Assembly: GCA_022565805.1 (NCBI GenBank)
Contig: JAIULZ010000011.1
Span: 1 to 50,881 of the forward strand
Direction of reading: 5' to 3'
DNA: 50,881 nucleotides
Origin: Balneolales bacterium
GTDB lineage: Bacteria; Bacteroidota; Rhodothermia; Balneolales; Cyclonatronaceae
The number at the start of each line of letters is the position of its first letter. Position 1 is the first letter of the stretch. Below the pieces are notes generated by a model. It did no database searches, was not told where the DNA came from, and worked only from the letters and a program-made list of their open reading frames with translations. A program made the position numbers and the translations under genes. Shown in pieces: positions 1 to 50,881 of the stretch.

Positions 1-183
1 ATAATTCAACACAGAATACATCTTCAAATAGCTTAATAAATCAATTAATCTACTTATCGTTATGCCCCTCTAAATTGGTCCTTATTCTTTAGCACTTTCA
101 TTTTTGGAAAGCTCAAATCGAAAAATGATTACACTTCAGGATTCCCTTTTTTAGAAGAGCTCAATTCTAAAAATTCCTATAAT

Positions 184-2607
184 ATGAAATCAGTTCTTAA
201 GCTGGTCTTACCATCACTCTTGCTGATGGTTTTTTTGGCCCAGTGCGACGTCGCCTCAACGAATGTCGATAAACCGGATTCAAATCCGAACTTAGGACAG
301 ACTCCACCAGGAAACAATCCCGTTCTACAGCCTGTTAACTACGACCTGAATTGGTCAGCAATAAGCGATGCTCAGGCCTATCAAATACACATTTCCAAAA
401 CGGAATCGTTTGATATGGTTGATATTGATGAAACAGTTTACATTAACTCGTTCAAAGCCGAGAACCTGACTCCAAATACCTACTATTACTGGAAAATTCT
501 TCCAATAAAGGATGGTGAGCCAGGCGTTTGGTCAGATGTGAGTAGCTTTAAGTCTGGTGGCGGCGACAATGGCCCTACTACTGTTATGACGCTGCTTTAC
601 CCGGCTAATAATGCCGATAAGGTATCTTCTATGCTCCGTTTTAGCTGGAGAGAGCTGGAAAATACCACCGAGTACGTATATCAACTCTCCCAGAATCCTA
701 CCTTCAGTTCTATAGTATTAGAGCAGAATGTTGCAGGGACAACCTTTGTGCCAGATGGTCTCAATTACCAGACAAAATACCACTGGAGGGTTAAAGGTAT
801 TGGGGAAGGCAGCAGCTGGTCTGATGTCTGGTCTTTTACAACCGGAACCGAACAGCATGACGAGGAAGTTATTTCTGTTGTAACGCTAACATCCCCACTT
901 CATAATGCAGACAAAGTGTCTACCGACCTCGAGTTTACCTGGCAACCACTTTCTGGTGTAAACGCCTACGATTATCAGCTTTCTGATAATGGCTCTTTTA
1001 GCTCTGTTCTTCAAACAGTAAAAGTGTACGGTACTTCATATAAACCGGCCGGTTTGGTTCACCAGAAAAGGTATCACTGGCGGGTAAGAATATCCGGTAA
1101 TGGTAACGAATGGTCGCAGGTACGCTCGTTTACAACGGGTAATTATAATGATGGTGGTGGTACAGGCACTACAGTTTCGCTGCTATCTCCTCAAAATAAT
1201 GCGACCAATATTCCATTAGACGCAAATTTCGAATGGCAGCAAATACCAGGCATTGGCGAATACCAGTATCAGCTGTCTGAGTCGAGCGCATTTAGCTCGC
1301 TTACCGATGAAAAAACCGTATTTGGAAACACCTACTCTCCAGCTTCTTTGGTTTACAACAAAACCTATTTCTGGAGGGTAAAAGCAAATGTATCGGGCTC
1401 AGCCTGGTCGGGCGTTTACAGTTTCAAAACGAAGCCGGCACCGGGAAATACTCCACCGCCTTCTTCGGCATCGTTTGTTACAACTCAAGACGGAAACTTC
1501 ATGCGGGACGGACAGATAATCCGGTTCGCGGGTACAAATGCGTATTATCTACCAAATTACGAGAAGCTTAACGCTACTGTAGTAGATAATGCGCTGGATC
1601 TCTTTGAGGCTACCGGTATAACGGTTATACGCATGTGGGGCTTTTATGATGGTTTCGATTGTGGCTACAGCCAGAATGATCCCAGCGAAAACGTAATCCA
1701 AACTTCGCCAGGCGTATATAGTGAAGAAGCCTTGCGCGATCTCGACAGAGTAATTGCCAAAGGAAAAGAAAGAGGAATCAGCTTTATCATTCCTTTTATA
1801 AACTACTGGGATGAACTGGGCGGTATTTGCCAGTACAATACCTGGGCAGGAGCCTCAAACCCATCCACTAATATGAGTTTTTTCCTGTCGAACCCACAAA
1901 CCCAAGCGTGGTTTAAAGACTACATCTCCATGCTACTGAACCGTGTAAATACCATAACGGGAGTCGCTTACAAAGATGAGCCCGCTATTTTCGCATGGCA
2001 GATTATGAACGAAGGAAGAAACAGCGGCAAGCACTACAGCATACTGCGAGACTGGTACCAGGAAATGGCGCAGTACATCAAATCTATAGATCCAAATCAC
2101 CTTGTTTCTACAGGTGAAGAAGGTTTCGATGAAGGTACGCCATCGCAGTACTCTGTTAGTCAATACAGCAATACATATGTATTGAGAGCCAACGAAGGAA
2201 CAAGCTATATAGCAAATACAGCAATTCCCGAGATCGATTTTGGCAGCGCGCACTGGTATCCCGGCGAGTATGGCTTTGGCCATACGGTAAACAGTAACTT
2301 ACTGAAGGCACAACGAGCGTGGTTAACCGATCATAAAAATATAGCCGAAAGCGTTGGAAAGCCGTTTTACCTTGGCGAGTTTGGTTTAGCCGGCTGGGGA
2401 GATAACCGGGTACAACAAATGTATGATGCGCTCTACCAGCACGCAGAGAATATAAAGCTGGATGGTAACTTAATTTGGCAACTTGTTGCAGACGGCACTA
2501 AATGCTGGGAATTTGGCGGCAACATCTGCTACCCCGGCGGTCGCACAGATACTGCGCTGTATAACAAGTTTAAGCAGCATGTAAGCAATATGAAGAATTT
2601 GCAGTAA
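184..2607 (+). CDS. Lipoprotein with four FN3-like repeats and a GH5 mannanase-like domain
   Basis: Likely an outer-membrane or surface-anchored endo-beta-mannanase-type glycoside hydrolase. Residues 1-21 are a lipoprotein signal ending FLAQC (Cys21). Four fibronectin-III-like modules follow (about 52-125, 134-220, 230-319, 330-417), each ending in a W-S-x-V-x-S-F pattern, then a Pro-rich linker and a GH5 catalytic domain from about 430 to the end. The acid/base is probably Glu610 in WQIMNEGRN and the nucleophile Glu732 in YLGEFG, as in GH5 clan A. The catalytic domain is clearly paralogous to the gene at 33671-34930, which lacks the FN3 modules. No sigma-54-type promoter was found in the 183 bases upstream. 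The GH5 class is well supported; mannan specificity is inferred from overall resemblance. Confidence 0.9.
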   Translation: MKSVLKLVLPSLLLMVFLAQCDVASTNVDKPDSNPNLGQTPPGNNPVLQPVNYDLNWSAISDAQAYQIHISKTESFDMVDIDETVYINSFKAENLTPNTYYYWKILPIKDGEPGVWSDVSSFKSGGGDNGPTTVMTLLYPANNADKVSSMLRFSWRELENTTEYVYQLSQNPTFSSIVLEQNVAGTTFVPDGLNYQTKYHWRVKGIGEGSSWSDVWSFTTGTEQHDEEVISVVTLTSPLHNADKVSTDLEFTWQPLSGVNAYDYQLSDNGSFSSVLQTVKVYGTSYKPAGLVHQKRYHWRVRISGNGNEWSQVRSFTTGNYNDGGGTGTTVSLLSPQNNATNIPLDANFEWQQIPGIGEYQYQLSESSAFSSLTDEKTVFGNTYSPASLVYNKTYFWRVKANVSGSAWSGVYSFKTKPAPGNTPPPSSASFVTTQDGNFMRDGQIIRFAGTNAYYLPNYEKLNATVVDNALDLFEATGITVIRMWGFYDGFDCGYSQNDPSENVIQTSPGVYSEEALRDLDRVIAKGKERGISFIIPFINYWDELGGICQYNTWAGASNPSTNMSFFLSNPQTQAWFKDYISMLLNRVNTITGVAYKDEPAIFAWQIMNEGRNSGKHYSILRDWYQEMAQYIKSIDPNHLVSTGEEGFDEGTPSQYSVSQYSNTYVLRANEGTSYIANTAIPEIDFGSAHWYPGEYGFGHTVNSNLLKAQRAWLTDHKNIAESVGKPFYLGEFGLAGWGDNRVQQMYDALYQHAENIKLDGNLIWQLVADGTKCWEFGGNICYPGGRTDTALYNKFKQHVSNMKNLQ

Positions 2608-2662
2608 CACAACAAGTGGCTTAGCCACATACAAATTAAACTCTTAAGTTTCTGCTTAGGAT

Positions 2663-2694
2663 ACAGCCAAACCACTTAACCCTGGTTTGGCTGT
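2663..2694 (+). terminator. Hairpin between convergent genes
   Basis: A perfect 12-bp inverted repeat (ACAGCCAAACCA, 8-base loop, TGGTTTGGCTGT) lies 56 bases after the GH5 stop codon. It is followed on the plus strand by a weak T-rich stretch. It also overlaps the last codons of the convergent regulator gene, whose stop lies at the stem-loop junction. A plus-strand terminator is likely; function on the minus strand is doubtful because no U-run follows there. Confidence 0.6.
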
Positions 2695-3779
2695 GTTTGT
2701 TGTAGCTGGCTGTAAGTATCTAAATCATATTTTTCAAGTTTGTTGTGGAGAGTCTTTCTTGCAAAGCCAAGGAGTTTAGCCGCTTCGGTTTTATTGTTAT
2801 CTACCGAAAGCAAGGTTTCTTTTATGGCTTGTCTTTCAATTTCATCTAAACTTGTGCCAACCGGAAAACGCATATATCCATTAGAATCAGCGTTTTCATT
2901 AAATTTAGTCTGCTTTTTAGAAATAGTTACCGGTAACATTTCCGGGATTATTTTATTTCCTTCAATTAAGACAACACATCGTTCAATCGTATTCTTTAAC
3001 TCCCGCACATTCCCTGGCCAGTCGTAATTAACAAACAAATCGATAGAATCGGTAGTAAACTCAACATCATCAAGCTTATACTTTTCGCAAAAGACGTTCT
3101 TATAAAACTCCAAAAGTAGCGGGATGTCTTCCTTTCTGTGTCGCAGAGGGGGAATGTATAGTTCAATTACGTTTAAGCGATAAAAGAGATCCTCGCGAAA
3201 GCTACCCGCTTTAACTTGATCGCTTAAAATTTTATTTGTGGCCGAAATAAGAGAAATATCAACATGAATTTCCTGCTTGCCACCCACCCTGCGAAAAGTT
3301 CCGACTTCCACAGCGCGCAACAATTTAACCTGTGCATTCAAAGACATTTCACCTACTTCATCAAGAAAGAGTGTTCCCTTATCTGCCATTTCGAAGCATC
3401 CCATTTTTTGAAATACGGCACCTGTAAAAGCCCCTTTTTCATGGCCTAAAAGCTCGCTTTCTACCAACTCATTGGGTATAGCGCCACAATTAACCGTTAT
3501 CATGGGCTTATTTCTCTTTTTACTATGATAGTGCAACAGCCTCGCAAAAATTTCTTTTCCGGTACCATTTTCCCCGGTAATTAAAACGGTGGCCTTAGTC
3601 TTGGAAATAAGCTGAAGTTTATGATACAGGCTAAGCATTAATGGACTTTTTGTAATAAAGACGGGTTTATTAACGCCTTGCATAGTTTCTAACGAGCTCT
3701 CTAAATCTTCTTCTCTTTTACGAATATTCATTTTTACACCTATATGATTAATCCTTGCTTTTACGGCCTTTTTGATCAT
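2676..3779 (-). CDS. Sigma-54-dependent transcriptional activator without receiver domain
   Basis: Bacterial enhancer-binding protein of the NtrC/PspF type. About 45 N-terminal residues carry no recognisable sensor domain. The AAA+ domain runs from about 43 to 290, with Walker A GENGTGKE (69-76), an intact GAFTGA sigma-54 contact loop (116-121), Walker B TLFLDE (136-141) and the sensor-II motif WPGNVREL. A Fis-type helix-turn-helix follows at about 320-355. All residues needed for ATP hydrolysis and sigma-54 contact are present. It probably drives the sigma-54 promoters of the neighbouring EPS locus; that link is inference from position and promoter content. Lack of a receiver suggests control by abundance or by a partner protein. 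A later start at Met17 is possible. Confidence 0.93.
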   Translation of the reverse strand: MIKKAVKARINHIGVKMNIRKREEDLESSLETMQGVNKPVFITKSPLMLSLYHKLQLISKTKATVLITGENGTGKEIFARLLHYHSKKRNKPMITVNCGAIPNELVESELLGHEKGAFTGAVFQKMGCFEMADKGTLFLDEVGEMSLNAQVKLLRAVEVGTFRRVGGKQEIHVDISLISATNKILSDQVKAGSFREDLFYRLNVIELYIPPLRHRKEDIPLLLEFYKNVFCEKYKLDDVEFTTDSIDLFVNYDWPGNVRELKNTIERCVVLIEGNKIIPEMLPVTISKKQTKFNENADSNGYMRFPVGTSLDEIERQAIKETLLSVDNNKTEAAKLLGFARKTLHNKLEKYDLDTYSQLQQTQPNQG

Positions 3780-4647
3780 AAAGCCTGCTTTATAAGCTTA
3801 AACTCGGGTTAACGGTCCAGCTAAATTACCCAGCATATATATTTTGCCTTCGCTTCTGTATCTGATAAACTAACGCATTCACTCTTTAACAAAACACTAT
3901 CACTCACTTAACATAAAATGCGCAGATGAACCAAAGGAAATATTACAACCAATTTGAATATGGTTACATAATTCACAGTTTTTTTTAAAAAATCCGGATT
4001 CCGTTTTAGCTAAACTAGCACATTCAAGCTTCCTTATTTTGAAGGCATCACATTAAATAAACCTCAGAGCCCCTTTAAGTTAAATGTAATGGTACAGGTT
4101 TATAAACAGCTAAATGTGCAATAAGCTACCTAATCCGATAGACAAGGACTGCAACCTGCACGTAGACTCTTTGTAAAATAAACAAAAGGTGTAGCAGGTC
4201 TGTGTAACAAGAAAAACAAGCCTTCGAAACGCCCAAATAATTTTTCTATCAAGTTAAGTCTGTAAAGATCGATTCATTTTACCATTAGATTAAACCGTTA
4301 GGTTTTGTTAAAAGCTGGTCTCTAGAAAACTTTTAAAACCAGATTCAAAGAAAAGTAACAGCTACAAATTTGGCTGTATTATATGCCGGAAGAAAAAAAA
4401 TCTGCGGAGATAGTAACTATCTGGGGATTGCATCCTGAGCCCAAGGCAGAAGACGGCACACAAAATATCTTATAAACAACTATTATTATTTAACATAAGG
4501 AATTAATAGATGGATAGAATCCGTAATATCTACAATTTTAGTACTCTGTATTGTAACCCATTAATGAATGAATAGTAGCATATTTGATCTGTGATAAAAA
4601 TAAAATCACCCTATTCTGTCAGGATGCAGCAAATAACATATCAATAA
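3780..4647. other. Intergenic region without a recognised gene
   Basis: An 868-base A/T-rich stretch between the divergent activator gene and the small secreted-protein gene. I found no convincing ORF, no strong hairpin with a U-run and no sigma-54 site of correct spacing. A near match at about 4371 (TGGC...TGCC) has 11 rather than 10 bases between GG and GC. It must contain the promoters for both flanking genes. Confidence 0.5.
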
Positions 4648-4980
4648 ATGGAAAAAAAAATACCTGTTTTAATTGTAGTAATAATGTTACTGCTCTGTAT
4701 AGCTGTAAAATCAGATGCACTTACCGCATCGGCTTTTACTGATGCAAGGTTTGCGTTGAATGAGGATACAAGGTATAGCGAATTTATTTCTTACGAACTA
4801 ACAAATACGAAAGAAACAAACTATGCCGAACTATCTGAGTTTAATAATAAGGAATTTTTAAAAACAACTAAGGAAAGCAGCAATGTTACCGAAGATAATG
4901 ATCGTGGTGCATTTATCTCACTGGGTTCATTGGTATTTATCGGAATTCTCCTGCTGCTACCCTCTTCAAGAACAACTTAA
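4648..4980 (+). CDS. Small secreted protein with hydrophobic C-terminal tail
   Basis: No family recognised. The 110-residue product has an N-terminal signal peptide (basic MEKK, then a hydrophobic stretch to about residue 24), a polar, Thr/Asn/Glu-rich middle, and a C-terminal hydrophobic helix (about 88-105) ending in PSSRTT with one Arg. The signal-polar-helix-basic-tail order recalls C-terminal sorting signals read by exosortase or rhombosortase enzymes, but there is no PEP, LPXTG or clear GlyGly motif and no sorting enzyme in the window. It could equally be a plain bitopic membrane protein. A lipoprotein gene follows 15 bases downstream, so the two are probably co-transcribed. Confidence 0.6.
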   Translation: MEKKIPVLIVVIMLLLCIAVKSDALTASAFTDARFALNEDTRYSEFISYELTNTKETNYAELSEFNNKEFLKTTKESSNVTEDNDRGAFISLGSLVFIGILLLLPSSRTT

Positions 4981-4995
4981 AACTAACAACTCATT

Positions 4996-5448
4996 ATGAA
5001 AAAATCACTCCTTATAATAACTGTATTAACTATTGCTTCGGCTATTGTTTTACAAAGCTGCGACAAAGATGCAAACATACAGCAAAGAGACAGTTCCATT
5101 AACCAAAGTGTGGATACGAATACCAACCAGCTTCAAAACGAAATTACGGCCTTCAAATTAGAAGCCGAAAACGATATAAGAGAGAACAATCGCCATATTT
5201 CGGAAGTTAAACTGGAAATTGAAAATCGGGACAGCGATGCAAGAGTTGCTCATACCGAAAGAATCAAAGAAATAGAGCGTAAAAATATAGCTCTGAAAAG
5301 ACAAATTGATACCTACAACTATTCAACTCAGTCGCATTGGGATACGTTTAAAACCGATTTCAACAATAGTATGGAAGAAATTGAACGATCTTTAGACGGT
5401 TTTTTTGTAGCTACCTCACCTACAACTACTACAACGAAACGCAATTAA
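4996..5448 (+). CDS. Small coiled-coil lipoprotein
   Basis: A 150-residue protein with a lipoprotein signal ending LQSC (Cys22), so it is lipid-anchored in the cell envelope. Residues about 45-115 are rich in Glu, Lys, Arg and Ile with heptad-like spacing and are probably one long coiled coil. The tail ends in a run of Thr followed by KRN. It is probably co-transcribed with the preceding small secreted-protein gene. No specific family was recognised and no enzymatic motif is visible. A structural or stress role in the envelope is possible but not shown by the sequence. Confidence 0.65.
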   Translation: MKKSLLIITVLTIASAIVLQSCDKDANIQQRDSSINQSVDTNTNQLQNEITAFKLEAENDIRENNRHISEVKLEIENRDSDARVAHTERIKEIERKNIALKRQIDTYNYSTQSHWDTFKTDFNNSMEEIERSLDGFFVATSPTTTTTKRN

Positions 5449-5693
5449 TTTTAACATAAAATGCTAGATTGACCTGTTTAAAAAAATGCTTTTAAAAACA
5501 AGGTTATTAATCATAAAACATATGGTTAATAAGACGAAATGGAAATGATGGCTAAATGACCTTGCATTAATAGCCAACGTAAACCATTCGTGTTAAAAAA
5601 GCAGTAAGCACCACCTCAGACAATTGAAAGATAAGATGTTTAGCTTTTCTGAGAGCGCGTAATAAACTCATCCTAAACCCTAATAATAAAACT

Positions 5694-5972
5694 ATGAAAG
5701 CATTAAAATTTATCACCACTATTGCATTGGTTACTGCTGCAGGAGTTGCGGTTGGGATGCTGTTCGCACCTCAAAAGGGTTCGAAAACCCGGCGTAAAAT
5801 ATCTGAGCTAAATCATGAGTACAGCGACTATATCGCCGACAAATACGACGATTTTATCGAATCGGTTTCTCATCCCGTAGAAGATATGGAAGATGCTTCT
5901 AAGCGAGTGGCTAAGAAAGCTAAGACAGAAGCTAAAAAAGTGGCCTCTAATTTTAACTCAGAGTTAATGTAA
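5694..5972 (+). CDS. YtxH-domain small membrane protein
   Basis: A 92-residue protein of the YtxH family. One N-terminal hydrophobic segment (about 5-26) is followed by the family motif GMLFAPQKGSKTRRKI, then a charged amphipathic helix rich in Lys, Glu and Ala. YtxH proteins are common stress-associated small membrane proteins whose biochemical role is not settled. The length is typical. A strong intrinsic terminator follows 24 bases after the stop codon, so this gene ends its transcription unit. It is separated from the upstream lipoprotein gene by 245 bases without another ORF, so it probably has its own promoter. Confidence 0.85.
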   Translation: MKALKFITTIALVTAAGVAVGMLFAPQKGSKTRRKISELNHEYSDYIADKYDDFIESVSHPVEDMEDASKRVAKKAKTEAKKVASNFNSELM

Positions 5973-5996
5973 GATTGCATAGGCAATGTTTTAATT

Positions 5997-6031
5997 AAGC
6001 ACACCTTTTTAAAGAAAGGTGTGCTTTTTTT
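5997..6031 (+). terminator. Rho-independent terminator after the YtxH gene
   Basis: A perfect 12-bp stem (AAGCACACCTTT paired with AAAGGTGTGCTT, 6-base loop) is followed by seven T on the plus strand. It separates the YtxH gene from the convergent glycosyltransferase gene ending at 6062. Confidence 0.92.
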
Positions 6032-6061
6032 GTTAAAATTTCCAACTAACATAGATCTCAC

Positions 6062-6856
6062 TCATAAGTCTACCGATTTTTGACTATCGGGGCTGCTGGC
6101 TTTTAACAGCATTACGTTTATGGCAAAAAGCGGAAGCCGAATCATTCTCCTCCATCTTAAGGGCTGTAAATAAAGCCTGTATAACCATTCGAGCCCGCTC
6201 TTTCTAAAAAATTCGGGGGCTCTCTTGAAATTTCCGGATATAAAATCGAAACTCCCTCCTATACCAATAATAAGCTTACAGTTTGGGAGCTCGCCCAGGT
6301 TTCCATAGATCCATTTCTCTTGTGATGGTGCACCAAGTGCTACAAAAACTACCGATGCTTCCCGCAATGATGTTTGAATCTCTGCAGGAAGGTTACCAAA
6401 TCGAATGCCAGGGTTTTCTGGTGAATACACTCCTGTTAATGTTAAGTTTGTAATTCTTTCTTTGAGAATATCAGCGGCTTTCTGGGCAATGCCGGGAGCA
6501 GCTCCATAGAAAAAAACAGATTGGTTTAACTCTGCGCAATAGGTACAGATAGTCTCGAATGAATCTGAACCTGTAATCCGATCGATCTGCTTATTGTAAA
6601 GAAAATTAATGGCCCAGCTTATTCCTACTCCATCGGCGGTATTAATGGTAGAAGATTTTAGTACCTCTTTAAATTCGCTATCTATTATGCTTTGAATCGC
6701 TATTTCCGGATTAACGGTAACAACAAATAACGGCGGCGAATTTGCGTCGTTATCTTTAAGTCGTTCCTGTATAAGGAAAAAAAACTCCTCTTTTGAGTAC
6801 TTCGATATATTTACGCCAAGTACCTGGTATCCGTTTGTTTTTTCGATGGCAAGCAT
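6062..6856 (-). CDS. WecG/TagA/CpsF-family glycosyltransferase
   Basis: A 264-residue GT26-type enzyme. Members transfer a sugar (N-acetylmannosamine or a mannosaminuronic acid in known cases) onto a polyprenyl-linked acceptor on the cytoplasmic side. Family marks are the early NTADGVGI segment, FFYGAAPGIAQKAADIL and VFVALGAPSQEKWI. It could act as the second glycosyltransferase after the WecA-like priming enzyme encoded at 30713-32677; that order is inference. It is a single-gene unit with a consensus sigma-54 promoter about 75 bases upstream and a short CT repeat just before the start, which reads as GA in the mRNA. The 314-base gap to the next gene holds only this promoter. Confidence 0.92.
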   Translation of the reverse strand: MLAIEKTNGYQVLGVNISKYSKEEFFFLIQERLKDNDANSPPLFVVTVNPEIAIQSIIDSEFKEVLKSSTINTADGVGISWAINFLYNKQIDRITGSDSFETICTYCAELNQSVFFYGAAPGIAQKAADILKERITNLTLTGVYSPENPGIRFGNLPAEIQTSLREASVVFVALGAPSQEKWIYGNLGELPNCKLIIGIGGSFDFISGNFKRAPEFFRKSGLEWLYRLYLQPLRWRRMIRLPLFAINVMLLKASSPDSQKSVDL

Positions 6857-6930
6857 AGTCTCTCTCTCTTCTTAGTTTTCCACAAATCGTAACTTCCGAG
6901 CCGGTATTTCTATTGCTCTTATTTGTAGTC

Positions 6931-6945
6931 GCAATTTATGTGCCA
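6931..6945 (-). promoter_or_regulatory. Sigma-54 promoter, consensus match
   Basis: On the minus strand the sequence is TGGCACATAAATTGC, an exact TGGCAC-N5-TTGC. The expected transcription start is near 6919, giving a leader of about 62 bases to the WecG-like gene. Confidence 0.88.
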
Positions 6946-7170
6946 ACAGTATAAAATCGCTGAGAGACACATCTATAAAGCAAGCTGTACACACGAAATT
7001 TCGCTAAACCTAAATAGAAAACCCTTAATCGAAACACATAAAATGAGGTTTTTCTCTTTTTTGGCTCCCGCAACGATTAAACCAGTTTTTTTAACAAACT
7101 TGGCTGTTTTTAGCAAAATAAATCTATTAACAAGCTTTACACCAAAGAATGTATTAAGAGAGTTACTTTT

Positions 7171-7782
7171 TTACACGAGCCCGAGGGTAATTCTGTTACT
7201 TATAGATGATTGAGAAAAGAGGTCTAATTTGCTTAAACCAGACTGCTCCAGCTTTGCTATTTGCCTGGCTGGTGTACCTGCCCAGACTGTGTAGGAAGGA
7301 ATTTCTTTAGTAACTACAGAGCCTGCCGCAATAATAGCGCCTTCACCTATTTTAACCCCTTTCAGTATTACAGACCTGCAGCCAATCCATACGTTGTCTC
7401 CGATTTCAACCGGCTTATTAACAACAGCATGAGCGTTTATGGAGTGAAGGTCGGAATCCATTATGATTACATCCCACGCAATCTTGCAGTTTTTACCGAT
7501 TCGAATCGCTTCTTCACAAACTATGAGCGTATTTCGGTTCAGATAGGTTCCATCTCCAATCTGCAGAATGGCCTTTTCGCCAATTTCTATTCGCACACCC
7601 GAATAAAACTGACAATTACCGGCCATAAGAGTGCCTCCTCTATGGATAATTTTGGGATACGGGCGGCCATCTGAATACACCAATACGCCCTTACGGTCAA
7701 ATTTAGACGAAAACAAAAAACCGGCTAAATAGTCTTTTAGCGGGTATTTCTTAAGTCTTGATAGTATTCTCTGTGTATTCAT
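7171..7782 (-). CDS. Left-handed beta-helix acyltransferase (NodL/LacA/WcaF type)
   Basis: A 203-residue hexapeptide-repeat O-acetyltransferase. From about residue 55 to 175 the protein shows repeats of the [IV]-G-x-x-x-x type, including IGDGTYLNRNT, IGKNCKIAWDVIIMDSDLH, IGDNVWIGCRSVILKGVKIG and GSVVTKEIPSYTVWAGTPA. The D-x-D-x-H element and the WxGTPA end are typical of acetyl-CoA-dependent sugar acetyltransferases. It probably O-acetylates an EPS sugar; the acceptor is unknown. The gene stands alone behind a near-consensus sigma-54 promoter that gives a leader of only about 34 bases. Confidence 0.92.
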   Translation of the reverse strand: MNTQRILSRLKKYPLKDYLAGFLFSSKFDRKGVLVYSDGRPYPKIIHRGGTLMAGNCQFYSGVRIEIGEKAILQIGDGTYLNRNTLIVCEEAIRIGKNCKIAWDVIIMDSDLHSINAHAVVNKPVEIGDNVWIGCRSVILKGVKIGEGAIIAAGSVVTKEIPSYTVWAGTPARQIAKLEQSGLSKLDLFSQSSISNRITLGLV

Positions 7783-7827
7783 TTTGAGGCCTCTTTCTTA
7801 AATGGTGGGTATAGTTATTTTATCATG

Positions 7828-7842
7828 GCAAAAAGAGTGCCC
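7828..7842 (-). promoter_or_regulatory. Sigma-54 promoter, near consensus
   Basis: The minus strand reads GGGCACTCTTTTTGC, which matches TGGCAC-N5-TTGC with one change outside the invariant GG-N10-GC. The expected start is near 7816, 34 bases before the acetyltransferase start codon. Confidence 0.82.
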
Positions 7843-7914
7843 TTTTTTAGCCTGCATGTTCTACTTTGCTAATAAAAGGCATTGAAAAACCTTCTATTAA
7901 TGAAACTCCCGAAC

Positions 7915-8832
7915 TTAGTATAACAGGTCTCCCGTTGAAAGTTTCCGGCATGCTTCTGTCTTAATTCCATCGGCGAGGCAGCTGCGTATGGTAACCCAGT
8001 AATCTGCAGTAGCTATGTTTATTGCACCATCTACAGCTGCACCAACCATTCCTGGTTTTTCGCTGCAGGCTAAACCTGTAATACTAAGGCTTAAAATGGC
8101 CATACTTTCCCCTTTAACCATAGTTTTAGGATGCCCCCAAGGCGATAGAAAAGGAGCAAAATTACAAGCCCTCAGAAATGCATCTATCCGGAAGGCAGAT
8201 TCTCCCCATTCTATTCGGCCATTATTTGGTATTTGATTAGCCCTGTAAAGTATTCGTTTAGAAACATCCTGCTTTTTGCCAGTAATACGCTCTCCTGCAG
8301 ATAGTTTACCGAAAAAGCTTTCTAAAAGCGGTAACCCGTATTTAATGCATTTTAAACTAACCGAGAGGCCGGTATCTTTAGCAGAAACCGGAAAGAAAGC
8401 CTCGTCTATAATATCACCCGCATCAATTTCAGCTACTATTTTATGCAGCGTAACTCCATGATAGGCCTCCCTGTTGTAAACGGCCCAGCCCGGTGCGTTT
8501 AGCCCCGCATAAGCCGGCAGCGGCCCCGGGTGCAGGTTATATGCTCCTATTCGAACTGCTTGTATAACCTCTGTACAGATTACATTGAGAGAATGCACGT
8601 TTATCAGCACATCAATTTCATTATCGATTATCCATGGTCCAAATGATGGTTCTTTAACTAAACCAGATGGTAAAATTAAATAGCCCAAATTTTTTGCCAC
8701 AGTAGTAACCGACGAGCCATTTTTACTGGTAAAATCCTTTGTAAGTACAGCTTTTACAATATGATTAGTGCCCGACAAAAACTTAATTACCTGCGCACCT
8801 GCAGACTCTTCAGCCGCAACTAGAATATTCAT
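7915..8832 (-). CDS. Free-standing 10-formyl-THF-dependent formyltransferase (Fmt/ArnA-N-like)
   Basis: A 305-residue formyltransferase with both the catalytic Rossmann domain and the C-terminal Fmt-like domain. The active-site triad is present: Asn99 and His101 in NLHPGPLP, Asp137 in EIDAGDII. After about residue 195 the stretch GRIEWGESAFRIDAFLRA resembles the C-terminal domain of Fmt and ArnA. I start at the ATG at 8832 rather than a TTG eight codons earlier, because MNILVAAEESAG gives the normal first beta strand. In this EPS setting it more likely formylates an amino sugar or a carrier-bound amino acid than initiator tRNA. The possible promoter lies far upstream, leaving a leader of about 160 bases with a hairpin. 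Confidence 0.88.
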   Translation of the reverse strand: MNILVAAEESAGAQVIKFLSGTNHIVKAVLTKDFTSKNGSSVTTVAKNLGYLILPSGLVKEPSFGPWIIDNEIDVLINVHSLNVICTEVIQAVRIGAYNLHPGPLPAYAGLNAPGWAVYNREAYHGVTLHKIVAEIDAGDIIDEAFFPVSAKDTGLSVSLKCIKYGLPLLESFFGKLSAGERITGKKQDVSKRILYRANQIPNNGRIEWGESAFRIDAFLRACNFAPFLSPWGHPKTMVKGESMAILSLSITGLACSEKPGMVGAAVDGAINIATADYWVTIRSCLADGIKTEACRKLSTGDLLY

Positions 8833-8914
8833 CCATTTATGGTTTATGAAAGGCAAAGATTAAACAGGAAGTCATTAAAAATTATGCTGTTGGTTAGTAA
8901 GTGAAAATACGACT

Positions 8915-8947
8915 GGAATTGGTAATAGTAATAGTAATACCAATTCC
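8915..8947. repeat. Inverted repeat with TAATAG spacer repeats
   Basis: A perfect 10-bp palindrome (GGAATTGGTA and TACCAATTCC) flanks a 13-base loop made of repeated AATAGT units. It lies inside the predicted 5' leader of the formyltransferase mRNA. A partial copy of the arm (TGGAATTACT) lies about 40 bases away. Confidence 0.7.
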
Positions 8948-9006
8948 ATTATTGCACATCAATCGCGGCATTCACTAAAACAACTGGAATTACTTTTAAG
9001 TGGGTC

Positions 9007-9021
9007 GCAAACTTCAGACCA
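9007..9021 (-). promoter_or_regulatory. Possible sigma-54 promoter, weak
   Basis: The minus strand reads TGGTCTGAAGTTTGC. The invariant GG-N10-GC spacing and TTGC are kept, but the -24 box is TGGTCT rather than TGGCAC. The predicted start near 8995 leaves a leader of about 163 bases before the formyltransferase. Confidence 0.45.
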
Positions 9022-9350
9022 AAACAAATAAACCTTCATAATTAATACCTAAGCAGGCCCGGCAACACTAAAAGTTCTAATAAAAACCAGGGGGGTGAGT
9101 AGTAGCGTGCATCGCTAAAAGGTTTACCAGATGCGCAAAAACGGTAATAACAAAAAATCTCAGATAAAACCAGTCGTTCGAATATGAGTAACGGAATAGA
9201 TTTAGGGGTTAAAAAATGCGTGAATAATTTATACAGACGCACACCCTTTTTGTGTAAAAATGTTCTTTCGAGATTACCCTGCACCGGCCAAATGATGCAT
9301 GAGGCTCTGTTAACAGCCATATTCTATTAATGTGCGGTATTTTTACTATT

Positions 9351-9365
9351 TGGCACAACAATTGT
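9351..9365 (+). promoter_or_regulatory. Sigma-54 promoter, near consensus
   Basis: The plus strand reads TGGCACAACAATTGT, a perfect -24 box with T for C at the last -12 position. The same deviation occurs at 28076-28090. The expected start is near 9377, about 118 bases before the monooxygenase gene. Confidence 0.75.
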
Positions 9366-9494
9366 AAAGTGATAGAGAAGCGTAAATAAAAGGGCATTGG
9401 TTAATTCTATAAAATACGTTCGTGCCGCCCGGATAATTTATACTAAAGCAAGGATCTATCTGGCAATATTAATGACTTTTCAACCCTGCAACCA

Positions 9495-10523
9495 ATGGAA
9501 ACCGAGCTATTTACTACAATATCAGAGTCTATAAAGAGCGACAGCGTACAATACCTGCGGGAATTAAAGCGCATTGCTGTACAAAGCGAAAAATATGGAT
9601 ACAAAGGGATACTTGTATACAGCGACAACCGCCTTGCCGACCCATGGGTTATTGCGGCTTTTTTATTAAGTGAAACCGCACAGCTAATACCAATGATCGC
9701 CCTGCAACCCATTTATATGCATCCGTTTACGGTAGCGAAAAAGATATCTAGTATTGCATTTATGCATAAACGAAAAGTAGCCCTAAACCTGGTTGCAGGT
9801 GGATACATAAATGACTTAAAAGCACTTGGCGAATCTATGGAGCACAACCGGAGATACGACAGGCTCATCGAATACAGCGAAATTATACAGAAGCTGTTAA
9901 CAACAAAAGAAGGTGTTACCTACATTGGCGAGTTTTATCAAATACAAAATCTGAAACTAAGTCCCGAAATGCCCGAAGAACTGCTGCCCGACTATTATTT
10001 GTCGGGTTCTTCCGATGCAGCAAAACAAGCGGCAGCTCGACTTGGTGCAAAACTAATTCAGTATCCGGAGCCAATGGATGAGTTAAAAAAGAACGGTGCT
10101 GATAAAACAGCCATCATTGAAGGAATCCGGATTGGTGTTTTAGCCAGGCACAATCACGAAAAAGCATGGAAAGAAGCCCATAATCGATTCCCTGCAACAC
10201 GTATTGGTCAAATATCCCATCAACTTGCAAAACAAACAACCGATGCAGTATGGCATAACAAGTTATCCGGTTTAAATAGTAATGGCTTCTCTTGTAACGA
10301 AAAATCTGCGTATTGGCTGGGGCCTTTCGAGCACTACCACACATTTTGCCCTTATCTGGTGGGCAGTTACGATGAAGTCGCAAAGGCCATTTCTTATTAT
10401 CTGCAAGCCGGGTGCAAAACCTGTATTATCGATACGCCGGTTTCGGATGTAGAACTTCACAGTACAATGCAGGTTTTTAGCAGGGCTCAATCATACTTAG
10501 AAAAAACAGGACTGTTGCAATGA
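9495..10523 (+). CDS. Luciferase-like FMN-dependent monooxygenase (SsuD-like)
   Basis: A 342-residue protein of the bacterial luciferase-like monooxygenase family, closest in pattern to alkanesulfonate monooxygenase SsuD. Supporting segments are the early YGYKGILVYSDNRLADPW, ALQPIYMHPFTVAKK, the flavin-site stretch VALNLVAGG (SsuD has NLVTGG), and LVGSYDEVAKAISYYLQAG near the end. Partners would be FMNH2 and O2. Its stop codon overlaps the start of the adenylation gene (ATGA), so the two are translationally coupled. This points to oxidation of the adenylated or carrier-bound substrate rather than sulfonate use, because no ssu transporter is present. Luciferase-like enzymes are known partners of NRPS modules; the substrate here is unknown. 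Confidence 0.9.
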   Translation: METELFTTISESIKSDSVQYLRELKRIAVQSEKYGYKGILVYSDNRLADPWVIAAFLLSETAQLIPMIALQPIYMHPFTVAKKISSIAFMHKRKVALNLVAGGYINDLKALGESMEHNRRYDRLIEYSEIIQKLLTTKEGVTYIGEFYQIQNLKLSPEMPEELLPDYYLSGSSDAAKQAAARLGAKLIQYPEPMDELKKNGADKTAIIEGIRIGVLARHNHEKAWKEAHNRFPATRIGQISHQLAKQTTDAVWHNKLSGLNSNGFSCNEKSAYWLGPFEHYHTFCPYLVGSYDEVAKAISYYLQAGCKTCIIDTPVSDVELHSTMQVFSRAQSYLEKTGLLQ

Positions 10524-12115
10524 TTTACGATTGGTCGCGAGAGAAAGCGCATACGCATGGCAATTACATTGCTGTTACGCTGGGAGATGAACACCTTAAC
10601 TATGCAGATCTCGAATCTGAAAGTAACCGGCTGGCAGGTTTACTACTTTCATCTGGCCTCGAACCCGGGGCACGGGTCGGTTTATATATGAAAAAGACCC
10701 CAAAAGCACTTATAGCAATTCTTGGAATCCTGAAGGCCGGAGGAGTGTATGTGCCATTGGATTATAAAAGCCCGGCCACACGTGTATCAAAGATCATCAA
10801 GGCTTCAGACCCATCATTTATTTTTATTGATCCTGACACTGTATATAATTATCAGGATGTTTTGTTTACAGATTGCGAATTGAACAATATCTCCTGGGTT
10901 TGGATGGCTAACAGCCCGGTTCTTTTTGGAGACGATTCTCCGCCGGTATTTGGCTACGAAGATTTAAAATCACAACCCGATATCGCCCATAAATGCGAAC
11001 GGGGTAAAAACACAGCTGCTCAGATTTTATTTACGTCGGGCTCTACAGGCGAACCCAAAGGAGTGGTTATAACCCATAAAAATATTATGAGTTTTATTAG
11101 CTGGGCGGCCTCCTATTTTAATATGAATGCGGGCGATCGAACGGCTTGCCACTCTCCTCTTCACTTCGACTTATCTACATTTGATATTTTTGGAGCATTT
11201 GCTTCCGGATCTCATCTTTACCTCGTTCCTGCAGAAATTAGCATTAGTCCCAAAAAATTAGCCGATTTTATATTACATAACAGTATAAACCAGTGGTTTT
11301 CTGTGCCCTCTGCGCTTAGCTATCTGGCTCGGTTTAAGGCGATTCCAGCCGGTGGATTTCCAAATTTAAAGCGATTAATCTGGTGTGGCGAGGTATTTCC
11401 AGTACCTGCTTTACAGTATTGGATGAAAAAATTACCTCATGCTCAGTTCACAAATATGTATGGGCCCACAGAAGCTACGATAGCAAGCAGTTTTTACCCG
11501 CTTAGCAGTGTACCCGGTACATTTGATGAAATACCCATTGGCACAGCCTGCAAAGGAGAAAACCTCATGGTCTTAAACAGAGATATGAGCGCTACAAAAA
11601 CAGGGAAAACAGGAAACTTATACATTTCAGGAGATGGCTTAAGCCCGGGTTACTGGAATGATCCTGATAAAACGAATGATGCTTTTTGCATGTATACCAA
11701 TACCGATGGAACCTTAATAAGAATCTATAAAACAGGCGATTTGGCCATGGTTGCAGAAAATGGCCTTATTTATTTTAAAGGTCGGGCAGACTATCAGATT
11801 AAAAGCAGAGGTTACCGTATCGAGCTGGGAGAGATAGAAGCCGCGTTAAGCGCAGATGAAGCTTTAAAAGAATATGCCGTAGTTCCAGTAAATAAGCGCG
11901 GCTTCGAGGGTACCTCAATAGGATGCGCTTATGTGGGCGGTGGCATTAAAAACGGGGATCTTGCCATTCATTTAAAAAACAAACTGCTGAAAAAAATACC
12001 CGGCTATATGATTCCCCATTTCTGGCAGGAGTATGATGACTCTCTCCCTCGCAATGGAAATGGCAAAATTGACCGCAGAAGATTAGCAGATGAGTTTGAG
12101 AGCCCTACTTCATGA
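10520..12115 (+). CDS. Stand-alone amino-acid-type adenylation enzyme (NRPS A domain / DltA-like)
   Basis: A 531-residue AMP-forming ligase with a full set of adenylation motifs: A3 LFTSGSTGEPKG (170-181), A4 FDLSTFDIFG (216-225), A5 NMYGPTEAT (312-320), A7 YKTGDLA, A8 GRADYQIKSRGYRIELGEIE, and A10 NGKIDRRRL with the catalytic Lys. Asp217 in the FDxS motif is the residue that binds the alpha-amino group in amino-acid-activating domains, so an amino acid is favoured over a fatty acid. No condensation or thioesterase domain is fused. The next gene encodes a carrier protein 25 bases downstream, its probable acceptor. The arrangement resembles the DltA/DltC pair and the ligase/carrier pairs known in exosortase-associated EPS loci. 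Confidence 0.93.
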   Translation: MIYDWSREKAHTHGNYIAVTLGDEHLNYADLESESNRLAGLLLSSGLEPGARVGLYMKKTPKALIAILGILKAGGVYVPLDYKSPATRVSKIIKASDPSFIFIDPDTVYNYQDVLFTDCELNNISWVWMANSPVLFGDDSPPVFGYEDLKSQPDIAHKCERGKNTAAQILFTSGSTGEPKGVVITHKNIMSFISWAASYFNMNAGDRTACHSPLHFDLSTFDIFGAFASGSHLYLVPAEISISPKKLADFILHNSINQWFSVPSALSYLARFKAIPAGGFPNLKRLIWCGEVFPVPALQYWMKKLPHAQFTNMYGPTEATIASSFYPLSSVPGTFDEIPIGTACKGENLMVLNRDMSATKTGKTGNLYISGDGLSPGYWNDPDKTNDAFCMYTNTDGTLIRIYKTGDLAMVAENGLIYFKGRADYQIKSRGYRIELGEIEAALSADEALKEYAVVPVNKRGFEGTSIGCAYVGGGIKNGDLAIHLKNKLLKKIPGYMIPHFWQEYDDSLPRNGNGKIDRRRLADEFESPTS

Positions 12116-12140
12116 TTTTTCAAATAGACACCAGGTTTCT

Positions 12141-12404
12141 ATGCAAAACGAAAAAAGTATTTACCCAAAAATCAAATCGCTTATTTGTAGCACTTTAGCC
12201 ATACAATCTGTTTCTGTAGATGACGATTTACTCGATTCTGGCGTGCTTGATTCTATGTCTCTAATACAGCTTATGTTAGCACTGGAAGAGTATTTTGAGA
12301 TTATTATTCCACCTGAAGAGCTAAATGTTGAAGACTACAGAACCATTAAAACCATTTCTGAAATGATTGAGCGTCTAACCCTGCCAGCATCGCTGGATTC
12401 ATAG
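12141..12404 (+). CDS. Acyl/peptidyl carrier protein
   Basis: A one-domain carrier protein of 87 residues. The phosphopantetheine site is Ser38 in GVLDSMSLIQ, within the usual D-S-x-x-L context, followed by the acidic helix II (MLALEEYFEI) typical of these proteins. I chose the ATG at 12141, which gives a normal carrier length. An ATG at 12090 in the same frame would overlap the adenylation gene and add 17 residues of no carrier character. It probably receives the aminoacyl group from the adenylation enzyme just upstream and presents it to the monooxygenase, formyltransferase or the acyltransferase downstream. Confidence 0.9.
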   Translation: MQNEKSIYPKIKSLICSTLAIQSVSVDDDLLDSGVLDSMSLIQLMLALEEYFEIIIPPEELNVEDYRTIKTISEMIERLTLPASLDS

Positions 12405-12438
12405 TAAACTATTCGACATCCGGCATGATGATCATAAG

Positions 12439-13560
12439 ATGAATGAGATAAAATTAGCCGATAAAGTTACCGCAAAAGCGCACGACGATTCAATATCATT
12501 TTTTTGCTACAGCGATATTGAAGAGGTCGCCCAATTGTCTCAAAAATATTTTCCGGAAAGCAGAAATGTACCGCTTAAGAGCCTGAACAAAACGTTGCAG
12601 CTACTCTATTTCGAAAAAGGAAACCATCTCAAGAGCAGTTCCACGCTGGTTAGCCGGTCGGTTGATGGTACCGTAGATGGGTTTCTGGGAGTAATTACGC
12701 GTTCATTTCGCTATAAAAACCGCATCATCAACGTAGCAAACTGCCATCACTTGATGGCAACAGAACAAGCTCGTTCAAAGCTATTACCCATAAAAATGCT
12801 GCAGAAGTTTCTTTCGGGGCCGCAGGATCTTTCCTTCGCAGATAATTCCTCAGAAACAACCCGTTTACTTTGGAAAAGGTTGGGTGGAGAACCTGCTATA
12901 AGCGATTGTATTTACTATAAAGTACCTTTACGCCCTATCTCTTTTGCGCTTCGGCCTGTACTTAAGTTTATGAATAAGCCTGTGCAGAAAGCAGTGGCTC
13001 TGCTTGCTAAAGGGTCGGATATGTTAGCAAGCAGAGTTCATATACCTCTGTTCTATCGAAACAAGACGGGTGCGGAGTTAAGGCCTTTGAGCGCTCAGCT
13101 GCTAAACGATTCTTTAGCTAAAATAAGCAGCCAATATTTTCTCTTTCCACATTTTGATCCCGCCAAAATTGAGCGACTTTTTCTTTTATTGAGCCGGGAA
13201 AAGAGGTATGGTATTTTGCATAAATATATTATTACAGATGAAAATAGCGAGCTGGCCGGCTGGTTTATTTACTATTCAAAAAAAGGAGGCGTTTGTGAAG
13301 TTATACAAGCAGTGTGCATGCCCGGGAAAGAAACTCTTTTATTTGATACGCTAACAAGACATGCATATATGCAGGGCGGCATAGAGCTTTCGGGCCGGCT
13401 GATGCCCAATCAACTGCAGTCTCCCATTGCCCGCAGAGCCGTATGTATACCAGCCAGAATGTGGACATTGTTTCATACCCGGAATGCTGAGCTTATGCTT
13501 GATATTCAAACCGGGAAAGCTTTTTTCAGCAGGCTTGAAGGCGATTTGTGGCTAATTTAG
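12439..13560 (+). CDS. GNAT-like acyltransferase, last gene of the carrier-protein operon
   Basis: A 373-residue protein with weak GNAT-fold character. The first half (about 20-150) has a GNAT-like start (ISFFCYSDIEEVAQLSQKYF) and strands such as GFLGVITRSFRYKNR. The second half has a further strand-rich stretch including ELAGWFIYYSKKG. No signal peptide or membrane helix is seen. It lies 34 bases after the carrier-protein gene and ends the operon, so it is a reasonable candidate for moving the carrier-bound acyl group to an amino sugar or glycan. The family assignment is tentative, and the donor could also be acetyl-CoA. Confidence 0.6.
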   Translation: MNEIKLADKVTAKAHDDSISFFCYSDIEEVAQLSQKYFPESRNVPLKSLNKTLQLLYFEKGNHLKSSSTLVSRSVDGTVDGFLGVITRSFRYKNRIINVANCHHLMATEQARSKLLPIKMLQKFLSGPQDLSFADNSSETTRLLWKRLGGEPAISDCIYYKVPLRPISFALRPVLKFMNKPVQKAVALLAKGSDMLASRVHIPLFYRNKTGAELRPLSAQLLNDSLAKISSQYFLFPHFDPAKIERLFLLLSREKRYGILHKYIITDENSELAGWFIYYSKKGGVCEVIQAVCMPGKETLLFDTLTRHAYMQGGIELSGRLMPNQLQSPIARRAVCIPARMWTLFHTRNAELMLDIQTGKAFFSRLEGDLWLI

Positions 13561-13707
13561 TAAGGAAATTAAAACTACCTTTGCCCAAAAGTGCAGATCG
13601 TAACGCATAAATTATAGTAACGGCAACCGTGAGCATAATTCGATTAAACAGCTCGTTCGAATACGACTAGTTAAGTAAAAGTTGCCTCGAAATGTTTCTT
13701 TCTGCAT

Positions 13708-13741
13708 GTCCGGAGATTCATCGGGCAAGCCGGACTTTTTT
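13708..13741 (+). terminator. Terminator of the carrier-protein operon
   Basis: A 6-bp GC-rich stem (GTCCGG and CCGGAC, 16-base loop) followed by six T, about 150 bases after the last gene. The rest of the 317-base convergent gap holds only short CCTCTGC-type repeats and no credible gene. Confidence 0.7.
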
Positions 13742-13877
13742 GTTTTCTATAAGAATACTGCTCCTCCCTGCTATTCCAAAGGTTCTGTCTTCACTTTCGA
13801 CTCCGCTAAGGCCGAAGGAACTCTGCCCTCTGCCCTCTGCCCTTACACTCTACACTGGAAAAAATTCCCCCGGAGCA

Positions 13878-15074
13878 TCAGTTATCTCTTTCTGTGCGTA
13901 TCCAATTCTCTTCCTTTCCTTTTTTATATGCTTTAAAATAGACTTTAACTTTCCAGAGAATATATAGAGGCAAATGAATTAGCGACATGTAGAGGTCCCG
14001 GTCTGCACGGGCTACGTACATCCCAATGAAAAAATAGGCAAGTCCGAGTGTGGCCAGCAGAGCCCATAAAACAAGGTGAAGCGTTCCCACAATATCCAAA
14101 AGCCACAAACCAAAAACCAGTGATAGCAGAAGCATTACAAGCAGCATCATGTTAACAAATGGGGGTGTAATCAAATCGATAAACACATCAAAATAAGAGG
14201 CTGAACGTTTTTTATAAGCCTGAGACAAGAATTTTCTGGTATACATTTTTATAATCTGAAACCTGCCAAGCTCCCATCTGGACCTTTGTGATTCGGCATT
14301 TTTGGCCTCTACCGGCATCTGAGCCAAAACCGTAGCTTCAGGCGCAAAGTCTATTTTTATGCCATGAAGTATTAGAATAAGACCATATTCCAGATCTTCG
14401 GTTAGCGACCAGGCTTTCCATGGAACTTCTTTTAAAACCTCCGAGGCAAAACACATGCCATTACCCCGTAAGCCCATGTTAAAACCAAGTACTTTGCGCC
14501 CGAGAGGCTTCACATAATTGTGTAGCAGAAAGCCAATGCGGGTGGCTTCAACGCTCCAGTTACCAGGTTCAGGCAAGACCAAATCGCTACTTTGAATAAC
14601 CTGGCTGCCTTTATCCAGGTACGAATTCATAACCTCTAGATAATTACCCGAAATCAAGCTGTCTGCGTCTACAACTATAATAGCATCATACGACTCATTA
14701 TAGGCTGCAATTTTATCAAATGCCCACCTCAAAGCGTATCCCTTTCCTTTATCTGTGACACTTGTTCTCTCTAAAACATTTACACCCAGCGATCGGGCCA
14801 GGCTTGCTGTATTATCTGAGCAATTATCGGCTATTACGTAAATATTATACGCGTTTTTAGGATACACCAGCCCCGAAAGGCTGTAAATGGTTTTTGCGAT
14901 AATCTTTTCTTCGTTATGCGCCGGAACAATAAGCGCAAATTTCCTGATAATGGAAGACTCAAAACGCGTCTGGATCTTTGCATTTAGCGCCAAAAGGCTC
15001 AAGACAAACTGGTATCCTAACAGAGGAGTAAGGGTAAAGAATAGGATGAATAAAATAATTTCTGGCAGGTTCAT
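13878..15074 (-). CDS. Membrane GT2 processive glycosyltransferase (BcsA/HasA-like)
   Basis: A 398-residue family 2 glycosyltransferase. A membrane helix at about 5-28 is followed by the GT-A domain with VPAHNEE, VDADS (DxD for metal and UDP-sugar), a TEDLE motif carrying the catalytic Asp, and QRSRW, the Q-x-x-R-W signature of processive beta-glycosyltransferases. Three hydrophobic segments follow after about residue 295. The start overlaps the stop of the GH9 gene by 4 bases, so the two are co-translated. The pairing recalls cellulose-type systems in which a synthase travels with a periplasmic glucanase. Whether it makes a beta-glucan or adds a single sugar to the EPS cannot be read from sequence alone. 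Confidence 0.9.
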   Translation of the reverse strand: MNLPEIILFILFFTLTPLLGYQFVLSLLALNAKIQTRFESSIIRKFALIVPAHNEEKIIAKTIYSLSGLVYPKNAYNIYVIADNCSDNTASLARSLGVNVLERTSVTDKGKGYALRWAFDKIAAYNESYDAIIVVDADSLISGNYLEVMNSYLDKGSQVIQSSDLVLPEPGNWSVEATRIGFLLHNYVKPLGRKVLGFNMGLRGNGMCFASEVLKEVPWKAWSLTEDLEYGLILILHGIKIDFAPEATVLAQMPVEAKNAESQRSRWELGRFQIIKMYTRKFLSQAYKKRSASYFDVFIDLITPPFVNMMLLVMLLLSLVFGLWLLDIVGTLHLVLWALLATLGLAYFFIGMYVARADRDLYMSLIHLPLYILWKVKVYFKAYKKGKEENWIRTERDN

Positions 15075-16870
15075 TGAGATGGATATCCCTTATTTGGCTG
15101 TAGTAAAACGCTCTGATGAGTAGAAGAAATGGAGAAAGCACTGGTAACAAATACAAGTATGCCCGTAAAATTAATGGCCGGTTCATTTACAAGATAGTTT
15201 TCAAATGTATCTTCGTAGTTCTTTGCCGGCCATGGCGATATTTGTTTACTATTGAGCAGCAGGTGATTATTGGCACCACCAACGAGCATACCGGGAACCG
15301 GAGCAGAAAAACCGCCAAGTTCAGAAAGCTGATGATAAGGATATCTTACCGAAACCGAGCCAATACCGGTTATTTGTGAAGTATTTAAGGGATTTCTTCC
15401 CATTATATAATGAAGCTGATCGAGTGCCGCGTACTTATATGTCGGGTCTGCAGATATTTCGTAGGCGTGCAGCAAATCGAAGGCATAAGCCAGGCCAACA
15501 CTGTTTGACCCCCAGTAATACTGCCCGCCACTAAGAAGATTTCGATAATTATTTTGATTATGAACATCCATAATGGCATCTGCCTGTTGTATTACAACCG
15601 CCTCTATCTTCTGCCGGTCTTGCGAATAGCGATCCGGAATGTATGACGACAGAAACGCACGCAGGGCCAGACTTTCGGCATCGCGCCAGCTAATTGGTGG
15701 TATATTATCCAGGCTCAACATATCGTAGTTTTGGATAAAGAAATCGAGATAGACTTCTTTGCTCGTTAATTTATATAGTTCTGCGGCAGCCCATAAGCGC
15801 TCATCAAGGTCAGATGAATCTCCGTACTGCCCGCCCGATACGCCATCGGGGTTTTTGAAACCACCAATCGGTTTATTCTGTGGGTTTTTCACCAGGAAAT
15901 CCCATGCCTTTTCAGAAGCTTTGTATAGCTCACGGGAATAGATTGGTTTAAACTCTGCGAATAGACGAGCCCCGAGTGCAGCGCTTGCAGCAAATGAAGC
16001 CGTAGCCGCGCTGCTTACCTCAAAAATATAGCGGATAGAAGGGTCGCTATGTGGCAGGTACTCACCAATCCATTTTTTTTGAGATACTTTATGATACACA
16101 GCTCCGTCGGGTCGCTGCATTTTGAGCAGCCATTTGAGCGCATAGCCTGTTTCATCCAGAATATCCGGTATTCCATTTCCTGATTCCGGAATATCCAGCT
16201 GATTATCTTTAAAAAGGTCGGGATTCAATTCGTAGGCATACAAAAGCAGAGCTGCACTTAATGCTGTATTACCGGAAAATTTATTGTAATCGCCCGCATC
16301 GTGCCAGCCACCGTCAACATTTTTTGTTATTGCGGGTTCATCAAAAAAAGGCGCATCGTCCAGATGACAAGCCGAATAGCTCCACTCGCTGTCGTTAGCT
16401 ACCGATGTACCGCATCTGTGGAAATAATAGCTTTGAACCATAGTTAAAACAGCACTATGATATACGTTTTTTTGAATAACAAATGGATGGGACGATAACC
16501 GCTTATCACTATCTATTTGTATAAAATATAAACCGGGCTCGCTAAAGCCAGAGAAATCAATAACAGATACACGGTCGCCACTTATCGTATCGGGTTGGCG
16601 ACTCACCCCCACCAATCCACCAAAAACAATCGTAGAGTCATTCAGCCGCACGATTTCGAAAAATACTGCTTCTGCATTTACAGCAAAAGCATGTTTGGGG
16701 CTTTTCGCCTCATACCCTACAAGATTTACGGCTATAAAAGGTTCATCTTTAGCTTTATTACACCCCAAAAGCTGGAGCAGAAACAGCAGCGCTGCCGCTA
16801 CAGTAAACGCCCGATTGTAACGCCCGTATTCTATGCAACATTTTTTAACTATTTGACCAGAGGTGCTCAA
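15071..16870 (-). CDS. GH9 family endoglucanase-like lipoprotein
   Basis: A 599-residue envelope lipoprotein: signal ending LLGC (Cys37), an Ig-like CelD_N domain (about 42-130), then an (alpha/alpha)6 GH9 catalytic domain. The catalytic Asp pair lies in GGWHDAGDYNK (Asp191, Asp194). The proton donor is probably the Glu in NEPAINFTG near the C-terminus, and the MGRNPLNTS stretch is also GH9-like. GH9 enzymes cleave beta-1,4-glucans. The start is TTG at 16870, supported by AAGGTGA six bases upstream and by the absence of an ATG before the signal peptide. It is followed in overlap by the processive GT2 gene, so a role in trimming or releasing that polymer is likely but inferred. Confidence 0.9.
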   Translation of the reverse strand: MSTSGQIVKKCCIEYGRYNRAFTVAAALLFLLQLLGCNKAKDEPFIAVNLVGYEAKSPKHAFAVNAEAVFFEIVRLNDSTIVFGGLVGVSRQPDTISGDRVSVIDFSGFSEPGLYFIQIDSDKRLSSHPFVIQKNVYHSAVLTMVQSYYFHRCGTSVANDSEWSYSACHLDDAPFFDEPAITKNVDGGWHDAGDYNKFSGNTALSAALLLYAYELNPDLFKDNQLDIPESGNGIPDILDETGYALKWLLKMQRPDGAVYHKVSQKKWIGEYLPHSDPSIRYIFEVSSAATASFAASAALGARLFAEFKPIYSRELYKASEKAWDFLVKNPQNKPIGGFKNPDGVSGGQYGDSSDLDERLWAAAELYKLTSKEVYLDFFIQNYDMLSLDNIPPISWRDAESLALRAFLSSYIPDRYSQDRQKIEAVVIQQADAIMDVHNQNNYRNLLSGGQYYWGSNSVGLAYAFDLLHAYEISADPTYKYAALDQLHYIMGRNPLNTSQITGIGSVSVRYPYHQLSELGGFSAPVPGMLVGGANNHLLLNSKQISPWPAKNYEDTFENYLVNEPAINFTGILVFVTSAFSISSTHQSVLLQPNKGYPSQ

Positions 16871-17043
16871 AAAATCACCTTAATAATAATATGGTTTAGA
16901 AGGCTTTACAAAACCACTCGTTTACCCAACTTCTTTATTGAATCCAAAAACAAAATCACCGAGCTGTAGCAGCGGTAATTCCGGTTTTATTTTTGATTCG
17001 GCCACGAAATCGAACAAAACAGATGGTAATTACAAGCCGTCAT

Positions 17044-18204
17044 TTACTTCGAAGACTCCTGGTAGGAGTTCAACTTAACTTTACTGAAATTATTTCCCGG
17101 TTTCGAAAGACCGCTTTGGTTCTTATGCTTTCCATTTAACGTAAACTCAAGTTCTTTTTTAATACTATCCACAAATTGTTCAATATTATGAACCTCCTCT
17201 ATATATTTTCGCGCTGCTTCTCCCATGGTTTTGCACCGTAATGGATCGTTCCATAATTCCAGGATTGCCAGACGCATGGCTTCCACATCTCCTTGTGGCA
17301 CTAAAATACCGGTAACGCCATCTTGTATTACGTCTATCTGACCCTCAGATTTAGAGCAAATTACTGTTTTTCCCATAGCCATAGATTCGAGTATAGAGGT
17401 AAGCCCATTATCAGAGTCGGTTGGCAGCAGAGGAACAACAACAAAACGCGACCGTGCATATAACTCTCGTAAATCGGCTGGCTTTTTCTTACCCACACTT
17501 ATATATTCTGGTAAATCAGGAATACTCCGTAGTTTTTTTACGGTGTTAAAAACTTCGCCCCTTGCAATACCAGAAGCTATATGGCAGTGTATATTAAGTG
17601 GGCGCAATGCTTCTACCAGAGTGGGGTAGTCCCGGGCTTCCATTCCAACCGAACAGATCATATCCGTTTGCCTTGTTTCGGGTCTCCAAAACTCCTGATC
17701 GGTACCCCGCTTAACAAGAATCATTTTCTCTGGCGTTATATTTAACTCTTCTATGGCAATTTTACGCTGTATAGACGACCAAATAATAAATCTGCTTATC
17801 GTATCTTTTGTATGCTTTAGAAACCATCTTTTTTGTCTGGATTTTTTTTCATCTACAGATGTAATTCTGGATATGATAACCACATGAGGTTTGTTAATGC
17901 CAAGATATTTCATAAATAACGCAAGGGGCAGCCCCACTTTTTCTTTATGAGATAAAATAACATCGAATCGATTCATGATGTAAAGAGCTTCAATTAATTG
18001 AGCTAAACTAACGGGCAGCAGTTTATAAAGAAATTTTCGCAATCGGGGTGGTTTATCCTCTAAATACCTTTCATCTAACAACTCTGCCGAGATGGCGCAC
18101 TCTAGAAGAGACGCGCGGGGAATTTTATCGGTTTCCTCAAGCTTCTTCATTTCTTCTTCGGCTACTTTGTTCATTCCCTTTGATATAATATAAAGTGTTT
18201 TCAT
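17044..18204 (-). CDS. GT4-family glycosyltransferase
   Basis: A 386-residue cytoplasmic retaining glycosyltransferase with the GT-B fold. The C-terminal donor-binding half carries SDNGLTSILESMAMGKTVICSK, containing the E-x7-E type motif that holds the nucleotide sugar, and GILVPQGDVEAMRLAI. The N-terminal acceptor half is less typical. The gene follows the deacetylase gene by 36 bases, and together with the GH9 and GT2 genes forms a likely four-gene unit behind the sigma-54 promoter at 19231. The sugar it transfers cannot be assigned. Confidence 0.9.
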   Translation of the reverse strand: MKTLYIISKGMNKVAEEEMKKLEETDKIPRASLLECAISAELLDERYLEDKPPRLRKFLYKLLPVSLAQLIEALYIMNRFDVILSHKEKVGLPLALFMKYLGINKPHVVIISRITSVDEKKSRQKRWFLKHTKDTISRFIIWSSIQRKIAIEELNITPEKMILVKRGTDQEFWRPETRQTDMICSVGMEARDYPTLVEALRPLNIHCHIASGIARGEVFNTVKKLRSIPDLPEYISVGKKKPADLRELYARSRFVVVPLLPTDSDNGLTSILESMAMGKTVICSKSEGQIDVIQDGVTGILVPQGDVEAMRLAILELWNDPLRCKTMGEAARKYIEEVHNIEQFVDSIKKELEFTLNGKHKNQSGLSKPGNNFSKVKLNSYQESSK

Positions 18205-18240
18205 GCGAGCCGTTTTGGGGTATTTGTAGAATAAATAGGG

Positions 18241-19110
18241 TTATGCATTTTGCTTACTCATAGCATCTGAAAAACTATTTTCTTCGTCTCTGTACATTTT
18301 GATTGGTGGTTTCTCAATTTCCGGATCTTCTGTTTTTTTCAGTTTTGATGATTTTATCAGATTATATAACCACTCTATATACTGGTAAGGGGTTACCAGT
18401 TTTATGGCAAAAGCCTGAATGCTTGTATTATGGTTAATTGCAATTCTTCTAAGATCATAAACTGTTTTACCAAATGTGGGCGAGCCTGTATACACACCAC
18501 AAGCGAATAAATAGCCCGATTCGGAAACTATCTGTTTAATTCTCTTATCGAACTTGCCATAGGGGTATGCGAAACTCTGAACCGGAACCTGCAGAACTGC
18601 CTCAATCTCTATTTTAGACTGCAATATGGTATATTTGGCCTCAGAATCTGTGAGATCCGATAGTATTACATGATGCATTGAATGCGAACCAATTTCGAAA
18701 CCCAGACTGCTAACCGCCTGCAGCTGCCTGTCGGTCATTAACGGGCAAACATCGTCTTCGTCCCGCTCATCCCATTCGGCTCGTTTTAGTTTTCTGTTTC
18801 CTATGGCAAAAACCACGCCTCTCATTCCCATTTCTTTCATAATGGGAATAGCATTTTCATATGTGTCTAAATAGCCATCATCGAATGTTATAATAATGGG
18901 CTTGGAGGGCAGCGTTAACTTGTCCTCCTGATACAAATGATAATCTTTGAATGTTATAGGAGTGTAGCCAAGCCGATCTATAAGCTTAAGCTGTTTTCGA
19001 AATTCCGCTATGGTTACATAGTGCCAATGATTGTATTTCACCGCCACATCCTGAATAATGCGATGGTACATCAACACTTTTATTTTGTTGGTAAGTTTAT
19101 AGTCTCTCAC
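18241..19110 (-). CDS. NodB-type polysaccharide deacetylase
   Basis: A 289-residue CE4-like deacetylase. Metal and catalytic motifs are ITFDDGYLDTY (motif 1, catalytic Asp plus metal Asp), GSHSMHH (motif 2, metal His pair) and FAYPYGKFD (motif 3). It has no signal peptide, as in the deacetylases of exosortase-associated EPS loci, so it may act on a lipid-linked intermediate in the cytoplasm or leave by another route. It begins with GTG. It is the first gene behind the consensus sigma-54 promoter at 19231-19245, with a purine-rich leader of about 109 bases. Deacetylation would expose free amino groups that acyl- or formyltransferases of this locus could use; that is inference. Confidence 0.92.
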   Translation of the reverse strand: MRDYKLTNKIKVLMYHRIIQDVAVKYNHWHYVTIAEFRKQLKLIDRLGYTPITFKDYHLYQEDKLTLPSKPIIITFDDGYLDTYENAIPIMKEMGMRGVVFAIGNRKLKRAEWDERDEDDVCPLMTDRQLQAVSSLGFEIGSHSMHHVILSDLTDSEAKYTILQSKIEIEAVLQVPVQSFAYPYGKFDKRIKQIVSESGYLFACGVYTGSPTFGKTVYDLRRIAINHNTSIQAFAIKLVTPYQYIEWLYNLIKSSKLKKTEDPEIEKPPIKMYRDEENSFSDAMSKQNA

Positions 19111-19157
19111 GTCTTTTTTGAATAGTTGTATTTCGTTGAATACAATGGCTTATTTAA

Positions 19158-19211
19158 TTTTCTCTCTTTCTCTCTTTCTCTCTCTAATTCTCTGTATCTC
19201 TACTCTTTTTT
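19158..19211. repeat. Polypyrimidine (CT)n/(CTTT)n tract
   Basis: A nearly uninterrupted C/T stretch built of TCTC and TTTC units. In the deacetylase mRNA it reads as a GA-rich leader right after the predicted sigma-54 start. It is a simple repeat and could vary in length. Confidence 0.85.
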
Positions 19212-19230
19212 CTATTGATTTTTAACATAT

Positions 19231-19245
19231 GCAACAAGCGTGCCA
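19231..19245 (-). promoter_or_regulatory. Sigma-54 promoter, consensus match
   Basis: The minus strand reads TGGCACGCTTGTTGC, an exact TGGCAC-N5-TTGC that also carries the G after TGGCAC found in the long consensus. The expected start is near 19219. It should drive the deacetylase-GT4-GH9-GT2 unit. Confidence 0.9.
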
Positions 19246-19836
19246 GCATCTCCTTGATCGTATTAATATATCTACTTCTGCATATTTTGCTTATACAAGC
19301 AGCTCTGCAGAAAGCTTTCCGAAATCGTTTAAGTTGCCCGTCTTTTGCCTTAACGCGCAAATTAAACCCTCAAATAATCGGGCTATTCCTTGTTTTTTGT
19401 TTATGCTCTGGTATTCAAAAATAAACCGGATTTTAGCTGTTCTATATCTTTAGATATGTTTTCTAAAAGTCTTCATTAATTTTCATTTCTCTGCAATTGA
19501 AGTTTTTTAAAAAATCCCAGAATAGAACTGCTTAATAGATGTGTAAAAACTTTACTTACAGGCGATTTTCTACCCACCACAAAACTCACTTTTCTCAATT
19601 CGTTTTATAAAAGATTTTTTTAAAAACACCCTTCTACCTCTCATATACCTTACCGCAAAGATAAACCCTGAAGCAGACCGTATTTGCTTCAGTTATATAT
19701 TGCTCCGGCCTTAGTACGAATAAAGCAGAAGGTTTTAATGTGATATATATTTGTGATTTTGAGATTTTAGAATGTATACACGCATAATTCTTAATGCAGA
19801 CCTCTGGGTATCGATCCTCTTTCTCCGGTCAATATT
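19246..19836. other. Intergenic region without a recognised gene
   Basis: About 590 bases between the sigma-54 promoter of the deacetylase unit and the end of the long export operon. It is A/T-rich and contains only short overlapping frames without family character. No clear terminator for the upstream operon was seen. An upstream activator site for the 19231 promoter would be expected here. Confidence 0.5.
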
Positions 19837-21177
19837 TCACCCTCGCTGTAGAGTCTTCATCCGAAACTTAAAATAGCCCGAAACCATCTTTAAAATACCT
19901 TTCTTCCTGTACTGTACATTAAGCAAAAGCATTTCCCTTCGAGTGTGCTTATAAAGCAGCGAGCTAAAGTAAAGCAGCGAAACCGCAACCTTCCCGGTGA
20001 AGCCTTTTTTATGCTGAGCCGGAATTGTAATCTGCCAGTTAACTATTTGGTTTTCTGTAAAGTCGAACTTATACTCTTCTCTACCCCTTAAAAGCTCGAC
20101 CGAGGTAATTTTACTTTTAGCAGCATCATGAATCAAATTAAGCAATAGTGCAATACCCGGCCGGTATTTAGCCGAAGGACTTTCAATATCGTATCCACTG
20201 AGGAAGTCATAGTATCTGTTATTATACAATAGCAGCATACGTACTGCACATACGCCCTCACTATCTACGGCTTGTTTTAGCCAAAGCTGCTTCTTTTGAT
20301 GAGCCTGTTGAACGATTTCCGTAAAAAAAGCCCTAAATCTGGAATCGTGAAAAACTCCCGGAAACCCAATCTCATTCCACCTATTCTGATGCAATCTGAT
20401 TAAGTCTGCAGACATTTCTTTAACCTGACCAAGTGTTTTGGCTTCCTGAATCTGATATTCTTTATTGGCTCCTTCCGCTCGAAAGGTTTGTCGAAATCTT
20501 CGTCTGGCATTTGGCTTAGATTGCTCAACAAACGAAAGAAGAGTGTCTGTCTCACTAAGATCGATATACGGGCAGGAGTCGGACTTCGCAATTCTAAGCA
20601 CCATATTATTTTTTAGCAGAAACGGATAAATTACTTCTTTTATGAAGCTATCGTCTCTTAACTGATGCAAAATAATGCGTCTTTTGGCAATGCCGGGATT
20701 TCTTAGAAGGGTAAGAAATAAGCAGGCAACGGGTAGGTCAAAATCCCGGTCTACAATAAAATCCAGAAAGTCGCTAATGCCATAATCATCTGTAAAGCCC
20801 AGGGTTTCGTTGGTATTACCTCCGCTGCCTATAAGCTGCAAACGATGGTCAATCTCTATACCCGCAATTATCGAAACCCCTTTAAAAAAGGGGAATATTG
20901 CCACTAGCTTTTCGCTATTGTAGGCTGCAATTATGTATAATGTCCTATTTGTGTTCTCACCAAAATGGTTCCACCAGATTTTTGCCCAATCGGGAGACAT
21001 ATACATAAACCGTCCCGATCTCCGGGCAAGTTCCTTCCAGTCGTCATACAAAAAATCGAAGGCGTCAGAACTGGTAAAAATAAGGGTAGAAAGTTTTTTT
21101 TTGGGTTTTGCATGGTATTTTAAACCTTCTTCTTTGGTGTATATAATTTCTGCATCGTTAAGCATAAGAGCACCCAT
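19837..21177 (-). CDS. CelD/BcsL-type GNAT acyltransferase of EPS loci
   Basis: A 446-residue protein of the GNAT family linked to cellulose and EPS synthesis (CelD/BcsL, with FemAB-like resemblance). Typical segments are YMSPDWAKIWWNHFG near the start, LFLTLLRNPG, SCPYIDLSETDTLLSF, PNARRRFRQTFRA, and YDFLSGYDIESPSAKYRPG in the acyl-CoA-binding half. It is the last gene of the export operon, 3 bases after the preceding glycosyltransferase. It probably adds an acyl or aminoacyl group to a sugar precursor in the cytoplasm. Together with the GNAT-like genes at 12439 and 32881 it makes three such enzymes in one locus. Confidence 0.85.
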   Translation of the reverse strand: MGALMLNDAEIIYTKEEGLKYHAKPKKKLSTLIFTSSDAFDFLYDDWKELARRSGRFMYMSPDWAKIWWNHFGENTNRTLYIIAAYNSEKLVAIFPFFKGVSIIAGIEIDHRLQLIGSGGNTNETLGFTDDYGISDFLDFIVDRDFDLPVACLFLTLLRNPGIAKRRIILHQLRDDSFIKEVIYPFLLKNNMVLRIAKSDSCPYIDLSETDTLLSFVEQSKPNARRRFRQTFRAEGANKEYQIQEAKTLGQVKEMSADLIRLHQNRWNEIGFPGVFHDSRFRAFFTEIVQQAHQKKQLWLKQAVDSEGVCAVRMLLLYNNRYYDFLSGYDIESPSAKYRPGIALLLNLIHDAAKSKITSVELLRGREEYKFDFTENQIVNWQITIPAQHKKGFTGKVAVSLLYFSSLLYKHTRREMLLLNVQYRKKGILKMVSGYFKFRMKTLQRG

Positions 21178-21180
21178 TTT

Positions 21181-22428
21181 TTATGAATAGATTCCATTGG
21201 ATTCATACTTCATCCTGTCTTCATCACTAGAATAGTCATTTGCCTTAATGCCTGTTAGCTCTTCAAAAGCGCGCTCCATTTCAGCACCAATGGTTGCCCA
21301 TCTGTATTTACTCATAACCAGCTCGTACCCTTGGTAGCTAAGCGAATCGCAAAGCTCTTGGTTATCAAACAGTTCGATTACAGCTTTTGCAAAGGCATCG
21401 GGTTTATCTGTTATCAAGGCATGTTTATTGTGTTCAAGATCTATACCTTCGCAGCCAATGCTTGTGGTTACCAGCGGAATTTTGGAAGCCAAAGCTTCCA
21501 TAATTTTAAGCCGGGTTCCGCCTCCCATCCGCAATGGTACTACATAAACAGATGCCTCATGAATGTATGGCCGGGTATCGCCTACAAAGCCAGTAACAAT
21601 TATGTTATGGCAGGTTCTGTTTACGATAGCTCTAGGCGGATTTTTGCCACATATGGTGATGGTCGCATCCGGATATACCGCTAAAATTTTGGGGAAGATT
21701 TCATCCAGAAAATAAAGGATGCCATCACAATTAGGTACATATTTCATCATGCCGACAAAGACCAAAGAATGAGGCCTCCCCGGCTTCGTACCGGGGTAAA
21801 AGAATGTTTCGTCTACACCGTTGGGAACAAGATACTTAGGCACAGCCGGTACCGGTTTTTCAAACAGGTTGATATCGCGTTCGCTAGTTACAAAAAGTGC
21901 ATTTTGTTTACGACAGACGGCAGTTTCTTCCTTGTTGAATTTATAGGATTCCAGAAGGTAGAACAGCTTTTTAAGCGGATTCTTAACCTTCGCCATTCGC
22001 TGGAAGTTATCGTATTCCACATTATGCGCATCCAAAACCTTAATGGCATCGCTATTGAAAGTAAACATCCCCATCACGGGAAATTCGCACTGTATTACAT
22101 CAAATGTATTTTTAAGACAAACCTCATTTATTTTTAGCTGAAGCTTATGAGATCTGGAATTAAGGTACCAAAGGCTATGAAAACTAAACAGCGACCTCAT
22201 TAAGTTGAAGTAAGTAGATGTATTACTACATAAATCTTCCACAAAATGCGTTTTCCCGGCCAGCACGGGAAAATTTTGGATGAGCTGTTTTTCTTCCTCA
22301 GAGGTGCTGAAGCCAACTACGGTAACATCATATTTTTGGGTTAAGTATTTTAATATATTGTAAATACGCAAAGATCCCCCAAAGGTAGGATTTGCAGGAC
22401 TGTAAGGAATAACATACAAAATCTTCAT
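21181..22428 (-). CDS. GT4-family glycosyltransferase (stp1-like)
   Basis: A 415-residue GT-B glycosyltransferase resembling the sugar transferases of PEP-CTERM/EPS loci. The N-terminus MKILYVIPYSP is followed by the GGSLRIYNILKYL acceptor-side loop. The C-terminal half has VGMMKYVPNCDGILYFL and GGGTRLKIMEALASKIPLV, which includes the donor-binding Glu. No membrane segment or signal peptide is present, so it acts at the cytoplasmic face. The gene is 4 bases after the flippase gene and 3 bases before the CelD-like gene, showing tight co-translation. The donor sugar is unknown. Confidence 0.92.
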   Translation of the reverse strand: MKILYVIPYSPANPTFGGSLRIYNILKYLTQKYDVTVVGFSTSEEEKQLIQNFPVLAGKTHFVEDLCSNTSTYFNLMRSLFSFHSLWYLNSRSHKLQLKINEVCLKNTFDVIQCEFPVMGMFTFNSDAIKVLDAHNVEYDNFQRMAKVKNPLKKLFYLLESYKFNKEETAVCRKQNALFVTSERDINLFEKPVPAVPKYLVPNGVDETFFYPGTKPGRPHSLVFVGMMKYVPNCDGILYFLDEIFPKILAVYPDATITICGKNPPRAIVNRTCHNIIVTGFVGDTRPYIHEASVYVVPLRMGGGTRLKIMEALASKIPLVTTSIGCEGIDLEHNKHALITDKPDAFAKAVIELFDNQELCDSLSYQGYELVMSKYRWATIGAEMERAFEELTGIKANDYSSDEDRMKYESNGIYS

Positions 22429-22432
22429 AGCT

Positions 22433-23938
22433 TTACTTTTTGATGAAATAGATAAATTTTTCTTTATTCGAGTCTATCATACTCTTGATGAGGACTAGCT
22501 CTTCTGTATTAAAGGTTTTTATAAAAAATAAGGCAGTGATGTAGGAAACCCCGCCAATGATGAGCGTTAGAATCCAATACAATCCTGTAAAATGTAAAAA
22601 CAGCAATATGGGAGTTACCATAAAAACAGAGGCCATGACTGGTTTAAAAACATAGCTGCTCCTAAATGTTTGGAGGTAGCCCTTAGGTAGGAGGTAAAAT
22701 GCTGCGCCCATCACGAATAGCTCTGTGAACAAAGTTGCGATCGCAGCGCCTATTCCTCCGTTTTCATACATGATTTGCGTGTAAGGAATAAGTAAATAGT
22801 TGGCAAAAATATTAATGAATATGGCGAATAGCCCCACAATTGCCCAGGCTCTTTGTTTATTGGCAGCCCCCATAAGTGCGCTTCCCAAAATGATATCAAC
22901 AAAAATAATTGGAATACTGAGGGCGAAAATCTGTAGCACTATTACTGAGGGTGCGTAGGCTTCGAGCCCCATAAAAAACTGAATAATCTGTTCTGAAAAC
23001 AGAAAAATGGCCAGTGCGGTAGGAATGCCAAATACAATCATCAATCGCAGGCTCTGTCCCACAGTATCTTCCAGCACGCCTGCCTTATTATCCCATAATT
23101 TTGAAAAAACGGGAAAAATAGCTGTCTTATAGAGCAGGGGCAGCACCATTACGATATCAAAAAAACGAAAGGCTCCGCCGTACCATCCTGTAACCTCTTC
23201 TGAAGTTAATGAGGCGAGCATTACAGCGTCTATGCGATAATAAATCACGGAAAAAAGTGAGAATAGAAAGAAGGGCATTCCGGAGCGTAAAAGTGAGAAT
23301 ACCTTGGGATCGAAGGTATAGCTTACCCGCACAACTCTTCTCGAGAACCAGTAAATAACAATCAGATTGAGCAGCGCCCCTGCCGTTATTACAACCGCCA
23401 CGCCGATTGAATCGGCCCCAAGAAGCAGCGCACCCACGGCAAAGAAGGCCACAAAAAGCTTCTCCACGATGGTACCCATCGATGGATATTTCATTTTCTC
23501 TATTCCTTGGAAATACGCACTAAACGCAGAAGTTCCTCCTTCCCAAAGTTTTGCAATAATAAGAATTAAAATTAGCAGATGTACGTGCTGCGAATACCCA
23601 AGCAGCTTCGATATAAGAAGAATAAGGCCAATCGATAAAATCCAAAGCACGATTCTCAGCATAAGATAGCTGCTTAAAATAGCTGCTCCCTTTTTCTCGG
23701 ATCTCGCCACTTCTTTGGGAATCAGGTAGTTACCGCCAAAGTCTATAAGAAGCCCTAATATCATCTTTATAGATAGAGCAAGATAGAGCCGCCCGAAGTC
23801 TTCTGGCCCGAGGTAACGGGGCAGAAAATAGAGTAGTAAGAAACTCGAGCCCCAGGTTACAACCTGAGCGCCAAACATAACCGATACGTTTTGAGCTACA
23901 GACTTACCAATGCTTAACTGTTCGGCCGGTTCATTCAT
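22433..23938 (-). CDS. Wzx-type polysaccharide flippase (MOP superfamily)
   Basis: A 501-residue integral membrane protein with about 12-14 hydrophobic helices spread evenly along its length. It matches RfbX/Wzx flippases in size, in the N-terminal SVMFGAQVVTWGSSFLLLYF and LPRYLGPEDFGRLYLALSI segments, and in the basic ends. It would move undecaprenyl-linked repeat units across the inner membrane. The start overlaps the end of the ligase/polymerase gene by 8 bases. Together with Wzz- and Wzy-like neighbours it supports a Wzx/Wzy-dependent export route for at least one polymer of the locus. Confidence 0.92.
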   Translation of the reverse strand: MNEPAEQLSIGKSVAQNVSVMFGAQVVTWGSSFLLLYFLPRYLGPEDFGRLYLALSIKMILGLLIDFGGNYLIPKEVARSEKKGAAILSSYLMLRIVLWILSIGLILLISKLLGYSQHVHLLILILIIAKLWEGGTSAFSAYFQGIEKMKYPSMGTIVEKLFVAFFAVGALLLGADSIGVAVVITAGALLNLIVIYWFSRRVVRVSYTFDPKVFSLLRSGMPFFLFSLFSVIYYRIDAVMLASLTSEEVTGWYGGAFRFFDIVMVLPLLYKTAIFPVFSKLWDNKAGVLEDTVGQSLRLMIVFGIPTALAIFLFSEQIIQFFMGLEAYAPSVIVLQIFALSIPIIFVDIILGSALMGAANKQRAWAIVGLFAIFINIFANYLLIPYTQIMYENGGIGAAIATLFTELFVMGAAFYLLPKGYLQTFRSSYVFKPVMASVFMVTPILLFLHFTGLYWILTLIIGGVSYITALFFIKTFNTEELVLIKSMIDSNKEKFIYFIKK

Positions 23939-25487
23939 TTAAACCAGCTTTATCGCTTTTGTCTCGTTGCTGTTCTCTTGCATCGATATTATGAATTACA
24001 GATAGCAGGCCCATCATACAGCCTAAATATAGCATGCTTCTGTAGTAGGTAAGCTGCAAATCAAAAAAGGAGACCACCAGCTGATTAATAACCGCCAGAA
24101 TAATTACTAGCGTTGCAGCTTTCAGGTATGGATCTTTAAGCCTCATAAACAGCTGAGTGCCATTGGCTGCAAAGCAGTTAAAAAAGAGCCAAAAAGCAAA
24201 GAAACCAACAGCTCCCGTTTTAACCAAAATCCAGTAAATCTGGTTATGAGGAATATAATCGCGCAGGGTGTAGCGAATATTTACTAACGGTATGGGCTGG
24301 TCGTATTTATTTCCGAAACCTTTACCAAGAATAGGACTATTTGCCACTGTTTTCGCAAGATTATAATCTTCAAAATCCCTATACAGGTTAGAGGAGTAAT
24401 CTCTGTAGTTCGTTTCTTTATCTGGTTTTACGAAACCCGTTTTAATCATTTGAACCGGGCGGCCGTAGGTACCATCGTTATTCCAGAAAGCACCACAATA
24501 AAGCAATAATAAGAAGAAAACCGGCAGGAAATACTTTAGAAACTGAATCCTTTTTATGGCTGGAAGAAGCAGGATTACCCCGGCTATACAAACCATAAAA
24601 GAAGCATACGATGCCCTTCTTTGTGCAACATAAAAACCTAAAAACATGGGCAGAAGCGAGACAAACAACCATACTTTTTGTTTATAACCAGCTCCGAAAA
24701 GAAGTAAACCAATAAAAAGAACAAAAATAGTAACCATAAATACAGGGTCTTCATGGTTGGTTAGCACATCGAAACCGCCTGTTGTAAATCCCAGATTTAT
24801 AAATTTTGCCACGCCCTGTAATGCTTTAAAGCTAATACCGACGATAAAAACCCAAAAAAGAGTTATAACGTGTTCTTTTGTATCCAGAACCTGTGGCACG
24901 ATTAAATACATAAGGCAGAGATAAAAAAGAGCCCTTACCTCCCATAAGGCAACCATAATATCGCCACCTTTGATTATGCCATATGCAAATGAAAAAGCCA
25001 GACTGCCAAAGAAAAGCAAAAATGCCCCCCAAACCGGAATTGCTTTAAACGAAAAGCTTTTTCTAACACAGGCATGAATTACCAATGCGGTAGCAATAAA
25101 GAATACATGAATCTCAAACGGACTTACAACCCCGCTATGCAGATAAGGTACATATGGAATTTCTTTGAGATTATGGAAAAACCTTACATCCATGGTAAAA
25201 GAGCTAAAACCGGGAATAGCGTATTGGTCAAAAATTATAACCGAGAACATGAACAGATATAAGCTTAAATCTAAGCGCAGAACGCTTAAGAACATCGCAA
25301 AAGACAGATACAAGATGCCCGCAACCAGAGGCACATTGCCATCAAAAGTGTATATCCCCCACCCGTAAACCACCGCAAAAATAACTAGTAGCCAAAAGAG
25401 AAAGGAGTTTTCACGATCGAGCCCCAGAGTAAAGCGCAGCGCTCTCTCGTAGAACGAATCTGGTGATAATTGGTCTAATGTTTTCAT
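23931..25487 (-). CDS. O-antigen ligase/polymerase-like membrane protein (Wzy/WaaL)
   Basis: A 518-residue protein with about 12 hydrophobic helices and a large extracytoplasmic loop around residues 330-415. The loop carries the family's Gly-rich segment and NSPILGKGFGNKY followed by DYIPHNQIYWILVKTGAVGF, the His-containing motif (HNxxl) of Wzy_C/WaaL proteins. It probably polymerises the repeat unit in the periplasm as the Wzy of the system. Polymerase versus ligase cannot be decided from sequence. It lies 7 bases after the newly found 54-codon gene and overlaps the flippase gene. Confidence 0.9.
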   Translation of the reverse strand: MKTLDQLSPDSFYERALRFTLGLDRENSFLFWLLVIFAVVYGWGIYTFDGNVPLVAGILYLSFAMFLSVLRLDLSLYLFMFSVIIFDQYAIPGFSSFTMDVRFFHNLKEIPYVPYLHSGVVSPFEIHVFFIATALVIHACVRKSFSFKAIPVWGAFLLFFGSLAFSFAYGIIKGGDIMVALWEVRALFYLCLMYLIVPQVLDTKEHVITLFWVFIVGISFKALQGVAKFINLGFTTGGFDVLTNHEDPVFMVTIFVLFIGLLLFGAGYKQKVWLFVSLLPMFLGFYVAQRRASYASFMVCIAGVILLLPAIKRIQFLKYFLPVFFLLLLYCGAFWNNDGTYGRPVQMIKTGFVKPDKETNYRDYSSNLYRDFEDYNLAKTVANSPILGKGFGNKYDQPIPLVNIRYTLRDYIPHNQIYWILVKTGAVGFFAFWLFFNCFAANGTQLFMRLKDPYLKAATLVIILAVINQLVVSFFDLQLTYYRSMLYLGCMMGLLSVIHNIDAREQQRDKSDKAGLNE

Positions 25488-25494
25488 AGGTAGG

Positions 25495-25659
25495 CTAGGA
25501 TTCGGGCACGGGCATCAAAAACATCATTACAACAACATAAACAACCAACAGTAGAGTTAGTACGAAGGTAATTACATAGCGTAAAGTGTCTTCCATAGAA
25601 AATTTTGAGATGTATAGAATGAGCATGTGAAAGAAGATTATGCCTAACAACACATTCAT
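25495..25659 (-). CDS. Small two-helix membrane protein between kinase-like and polymerase genes
   Basis: A 54-residue ORF. It starts in a TAATG overlap with the stop of the preceding ATPase gene and stops 7 bases before the start of the Wzy-like gene, so it fits the operon exactly. The product has a hydrophobic N-terminal helix (MNVLLGIIFFHMLILYI), a short polar link KFSMEDTLRY, a second helix (VITFVLTLLLVVYVVVMMFL) and a PVPES tail. No family recognised. Position suggests a partner of the Wzz, kinase-like or Wzy proteins in the inner membrane; that is inference. The precise stop/start overlaps are the main evidence that it is translated. Confidence 0.72.
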   Translation of the reverse strand: MNVLLGIIFFHMLILYISKFSMEDTLRYVITFVLTLLLVVYVVVMMFLMPVPES

Positions 25660-26399
25660 TACGCTTCTACCCGGTTAAAGACATATCCGATAAACTGGCT
25701 TTCATCGAGGTGTTTAAAGATTTTATCAAACTCCCCTTTTTTGGTTTTCTGGCTGTCTATTACGGCAATTAGCCCGTCTATTTCATTTATAAAGTGAATA
25801 GGAAATTTTTTTATGGGCAGGATGGACCCCATATCCACAATTACAAAATCAAATTTGCTTTTTAACGCATGCAGTATCTTCCGGATAGCAAGCGTATGCT
25901 CAATTCCCGGTGTAAGCTCTGCACTACTGCCAGCAGTCATGATAAAAAGGTTCTTAATACCTGAGGGGAGCACAATTATTTTTTCGCATGCAATGGCATC
26001 AGATAAACCTGGCGACAGGTCTTTATCAAAGAGTTTATGAAGCACCGGGTTATTGAAATTCATATCCACAAGTACCGTTTGCTGATCATACCCGCTTGCC
26101 AGAGAAACGGCCATATTTGCTGCAACCAGCGTTTTTCCATCTCTACGGTTAGCACTGGTAATACCAAGCACCATTTTAGTATCATTAAATGTAGATGCCA
26201 GTTTCGAGAAGTTGAAACTGTTAAAATATTTATCTGATATATAGCTACGGTCTACCTTATTTTTTGTCTCTGGCAGGTACAGAACAGGCATAGCCGGTTT
26301 GTTAAGCATTAGTTTACCATTGCCAGTCTCAGAAGAATTACTTTCTAAGCGTTTGAATACTAATTCTTTAGTCATGTTCTGTTCGGTAATCTTAATCAT
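25659..26399 (-). CDS. CpsD/Wzc-type ATPase with degenerate Walker A and no tyrosine cluster
   Basis: A 246-residue cytoplasmic P-loop protein of the BY-kinase/MinD group. It has the expected order of motifs, but they drift from consensus: Walker A SANRRDGKT (82-90; usually SSxPGEGKS), Walker A' VLVDMNFNNP (109-118), Walker B FVIVDMG (185-191). The C-terminus has no tyrosine-rich cluster, only one Tyr near the end, so classic autophosphorylation is unlikely. It starts inside the end of the Wzz-like gene (8-base overlap), giving the split Wzz + ATPase pair typical of Gram-positive CpsCD. It could regulate polymer length by ATP binding without the tyrosine code. Confidence 0.85.
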   Translation of the reverse strand: MIKITEQNMTKELVFKRLESNSSETGNGKLMLNKPAMPVLYLPETKNKVDRSYISDKYFNSFNFSKLASTFNDTKMVLGITSANRRDGKTLVAANMAVSLASGYDQQTVLVDMNFNNPVLHKLFDKDLSPGLSDAIACEKIIVLPSGIKNLFIMTAGSSAELTPGIEHTLAIRKILHALKSKFDFVIVDMGSILPIKKFPIHFINEIDGLIAVIDSQKTKKGEFDKIFKHLDESQFIGYVFNRVEA

Positions 26400-27720
26400 T
26401 TGTGAGGTATGCTAAAACAGGTTTTTTGTAAGTAATATCACTTTCTTCGCGCATGGTAGTGTCCAGCACTTCGGCCACAAAGCTTGTGGCAATTCCCATG
26501 ATTAAACCAAACAAAAGCCCTATACCAAGTATAAGCTGTATATTTGGTGATGATGGTTTTTCGGGAATATTAGCAGCATCTAAAACAATAAATTGATCTA
26601 CAGCACGCTGACCTATATCGCGGGTCATTTTTGCCTGCTCGAGTTTTACTCTCATTTCGTTGAGTAACCCCTCATAAATACTAAAATCGGAGTCTTGCGA
26701 GCTGGCTCTTTGTGTAGCCACAAAGTAGAGTTGCATATCACTTACTACCCGCCCCTTTTGCAGGCTAAGGTCGTTCTTTTGAGAATTTAGTCGCTGTATA
26801 TTCGACTCAAAAGTAGCGGGTAACCTGTTTACCACATCTCTAATTTGATCAGAAATTGATCGAAGTCGCGGGTAGCTTTCGGTAAACTGTTGCTGTAGCG
26901 TATCATATTCGTTTAGCAGAACCGATAGTTCACTACCAAACTGAATTTCAGAAATAGGGAGTTTATAGAGGTGCTTAATTGCTTCTGAACGATTAGTTTC
27001 ACTTTGGTAGGCTGTAACAATAGCCAGCTTGTCTTCTTCGCGGAAAATCTGCCATTCAATTACATCCAGGCGGGTATTAATATTCTGGAGCCTGTCTTGC
27101 AGGCTTATAGCATTGCTTGGTAGCTCTTCCAGGCGTTGTGTTGTTTCAAATACGGTTTGTGTTCGTTGCTCAGCAACGATTTGCTCAAGCTCTTTAAGCT
27201 TACCACTAAAAAAATTTACGGTCTCTTCGTGTCTGCGGGTTTCCATCCGTAGCTTAGTGCTAATAAAATAATTAGCCAGCAGTTCGGCGCCATCGCGGGC
27301 GCGGGTAGGGTTAGTATCGTAAAAGCTTATTTCAAAGGAATCTGATGCTCTCGACCGTGTTTCTATATTATTTTGCGTTTTCTCTATTAATAGCTGTTTT
27401 TCTGCCTCCGTATTCATCCCACGCTCTAGCTTTAGGCTATCTATCAATACCTCCATGGCAGATCTGCTGTAAATAATTTCATTAAGAGACTGCAGCCGGT
27501 CTTCCGAAGCAATGTGTACGGCAATTTCGTAGAGCACAAGCGGGTTAAGGGTTTCATCTTTTTCGACCAGTATGGTAGTAGAAGACTTGTAAACCGGCTC
27601 TATAAAATAAATAGCTGTAGCGGCAGCCATTAAAAACAGGATGGGGGTAACAAGCAGTAAAACACGACGGCGCTTTACAGCAGACTTAATCTCCTGACCA
27701 ATATTTTTTGTTTCTTGCAT
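26392..27720 (-). CDS. Wzz/GumC-type chain-length determinant
   Basis: A 442-residue inner-membrane polysaccharide co-polymerase. One helix lies near residues 20-40 (LLLVTPILFLMAAATAIYF), followed by the YKSSTTILVEKDE segment of Wzz domains, a long helical periplasmic region, and a second helix near 400-420 with the Pro-rich ANIPEKPSSPN just before it. I start at the ATG at 27720. A longer frame to 27786 adds 22 residues, but it would begin upstream of the predicted transcription start of the sigma-54 promoter at 27783-27797. It is the first gene of a seven-gene export operon running to 19837. Confidence 0.92.
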   Translation of the reverse strand: MQETKNIGQEIKSAVKRRRVLLLVTPILFLMAAATAIYFIEPVYKSSTTILVEKDETLNPLVLYEIAVHIASEDRLQSLNEIIYSRSAMEVLIDSLKLERGMNTEAEKQLLIEKTQNNIETRSRASDSFEISFYDTNPTRARDGAELLANYFISTKLRMETRRHEETVNFFSGKLKELEQIVAEQRTQTVFETTQRLEELPSNAISLQDRLQNINTRLDVIEWQIFREEDKLAIVTAYQSETNRSEAIKHLYKLPISEIQFGSELSVLLNEYDTLQQQFTESYPRLRSISDQIRDVVNRLPATFESNIQRLNSQKNDLSLQKGRVVSDMQLYFVATQRASSQDSDFSIYEGLLNEMRVKLEQAKMTRDIGQRAVDQFIVLDAANIPEKPSSPNIQLILGIGLLFGLIMGIATSFVAEVLDTTMREESDITYKKPVLAYLTND

Positions 27721-27782
27721 GATATATTTATGTTTAATAACAACTTGATGAAATAGCAATGGTATAGCTGGCTTTACCCACT

Positions 27783-27797
27783 GCAATTGCTATGCCA
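27783..27797 (-). promoter_or_regulatory. Sigma-54 promoter of the export operon, near consensus
   Basis: The minus strand reads TGGCATAGCAATTGC, with T for C at the end of the -24 box and an exact TTGC. The expected start is near 27771, 51 bases before the Wzz ATG at 27720. It shares the 422-base gap with the divergent promoter at 28076-28090. Confidence 0.82.
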
Positions 27798-28075
27798 AAT
27801 GAGGGTAGAACAATATGTGGCCGCCCCTTACCCCTTGTACGCATTGGTATAGTGGGTTTTAAGGTATTATTATTTTTTCAGGCAGAGCGCTTGTTACTAC
27901 AGTAATACTCCTGCTCGATTCCTATTTACTCAATCTTGTTAGAGGGGTGTGCAATTTATTCCCAATTCGGTACTCATCTTTTTTGCTGGTTTTGTGAAAC
28001 TTTACTGAATTGAAATATTTTCATAACCTTAAATATCAACAGCTTACAGTGTATATAATATATATAAAAATAGTT

Positions 28076-28090
28076 TGGCACTGTTGTTGT
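28076..28090 (+). promoter_or_regulatory. Sigma-54 promoter of the OPX operon, near consensus
   Basis: The plus strand reads TGGCACTGTTGTTGT, a perfect -24 box with T for C in the last -12 position. The expected start is near 28102, 41 bases before the OPX gene ATG at 28143. Confidence 0.75.
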
Positions 28091-28142
28091 CTGCATAGGC
28101 AAAACAGAATAACCATACCCATTTTTGATTGTATTGAATACC

Positions 28143-28859
28143 ATGAGAGATACACTTCGCCCACACCTCGTAAGCTTACTATTGCTCTGCCTTCTGGTAG
28201 CTATGCAGGCTTGTTCATCAACAAAACCCAATACCGATAACCGGAATCCTCAAATTGTAGACCTGGTACAAACAGAAAACCAGGCTACTGTGTCGAACTA
28301 CATTATTCGCCCGGGCGACGAAATTGAAATATTGGTCTGGGAACAGCCCAGTTTTAATACACTTGCAACCGTATCCAGAGTGGGAACTATTGCCATTCCG
28401 CTGGTGGGCGAAATTGCCGTTACCGGTTTAACTCAGGCAGAGCTAAAGCGGTCGCTTGAGGAAAAGCTTAAGCAGTATATAAGAGGAGAAATAAACCTAA
28501 CTATTGCCATCCGAAATACAGATACCATGATTGTTTCTATCATAGGTATGATTTTCAGGCCCGATAATTATTCTGTAGCAGATCAAACATCCATTTTCAG
28601 GCTTATTGCCACAGCCGGCGGACATACCGAGCAAGCAGATTTAAGAAAGGTGAAGCTGTACCGGCAAGCAGATCCAGAAAACTATGTAGAGCTAAATTTA
28701 TTAGACTATCTCGACAGCGGGCAGATGTTATCATCAACACTAACAGTGCGCCCCGGCGATATTGTTTATATACCCAAAAAGGAAAATGTAGTACGAGAAA
28801 TGTCGGAATTTTTAAGGGATGTGGTCATCCTTTTCGGAATCTTTAGAGTGTTTGGTTAA
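28143..28859 (+). CDS. OPX/Wza-type polysaccharide export lipoprotein
   Basis: A 238-residue outer-membrane export protein. The signal ends AMQAC (Cys24). A Poly_export domain (about 50-130) carries YIIRPGDEIEILVWEQP and VSRVGTIAIPLVGEI, then an SLBB-like domain (about 130-215) has DNYSVADQTSIFRLIATAGG and VRPGDIVYIPKK. The C-terminal hydrophobic helix (FLRDVVILFGIFRVFG) is short, as in small Bacteroidota OPX proteins. I use the ATG at 28143; a TTG six codons upstream is less likely. It heads the plus-strand export operon and would work with the Wzz-like protein encoded divergently. Confidence 0.93.
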   Translation: MRDTLRPHLVSLLLLCLLVAMQACSSTKPNTDNRNPQIVDLVQTENQATVSNYIIRPGDEIEILVWEQPSFNTLATVSRVGTIAIPLVGEIAVTGLTQAELKRSLEEKLKQYIRGEINLTIAIRNTDTMIVSIIGMIFRPDNYSVADQTSIFRLIATAGGHTEQADLRKVKLYRQADPENYVELNLLDYLDSGQMLSSTLTVRPGDIVYIPKKENVVREMSEFLRDVVILFGIFRVFG

Positions 28860-28860
28860 G

Positions 28861-29838
28861 ATGACAAGCAGACTTAAACATACCGCAAAGGTTATCACCC
28901 TTCTTCTAATTGCTTCTGCTGCTTTATGCTTCCAAAACGAAGCACAGGCACAAATTATAAGCACCTCCGGGAATTCCGGAGTACTGTCTGTACAGCATTT
29001 CGATACGCGTTCCTTATCTATGGGCAGCGCTACCGTATCGGATCTTTACGGCAGACCTTCTATGGGCATAAATCCGGCGCTATCCGGTTTATACCAGAAC
29101 AATCTTGTCTTTCAAATAAACACCAACTACAGCTGGAATACCCGCCTGATGCAGTACTCGCTGCAGTTTCCCACCATATCTGTAGAGAACCACCGTATTA
29201 CAGCCCGTATAGGTTTCATGAACGAAGGGTTTGATGAACTCGACTTTTGGGAAAACTCTCAGATACCTGTACCCGATGCCGAACTCTACCATGCAGACAT
29301 AGCCTACGCCTTTGCATTTAGCGAAGTATTTAGCCTGGGCGTAAATCAGCGAATTGCCTATGCTTTAAACAAGGGTACAAACGATTGGGCCTATTCTGCC
29401 GACTTCGGGCTGGTGTATGCGCCGGCCGAAAACATCTCCTATGCAATTGTTTTTAGGGGATTAGGAAATGAAATAAGTTATGAAATAGCAGAAGCCGGAG
29501 CCACTATACTTGGCAGTAAACTCATGCAGCAATCGCTTGAAGTAGGAGCAACATTCCGGTTTCCGACTGAGGGGGAAAGAACATTTCTAACTATTTCTTT
29601 TGCGAATGAAAAGGAGTTCGGGAATAGTGGTTTGTGGTACAAAGGCGGCATGGAGCTTCTTCCATTTTCATTTCTGGCCATTCGTGGCGGGCTCCTGTTC
29701 AATCTAGACGACTCTGTTTTTATTCCCCGTACCGGCATCGGATTCGTCTTTAGCTTTGGCCGTTTCGACTATATGCTTGCACCGGGCCAAAGAGCTGGCG
29801 AGTATTTCCATCAAGCAGGCCTAACCTTAAAATTTTAA
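28861..29838 (+). CDS. PorV/PorQ-like outer-membrane beta-barrel protein
   Basis: A 325-residue protein with a cleavable signal (to about AQA, residue 30) and the start QHFDTRSLSMGSATVSD, found in the PorV/PorQ/UPF0164 group. It is followed by alternating hydrophobic strands and ends in Phe (LTLKF) as outer-membrane barrels do. The start is the ATG at 28861, directly after the OPX stop; a frame beginning at 28819 inside that gene is a longer version of the same ORF. Position next to OPX suggests that it helps EPS pass the outer membrane, in a role comparable to the barrels paired with short OPX proteins. It could also be a T9SS-related barrel. Confidence 0.82.
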   Translation: MTSRLKHTAKVITLLLIASAALCFQNEAQAQIISTSGNSGVLSVQHFDTRSLSMGSATVSDLYGRPSMGINPALSGLYQNNLVFQINTNYSWNTRLMQYSLQFPTISVENHRITARIGFMNEGFDELDFWENSQIPVPDAELYHADIAYAFAFSEVFSLGVNQRIAYALNKGTNDWAYSADFGLVYAPAENISYAIVFRGLGNEISYEIAEAGATILGSKLMQQSLEVGATFRFPTEGERTFLTISFANEKEFGNSGLWYKGGMELLPFSFLAIRGGLLFNLDDSVFIPRTGIGFVFSFGRFDYMLAPGQRAGEYFHQAGLTLKF

Positions 29839-29841
29839 GTT

Positions 29842-30660
29842 ATGATAGCTACAGCTCGTCCCTACAAAACAGATCTGCAAGATGCTTCGTATACGTTGCA
29901 TGGTCTGGAAACCAAGAGTGTGCTAATGGAAGACATTTTTTCTAAAGTAAGAAGCATTGCCAAACTCGAGAAACACATTATACTAATCGGAGAAATAGGC
30001 GTTGGCAAAAAAAGGATTGCCCAAATTATCCACTCCATAAGCCATCGCGCCGAAGGTCCGTTTCACACTTTTTACTGCATCGATATAAATGAAGCCGAAT
30101 TCAAGAAGGCATTCTGGGAAAATCTTCATTTCGAGAATGAGCACCTGCAAATAAACTATGAGGCTTTAGAAAAAGCCGGTGGCGGCATTTTGTACCTCGA
30201 TCAATTTTCGGAACTATCGGCAGAGTATATGCTCAATATTATACATTCTTACCTGCGGGGGTGTAAACAGCTGTTTAAGTATAATATGTCTATGTCGCCG
30301 AGGCTTATTCTCTCGATTAGTCAGGATACGTTCCAGCATTTATCCAAGACAGAGATTTGGGCGCAGCTGCTGCAGCTGCTTAATCCGATTGCTATAATGC
30401 TGCCTCCGCTCCGCGAAAGAATGGAAGATATTCCGGCCCTCATAGAAACCTTTCTGGAAGAAACCCAAGATACAGAGCCCGGTTGTAAAGATCTTAGTAT
30501 CGACCCAAAAGCCAGAAAAGAATGTATGGAATATAAATGGCCGGGAAATGTACGACAGCTAAAAAATGCCATAATTCAGGGAGCCATACTTTCGCAAGGT
30601 AAAACTATTGAGTGCCAGCATCTGCCTTTTACCATGCATTGGAAACTACCCTATTCATGA
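29842..30660 (+). CDS. Degenerate sigma-54 activator-like AAA+ protein (pseudo-activator)
   Basis: A 272-residue relative of enhancer-binding proteins. Walker A GEIGVGKKR (50-58), the LPPLRERMEDIPAL segment and sensor II WPGNVRQLKN remain. Three key parts are missing: the GAFTGA sigma-54 contact loop (its place near 97-103 reads FENEHLQ), the Walker B Glu (LYLDQ instead of LFLDE, around residue 121), and the C-terminal Fis helix-turn-helix (the protein ends about 25 residues after sensor II). Glu to Gln at Walker B usually blocks ATP hydrolysis but allows ATP binding. It lies 3 bases after the barrel gene, so the frame has been kept. A role as a modulator of the full activator at 2676-3779 is my inference. 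Confidence 0.85.
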   Translation: MIATARPYKTDLQDASYTLHGLETKSVLMEDIFSKVRSIAKLEKHIILIGEIGVGKKRIAQIIHSISHRAEGPFHTFYCIDINEAEFKKAFWENLHFENEHLQINYEALEKAGGGILYLDQFSELSAEYMLNIIHSYLRGCKQLFKYNMSMSPRLILSISQDTFQHLSKTEIWAQLLQLLNPIAIMLPPLRERMEDIPALIETFLEETQDTEPGCKDLSIDPKARKECMEYKWPGNVRQLKNAIIQGAILSQGKTIECQHLPFTMHWKLPYS

Positions 30661-30712
30661 AAAATATTTCCACTAAATATCAACTGATCAAATCAGCCGG
30701 GCTTTAAAAGCT

Positions 30713-32677
30713 ATGTTTTCTCCCTTTTTGTTATCTATTCTTATTCCTATAGTGCTATCGCTGGCGATAACGCCCCGGGTAATTCATTTTGCCAAAAAGA
30801 TCGGTGCTACAGATAATCCGGGGGACAGAAAGGTACATACTACTGTAATGCCCAGAATTGGAGGACTTGCCATTTTTCTTAGCTCGGCAATTTCTATTAT
30901 TGCCCTGTTTTTACTATTTCCCGAGACTTTTTCGGTTGTATTTGAAAACAAGCAGTCTGCATCGGTACTAATATTTAGCTTTGTAGCCCTGTTTGCACTT
31001 GGTTTCCGGGATGACTTAAAACCTCTTTCGCCGGAGATTAAATTTGGAGTACAGCTTCTGCTTGCTACTCTTATATATTTCGCCGGTTTCAAAATATCTA
31101 ACATAACCAACCCTTTGGGTAGTGGAATTCTGGATGTGGGTATTCTGGATTTCCCCCTCACCATTATTTGGATTATTGGCATTACCAATGCATTTAATCT
31201 AATAGACGGTCTGGATGGTCTTGCGGCAGGTGTTGCCGTAATTGCCAGTTTTTCTATTTTCATTGTTTCGGCCATGTCCGGGCAAGTGGTATCCGCCATA
31301 TTAGCGCTTACTCTGGCCGGCTCCTTAATTGGTTTTTTGCGCTACAATTTTAATCCTGCAAAAATTTTCCTTGGCGATTCTGGCAGCCTGCTAATAGGCT
31401 TTTCACTTGCACTGCTATCTATACAAAGTACCGCAAAAATCTCGACTGGTTTTGCCCTTCTTTTTCCAATTCTGGTATTACTGCTACCTATTACAGACAC
31501 CCTCGTTTCTATGGCTCGCAGACTACTGGGTAGCTACCTCGAAAGAAACCCCGACGACACCTCCAGATCTCTGCTTCGCAGGCTATACGGTATGTTCACC
31601 CCCGACAAATCCCACATCCATCACAGGTTACTGTCTTTGGGCTTAAGTCATCGCAATACGGTTCTGGTTTTGTATGCCGTTTCCATTTTCTTTGCATTCA
31701 GCGCTTTTTTATTCATCCAAATCGATACGGTCGCGCGCTCGGTAACAATTGCCATAATGCTTGGTGTATTACTGGCTCTCTGCATAAAAAAACTACGCTA
31801 CTACGAGATGGCCATATTTAACAACGGGTTAATGATTCCCTTCTACGAAAAATGGATTCTTAACCGCCTCCATTTCGTACGACTTGCCGATGTATGCTTT
31901 ATTACAGTTTCTTTTTTTCTAAGCTATTTACTTCTTCGCAGCCTAAATCTGGATCAGGTAAACCTGGCACAATTCGAAAACAGCATCCTTTGGATACTAC
32001 CGCTACAGCTAACCACAATGTGGATAACAGGTTTATACCGCGAAAAAATGAGCTCCATAGGTTTAGGAAACGTACTTAATATTTTTGCATCTGTTGTCTA
32101 TGCAATTGGTTTAACATCGGTAGTATTTGCAATAATGGAAGTATTACCGCTGGTTGCAGCCATACAGTTTCTGGTAATTAATTTCTATTTCCTGCTCACC
32201 TTTGTACTGGGTTTCAGAATCACTTATCAAGCTATGAGGTTTTGGTACAACAGAGATAAACAAACCGGAAAAAATGTATTGATCTACGGTGCCGGCCATA
32301 ATGGGGTGTTAATCCTTAAGAACATTATGGACCTGTCGAACAACAATACTAAGGTGATAGGATTTTTAGATGACAACCCCGCACTCGAAGGCAAGCGAAT
32401 AAATGGATACCCGATTTTTGGCGGCCATTGGGAGCTGGAAAAAAACCATCTGAGTAAAAAAATAGACTCTATTTACCTTTGTGATGAGGCCATCAAGAGT
32501 GAAAATCTGATCCGGCTTCAATCAACGGCTCTCCAGAAAGGTATATCGGTAAAAAAATTGATTCTGAGCCTGCAGGAAATTGGAACCGAGGTACAGCTTA
32601 ACAGAGAAGTACAAAGCGCAATACCCGACGAAGCTATCTCTTTGCACAGTAAAGAAAACATCATAGTTCCCGATTAA
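30713..32677 (+). CDS. WecA/MraY-type sugar-phosphate transferase fused to a Rossmann domain
   Basis: A 654-residue fusion. Residues 1-335 are a polyprenyl-phosphate sugar-1-phosphate transferase with about ten helices and the motifs GDRKVHTTVMPRIGG, GFRDDLKPLSPE (DD), NAFNLIDGLDGLAAG, FLGDSGSLLIGF and PDKSHIHHRLL. Further helices (about 325-505) lead to a cytoplasmic Rossmann domain (about 518-610) with VLIYGAGHNGVLIL and VIGFLDDNP, as in the N-terminal half of FlaA1/CapD-type proteins but without their SDR catalytic half. It probably primes EPS synthesis on undecaprenyl phosphate. The extra domain resembles the CoA/NAD-binding domain in WbaP-type enzymes. Confidence 0.9.
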   Translation: MFSPFLLSILIPIVLSLAITPRVIHFAKKIGATDNPGDRKVHTTVMPRIGGLAIFLSSAISIIALFLLFPETFSVVFENKQSASVLIFSFVALFALGFRDDLKPLSPEIKFGVQLLLATLIYFAGFKISNITNPLGSGILDVGILDFPLTIIWIIGITNAFNLIDGLDGLAAGVAVIASFSIFIVSAMSGQVVSAILALTLAGSLIGFLRYNFNPAKIFLGDSGSLLIGFSLALLSIQSTAKISTGFALLFPILVLLLPITDTLVSMARRLLGSYLERNPDDTSRSLLRRLYGMFTPDKSHIHHRLLSLGLSHRNTVLVLYAVSIFFAFSAFLFIQIDTVARSVTIAIMLGVLLALCIKKLRYYEMAIFNNGLMIPFYEKWILNRLHFVRLADVCFITVSFFLSYLLLRSLNLDQVNLAQFENSILWILPLQLTTMWITGLYREKMSSIGLGNVLNIFASVVYAIGLTSVVFAIMEVLPLVAAIQFLVINFYFLLTFVLGFRITYQAMRFWYNRDKQTGKNVLIYGAGHNGVLILKNIMDLSNNNTKVIGFLDDNPALEGKRINGYPIFGGHWELEKNHLSKKIDSIYLCDEAIKSENLIRLQSTALQKGISVKKLILSLQEIGTEVQLNREVQSAIPDEAISLHSKENIIVPD

Positions 32678-32681
32678 TACC

Positions 32682-32867
32682 ATGGAAAAAGCACTTAACA
32701 TTAATTTCTGCCAAGGGAGTAAACCATATAACCCATCATACAAACTAAGCTTTACACAAAATAAACCGGGAAGCGGGAGTTATCAGGAAATAAGAACAGC
32801 GGGAAATTTTATACCCATTGCCAAGCAAAAATATTCGCGACTACAAACTACTGCAATTCACCTTTAA
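32682..32867 (+). CDS. Possible small ORF, 61 codons, unknown
   Basis: An ATG-started frame in the 203-base gap between the priming transferase and the GNAT gene, on the operon strand. The product is polar, Lys/Ser/Tyr/Pro-rich and has no signal, helix motif or known family. The gap is otherwise empty and the frame starts 2 bases after the upstream stop, which makes translation possible. It could equally be chance. Confidence 0.3.
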   Translation: MEKALNINFCQGSKPYNPSYKLSFTQNKPGSGSYQEIRTAGNFIPIAKQKYSRLQTTAIHL

Positions 32868-32880
32868 AATGAGATAAATC

Positions 32881-33657
32881 ATGTTAGAAACAAAAACTTT
32901 CAGCCCATTGTTTATCAGTTTTAAGAATATGTTAAAATTACTGATAGGCGGCCATTATACCTTGCTATTCAAAGAGTTTAAGCAACGTGTGTACTCAGAA
33001 TCAAGCTCTTTTGGACTCCTGAGGGATATTTCTGAACCCTTTAAGGCTAACCCGGCAAAAATTAAAATCCTTGTTCGTCCGCTTTGCGAAGATGATATTA
33101 ACCTGATTTTAAAAGAACCAGAAACCGGTACTGTAAACCCAAGAGTTCTTGCGCATCAGCGGGCAATTATCAAGGCTAATATTCCTACATGCTATGTGGC
33201 TACCACTATACAAGACAAGCCCTGCTATATGCAGTGGCTAATTGGCTATACCCATAATGAAAAAGTGAGATGCCATTTTAAAGGTATTTTTCCAAAAATA
33301 AAGGCACGAGTGGCACTACTTGAGGGCGCCTATGCGAGTCCCGATTTCAGGGGGTTACGAATTATGCCCGAAGCAATGGTTTTAATTGCAGAAAAGGCAG
33401 CTCTTATTAATGCCCGATGGGTAATTACCTTTGTGGATACTAAAAATATTGCCTCTCTTAAAGGCTGTCACCGCGCTGGTTTTAAACCTTATGCCCTGCG
33501 AAAAGAGAAATGGTTTCTTTTTCGGCAAACGGTTTCTTTTCATCCGCTGCCCGAAAATGAAACCAACGAATACAACCTGCAAATAGCAGAAGAGTCGGGT
33601 ATCTGTAAATACGAATTGCAAAAAGAAAAAAAAACCGAAAAACAACTGCAATTTTAG
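32881..33657 (+). CDS. GNAT-family acyltransferase in the EPS operon
   Basis: A 258-residue protein with an N-terminal extension of about 55 residues and a GNAT domain at about 62-215. The domain starts KILVRPLCEDDINLIL, has a beta4-beta5 stretch ending in LEGAYASPDFRGLRIMPEAM (in place of the usual R/Q-x-x-G-x-G/A acyl-CoA loop) and ends FVDTKNIASLKGCHRAGF, a typical motif-B helix. The N-terminal part suggests membrane contact but no full helix. It may acylate an EPS sugar nucleotide. It follows the priming transferase and precedes a GH5 gene, and the C-terminus is Lys/Glu-rich. Confidence 0.85.
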   Translation: MLETKTFSPLFISFKNMLKLLIGGHYTLLFKEFKQRVYSESSSFGLLRDISEPFKANPAKIKILVRPLCEDDINLILKEPETGTVNPRVLAHQRAIIKANIPTCYVATTIQDKPCYMQWLIGYTHNEKVRCHFKGIFPKIKARVALLEGAYASPDFRGLRIMPEAMVLIAEKAALINARWVITFVDTKNIASLKGCHRAGFKPYALRKEKWFLFRQTVSFHPLPENETNEYNLQIAEESGICKYELQKEKKTEKQLQF

Positions 33658-33670
33658 AACTCACTATATT

Positions 33671-34930
33671 TTGAAAGTAAACCCAACTCTTATTCTAACA
33701 TTCTTTCTAATTTATTTTGGATTTATCCATGTAAATAATCCAATAAAAATTAGCCTGGAAACCACAGAGAGTGCAGAAACTCCCGGGCATGATTCTCTAT
33801 TTGTGAAGATTTATGACGGTAAATTTATGCTGGATGGGTCTGTTTTTCGTTTTGCAGGCACAAATGCCTATTACCTTCCTAATTATGAGAAAATAGACCC
33901 GAAAGTAGTGGAAAATACCCTTAATACTTTTAAGGCTGCCGATATTTCCGTTATTCGAATGTGGGCCTTTTATGATGGTTATGATTGCGGATACAGCGCT
34001 ACCGACCCCAAAGAGAATGTAATTCAAACACTTCCGGGAGTATACAACGAGCAGGCTCTCATAAACCTGGATCTGGTTATTGCAAAGGGAAAACAAAGAG
34101 GCCTTCGATTCATCCTTCCGTTCATTAATTACTGGGACGAACTCGGCGGTATTTGTCAGTACAACACTTGGGCTGGTGCAGAAAACCCATCTGTTAATAT
34201 GCAGTTTTTCCTGAATAATGAGCAAACTCAGAAATGGTACCTCGATTATGTGAGCATGCTCCTAAACCGGGTAAATACATTTACCGGCGTTGCCTACAAA
34301 GATGAACCCGCCATATTATCCTGGCAAATTATGAATGAGGGCAGAAATAAAGGTCATGATCCAAAAATTCTGCGGGACTGGTACCGGGAAATGGCGCAAT
34401 TCATAAAATCGATTGCACCAAATCAGCTGGTTGGTACCGGAGAAGAAGGCTTCGACCATGATATTCCATCGGCCTATTCCGTAAACCAATACAGCAATAC
34501 CTATGTACTCCGTGCCAATGAAGGTACGAGCTATATTTTAAACACGGCAATTCCGGAAATAGATTACGGTAACGCGCACTGGTACCCGTCTGAGTATGGT
34601 TTAGGCTTTAGTATAACCGATAATCTTTTGAGAGCGCAAAACGCCTGGATATCCGATCATAAAAGTATAGCAAACGAAAATGGAAAACCCTTTTTATTAG
34701 GCGAATACGGCTTTCCGGGGTGGGGAGACGATCGGGTTCGTACCATGTATACTTCATTATGGAATATAGCAGAAGAAATAGAGCTCGATGGAAGCCTTAT
34801 TTGGCAACTCACATCAGACTATACAAAATGTTCGGAATATGGAGGAAATATCTGCTGGCCGGGCGGGCGGGAAGATACCGAACTGTTCAAATTATTTATA
34901 AAGCATATAATAAACATCCAAGAGAGGTAA
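33671..34930 (+). CDS. GH5 mannanase-like hydrolase, EPS-operon paralogue
   Basis: A 419-residue GH5 enzyme with a short hydrophobic N-terminus (about 5-23, a signal peptide or membrane anchor; no lipobox). The catalytic domain begins at VKIYDGKFMLDG (about 45). The acid/base is Glu223 in WQIMNEGRN and the nucleophile Glu345 in LLGEYG. It starts with TTG at 33671, and no ATG is available before the hydrophobic stretch. It is highly similar along its length to the catalytic domain of the lipoprotein at 184-2607 but has no FN3 repeats. It sits 13 bases after the GNAT gene and just before a strong terminator. A periplasmic EPS-trimming role is likely. Confidence 0.9.
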   Translation: MKVNPTLILTFFLIYFGFIHVNNPIKISLETTESAETPGHDSLFVKIYDGKFMLDGSVFRFAGTNAYYLPNYEKIDPKVVENTLNTFKAADISVIRMWAFYDGYDCGYSATDPKENVIQTLPGVYNEQALINLDLVIAKGKQRGLRFILPFINYWDELGGICQYNTWAGAENPSVNMQFFLNNEQTQKWYLDYVSMLLNRVNTFTGVAYKDEPAILSWQIMNEGRNKGHDPKILRDWYREMAQFIKSIAPNQLVGTGEEGFDHDIPSAYSVNQYSNTYVLRANEGTSYILNTAIPEIDYGNAHWYPSEYGLGFSITDNLLRAQNAWISDHKSIANENGKPFLLGEYGFPGWGDDRVRTMYTSLWNIAEEIELDGSLIWQLTSDYTKCSEYGGNICWPGGREDTELFKLFIKHIINIQER

Positions 34931-34967
34931 CAATACACAACATACGTGTCCCTTAAATCGAATAAGA

Positions 34968-34997
34968 CCAGTTCCCGGAAGGGGGCTGGTTTTTTTG
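34968..34997 (+). terminator. Rho-independent terminator of the OPX operon
   Basis: A 9-bp stem (CCAGTTCCC with GGGGGCTGG, two G-U pairs, GGAA tetraloop) is followed by eight bases of T. It lies 37 bases after the GH5 stop and ends the EPS locus on the right. Confidence 0.9.
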
Positions 34998-35448
34998 GCG
35001 GTTGAAGAGAAAAACTTCATGTTTAGTTTTTAATTGACCGAGAGCCAGAAGACCGAATGTCGGGTATCAGAAATTACCAATATTTGCTTTAATCTTTAGC
35101 CCCCTTTTATACCGTAAGGCACGCTACAAGAGATCCAGAGCTACATCAAAAGAGAATATTCAAACATCTCATTTGGAATAATAATCTCAAGAATATGTAA
35201 TAAAAATACTTGAATTTGTAATATTTAATTTAAAATAGATTGATATCTAAGTTTTTTATAAATGAATTTTGTTCTCAATCTTACAGAAGATTATTCAAAG
35301 CTTTCTATAAGGTGTAGTACTTACTATTTATACAATCTTTGGGGCGTTTATCACATTTATGCGAGAGTAATAAATAGGTTACATATATTTTTTAAAAAAA
35401 AGACCATTAAAATCAGAAAAAGAGGGCTCAATTATATTGAATAATTTC
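34998..35448. other. Intergenic region before the phosphorelay genes
   Basis: About 450 A/T-rich bases with no supported gene. A 60-codon frame at 35262-35444 has no recognisable features. The promoter of the response-regulator/kinase unit should be here, but I could not identify it securely. Confidence 0.5.
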
Positions 35449-35964
35449 ATGCAGATTGTTCCACATCTTAATTATAGGTACATTAATAAAGTGAATACAC
35501 AACCCGAATTTTTACCCATTACACGAAAATTTAAAATTATTCTTGCAGAAGATGATTTTGACGATCGTCTTCTTTTTGAAGAAGCCATAGAAGAACTTCC
35601 TGTATTCGTACAAATTGATACATTTAACAATGGCGAAGAATTAATGAAATGGCTTATTCGGAAAAAAAACAAGCTTCCAGATGTTCTTTTTCTTGATTTA
35701 AATATGCCACGAAAAAATGGGTTCGCTGCATTAGCAGAGATTAAACGGAATCCAGACCTGCAGGATTTGCCGGTAATCATTTTTTCTACTGCTACCAATA
35801 CAGAAATGATAAAACAGGTGTTTAATGATGCGGCTCATTACTACATCCGCAAACCTGCTCATTTCCATGACCTGAAGCAGCTTATCTACAAATCGTTATT
35901 ACTAATAGCTAACAAAGATTTAGATCTTCCGGGAAAAGAAAGCTTTGTACTTACAACAGAATAA
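35449..35964 (+). CDS. Single-domain response regulator
   Basis: A 171-residue receiver-only protein of the CheY/Rcp1 type. About 28 N-terminal residues precede the fold. The acidic pocket is in AEDDFDD (residues 34-39), the phospho-acceptor is Asp83 in FLDLNMPRKNG, the switch Ser/Thr is in FSTAT, and the conserved Lys is Lys135 in YIRKPAHF. There is no output domain, so it acts by protein contact or in a phosphorelay. The frame extends to a TTG at 35437, but the ATG at 35449 is preferred. It lies 5 bases before the large hybrid kinase gene, which is its likely phosphate source. Confidence 0.92.
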   Translation: MQIVPHLNYRYINKVNTQPEFLPITRKFKIILAEDDFDDRLLFEEAIEELPVFVQIDTFNNGEELMKWLIRKKNKLPDVLFLDLNMPRKNGFAALAEIKRNPDLQDLPVIIFSTATNTEMIKQVFNDAAHYYIRKPAHFHDLKQLIYKSLLLIANKDLDLPGKESFVLTTE

Positions 35965-35969
35965 AATAA

Positions 35970-38900
35970 ATGGCAGAGGCTAAGAAAAAATCAAGTGGTA
36001 TTACAAAAGGCAGCAAAAGTAAATCTGCTAATTTATTTCCAGTAGTGGGTATTGGTGCTTCTGCCGGAGGGCTTGCTGCTTTTAAGGCATTCATAAAAGC
36101 CGTACCCGAAGATTCGGGTATGGCTTTTATAATTGTACAACATTTAGATCCGGATCATGAAAGCCTGCTACCCGACATACTTCGCAAGGGCACTCAAATT
36201 CCTGTTACAGAAGTCTTCGAAGACTGTTTGTTTGAGCCAAACCATATCTATGTGATGCCCAGCAACAAAATGATGGTGACCTCAAGAGGTAAACTAAGGC
36301 TCGAGCCACGACCCGGTAAAAATAAGTACGATCGCTACTTGCCCATTGATCTGCTTTTCTATTCTCTTGCGGAAATTTATGAGTCGCACGCCATTGGTGT
36401 TGTGCTGTCGGGTACCGCCTCAGATGGCACAAAGGGTTTAAAAGCTATTAAAGACAACGGGGGGATTACTTTTGCGCAAAATTTAAAATCTGCCGAACAT
36501 AGTGGCATGCCTGGTAGCGCAATACGTGCTGATGTGGTAGATTTTATTCTCTGCCCGGAAGAAATTCCGGAAAAACTCCTTGAAATAACAAAAATCATAA
36601 GCTACCCCGCAGCCTTTGCGGATCAACCCGTCGAAGACGACGAAGAGTCTTTCAGGCATATTGTTGCCCAACTGCGAATGCGAAAAGGCACCGATTTTAC
36701 CTATTACAAACAAACTACCATTCGCAGAAGAATTCTGCGAAGAATGGCGCTTAACAAAAATTTGAAGATATCTGATTATCTCAACTTTTTAAGGAACACT
36801 AAAGACGAACAGGATATTTTATATCAGGATTTTTTAATACCAGTTACAGCTTTTTTTCGTGATGTATCGATTTTCGATAATCTGTCTGCAAAAATATTAC
36901 CTGACTTTATAGATCAGCTCCCGGCTGGTAAAACGTTTCGGGTTTGGGTGGCAGGCTGCAGCACCGGTGAAGAGGCGTATTCTCTGGCCATAATTTTTAA
37001 AGAACTTCTGGACAATTACTCTACAGGAGATAATGGGAAAAAAATACAAATCTTCGCATCCGATTTGAGCGAAATAGCCATAAATAAGGCTCGTCTTGGG
37101 GCTTATTCAGAAGCAGAAGTTGCAGGAGTATCCGATATACGGTTAAAACGGTTTTTTAATAAAACAAATGGCCGTTATCAGGTTAGCAGACAAATCCGTG
37201 ATATGTGCGTGTTTGCAGTTCATGATTTTTTAAAAGATCCCCCATTTGGAAAAATTGATCTTATAAGCTGCAGAAATGTGCTTATCTATTTCGAACCCTA
37301 TTTACAGAAAAAAGCACTCACTACTTTTCATTACGTACTAAACAAAACCGGATTTTTGCTTATCGGTAAATCCGAAACAACTAATGTCGTTTCGGATCTG
37401 TTTTCTGTGATTGATAAAAAGGACAAAATATATGCACCTAAAGATGTTCCAAGTAAGTTTGTACAGGTCGTTAACCGCAGGTCAGAACTTGACTTCAACG
37501 AACTTCAAGAAACAGCAAAGCCTTTAAAGAAAAGACCCGATTTTCAAAAAGTTGCAGATGAGATTACTCTTAAAAAATACACTCCGGCTGGGGTAGTTGT
37601 TAACCATGCAATGGATATTGTGCAGTATCGCGGTAAAACAAGCCCTTATCTGGAGCAATCATCGGGAAAACCAAGCCATAACCTGCTAATATTGGCGGCA
37701 GAAGGTCTTGCGTTTGAGCTGCGAAACATTCTTTATAAGGCCAAACAAGAAAATATTGAGGTTAAAAAAGAGAATATACCGGTTAAGATAAACAACAAAC
37801 TTCGCTCAATATCTATCGAAGCTATTCCCATTCCTAATACTATAGAAGCCTATTATTTAGTGCTGTTTCACGAGGCCGCTTCCATACCAGGCATAGCCTC
37901 AGACCAGGAAAGCCTGCCAATAACAGAACGCAGCGTATCCGACAGCAAAAAAGACCATCGGATTATGCAGCTGGAGCAGGAACTTGTAGACACAAGGGAA
38001 GATATGAGAGCCATTTCTGAAGACCAGGAAGCGGCTATCGAAGAGCTCCAGAACGCAAACGAAGAGTTAATGAGCGGCAGTGAGGAGCTACAAAGTTTAA
38101 ACGAAGAATTGGAGACCAGTAAGGAGGAGTTACAAAGCACCAACGAAGAACTCATTGTTCTGAATCAGGAAATGTCCAGTTTAAACGAACAAATAGGCGC
38201 AGAAAGAAATTATTCGGAGTCGATAGTAGCAAACATACGCGAACCACTACTCGTACTCGATAAGCACCTGAAAATAAGAACAGCCAACAATGCCTTTTAC
38301 AAGCAATTCAAGCTTAATGAGAAAGGAACCGTGGGTTCGCTTATTTACCATCTTGACAGCAAAAATTGGGACTTTTCGGAACTCCGGAAACTGCTTGAAG
38401 AAATAATCCCGCAAAATCCTATTATCGTGGACTATGAGCTTATTCATACTTTTCCGGATTTAGGTGAGCTGCACCTTTTACTAAATGCAAGGGAAGTAGT
38501 TAAAGATGATGAATCAGAAAATTTAATTCTTTTATCTCTCGAAGATATTACCGAACAAGTAAAAACCAGGGAAAGAAGACGAGATATTCAGAAGGAGCAT
38601 ACCAAAGAGCTGGAAGGGAAAATTCAGGAACGTACAGTTGAGCTAAATAAAGCTATTGAAGATCTCAGGAGCACCAATAAAGAACTGGTTTATACCAACA
38701 AAGAGCTTGGAGCTTTTACCTATATATCGAGCCACGACCTGCAGGAACCCCTTCGGAAAATACAAACCTTCGCTGGGCGAGTTCTAGAAAAAGAGAGTCA
38801 TAACCTTTCCGAAAAAGGCAAAACCTATTTCAATATTATGCAGGCAGCAGCAGAACGCATGCAAAAGCTGATTGATGACCTGCTCGCTTTTTCACGGCTT

Positions 38901-39467
38901 AATACTTCGGAAAGAACGTTTGAAAGACTAAACCTTAAGCCAGTAATTGAAGAGGTTATTTCTCATTTTAGTGAGATTATTAAGGAAAAACAGGCCATTG
39001 TTGATATAGGAGAAATGTGCGAAGCAGATATAATTGTTTTTCAATTCCGGCAGCTCATTCACAATTTAATAAGCAACGCACTTAAGTTTTCTAAACCAGG
39101 CGTAAAACCTCACATAAAAATTTTATGCCAGATCGGAAAGGGAGATAAACTAAACGCCAAAAGGTTAATGCCAGATAAAGATTACTGCCATATATCGGTT
39201 TCTGACAATGGGATTGGTTTTGAAGAACGTTTCAGCGAAAAGATATTTGAGGTTTTTCAAAAACTACATGCCAAAGAAGAATATCCCGGCACAGGTATAG
39301 GTCTGGCGACCGTAAAAAAAATAATTGATCATCATAACGGTATAATTAATGCAAAAAGCTCCCTGACTAAAGGCAGCACGTTTAATATCTACATACCTTT
39401 AAACGAATTTAAAAATGAAAAAGATAAAACGACCCAAAGCACCCCTGCGCGTACTGCTAACAGATGA
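35970..39467 (+). CDS. CheB-CheR-PAS-histidine kinase fusion protein
   Basis: A 1165-residue cytoplasmic signalling protein. Order: CheB methylesterase (about 22-205; Ser31 in GIGASAGG, His58 in QHLDP, Asp152 in GTASDG); CheR methyltransferase (about 228-490; SAM loop VAGCSTGEEAYSLA, CRNVLIYFEP); a linker; a long Glu/Leu-rich coiled coil (about 655-745); a PAS-like region (about 750-860); a second coiled coil; HisKA with His922 in SSHDLQEPLRK; and an HATPase domain with VSDNGIGFEE and GTGIGLATVKK. There are no membrane segments or CheB receiver domain. It is flanked by two receiver-only genes, and the downstream one overlaps its end. No chemotaxis receptors are nearby, so the methylation parts may serve another target. 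Confidence 0.95.
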   Translation: MAEAKKKSSGITKGSKSKSANLFPVVGIGASAGGLAAFKAFIKAVPEDSGMAFIIVQHLDPDHESLLPDILRKGTQIPVTEVFEDCLFEPNHIYVMPSNKMMVTSRGKLRLEPRPGKNKYDRYLPIDLLFYSLAEIYESHAIGVVLSGTASDGTKGLKAIKDNGGITFAQNLKSAEHSGMPGSAIRADVVDFILCPEEIPEKLLEITKIISYPAAFADQPVEDDEESFRHIVAQLRMRKGTDFTYYKQTTIRRRILRRMALNKNLKISDYLNFLRNTKDEQDILYQDFLIPVTAFFRDVSIFDNLSAKILPDFIDQLPAGKTFRVWVAGCSTGEEAYSLAIIFKELLDNYSTGDNGKKIQIFASDLSEIAINKARLGAYSEAEVAGVSDIRLKRFFNKTNGRYQVSRQIRDMCVFAVHDFLKDPPFGKIDLISCRNVLIYFEPYLQKKALTTFHYVLNKTGFLLIGKSETTNVVSDLFSVIDKKDKIYAPKDVPSKFVQVVNRRSELDFNELQETAKPLKKRPDFQKVADEITLKKYTPAGVVVNHAMDIVQYRGKTSPYLEQSSGKPSHNLLILAAEGLAFELRNILYKAKQENIEVKKENIPVKINNKLRSISIEAIPIPNTIEAYYLVLFHEAASIPGIASDQESLPITERSVSDSKKDHRIMQLEQELVDTREDMRAISEDQEAAIEELQNANEELMSGSEELQSLNEELETSKEELQSTNEELIVLNQEMSSLNEQIGAERNYSESIVANIREPLLVLDKHLKIRTANNAFYKQFKLNEKGTVGSLIYHLDSKNWDFSELRKLLEEIIPQNPIIVDYELIHTFPDLGELHLLLNAREVVKDDESENLILLSLEDITEQVKTRERRRDIQKEHTKELEGKIQERTVELNKAIEDLRSTNKELVYTNKELGAFTYISSHDLQEPLRKIQTFAGRVLEKESHNLSEKGKTYFNIMQAAAERMQKLIDDLLAFSRLNTSERTFERLNLKPVIEEVISHFSEIIKEKQAIVDIGEMCEADIIVFQFRQLIHNLISNALKFSKPGVKPHIKILCQIGKGDKLNAKRLMPDKDYCHISVSDNGIGFEERFSEKIFEVFQKLHAKEEYPGTGIGLATVKKIIDHHNGIINAKSSLTKGSTFNIYIPLNEFKNEKDKTTQSTPARTANR

Positions 39468-39876
39468 TGATGAAGGTGACAGACTTGTCTTTGTGGAAAT
39501 CTTTGAAGAAATAGCTTCAGAGATACACGTTTCTGTTTTAAATGATGGGAAACAACTTATGGATTACCTTCAAAAGCAGAACAGCTTATTTCCGCACATC
39601 ATTTTTCTTGATCTTAATATGCCTAATCTATCAGGTCTGGAGTGCCTCAAGGAAATCCGAAAAGAAGAAAAGTACAACGATATTTCCATTGCTATCTACT
39701 CAACCTCAAATTCACAAAAAGATATAGAAGATACTTTTTTATACGGTGCCAATATCTACATAACAAAGCCAAGCGATTATAAAAAGCTTAAACAAGCATT
39801 AGGAAAAGCGCTAACCGCAGTATACCATAACCAAGACTCTACATTCAAGAGAGAAAATTTCATACTTAAGCTTTAG
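39415..39876 (+). CDS. Single-domain response regulator overlapping the kinase gene
   Basis: A 153-residue receiver-only protein. Key residues are Asp17-Asp19 in LLTDDDEGDR, the phospho-acceptor Asp66 in FLDLNMPNLSG, the switch STS, and Lys118 in YITKPSDYKK. The start codon lies 53 bases inside the 3' end of the kinase gene in another frame, an unusually long overlap that makes co-translation very likely. The first nine residues are strongly basic. It is similar in size and style to the regulator at 35449-35964, so the kinase probably serves two receivers with different partners. Confidence 0.92.
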   Translation: MKKIKRPKAPLRVLLTDDDEGDRLVFVEIFEEIASEIHVSVLNDGKQLMDYLQKQNSLFPHIIFLDLNMPNLSGLECLKEIRKEEKYNDISIAIYSTSNSQKDIEDTFLYGANIYITKPSDYKKLKQALGKALTAVYHNQDSTFKRENFILKL

Positions 39877-40002
39877 GATGGGTTTTTGAATGGTGAATTG
39901 TTGGCGATCTCATAACGACTGCTGGATATTCACGCTAAGGCAGCGCGCAAAAGAAGTGTCTGGCTGCAATTTAGATGGACGGGTGCGTTTTACTCAGTAA
40001 CC

Positions 40003-40212
40003 AATAAACATAATAAGACGAACCCGATTGAAGATACTGAGTTGGGAGTGGATTCGAGATATACATCTGAGAAAGAGCGTAAATCTAAAGCCATCGCCTA
40101 AATGGAAGCGCGATTAAAAAGAATGAAGAATATATCCAAAGAGGATATTCTACGTGCTAAACTGATGCAGCTAAAACCTAAGATGGATGAGTTTATCAAG
40201 GCCTTCCGTTAA
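40003..40212 (+). pseudogene. Decayed 5' copy of the HTH antitoxin-like gene
   Basis: Reading from 40003, the frame matches the first about 65 codons of the gene at 44510-45043. My manual alignment gives roughly 19 mismatches in about 195 bases. The ATG is replaced by ACC, a TTA Leu codon has become TAA (at IAxMEARLKRMK), and after EFIK the similarity stops and a stop follows (KAFR-stop). The DNA-binding part is missing. The sequence upstream (39877-40002) shows no remnant of the GNAT-like partner. Confidence 0.88.
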
Positions 40213-40316
40213 ATCGTTTTTTGTTATTGGTTTTCCCGTTGTAAATTAGGCGAAACAAACAAACGGCACGCTGCTTTTGTGGTTGGTCGTAATTTGGAAA
40301 ACAGACCACTTTAGCT

Positions 40317-41192
40317 ATGATAGATATTGATTACGCCGTTAAAGCCACAAGGTACGGTGCCTATGCCGCTTTTTTCTCTGCTGCTGTTACAATAGGGGTT
40401 GTAACATTCTCTATCGTATCCAATCCAGATGGCCGTTTGGGGTATTTTAATGATCCCTGGAATTACATAGATGTACCCATTTTAGCAGCACTTGGAATTG
40501 GAATGTTGTATAAGTCTAGAGTTGCAGCAGCTGTTGCTTTGATAAACCATTTAGCAAGCCAAGTTATACTTCGGGTTGAACTGCAGGATTTTTGGAGTCA
40601 AGGATCCCTTGGTTTTGGGGTTGCAGTGCTGTTTTTAGGATTTTATTCAAATGCATTCTTTGGTGCGGTTGTATATCATAAAATTAAAGCGAAGCAAGAT
40701 CCGGAATACGTTGCTGCAACAATAAAATCGAAAGTATTTGGTACGATTGCTTCCGTTCTGGTTCTTGGTTTAATTGTATTAAGCCTTATCGATGTTTTTT
40801 CGACCCCGGAAAATCACCCGGTTTTCACAGCCGATGAGGTTCAGGAATCTGAGTATTACGACTTGTTAACAACTGGCATAGTTTCTGGTCATGAGGAAAT
40901 GTTATACTTCTATCCTTATAATACAGCCGATATACTGATGGGCGGCAGTATTGTAACTAACGAAAGATTAGTAGTCTATTTAAGGCAGGAAGACGCCGAA
41001 ACGTTGACCTATTCGTTAGAATTATCAGAAATTGAAAGAGTGGAGCTAAAGACGGAAAATTTTGTTCCATTTGTGAACAAATATATGGTCTACGGAGAGA
41101 CAGAAGACAGATGGCTGCAAGTATTTCTCTCTACAAATTTAGACCGTCATGAATTATTTATTTCAAAACTTCAGAAAGATGAAGGCTTGTGA
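40317..41192 (+). CDS. Polytopic membrane protein with C-terminal soluble domain
   Basis: No family recognised. The 291-residue product has about five hydrophobic helices in the first 165 residues (for example YAAFFSAAVTIGVVTFSIV, VPILAALGIGMLY, GFGVAVLFLGFYSNAFFG, IASVLVLGLIVLSLI). A mixed alpha/beta C-terminal domain of about 120 residues follows, whose pattern (GGSIVTNERLVVYLRQ, LELSEIERVELK) resembles bacterial PH-like domains. It is preceded by the antitoxin remnant and followed by a gene-free stretch, and no operon partner is visible. A stress or accessory role is possible but not shown. Confidence 0.6.
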   Translation: MIDIDYAVKATRYGAYAAFFSAAVTIGVVTFSIVSNPDGRLGYFNDPWNYIDVPILAALGIGMLYKSRVAAAVALINHLASQVILRVELQDFWSQGSLGFGVAVLFLGFYSNAFFGAVVYHKIKAKQDPEYVAATIKSKVFGTIASVLVLGLIVLSLIDVFSTPENHPVFTADEVQESEYYDLLTTGIVSGHEEMLYFYPYNTADILMGGSIVTNERLVVYLRQEDAETLTYSLELSEIERVELKTENFVPFVNKYMVYGETEDRWLQVFLSTNLDRHELFISKLQKDEGL

Positions 41193-41727
41193 CAAAAAGC
41201 TTTCGCACTTCGCTGTTAGCAAAAAAGATATGCTCCGAAATCCGTCGCGCCCTTCGTGCAAACCTTCGCGTGTTCCTTTGCGGTTAAGCAATATCATTTC
41301 CATTCTCTCCTGTCGCTAAGATGAACGTTTATAAAATGATTCATTTAAAGAGCATAATAGGTATCATATATCCTGAATTTGAACTCAGAATGTGAATAAT
41401 GCCGCGCCATGACGCTTCATTAACTTCAGACTTTTTTCACCCACAGATTCTTGGTGGAACCGCCACGTTCTCCAGTAGCCCTCATCAACCAATATCCGTA
41501 ATTGTTGCCATTCCTTGCTGAAAACCATTGCCTGATGGCGTTCTTTTACAAATAATACTTACTTCTAAGTATTGAGATGCGAGGTTATCTAAGCTAAGTT
41601 ATTATCAGATAATGATTAATTAGGTAAGTTGAATTAGTCAGCTGACTTGGTAATTGATAATCGTGGCAAAGAGTATCATTTAGCTGTTTATATATTTTGG
41701 TCTCTTTAGCTCTTAAAATCAAAAACT
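41193..41727. other. Intergenic region with a CTTTGCG-type repeat
   Basis: A 535-base stretch without a supported gene. The first 100 bases hold the short repeat listed at 41243-41289. The rest is A/T-rich and must contain the promoter of the T9SS-sorted protein gene, for which I see no clear match. Confidence 0.5.
41243..41289 (+). repeat. Intergenic CCTTCGCG/CCTTTGCGG repeat
   Basis: Imperfect tandem units of about 11 bases (GCGCCCTTCGTGC, AACCTTCGCGTG, TTCCTTTGCGG) ending in TTAAG. A related array lies at 45066-45115. Similar 'CTCTGCG/CTTTGCG' intergenic phrases are, to my knowledge, widespread in Bacteroidota-type genomes. Confidence 0.65.
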
Positions 41728-43662
41728 ATGAAAAGATTGATAACTAAAAGTTTTGTATTTCTGTGTTTTATAATGGGCTTTTTATCTGGTTATAATGTTG
41801 AGATATCCGCACAGAATTCAGACCCGGTGCTTTATCATTTTGATGGACTTCAAATAGAAAAAACGAATCTTGTTACACAGGAAAGTGAGCGGGTTGCCCA
41901 TTCAGCTCCTGAGTTCAGACTTATTTTCAACGTTGCCGATGAAGACAGCTTCATCATTCGCAATGCAAGGGAGTTAATCAAAACAAACAGCGACTTTTCG
42001 GAGTTCAGAGAATATTCTGAAAACGTGTCCATAGTTAGCGACAGAATATTTATTAACTCCGATTACACTAAACTCATTTTCAAAGAATTTGATGGAATAA
42101 AGGTGTATGATATTGAAGCTGATCAAAAAGATTTACTGTTTGAACCGGAAGCAGATGCGTTTTTAATCGACGATTATGCTTACCACAATGGTGAAGTATT
42201 TTATATCGAACGCAGAACTGGAAATCTCATTGGGCTAAACCGTAGTGATATGGATGGCAACACCGAGCTTATTACTGATCTCGATTTCAATGGTGATTTA
42301 TATGTCGGCGAAAATGGTAAAGCCTATATTATGGGCTCAAACTTCAATTCAGATTCTATTATTAGAATGGATCTTGACGGCAGCAACATGGAAACGGTTC
42401 AGTATGATTTTGATCTGGGTACGATACGACACTTTGCTCCAGCCACCAGCCAGTTGTTTTATTCTTCATTCATAGATGGCACGACAATTATGTATAAAAC
42501 AAACCTGGCTGCTGCTGAGCTTGAAGAAACGGAACTTTTTGACTTAGGCGCAGCATACTCTCCGGATGAGACTATTTATAACCCTGATACAAACTCTATT
42601 ATCTACCATATTGGATTTGGAATTGTTTATGAATATAACATGGATACTGAGGTGGTTTCTACGGTTACAGACAGAATGCCGGATCAGAAATTTACTGTAG
42701 ATGTCGAAAACGAGCATATATACTTCACGAATGAAGGTAAGGCTATACAGACCGATCTCAATTATGAAAACTGGACTCAGTTGTATGATATTAATGATGG
42801 CTTCGGTACGCTAAGGTTCTATTTTGAGCACGAAACTGAAAACTTCTACTATTATCAAAGTGGCGATATTCTGTATTTCAATGTACATGAGGAAGAGCCC
42901 GAGCCCGCTATTTTGGTTGGAACCGATGGAAATGTAGCGCACGATTTTGTGGTAAGTTACAATAATAATGTGGCATTTATTTATTCCGATAATAACGGTA
43001 TTTACCGCATAGAGCTAGACTCTGGTGATACAACTTTACTTGCCGATAACGCCCGTGATTTTCGCGCAATTGCATATAGTGCCGAATTTAATGAAGTGGC
43101 TTATGCAAGCATGATGAGTCAAAGCAACTTGAGGATTTACGGTGTTTCAGCAACTGGTGATGATTCTCACTATTCTTTGAGATCACTTGATGGAACCGTA
43201 AACACACTTCAGTATGTCCCGGAAATGGGCGGATATGCATATAGCGAAAGAGGTTGGAATAATGATTATAACCTAACTTTCATTAGTGCAATTGATGGCG
43301 ATCGTGAAATATTATTTAACACAGATCAGATCAACCGGTTTTACCTGGTTGGTGGTGGCAATACCGATACATCCACCAATCCTGAGCCTGAAACAATAAC
43401 TCAGGTATCTTTAAATCAAAACTATCCGAACCCCTTTAACCCGACTACTCAAATCAGCTACGACTTGCCCGAAGCAGCAGATGTTCGCCTTGAGGTATAC
43501 AATATGTTAGGTCAGCGCATACAGGTTCTGGTTAACGGCCGAGTGAACGCCGGAAACCACACCGTAAATTTCGACGCTTCACGGCTGTCGAGTGGCATGT
43601 ACATCTACCGCTTAGTGGCGGGCGATGTTATCAAAAACCGCACTATGATGCTGGTTAAATAA
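41728..43662 (+). CDS. Secreted beta-propeller-like protein with T9SS sorting domain
   Basis: A 644-residue exported protein. The signal peptide ends near residue 29 (EISAQ). Residues about 30-550 form repeated strands with Asp/Gly-rich turns and phrases such as IYRIELDSGDTTLLADN, DLDFNGDLYVGENGKAYI and ITFYDxE-like blades, as in DUF5050/WD40-like propellers. The C-terminal about 75 residues are a type A T9SS sorting domain (NYPNPFNPTTQISY, VYNMLGQRIQVLV, SGMYIYRL, ending MLVK). It should cross the outer membrane by type IX secretion and become surface-attached. The ligand is unknown. A terminator follows 45 bases after the stop. Confidence 0.9.
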   Translation: MKRLITKSFVFLCFIMGFLSGYNVEISAQNSDPVLYHFDGLQIEKTNLVTQESERVAHSAPEFRLIFNVADEDSFIIRNARELIKTNSDFSEFREYSENVSIVSDRIFINSDYTKLIFKEFDGIKVYDIEADQKDLLFEPEADAFLIDDYAYHNGEVFYIERRTGNLIGLNRSDMDGNTELITDLDFNGDLYVGENGKAYIMGSNFNSDSIIRMDLDGSNMETVQYDFDLGTIRHFAPATSQLFYSSFIDGTTIMYKTNLAAAELEETELFDLGAAYSPDETIYNPDTNSIIYHIGFGIVYEYNMDTEVVSTVTDRMPDQKFTVDVENEHIYFTNEGKAIQTDLNYENWTQLYDINDGFGTLRFYFEHETENFYYYQSGDILYFNVHEEEPEPAILVGTDGNVAHDFVVSYNNNVAFIYSDNNGIYRIELDSGDTTLLADNARDFRAIAYSAEFNEVAYASMMSQSNLRIYGVSATGDDSHYSLRSLDGTVNTLQYVPEMGGYAYSERGWNNDYNLTFISAIDGDREILFNTDQINRFYLVGGGNTDTSTNPEPETITQVSLNQNYPNPFNPTTQISYDLPEAADVRLEVYNMLGQRIQVLVNGRVNAGNHTVNFDASRLSSGMYIYRLVAGDVIKNRTMMLVK

Positions 43663-43707
43663 ACGCTGGATAGTAAACAGGAATAGTTCATCTTCTATTT
43701 TAAAATC

Positions 43708-43747
43708 AAAGCCTTCCCGTAAAAGCGGGCGGGCTTTATTTTTTTTT
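43708..43747 (+). terminator. Rho-independent terminator after the T9SS-sorted protein gene
   Basis: A 12-bp stem (AAAGCCTTCCCG with CGGGCGGGCTTT, one mismatch and one G-U pair, 6-base loop) is followed by ATTTTTTTTT. It separates this gene from the toxin-antitoxin-like operon. Confidence 0.88.
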
Positions 43748-43980
43748 GGTTAATCGTCGTTTGATGGGTATTAATCCGAAAAAAAAATGATGGGTGCCCC
43801 TTGTATTTAGCCTCAACAAATGGACAGAAATATTTAAATCGTATTCATGATTTTCAAATTCTCTTCAAATAACCAGTATCGATCAACTTCTTGTACTGCC
43901 CAGATGAGACCAAATGTTCGAATTCTCAATAAAGGGAAAGGGCTATAACCCACAATAGTCCGTTGAGTAAAAGATAAAAT

Positions 43981-44032
43981 AGTTTACATATAAAATAATT
44001 CTTGCGTATATATTTTCCTAAAAATGTAAACT
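43981..44032 (+). promoter_or_regulatory. Possible operator of the GNAT/HTH pair: AGTTTACAT inverted repeat
   Basis: Perfect 9-bp arms AGTTTACAT (43981-43989) and ATGTAAACT (44024-44032) flank a 34-base A/T-rich spacer, ending 17 bases before the first start codon. The layout suits binding of a dimeric HTH antitoxin that represses its own operon. The rest of the 387-base gap shows no other feature besides the upstream terminator. Confidence 0.55.
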
Positions 44033-44049
44033 TTTTGTATATTTATTGC

Positions 44050-44517
44050 ATGCATATTATAGAAATTTCTTCTGAGAAAAGATTTCAAGTCGAAATTACG
44101 TTAGCAGAAGGCACTGATTGTAAATCGCTAAAAAAAGAGCGTTATTTCTTTGATTGGAGTGAAGAAAGAAACTATGAAGTATATAAATTACAAATAGTTG
44201 GATCGAATAATATACTGGGTCTTATTTCATTGGAGAGAATCCCAGTTGAATGGAGAGTTCACATTCGGCTACTTACCGTCTCCAAAGAAAATAAAGGACA
44301 ACAAAAAAAATACGGTAGGATAGCTGGAAATCTAATAGCTCATGCAGCCAAAATTGCCGTACAAGATTATGGCGAATTAGCTTGCGTATCTCTTATGCCA
44401 AAAAGTCAAATTGCTCATCATTATATCTCTGAATACAAGATGTTACCGACTGGTATGACGTTAAGTCTAGAAGGGCCAGAAATTTTGAATTTAATAAATC
44501 GCTATAGCCATGAATAA
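44050..44517 (+). CDS. GNAT-like protein, putative toxin of a toxin-antitoxin pair
   Basis: A 155-residue protein with a GNAT-like outline: strands to about residue 80 (IVGSNNILGLISLERI, WRVHIRLLTV), then the loop and helix KGQQKKYGRIAGNLIAHAAKIA in place of the acyl-CoA loop, then CVSLMPKSQIAHHYISEYKMLPTG, like GNAT motif B. I start at the ATG at 44050; an in-frame TTG at 44002 would fall inside the inverted repeat. The stop codon overlaps the next gene by 8 bases. Toxin first and HTH gene second resembles HigBA order, but with an acetyltransferase fold as in TacT/AtaT toxins. Toxicity is inference. Confidence 0.6.
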   Translation: MHIIEISSEKRFQVEITLAEGTDCKSLKKERYFFDWSEERNYEVYKLQIVGSNNILGLISLERIPVEWRVHIRLLTVSKENKGQQKKYGRIAGNLIAHAAKIAVQDYGELACVSLMPKSQIAHHYISEYKMLPTGMTLSLEGPEILNLINRYSHE

Positions 44518-45043
44518 ACATAATAAGACGAACCCGACTGAAGATCCTGAGTTTGGAGTGGATTCAAGATATAGATCAGAGAAAGAGCGTAAATCAGAAT
44601 CCATCGCCTTAATGGAAGCGCGATTAAAAAGAATGAAGAATATGTCCAAAGATGATATTCTACGTGCTAAACTGATGCAGCTAAAATTAAGGATGGAAGA
44701 GTTTATTAAAGAACCAGATTATGATGACCGAAAACATTTTTTGACTTTTCTGGAATCCTATATAGATGCTATATATTCTAAAAGGAATCAATTTGCAAGC
44801 GATATTGATATTACTCCAGTTATGCTAAGTCAGATTATTAACAACCATAGAGAACCTAATGATGAATTCATAAAGAAAATAATGATTCATTCTGATAAAG
44901 TTTTTGCGAATATATGCGATTTCAATGGGATGACGTGGTATCTGGTTTATTTTCATGAAAAGCTACGTACCACTATGATGGAGCAAGAAAAATGGAGACC
45001 AAAGCTTGAAAATCACGTAAAACTCAGTGAAACACTTGAGTAA
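44510..45043 (+). CDS. HTH (XRE-like) protein, putative antitoxin
   Basis: A 177-residue protein. The first 70 residues are highly charged and helical (SEKERKSESIALMEARLKR), perhaps the toxin-binding arm. Residues about 83-125 form an XRE-like helix-turn-helix (QFASDIDITPVMLSQIINNH followed by REPNDEFIKKI). The C-terminal part is helical. The gene starts 8 bases inside the GNAT-like gene, so the two are coupled. A broken copy of its first third lies 4.5 kb upstream at 40003-40212. The antitoxin role is inferred from coupling, size, HTH and the inverted repeat upstream. Confidence 0.7.
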   Translation: MNKHNKTNPTEDPEFGVDSRYRSEKERKSESIALMEARLKRMKNMSKDDILRAKLMQLKLRMEEFIKEPDYDDRKHFLTFLESYIDAIYSKRNQFASDIDITPVMLSQIINNHREPNDEFIKKIMIHSDKVFANICDFNGMTWYLVYFHEKLRTTMMEQEKWRPKLENHVKLSETLE

Positions 45044-45065
45044 TAAAATGTGAATCAAAAACATC

Positions 45066-45115
45066 CTTCCCTCTGCGAAACCTCTGCGTAACCTCTGCGT
45101 AACTTGTGGTAAAAA
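45066..45115 (+). repeat. Tandem CCTCTGCG units
   Basis: Three near-identical 11-base units (CTCTGCGAAAC, CTCTGCGTAAC, CTCTGCGTAAC) followed by TTGTGGTAAAAAC, 23 bases after the antitoxin-like gene. Related to the repeat at 41243-41289. Confidence 0.75.
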
Positions 45116-45242
45116 CACACCGAGCCGTAATTAACCTATAACGTAAGAAATCCGGTTGGGATCCGATCACCCTACAAAAAAATCCTGTTAATCCTCCGAA
45201 AAGTCGGAGCGCGGCACGGCAATTCGCTCGAGAAAAACTTTC

Positions 45243-45659
45243 CTATTCCACTACCCCATAAATCGCCCGCTCAAAGCGATCGTAAAACTCATTCTGACCC
45301 AAAGCCGGCATCACCTGTGTCATCAGCACAACAATGAGATCGTGCTCGGGATCGATCCAGTAGGTACTTTGGAAGGCGCCGCCCCAGCTGAGGCTGCCTG
45401 CCGCACGCTTTCCTTCGGTTCGGGCTTCTTCGGTGGTAATCAGCAGTCCGTATCCGAACTTGTTCCCGCCCAGATCGAGCTCTCCCACCTTGTTCTCGGT
45501 CATCATAGAAACGGTAGACTCCTGCATAATCCGGTTTCCGTTAAACGCCCCGCCCTGATGTATCGCCGAAAGAAAGGTGTGATAGTCGGCCGTAGATGAT
45601 GTAAGTCCGGCTCCACCGGAATAGTACGTCATGGCGCCGCTGACCGGAAAATTCCACTG
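45243..45659 (-). pseudogene. 3' fragment of a beta-lactamase-family serine hydrolase gene
   Basis: The frame encodes only the C-terminal third of a class C beta-lactamase/EstB-like hydrolase: FPVSGAMTYYSGGAGLTSS, then DYHTFLSAIHQGG, GYGLLITTEEA, LSWGGAFQSTYWIDPEHDL and a typical end. The SxxK serine and the YxN motif, which belong to the missing N-terminal part, are absent. Upstream of about 45660 the frame stays open for a few codons but loses family character. An ATG at 45632 could give a 129-residue product, but it could not be an active hydrolase. A deletion or insertion boundary near 45660 is likely. Confidence 0.85.
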
Positions 45660-46082
45660 AGATTTTAAAAAAGCCAGTATCGTCAGCGTAATTTTTACAA
45701 CAAAGTAAGGTATTTTTTCTCTTCAGAAATTATGTAGAACGGCTTTCCAAGGACCGTTTATCTGACAGATAAATACACGGCTTATTTGATAAACTGCATG
45801 AAAAATACAGACTCTGCTTTCGTGAATTTAACCAAAGAAATGAGGTTTAAAACAAGATAGAAAGTATTATCAGATAGTTTTATACAAACATCTATTATAT
45901 TTTTTTTACATGATTTAAGAGTAAATTTAAAATGAAGGGAACAAAATCTTCCCGATAATATTAAACTATGTATAATCATTTAAGCCGGAATGAGAGGTTA
46001 TTTTATGTTTATTATTGATTTTCAGTCAGTAGCAAATTGCTTTAGAATAACCACTCCCAACCATAAACTAACTTTTGGCCGT
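45660..46082. other. Low-complexity intergenic region next to the hydrolase fragment
   Basis: About 420 A/T-rich bases. It contains no recognisable N-terminal half of the hydrolase, no transposase remnant and no supported gene. A 65-codon minus-strand frame at 45782-45979 has no family features. Confidence 0.5.
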
Positions 46083-46577
46083 ATGAAAACATATTTACTA
46101 ATACTTTTTTCCACGCTGTTGACCTTTGGCTGTTTATCAATGGATCTTGATAATTACGGCCCGGGCAAAATGCCTGTTCCTGAGCTGATGGCAGCTCCAG
46201 ACACGCTGTATATTGGAGATCAGGCTTTGGTGATGGATACCTACTTGTTGCGCGACTTTATGCCCACAAGCAATCCCAATAGCAATTCCCTATCCGCTTC
46301 ACTTACAATAAAGACTACCGACCTGACTCCTTTTCCGGAGTCATTAACTGCAGATGCGGCATGGATCGTTAATATTATCGACGTTTGGGATACATACTTG
46401 TCGGGTGCAAATACACCACCAAGTCAGACCGGTGCTCATGAACTGAGAAAAGTTGCCAGAAACGGGCCCATGTGGAATACCGGGCTTGTGGTAGAAGTGA
46501 TTGTACGGCTTAGGCATACAGACGGATCGACCTATCTTCTTCGGGCGCCGAATCAAAGAATAATGCGAACAGGCTAA
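46083..46577 (+). CDS. Small lipoprotein of unknown function
   Basis: A 164-residue lipoprotein with the signal MKTYLLILFSTLLTFGC (Cys17). The mature part has strands and turns (GDQALVMDTYLLRDFMP, AAWIVNIIDVWDTYLSG, GLVVEVIVRLRHTDGSTYLLR) suggesting one beta-sandwich-like domain. No family recognised. The open frame reaches back to 45990, but the ATG at 46083 begins the lipoprotein signal and is the better start. It is monocistronic as far as can be seen and faces the ABC transporter genes on the other strand. Confidence 0.65.
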   Translation: MKTYLLILFSTLLTFGCLSMDLDNYGPGKMPVPELMAAPDTLYIGDQALVMDTYLLRDFMPTSNPNSNSLSASLTIKTTDLTPFPESLTADAAWIVNIIDVWDTYLSGANTPPSQTGAHELRKVARNGPMWNTGLVVEVIVRLRHTDGSTYLLRAPNQRIMRTG

Positions 46578-46688
46578 ATGATGGCCAATATGGGCGTTGC
46601 AATCACTATTGCTAAAACAAAAAAATCTGGGACTTGTAGTTTGCTCTTATCTCTTCCATAAAGCTTTCCTCCTACTTTTCTTTTAATT

Positions 46689-47882
46689 TTACGATCTCCT
46701 GAACCAGTGCACCATTTCCTTGATGGTTGGCTCTTTTCCGTACATCATCATGCCTGTGGCAAATATTTTCCCTGCCCATAAGCGGAATATCCATGCTGTT
46801 GCGGCTAATAAAGCTATGGCAACAATGGGCTCCCACCAGGCTACCTGTGTCATCACCAAACGGACGGGCAAAATTGCATAGGATGTTAATGGAAACATTC
46901 CCAGTATTTGAATGGCGGTGCTATCGGCGTTGAAAATGGCCACAAAAGCAAACAAAACCGGATAGAGAGGAATCATCATAAGGCCGGATTTTTGTGATGT
47001 GTTCGGATCATCTATCGTGGCCGCAATGCCCGCAAAGAAAGAGTTGATCATCAAAATTCCCAGAAGTGATAAAATCAAAAATAGGAGAAGCAGTCCGGGG
47101 TTGATTAAAGCCAAAGCCTCGCCAAAAGGAGCCCCGGTAAAGTTGACCAGCGCAACGACGCTGATTAGCCCAAGGCCTCCGTAATAGACTACATAGGTTA
47201 ATCCAATTCCCGTAATTCCAAGAATTTTGCCATCAATCCAGGTTTGCGGATGTATGGCCGATATAACCTGTTCGGTAATTCGCTGCTGCTTCTCTCCGGT
47301 AATGGCCGTAAACTGATAAGCAAATCCCATAAACACGGCTATGAGTACAAGGAAAATGGCGATGCCAGCCAGCCACTTATCGGCCGATGATGATTCGCTG
47401 CCCCGGTCGAATTCGGTATGAAGCACCATTCCTTCCTCAATGGCGGCAAAAACGGTCGCATCAATATTAAATTCCTGCAATTTCAGTTCGGTGCGCTGTT
47501 CTTTCAAAAATTGACGCAAGCTTAGAAGCCAGCCCCGCTGACTCTTCATTCTGATGGTGGCAGAGTCTGAAGAAACGATAGTCAGAATACCGTCGAGGCT
47601 GCCCGCCTGAAGCTCCTCAAGCAGAAGCTCCATAGAATCGTTGGTTCGATCGCTGAATCTAAGCTCTTTGCTCTGAAAGTTTTCTTTGTCAAATTCCCCA
47701 TATTGGTGAATTGCAATTTCCGGAACCGAAAGTGTGTCTGAGGCCACCCAGAAACCAATTACGCCGCCGATCAATCCGAACGCTAAGAAAAACACCGTTC
47801 CTTTAATCATATCGATCCACTTAAAAAAACGGGTATACTCCCATTTTGTAACATTCCAAACCGTTCTCAGCTGATTATTCAT
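46689..47882 (-). CDS. ABC-2 transporter permease (NatB-like)
   Basis: A 397-residue inner-membrane permease. One helix lies near residues 25-48 (VFFLAFGLIGGVIGFWV), then an extracytoplasmic domain of about 130 residues, then five to six helices from about 170 (IAIFLVLIAVFMGFAYQF, LGLISVVALV, LLLLFLILSLLGILM, LLAATAWIFRLW). TGEKQQRITEQVISAIHPQTWIDGKILG is the typical cytoplasmic loop of NatB/ABC-2 proteins. The start is the ATG at 47882, which overlaps the ATPase stop by 8 bases; a longer frame to 47936 lies inside that gene. With the ATPase it probably exports Na+ or a small molecule; the substrate is unknown. Confidence 0.9.
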   Translation of the reverse strand: MNNQLRTVWNVTKWEYTRFFKWIDMIKGTVFFLAFGLIGGVIGFWVASDTLSVPEIAIHQYGEFDKENFQSKELRFSDRTNDSMELLLEELQAGSLDGILTIVSSDSATIRMKSQRGWLLSLRQFLKEQRTELKLQEFNIDATVFAAIEEGMVLHTEFDRGSESSSADKWLAGIAIFLVLIAVFMGFAYQFTAITGEKQQRITEQVISAIHPQTWIDGKILGITGIGLTYVVYYGGLGLISVVALVNFTGAPFGEALALINPGLLLLFLILSLLGILMINSFFAGIAATIDDPNTSQKSGLMMIPLYPVLFAFVAIFNADSTAIQILGMFPLTSYAILPVRLVMTQVAWWEPIVAIALLAATAWIFRLWAGKIFATGMMMYGKEPTIKEMVHWFRRS

Positions 47883-48798
47883 GAACCCGCCCTCCTGTTT
47901 TGAAGCTTTCAATGAAGATTTCGTGCAGGTTAACATCCGACGTTTTCAGGCTTTTCACCGTGCCGGCTTCAATCATAATTTTAAGGACTTCGTTGAGCGA
48001 ATAATTTTCAGAAAAATAGATCTCCCATTCTTCGGGAGCTGTTTGAATGCTGTTTCGGATGTGGGCTGAGCTTTCGAAAAGCTCCTTTTTTGCGGCACCA
48101 TTATAGGAAACAATAAGCTTTTTGTCGGAAATTGTATTATTCCGAATATCCTCGAAGGTACCGCTAAGCAGTTCTTTGCCGTGATTAATCATCAGGATGC
48201 GATCCGCAATATTTTCAACCAACTGCATTTGATGGGCGCTGAGCAGAATCGTCATCCCGCCATCCCGAAGCTCGCGAATAATATCGGAAATAAGCTCCTG
48301 ATTGATCGGATCGAAACCGGAATATGGTTCATCCAGAATGGCAAATTCCGGCTCATGTAAAATAGAAGCAATAAACTGCACTTTTTGCTGATTTCCTTTC
48401 GAAAGCGTCGAAATTTTTTCGGCTTTTCTATCCAGTATTCCAAAACGATCGAGCCAGGCCGTTGCCTTTTTTTGAGCCTCAGCCGGATCACTACCGCGAA
48501 GTGAGGACAAATACAGCAGAGTCTTCATAATAGGCGCATCCTGATATAAACCCCGCTCTTCGGGCAGATAACCCAGCTTTGATCGATTCACCTTAGAACC
48601 AAGCAGAACAGAAGAATCGAACGAAATTAATCCGCTATCGGGCTCCATAATTTGCATAATCATGCGAATGCTGCTGGTTTTTCCAGCACCATTCGGACCC
48701 AGTAGCGCAAAGATTTCACCCTTTTTAATTTCAAAAGAAAGATCGTCCACTGCTTTCACTTTGGCGAACTTTTTGACCACATTTTCAAATTTGAGCAT
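47875..48798 (-). CDS. ABC transporter ATP-binding protein (NatA-like)
   Basis: A 307-residue cytoplasmic ATPase. Walker A GPNGAGKTSS (about 34-43), Q-loop region YLPEERGLYQD, signature LSKGNQQKVQFI, Walker B FAILDEPYSGFDP and H-loop SAHQM are all present, so it should be active. The C-terminal about 80 residues are an extra domain common in NatA/CcmA-type exporters (DUF4162). It is the first gene of the pair and overlaps the permease gene by 8 bases. A short TAATGG triplet-like repeat lies in the upstream region near 48837-48858. Confidence 0.95.
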   Translation of the reverse strand: MLKFENVVKKFAKVKAVDDLSFEIKKGEIFALLGPNGAGKTSSIRMIMQIMEPDSGLISFDSSVLLGSKVNRSKLGYLPEERGLYQDAPIMKTLLYLSSLRGSDPAEAQKKATAWLDRFGILDRKAEKISTLSKGNQQKVQFIASILHEPEFAILDEPYSGFDPINQELISDIIRELRDGGMTILLSAHQMQLVENIADRILMINHGKELLSGTFEDIRNNTISDKKLIVSYNGAAKKELFESSAHIRNSIQTAPEEWEIYFSENYSLNEVLKIMIEAGTVKSLKTSDVNLHEIFIESFKTGGRVHE

Positions 48799-48992
48799 AG
48801 CAGATTGGGTTATTTCAAACCTTTATCGGGGTATGTGTAATGGTAATGGTAATGGAAATAAAAATTATAACTACGAGAAAAAGTGGTTTAGGTTACTTAC
48901 AAATTTTCTAGTTTATTAAACCTGATAACATCCGTAAAACGTTAATTTTGCAAAGCTATCGAAAGGTTGTAAAGGCAATAAAAACAAAAAAC

Positions 48993-49688
48993 ATGAAGCT
49001 TTTTCATCAGCTTATATTTTTACTTGCTACCTTCACGGCTTTTGCCCAAAGCGGGGATACAGACAATCCAGATTTCTATGGAATGACAATCTCAGAAGTT
49101 TCCAAAATAAGTGGTTGGACCATCATAAAAGAAAATTCCGGAAACCTGAGCTCTGCTCACCTTGAAGATATTGTTGTAATTCTGCAATCCGGGGAACATC
49201 AATTCATAAATTGTAGCGAGAGCGCACAACGACTGGCCGATGAAAAACGGATTATTCTGGTGTTAACAGCTGGTAATGATGATGATGATGATGATGATGA
49301 TGAGCCAAAAGTAAGCATTCAAAACAACAGATTTATTGCTCCACCTATTTCCGGAGGAATGGACTGCTATCTTGAGCCGGAGGTTTCAATCGAAAATCAT
49401 ACGCTGAGCATAAGCTATCAATACGTGCGCTCGAGCACCTCCTACACCTTTAATTTTATAGATGAATCGCTTGTTCTTGTCTCCGCAAAAAAAGCCGGCG
49501 TTTCGGGCGGCGTGTTTTCATCCGATTATTTTGACTTCAAAAGTGGAAAAATTACATCCAAAAAGGGAAGCATCAGCTCCGATTCCACCACAATAGAAAC
49601 AATACCTATCGAATTTGAAGGATTTAAGAAGCTTTCGGAAATGGGAGAGATGTATGAGTGGGAAGTAGCCGAGTTTAAAAGGATTTAA
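48993..49688 (+). CDS. Secreted protein of unknown function with eight-Asp run
   Basis: A 231-residue exported protein. The signal peptide is MKLFHQLIFLLATFTAFAQ; I start at the ATG at 48993 rather than the open frame to 48948. The mature part shows strands (SIENHTLSISYQYVRSSTSY, FNFIDESLVLVSAKK) and an acidic linker of eight Asp at about residues 96-103, coded by a pure GAT repeat. No family recognised. It lies divergent from the ABC transporter operon with about 190 bases between them. No lipobox is visible, so the protein is probably periplasmic. Confidence 0.65.
   Translation: MKLFHQLIFLLATFTAFAQSGDTDNPDFYGMTISEVSKISGWTIIKENSGNLSSAHLEDIVVILQSGEHQFINCSESAQRLADEKRIILVLTAGNDDDDDDDDEPKVSIQNNRFIAPPISGGMDCYLEPEVSIENHTLSISYQYVRSSTSYTFNFIDESLVLVSAKKAGVSGGVFSSDYFDFKSGKITSKKGSISSDSTTIETIPIEFEGFKKLSEMGEMYEWEVAEFKRI
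49278..49301 (+). repeat. (GAT)8 microsatellite in coding sequence
   Basis: Eight perfect GAT triplets coding for eight Asp inside the secreted protein gene. Changes by whole units would keep the frame and alter the linker length. Confidence 0.95.
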
Positions 49689-50700
49689 TTTCCATATAGA
49701 ATAAATTGCAAAAGCCGCTCACCCGAACTTTTCCTCTTTTCGATTTGCAAAAACACCACCGGGTCTGGGTTTGGGAAATGGATTTACACGGGAGTTGCTT
49801 CAGCTCTCTACCATCTACCAGCGAATAAACCCGCCGCCGAGACAGAGAGCAGCGGTCAGAAGTCAGTGGTTGGGCTAAGAAATGGATTACAATATAAAAA
49901 CATAGCTCCAAGCGTTGCGAAATTCGATGGGCAACCGGCGGGGTAATATTCAAATCCTGAATTCAGTCTCGAAATATATCGCACTACCAAATGCAGTTTA
50001 AATGGAATGAAGCTACCTTTTCAAGATTGTGATGAATTAGAGTTATGTTTTCCTCATCAAGGGTGATGTTTTCTGTGGATTCCTCCTCGCCCTGTCTCGG
50101 GTCATTATCTTAAGCCATGAAATGCTGCTTTATTGGCTACAATTGGTTAGGAAGTGCTGTTTATGAAATATTTGCACCCTTTTAGTGATAAATCAGCCAC
50201 TTATTAAAATTTGTGTGATTCAATTTGACTATTTCTTTCGCATATACAGTAGTCGGAGCTCATTTAACATGACTTTGAGTTAACATTAACAGCACCTTGC
50301 ATCTTATAACTCTCATGTAAATAAATGTGTATTCAATTCATGGTCTTTAAACTTTGTTGCTAATTAATTGGAACATTTTGAAGCTCTTGATATGAATAAC
50401 TCCGAATTAATATGTGGAGCAGCAGATAGTTTGCTGATTTAAAATAAAATAATGCAGAATAAATCGAGGTAGCCTTTTGCAGGTATAGAGCAGTAAGCTG
50501 TATACCCGATAGTTTTGTGAGAATATGGTTGTTTAAGTTGTAGTAGCAAAAAAGCGCTCAAAAGACTAGAAGTATGGCCTCGGTTAAGCATCAATCGAAA
50601 ATTGATGTAGCAAATACCTAACGATCAAAATTTAAGTGCACTTACAATAATCCTTATAAAATTTCTCAATTACTTGCCAATAAATAAAAGGTTAAGCCAT
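49689..50700. other. Long intergenic region without a recognised gene
   Basis: About 1 kb with stop codons in all frames at short spacing. A 92-codon minus-strand frame at 49675-49953 overlaps the end of the secreted-protein gene and has no family features. No hairpin-U-run, tRNA or repeat unit was found. It precedes a surface-protein gene and may hold a long regulatory leader. Confidence 0.5.
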
Positions 50701-50881
50701 ATGAAAACGATATACAAAAAAAGCATCAAGCTAAATAAAAGACATACAGACCAGAATTTAAAACTAATCCCGGCATTGCTGGTAATTGTGGTGTTATTTT
50801 CTGCGCCGATTTTAAACGCTCAGGCGCTGCAGAACGATAACTTTTTCCTGCATGAAAACGGGGTAACGGTGATGTGCCCGG
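50701..50881 (+). CDS. Start of a secreted surface protein, cut by the window edge
   Basis: The frame from the ATG at 50701 stays open to the end of the window (60 codons). The product begins with an unusually long basic stretch of about 21 residues (MKTIYKKSIKLNKRHTDQ), then a hydrophobic signal core (LLVIVVLFSAPILNAQA), then NDNFFLHENGVTVMCP. The 'NGVTVxCP' start is one I associate with large BspA-like or T9SS-exported surface proteins of Balneolota and relatives. The family and full length cannot be determined because the rest is outside the window. Confidence 0.75.
   Translation, partial: MKTIYKKSIKLNKRHTDQNLKLIPALLVIVVLFSAPILNAQALQNDNFFLHENGVTVMCP

Follow-up and report, generated by a model that had tools for sequence, protein, structure and literature searches.

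A candidate carrier-protein aminoacylation cassette with monooxygenase and N-capping genes in an exopolysaccharide locus of Balneolales

Five neighbouring genes in the window (the whole stretch of 50,881 nucleotides of Balneolales DNA analysed here) encode a formyltransferase (FT), a luciferase-like monooxygenase (LLM), a stand-alone adenylation enzyme (A), a carrier protein (ACP) and a protein called G373 here (Table 1). We hold, with moderate confidence, that this cassette is a carrier-protein aminoacylation line, with oxidation and an N-cap, that decorates the exopolysaccharide (EPS) of the locus in which it lies. The folds of the gene products, their active sites, their conservation and their linkage lead to this reading, and from them we infer the amino acid, its oxidation, the order of the steps, the acceptor and the product. 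The substrate of A would be a small alpha-amino acid, in all likelihood glycine, which A would adenylate and load onto the phosphopantetheine arm of ACP. LLM, using FMNH2 from a general flavin reductase, would oxidise the carrier-bound aminoacyl group, and FT would cap the amine, either before or after transfer. Acyl transfer would fall to G373, which would act in the cytoplasm, prior to export by Wzx, and attach the group to the EPS repeat unit at an amino (or hydroxyl) position. More tentatively, the cassette may represent an undescribed, cross-phylum form of EPS tailoring: LLM would oxidise an amino acid on its carrier, a formyl, carbamoyl or acetyl group would cap it, and a tandem GNAT would place it on the polysaccharide, so that the glycan would bear a substituent of a kind so far unknown. 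No papers on this cassette were found in the open-access literature, although such absence is not proof of novelty. That five genes of these kinds lie here had been proposed from the sequence alone, and profile scans and coordinates confirm it.

Table 1. Cassette genes and the adjoining EPS core, in window coordinates
Feature	Position	Strand	Assignment and evidence
FT, formyltransferase	7915-8832 (probable); 7915-8856 including the TTG start	-	ArnA/Fmt-like catalytic and C-terminal domains; PF00551 and PF02911
LLM, luciferase-like monooxygenase	9495-10523	+	Predicted FMNH2-dependent luciferase-like flavin monooxygenase; PF00296, E 5.6e-32
A, stand-alone amino-acid adenylation enzyme	10520-12115	+	TIGR01733 above cut-off; pocket DLFFICMIAK, AlmE/DltA-like
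ACP, acyl/peptidyl carrier protein	12150-12404 (ORF 12090-12404)	+	PF00550, E 4.9e-12
G373, putative tandem-GNAT acyltransferase	12439-13560	+	AlphaFold model; presumed acyl transfer from ACP to acceptor
EPS core: GT2, GH9, GT1, polysaccharide deacetylase, Acetyltransf_6 protein, GT4, Wzx, Wzy, AAA, Wzz, Wza	13878-28859		Pfam

The cassette is a real conserved unit and not a chance arrangement, because pairwise dN/dS is far below 1 in comparisons without saturation at synonymous sites and the order LLM-A-ACP-G373 is retained across Balneolales loci. Among the 129 Balneolales genomes surveyed, LLM is present in 16 and G373 in 16, with 14 having both (Fisher p 7e-15), and the FT family is present in 12, all of them LLM-positive (p ~7e-14); these p-values ignore shared ancestry and show merely that the genes are not scattered. 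In all 12 genomes FT is adjacent to LLM and divergent from it. Scattered, unlinked genes in relatives would have spoken against the original prediction; instead, the genes form one unit linked to EPS genes of the Wzx/Wzy type. LLM and A are further tied together in that A decays where LLM is lost or shortened: in L137 (genome G080) LLM is reduced to its last third and A has lost conserved motif residues, with G373 still open, and in L022 LLM is absent and A is degraded in the same way. One genome (G102, locus L138) carries A-ACP-G373 without any LLM, and its A has an altered pocket, DMMFICLIAK.

Within the order, the same Wzx lineage is found in 17 of the 18 cassette genomes, and eight genomes have this Wzx without the cassette. 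The order of the EPS core is kept both with the cassette and without it. Complete EPS loci also exist without the cassette (L168 in G084), which makes it an optional part of a single EPS locus. In one genome, G093, the cassette and the EPS core are not contiguous. The original prediction had given a special role to the EPS deacetylase, as the enzyme that exposes the acceptor. This part is not supported: the deacetylase and the Acetyltransf_6 protein also occur in cassette-free EPS loci, and the deacetylase was dropped as a partner of the cassette. Neither protein has an obvious signal peptide by eye, and both could act in the cytoplasm. Other genes of the region include a GH9 cellulase-like gene (15071-16870), which is a constant member of the EPS core even in cassette-free loci, two GH5-like genes near the core (184-2607 and 33671-34930), and a gene for a CheB-CheR-histidine kinase hybrid protein (35970-39467) downstream of the EPS locus.

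The cassette recurs in a second phylum, within other Wzx/Wzy loci. This LLM was found in 11 of 200 genomes of one class of Acidobacteriota, and A adjoins it in all ten loci inspected. The order LLM-A-ACP-G373 is identical in L188-L190 and L195. The neighbours in L188 are a sugar transferase, a Wzy-type polymerase, a flippase, a GT4 and a deacetylase, and two loci very close to it, L189 and L190, have a similar layout. In its own phylum, LLM was absent outside the order Balneolales from the 394 genomes sampled. More distant homologues of LLM (36-44% identity) are carried on plasmids in A/PCP/PPTase/NRPS loci, where the neighbours are adenylation enzymes, carriers, PPTases, P450s and halogenases. 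As these are typical natural-product loci with transporters, they suggest another function, in which the product of the cassette is a small diffusible compound, an N-oxidised or formylated amino acid serving as signal or metallophore, and the EPS genes are mere neighbours. We regard this as improbable: in two phyla the cassette lies with EPS genes and, in the order, it is nearly confined to one Wzx lineage, and the scanned part of the window has no dedicated exporter. Among the ORFs searched with Pfam between 6 and 41 kb, none has a condensation or thioesterase domain, as had been noted at the outset. Among the plasmid loci, L155-L158 combine LLM relatives and A/PCP/PPTase genes with acyl-CoA dehydrogenase, P450 or halogenase genes.

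A passes the cut-off of the amino-acid adenylation family TIGR01733 (359 versus 317.4 bits) and lies below those of DltA (TIGR01734; 308 versus 559.85 bits) and of the XrtA-associated ligase_PEP_1 (TIGR03098; 236 versus 592 bits). Membership in either of the latter families was rejected on these scores, and the pocket code is unlike the codes of XrtA ligases (DASTATMFRK or DYSATSMFRK). Nearly all Balneolales copies have the code DLFFIC[LM]IAK; three have Tyr at the third position, and in a few Leu replaces Ile. The Acidobacteriota proteins, with a whole-length identity of 30-48% to the A of the window, have the code D-L-[FHL]-F-L-C-L-[IV]-A-K. Every intact LLM-linked A retains D-L-[FYHL]-F-[IL]-C-[LM]-[IV]-A-K, which includes Asp235 and Lys517. 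Pocket Asp235 reads the alpha-amino group of the substrate. Judged by this residue and the near-invariant code, the pocket is predicted to be an alpha-amino-acid pocket, as opposed to one that fits just fatty acids; the same two features argue against A being a fatty-acid ligase.

The best matches in the PDB to the substrate subdomain of A are 6o6e (an L-prolyl ligase, and the top match by sequence), 4oxi and DltA. We take 4oxi to be the Vibrio cholerae enzyme AlmE, which acts on glycine. Its code, taken from the printed alignment, is DLHLFCLIA, to which the Acidobacteriota code is identical at seven of the nine readable positions and the Balneolales consensus at six of nine. DltA agrees with the Balneolales consensus at four of nine positions. 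L-proline was rejected as the substrate: 6o6e is the best subdomain match, yet it shares just three of nine pocket positions with that consensus. The predicted substrate is most likely glycine, although alanine or a different small amino acid may be used instead, pocket codes being rough predictors. A plasmid search with A gave matches to NRPS A domains or to prolyl-ligase-like A enzymes with the code DLFYLALVCK. Two further loci, L026 and L029, contain distant A enzymes (~30% identity) with the pocket code of the LLM-linked copies, here DLFFLCLIAK, and no LLM was found in their flanks.

The model of LLM (pLDDT 83.8) aligns with MsuD over 319 residues (VIA Z 31.5, rmsd 2.8), which places LLM, at the level of the predicted fold, in the FMNH2-dependent luciferase-like superfamily with the TIM-barrel of SsuD and MsuD. 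These two are also its nearest characterised structures, as would be expected if LLM were simply a sulfonate monooxygenase with no connection to A and ACP. The active site of SsuD includes Cys54, Arg226, His228 and Arg297. Of these four compared residues, Arg226 is retained in LLM and three are replaced (Cys54 by Leu47, His228 by Gly214, Arg297 by Tyr281), and a sulfonate monooxygenase was dropped as the identity of LLM for this reason. LLM also scores below the SsuD cut-off (TIGR03565; 112 versus 518 bits), it adjoins A in two phyla, and in the window the start of A lies 4 bases inside the stop of LLM, so that a sulfonate monooxygenase is hardly credible here. Homologues of a flavin reductase and of a PPTase are present in the Balneolales source genome. 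The same genome (G000) has large NRPS genes and a phosphopantetheinyl transferase at ~122000-154200 of C1.

The DS phosphopantetheine site of ACP is present in all orthologues, and their alignment suggests that 12150 is the probable start of the gene. G373 gives no match to Pfam and NCBIfam profiles. It had been called GNAT-like from the sequence, and an AlphaFold2 model from ten orthologues (pLDDT 80.1, pTM 0.78) bears this out as a tandem GNAT, a membership in the GNAT acyltransferase superfamily that is read from the model. Among solved structures the model matches N-myristoyltransferases best (Foldseek E 7.9e-13; VIA Z 19.8, rmsd 4.5, 299 residues aligned), with bacterial tandem GNATs just behind (VIA Z 19.4). 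At ~12% identity to the N-myristoyltransferases, the resemblance is one of fold alone. The Acidobacteriota homologue in L188 matches PF13527 (Acetyltransf_9). The full-length orthologues in the alignment share one C-terminal end, GDLW[LV][IL] or DDIWLL. In N-myristoyltransferases the C-terminal carboxylate is catalytic; for this reason the fixed C-terminus of G373 may be important for function.

The acceptor is likely to be an amino sugar of the EPS. An N-myristoyltransferase fold in G373 would also suit a different surface molecule, namely a lipid, lipid A or a protein, modified in the manner of the AlmEFG system; the AlmE-like pocket of A points the same way, and AlmG acts on lipid A (PMC12930378). 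We consider such an acceptor quite improbable, given that the cassette sits in an EPS locus and that no AlmG/LPLAT gene is seen beside it. For an EPS amino sugar there is precedent among bacterial glycans, where the sugars Qui4N and Qui3N bear N-formyl, N-acetylglycyl and N-acetylalanyl groups (PMC3210612). The cassette is a gene set that could build N-acylaminoacyl groups of the kind reported on such glycans.

FT is probably the N-capping enzyme. It has both domains of its class (PF00551, E 7.8e-14, and PF02911), and its catalytic Asn-His...Asp triad is retained and is invariant among orthologues, in keeping with the full active site and divergent orientation first read from the sequence. Its start is probably the ATG at 8832, 24 bases inside the TTG at 8856, because orthologues start at MNILL. 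The closest solved relatives of FT are ArnA and other sugar formyltransferases, GDP-perosamine formyltransferases and ArnA being the nearest, and FT is closer to sugar formyltransferases than to the NRPS formylation domain. Its scores are below the formyltransferase equivalog cut-offs, that of ArnA included (87.3 versus 316 and 85.5 versus 777 bits).

These relatives allow for two separate decorations of the EPS, with FT formylating a sugar-nucleotide amine and LLM-A-ACP-G373 making an unformylated acyl group. The divergent transcription of FT in Balneolales fits such a division, as do the DegT-type sugar aminotransferases that adjoin the cassette in L142, L022, L137 and L144. DegT genes are, however, found in cassette-free EPS loci as well. 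Moreover, FT in Balneolales never occurs without LLM (12 of 12), and in the Acidobacteriota locus L192 a formyltransferase 40% identical to that of the window is placed directly between A and ACP. We regard two separate decorations as rather unlikely, and favour FT as part of the aminoacylation line.

The cap itself appears to vary. FT lies beside the cassette in 13 LLM genomes, a NodU-like carbamoyltransferase lies beside LLM-A in seven Acidobacteriota loci (L188-L190, L193, L196, L023 and L024), and a small GNAT directly follows A in four Balneolales loci (L098, L139, L141 and L138, the last having no LLM). No two of the three occur in any one locus. A simple reading is that a formyl-, carbamoyl- or acetyltransferase caps the same nucleophile interchangeably, with the distribution of the three types partly confounded with phylogeny. 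NodU-type enzymes are mostly O-carbamoyltransferases. The presence of FT takes two changes on the LLM tree. L020, which is nested in the FT clade, is without any of the three enzymes, and FT is therefore not essential.

The cassette joins the chemistry of assembly lines (A, carrier and LLM) to the decoration of polysaccharides, in two phyla and with apparently interchangeable caps. It offers a marker that would predict which exopolysaccharides bear oxidised aminoacyl groups.

Several known systems share parts of this arrangement. The original prediction had cited Dlt systems and the ligases of exosortase EPS loci as precedents, of which the Dlt-type loading stands and ligase_PEP_1, with its quite different pocket code, does not; AlmEF and butirosin are nearer. 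Exosortase (XrtA) loci do resemble the present one in having an AMP ligase in an EPS locus, and the XrtA family TIGR03087 is the closest one to the GT4 found here, but the ligase belongs to another family and no LLM was found in the fetched flanks of XrtA loci. In linear gramicidin synthase LgrA (F-A-PCP), formylation is likewise linked to an A-PCP module, whereas here FT has a gene of its own and is more like sugar formyltransferases, and there is no condensation domain. For oxidation and transfer the nearest precedent, likened by its described route, would be butirosin (BtrI/BtrO/BtrH), whose AHBA side chain is the work of BtrJ, BtrI, BtrK, BtrO and BtrH: BtrK decarboxylates the carrier-bound amino acid, BtrO hydroxylates the side chain, and an amino sugar then receives it from BtrH (PMC2922099, PMC7857480, PMC8430323). 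A Rhizobium locus of the plasmid LLM type recalls this route through a fused decarboxylase that resembles TIGR03099 (352 versus a cut-off of 478 bits). The cassette, however, has no decarboxylase, and the butirosin acceptor is an antibiotic rather than a polymer. In DltABCD, which D-alanylates teichoic acids, an A/carrier pair also aminoacylates a surface polymer, and Cys and Ala are common to the pockets; the differences are that A falls below the DltA cut-offs, that no DltB or DltD is seen here, and that the cassette has extra enzymes for oxidation and capping. In AlmEFG of Vibrio cholerae, AlmE loads glycine on the carrier AlmF, and AlmG then transfers it (PMC12930378). As in the cassette, a stand-alone A enzyme and a small carrier are joined by an acyltransferase, which there acts on a surface glycolipid, and the pocket of A is closely similar to that of 4oxi. 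AlmEFG differs in that it is without an LLM or N-capping enzyme and targets lipid A instead of being linked to EPS. AlmG is an LPLAT, and the tandem-GNAT model of its counterpart G373 would set the cassette outside the AlmEFG family. By analogy, the nearest precedents for the loading of the carrier are AlmEF, with glycine, and DltAC.
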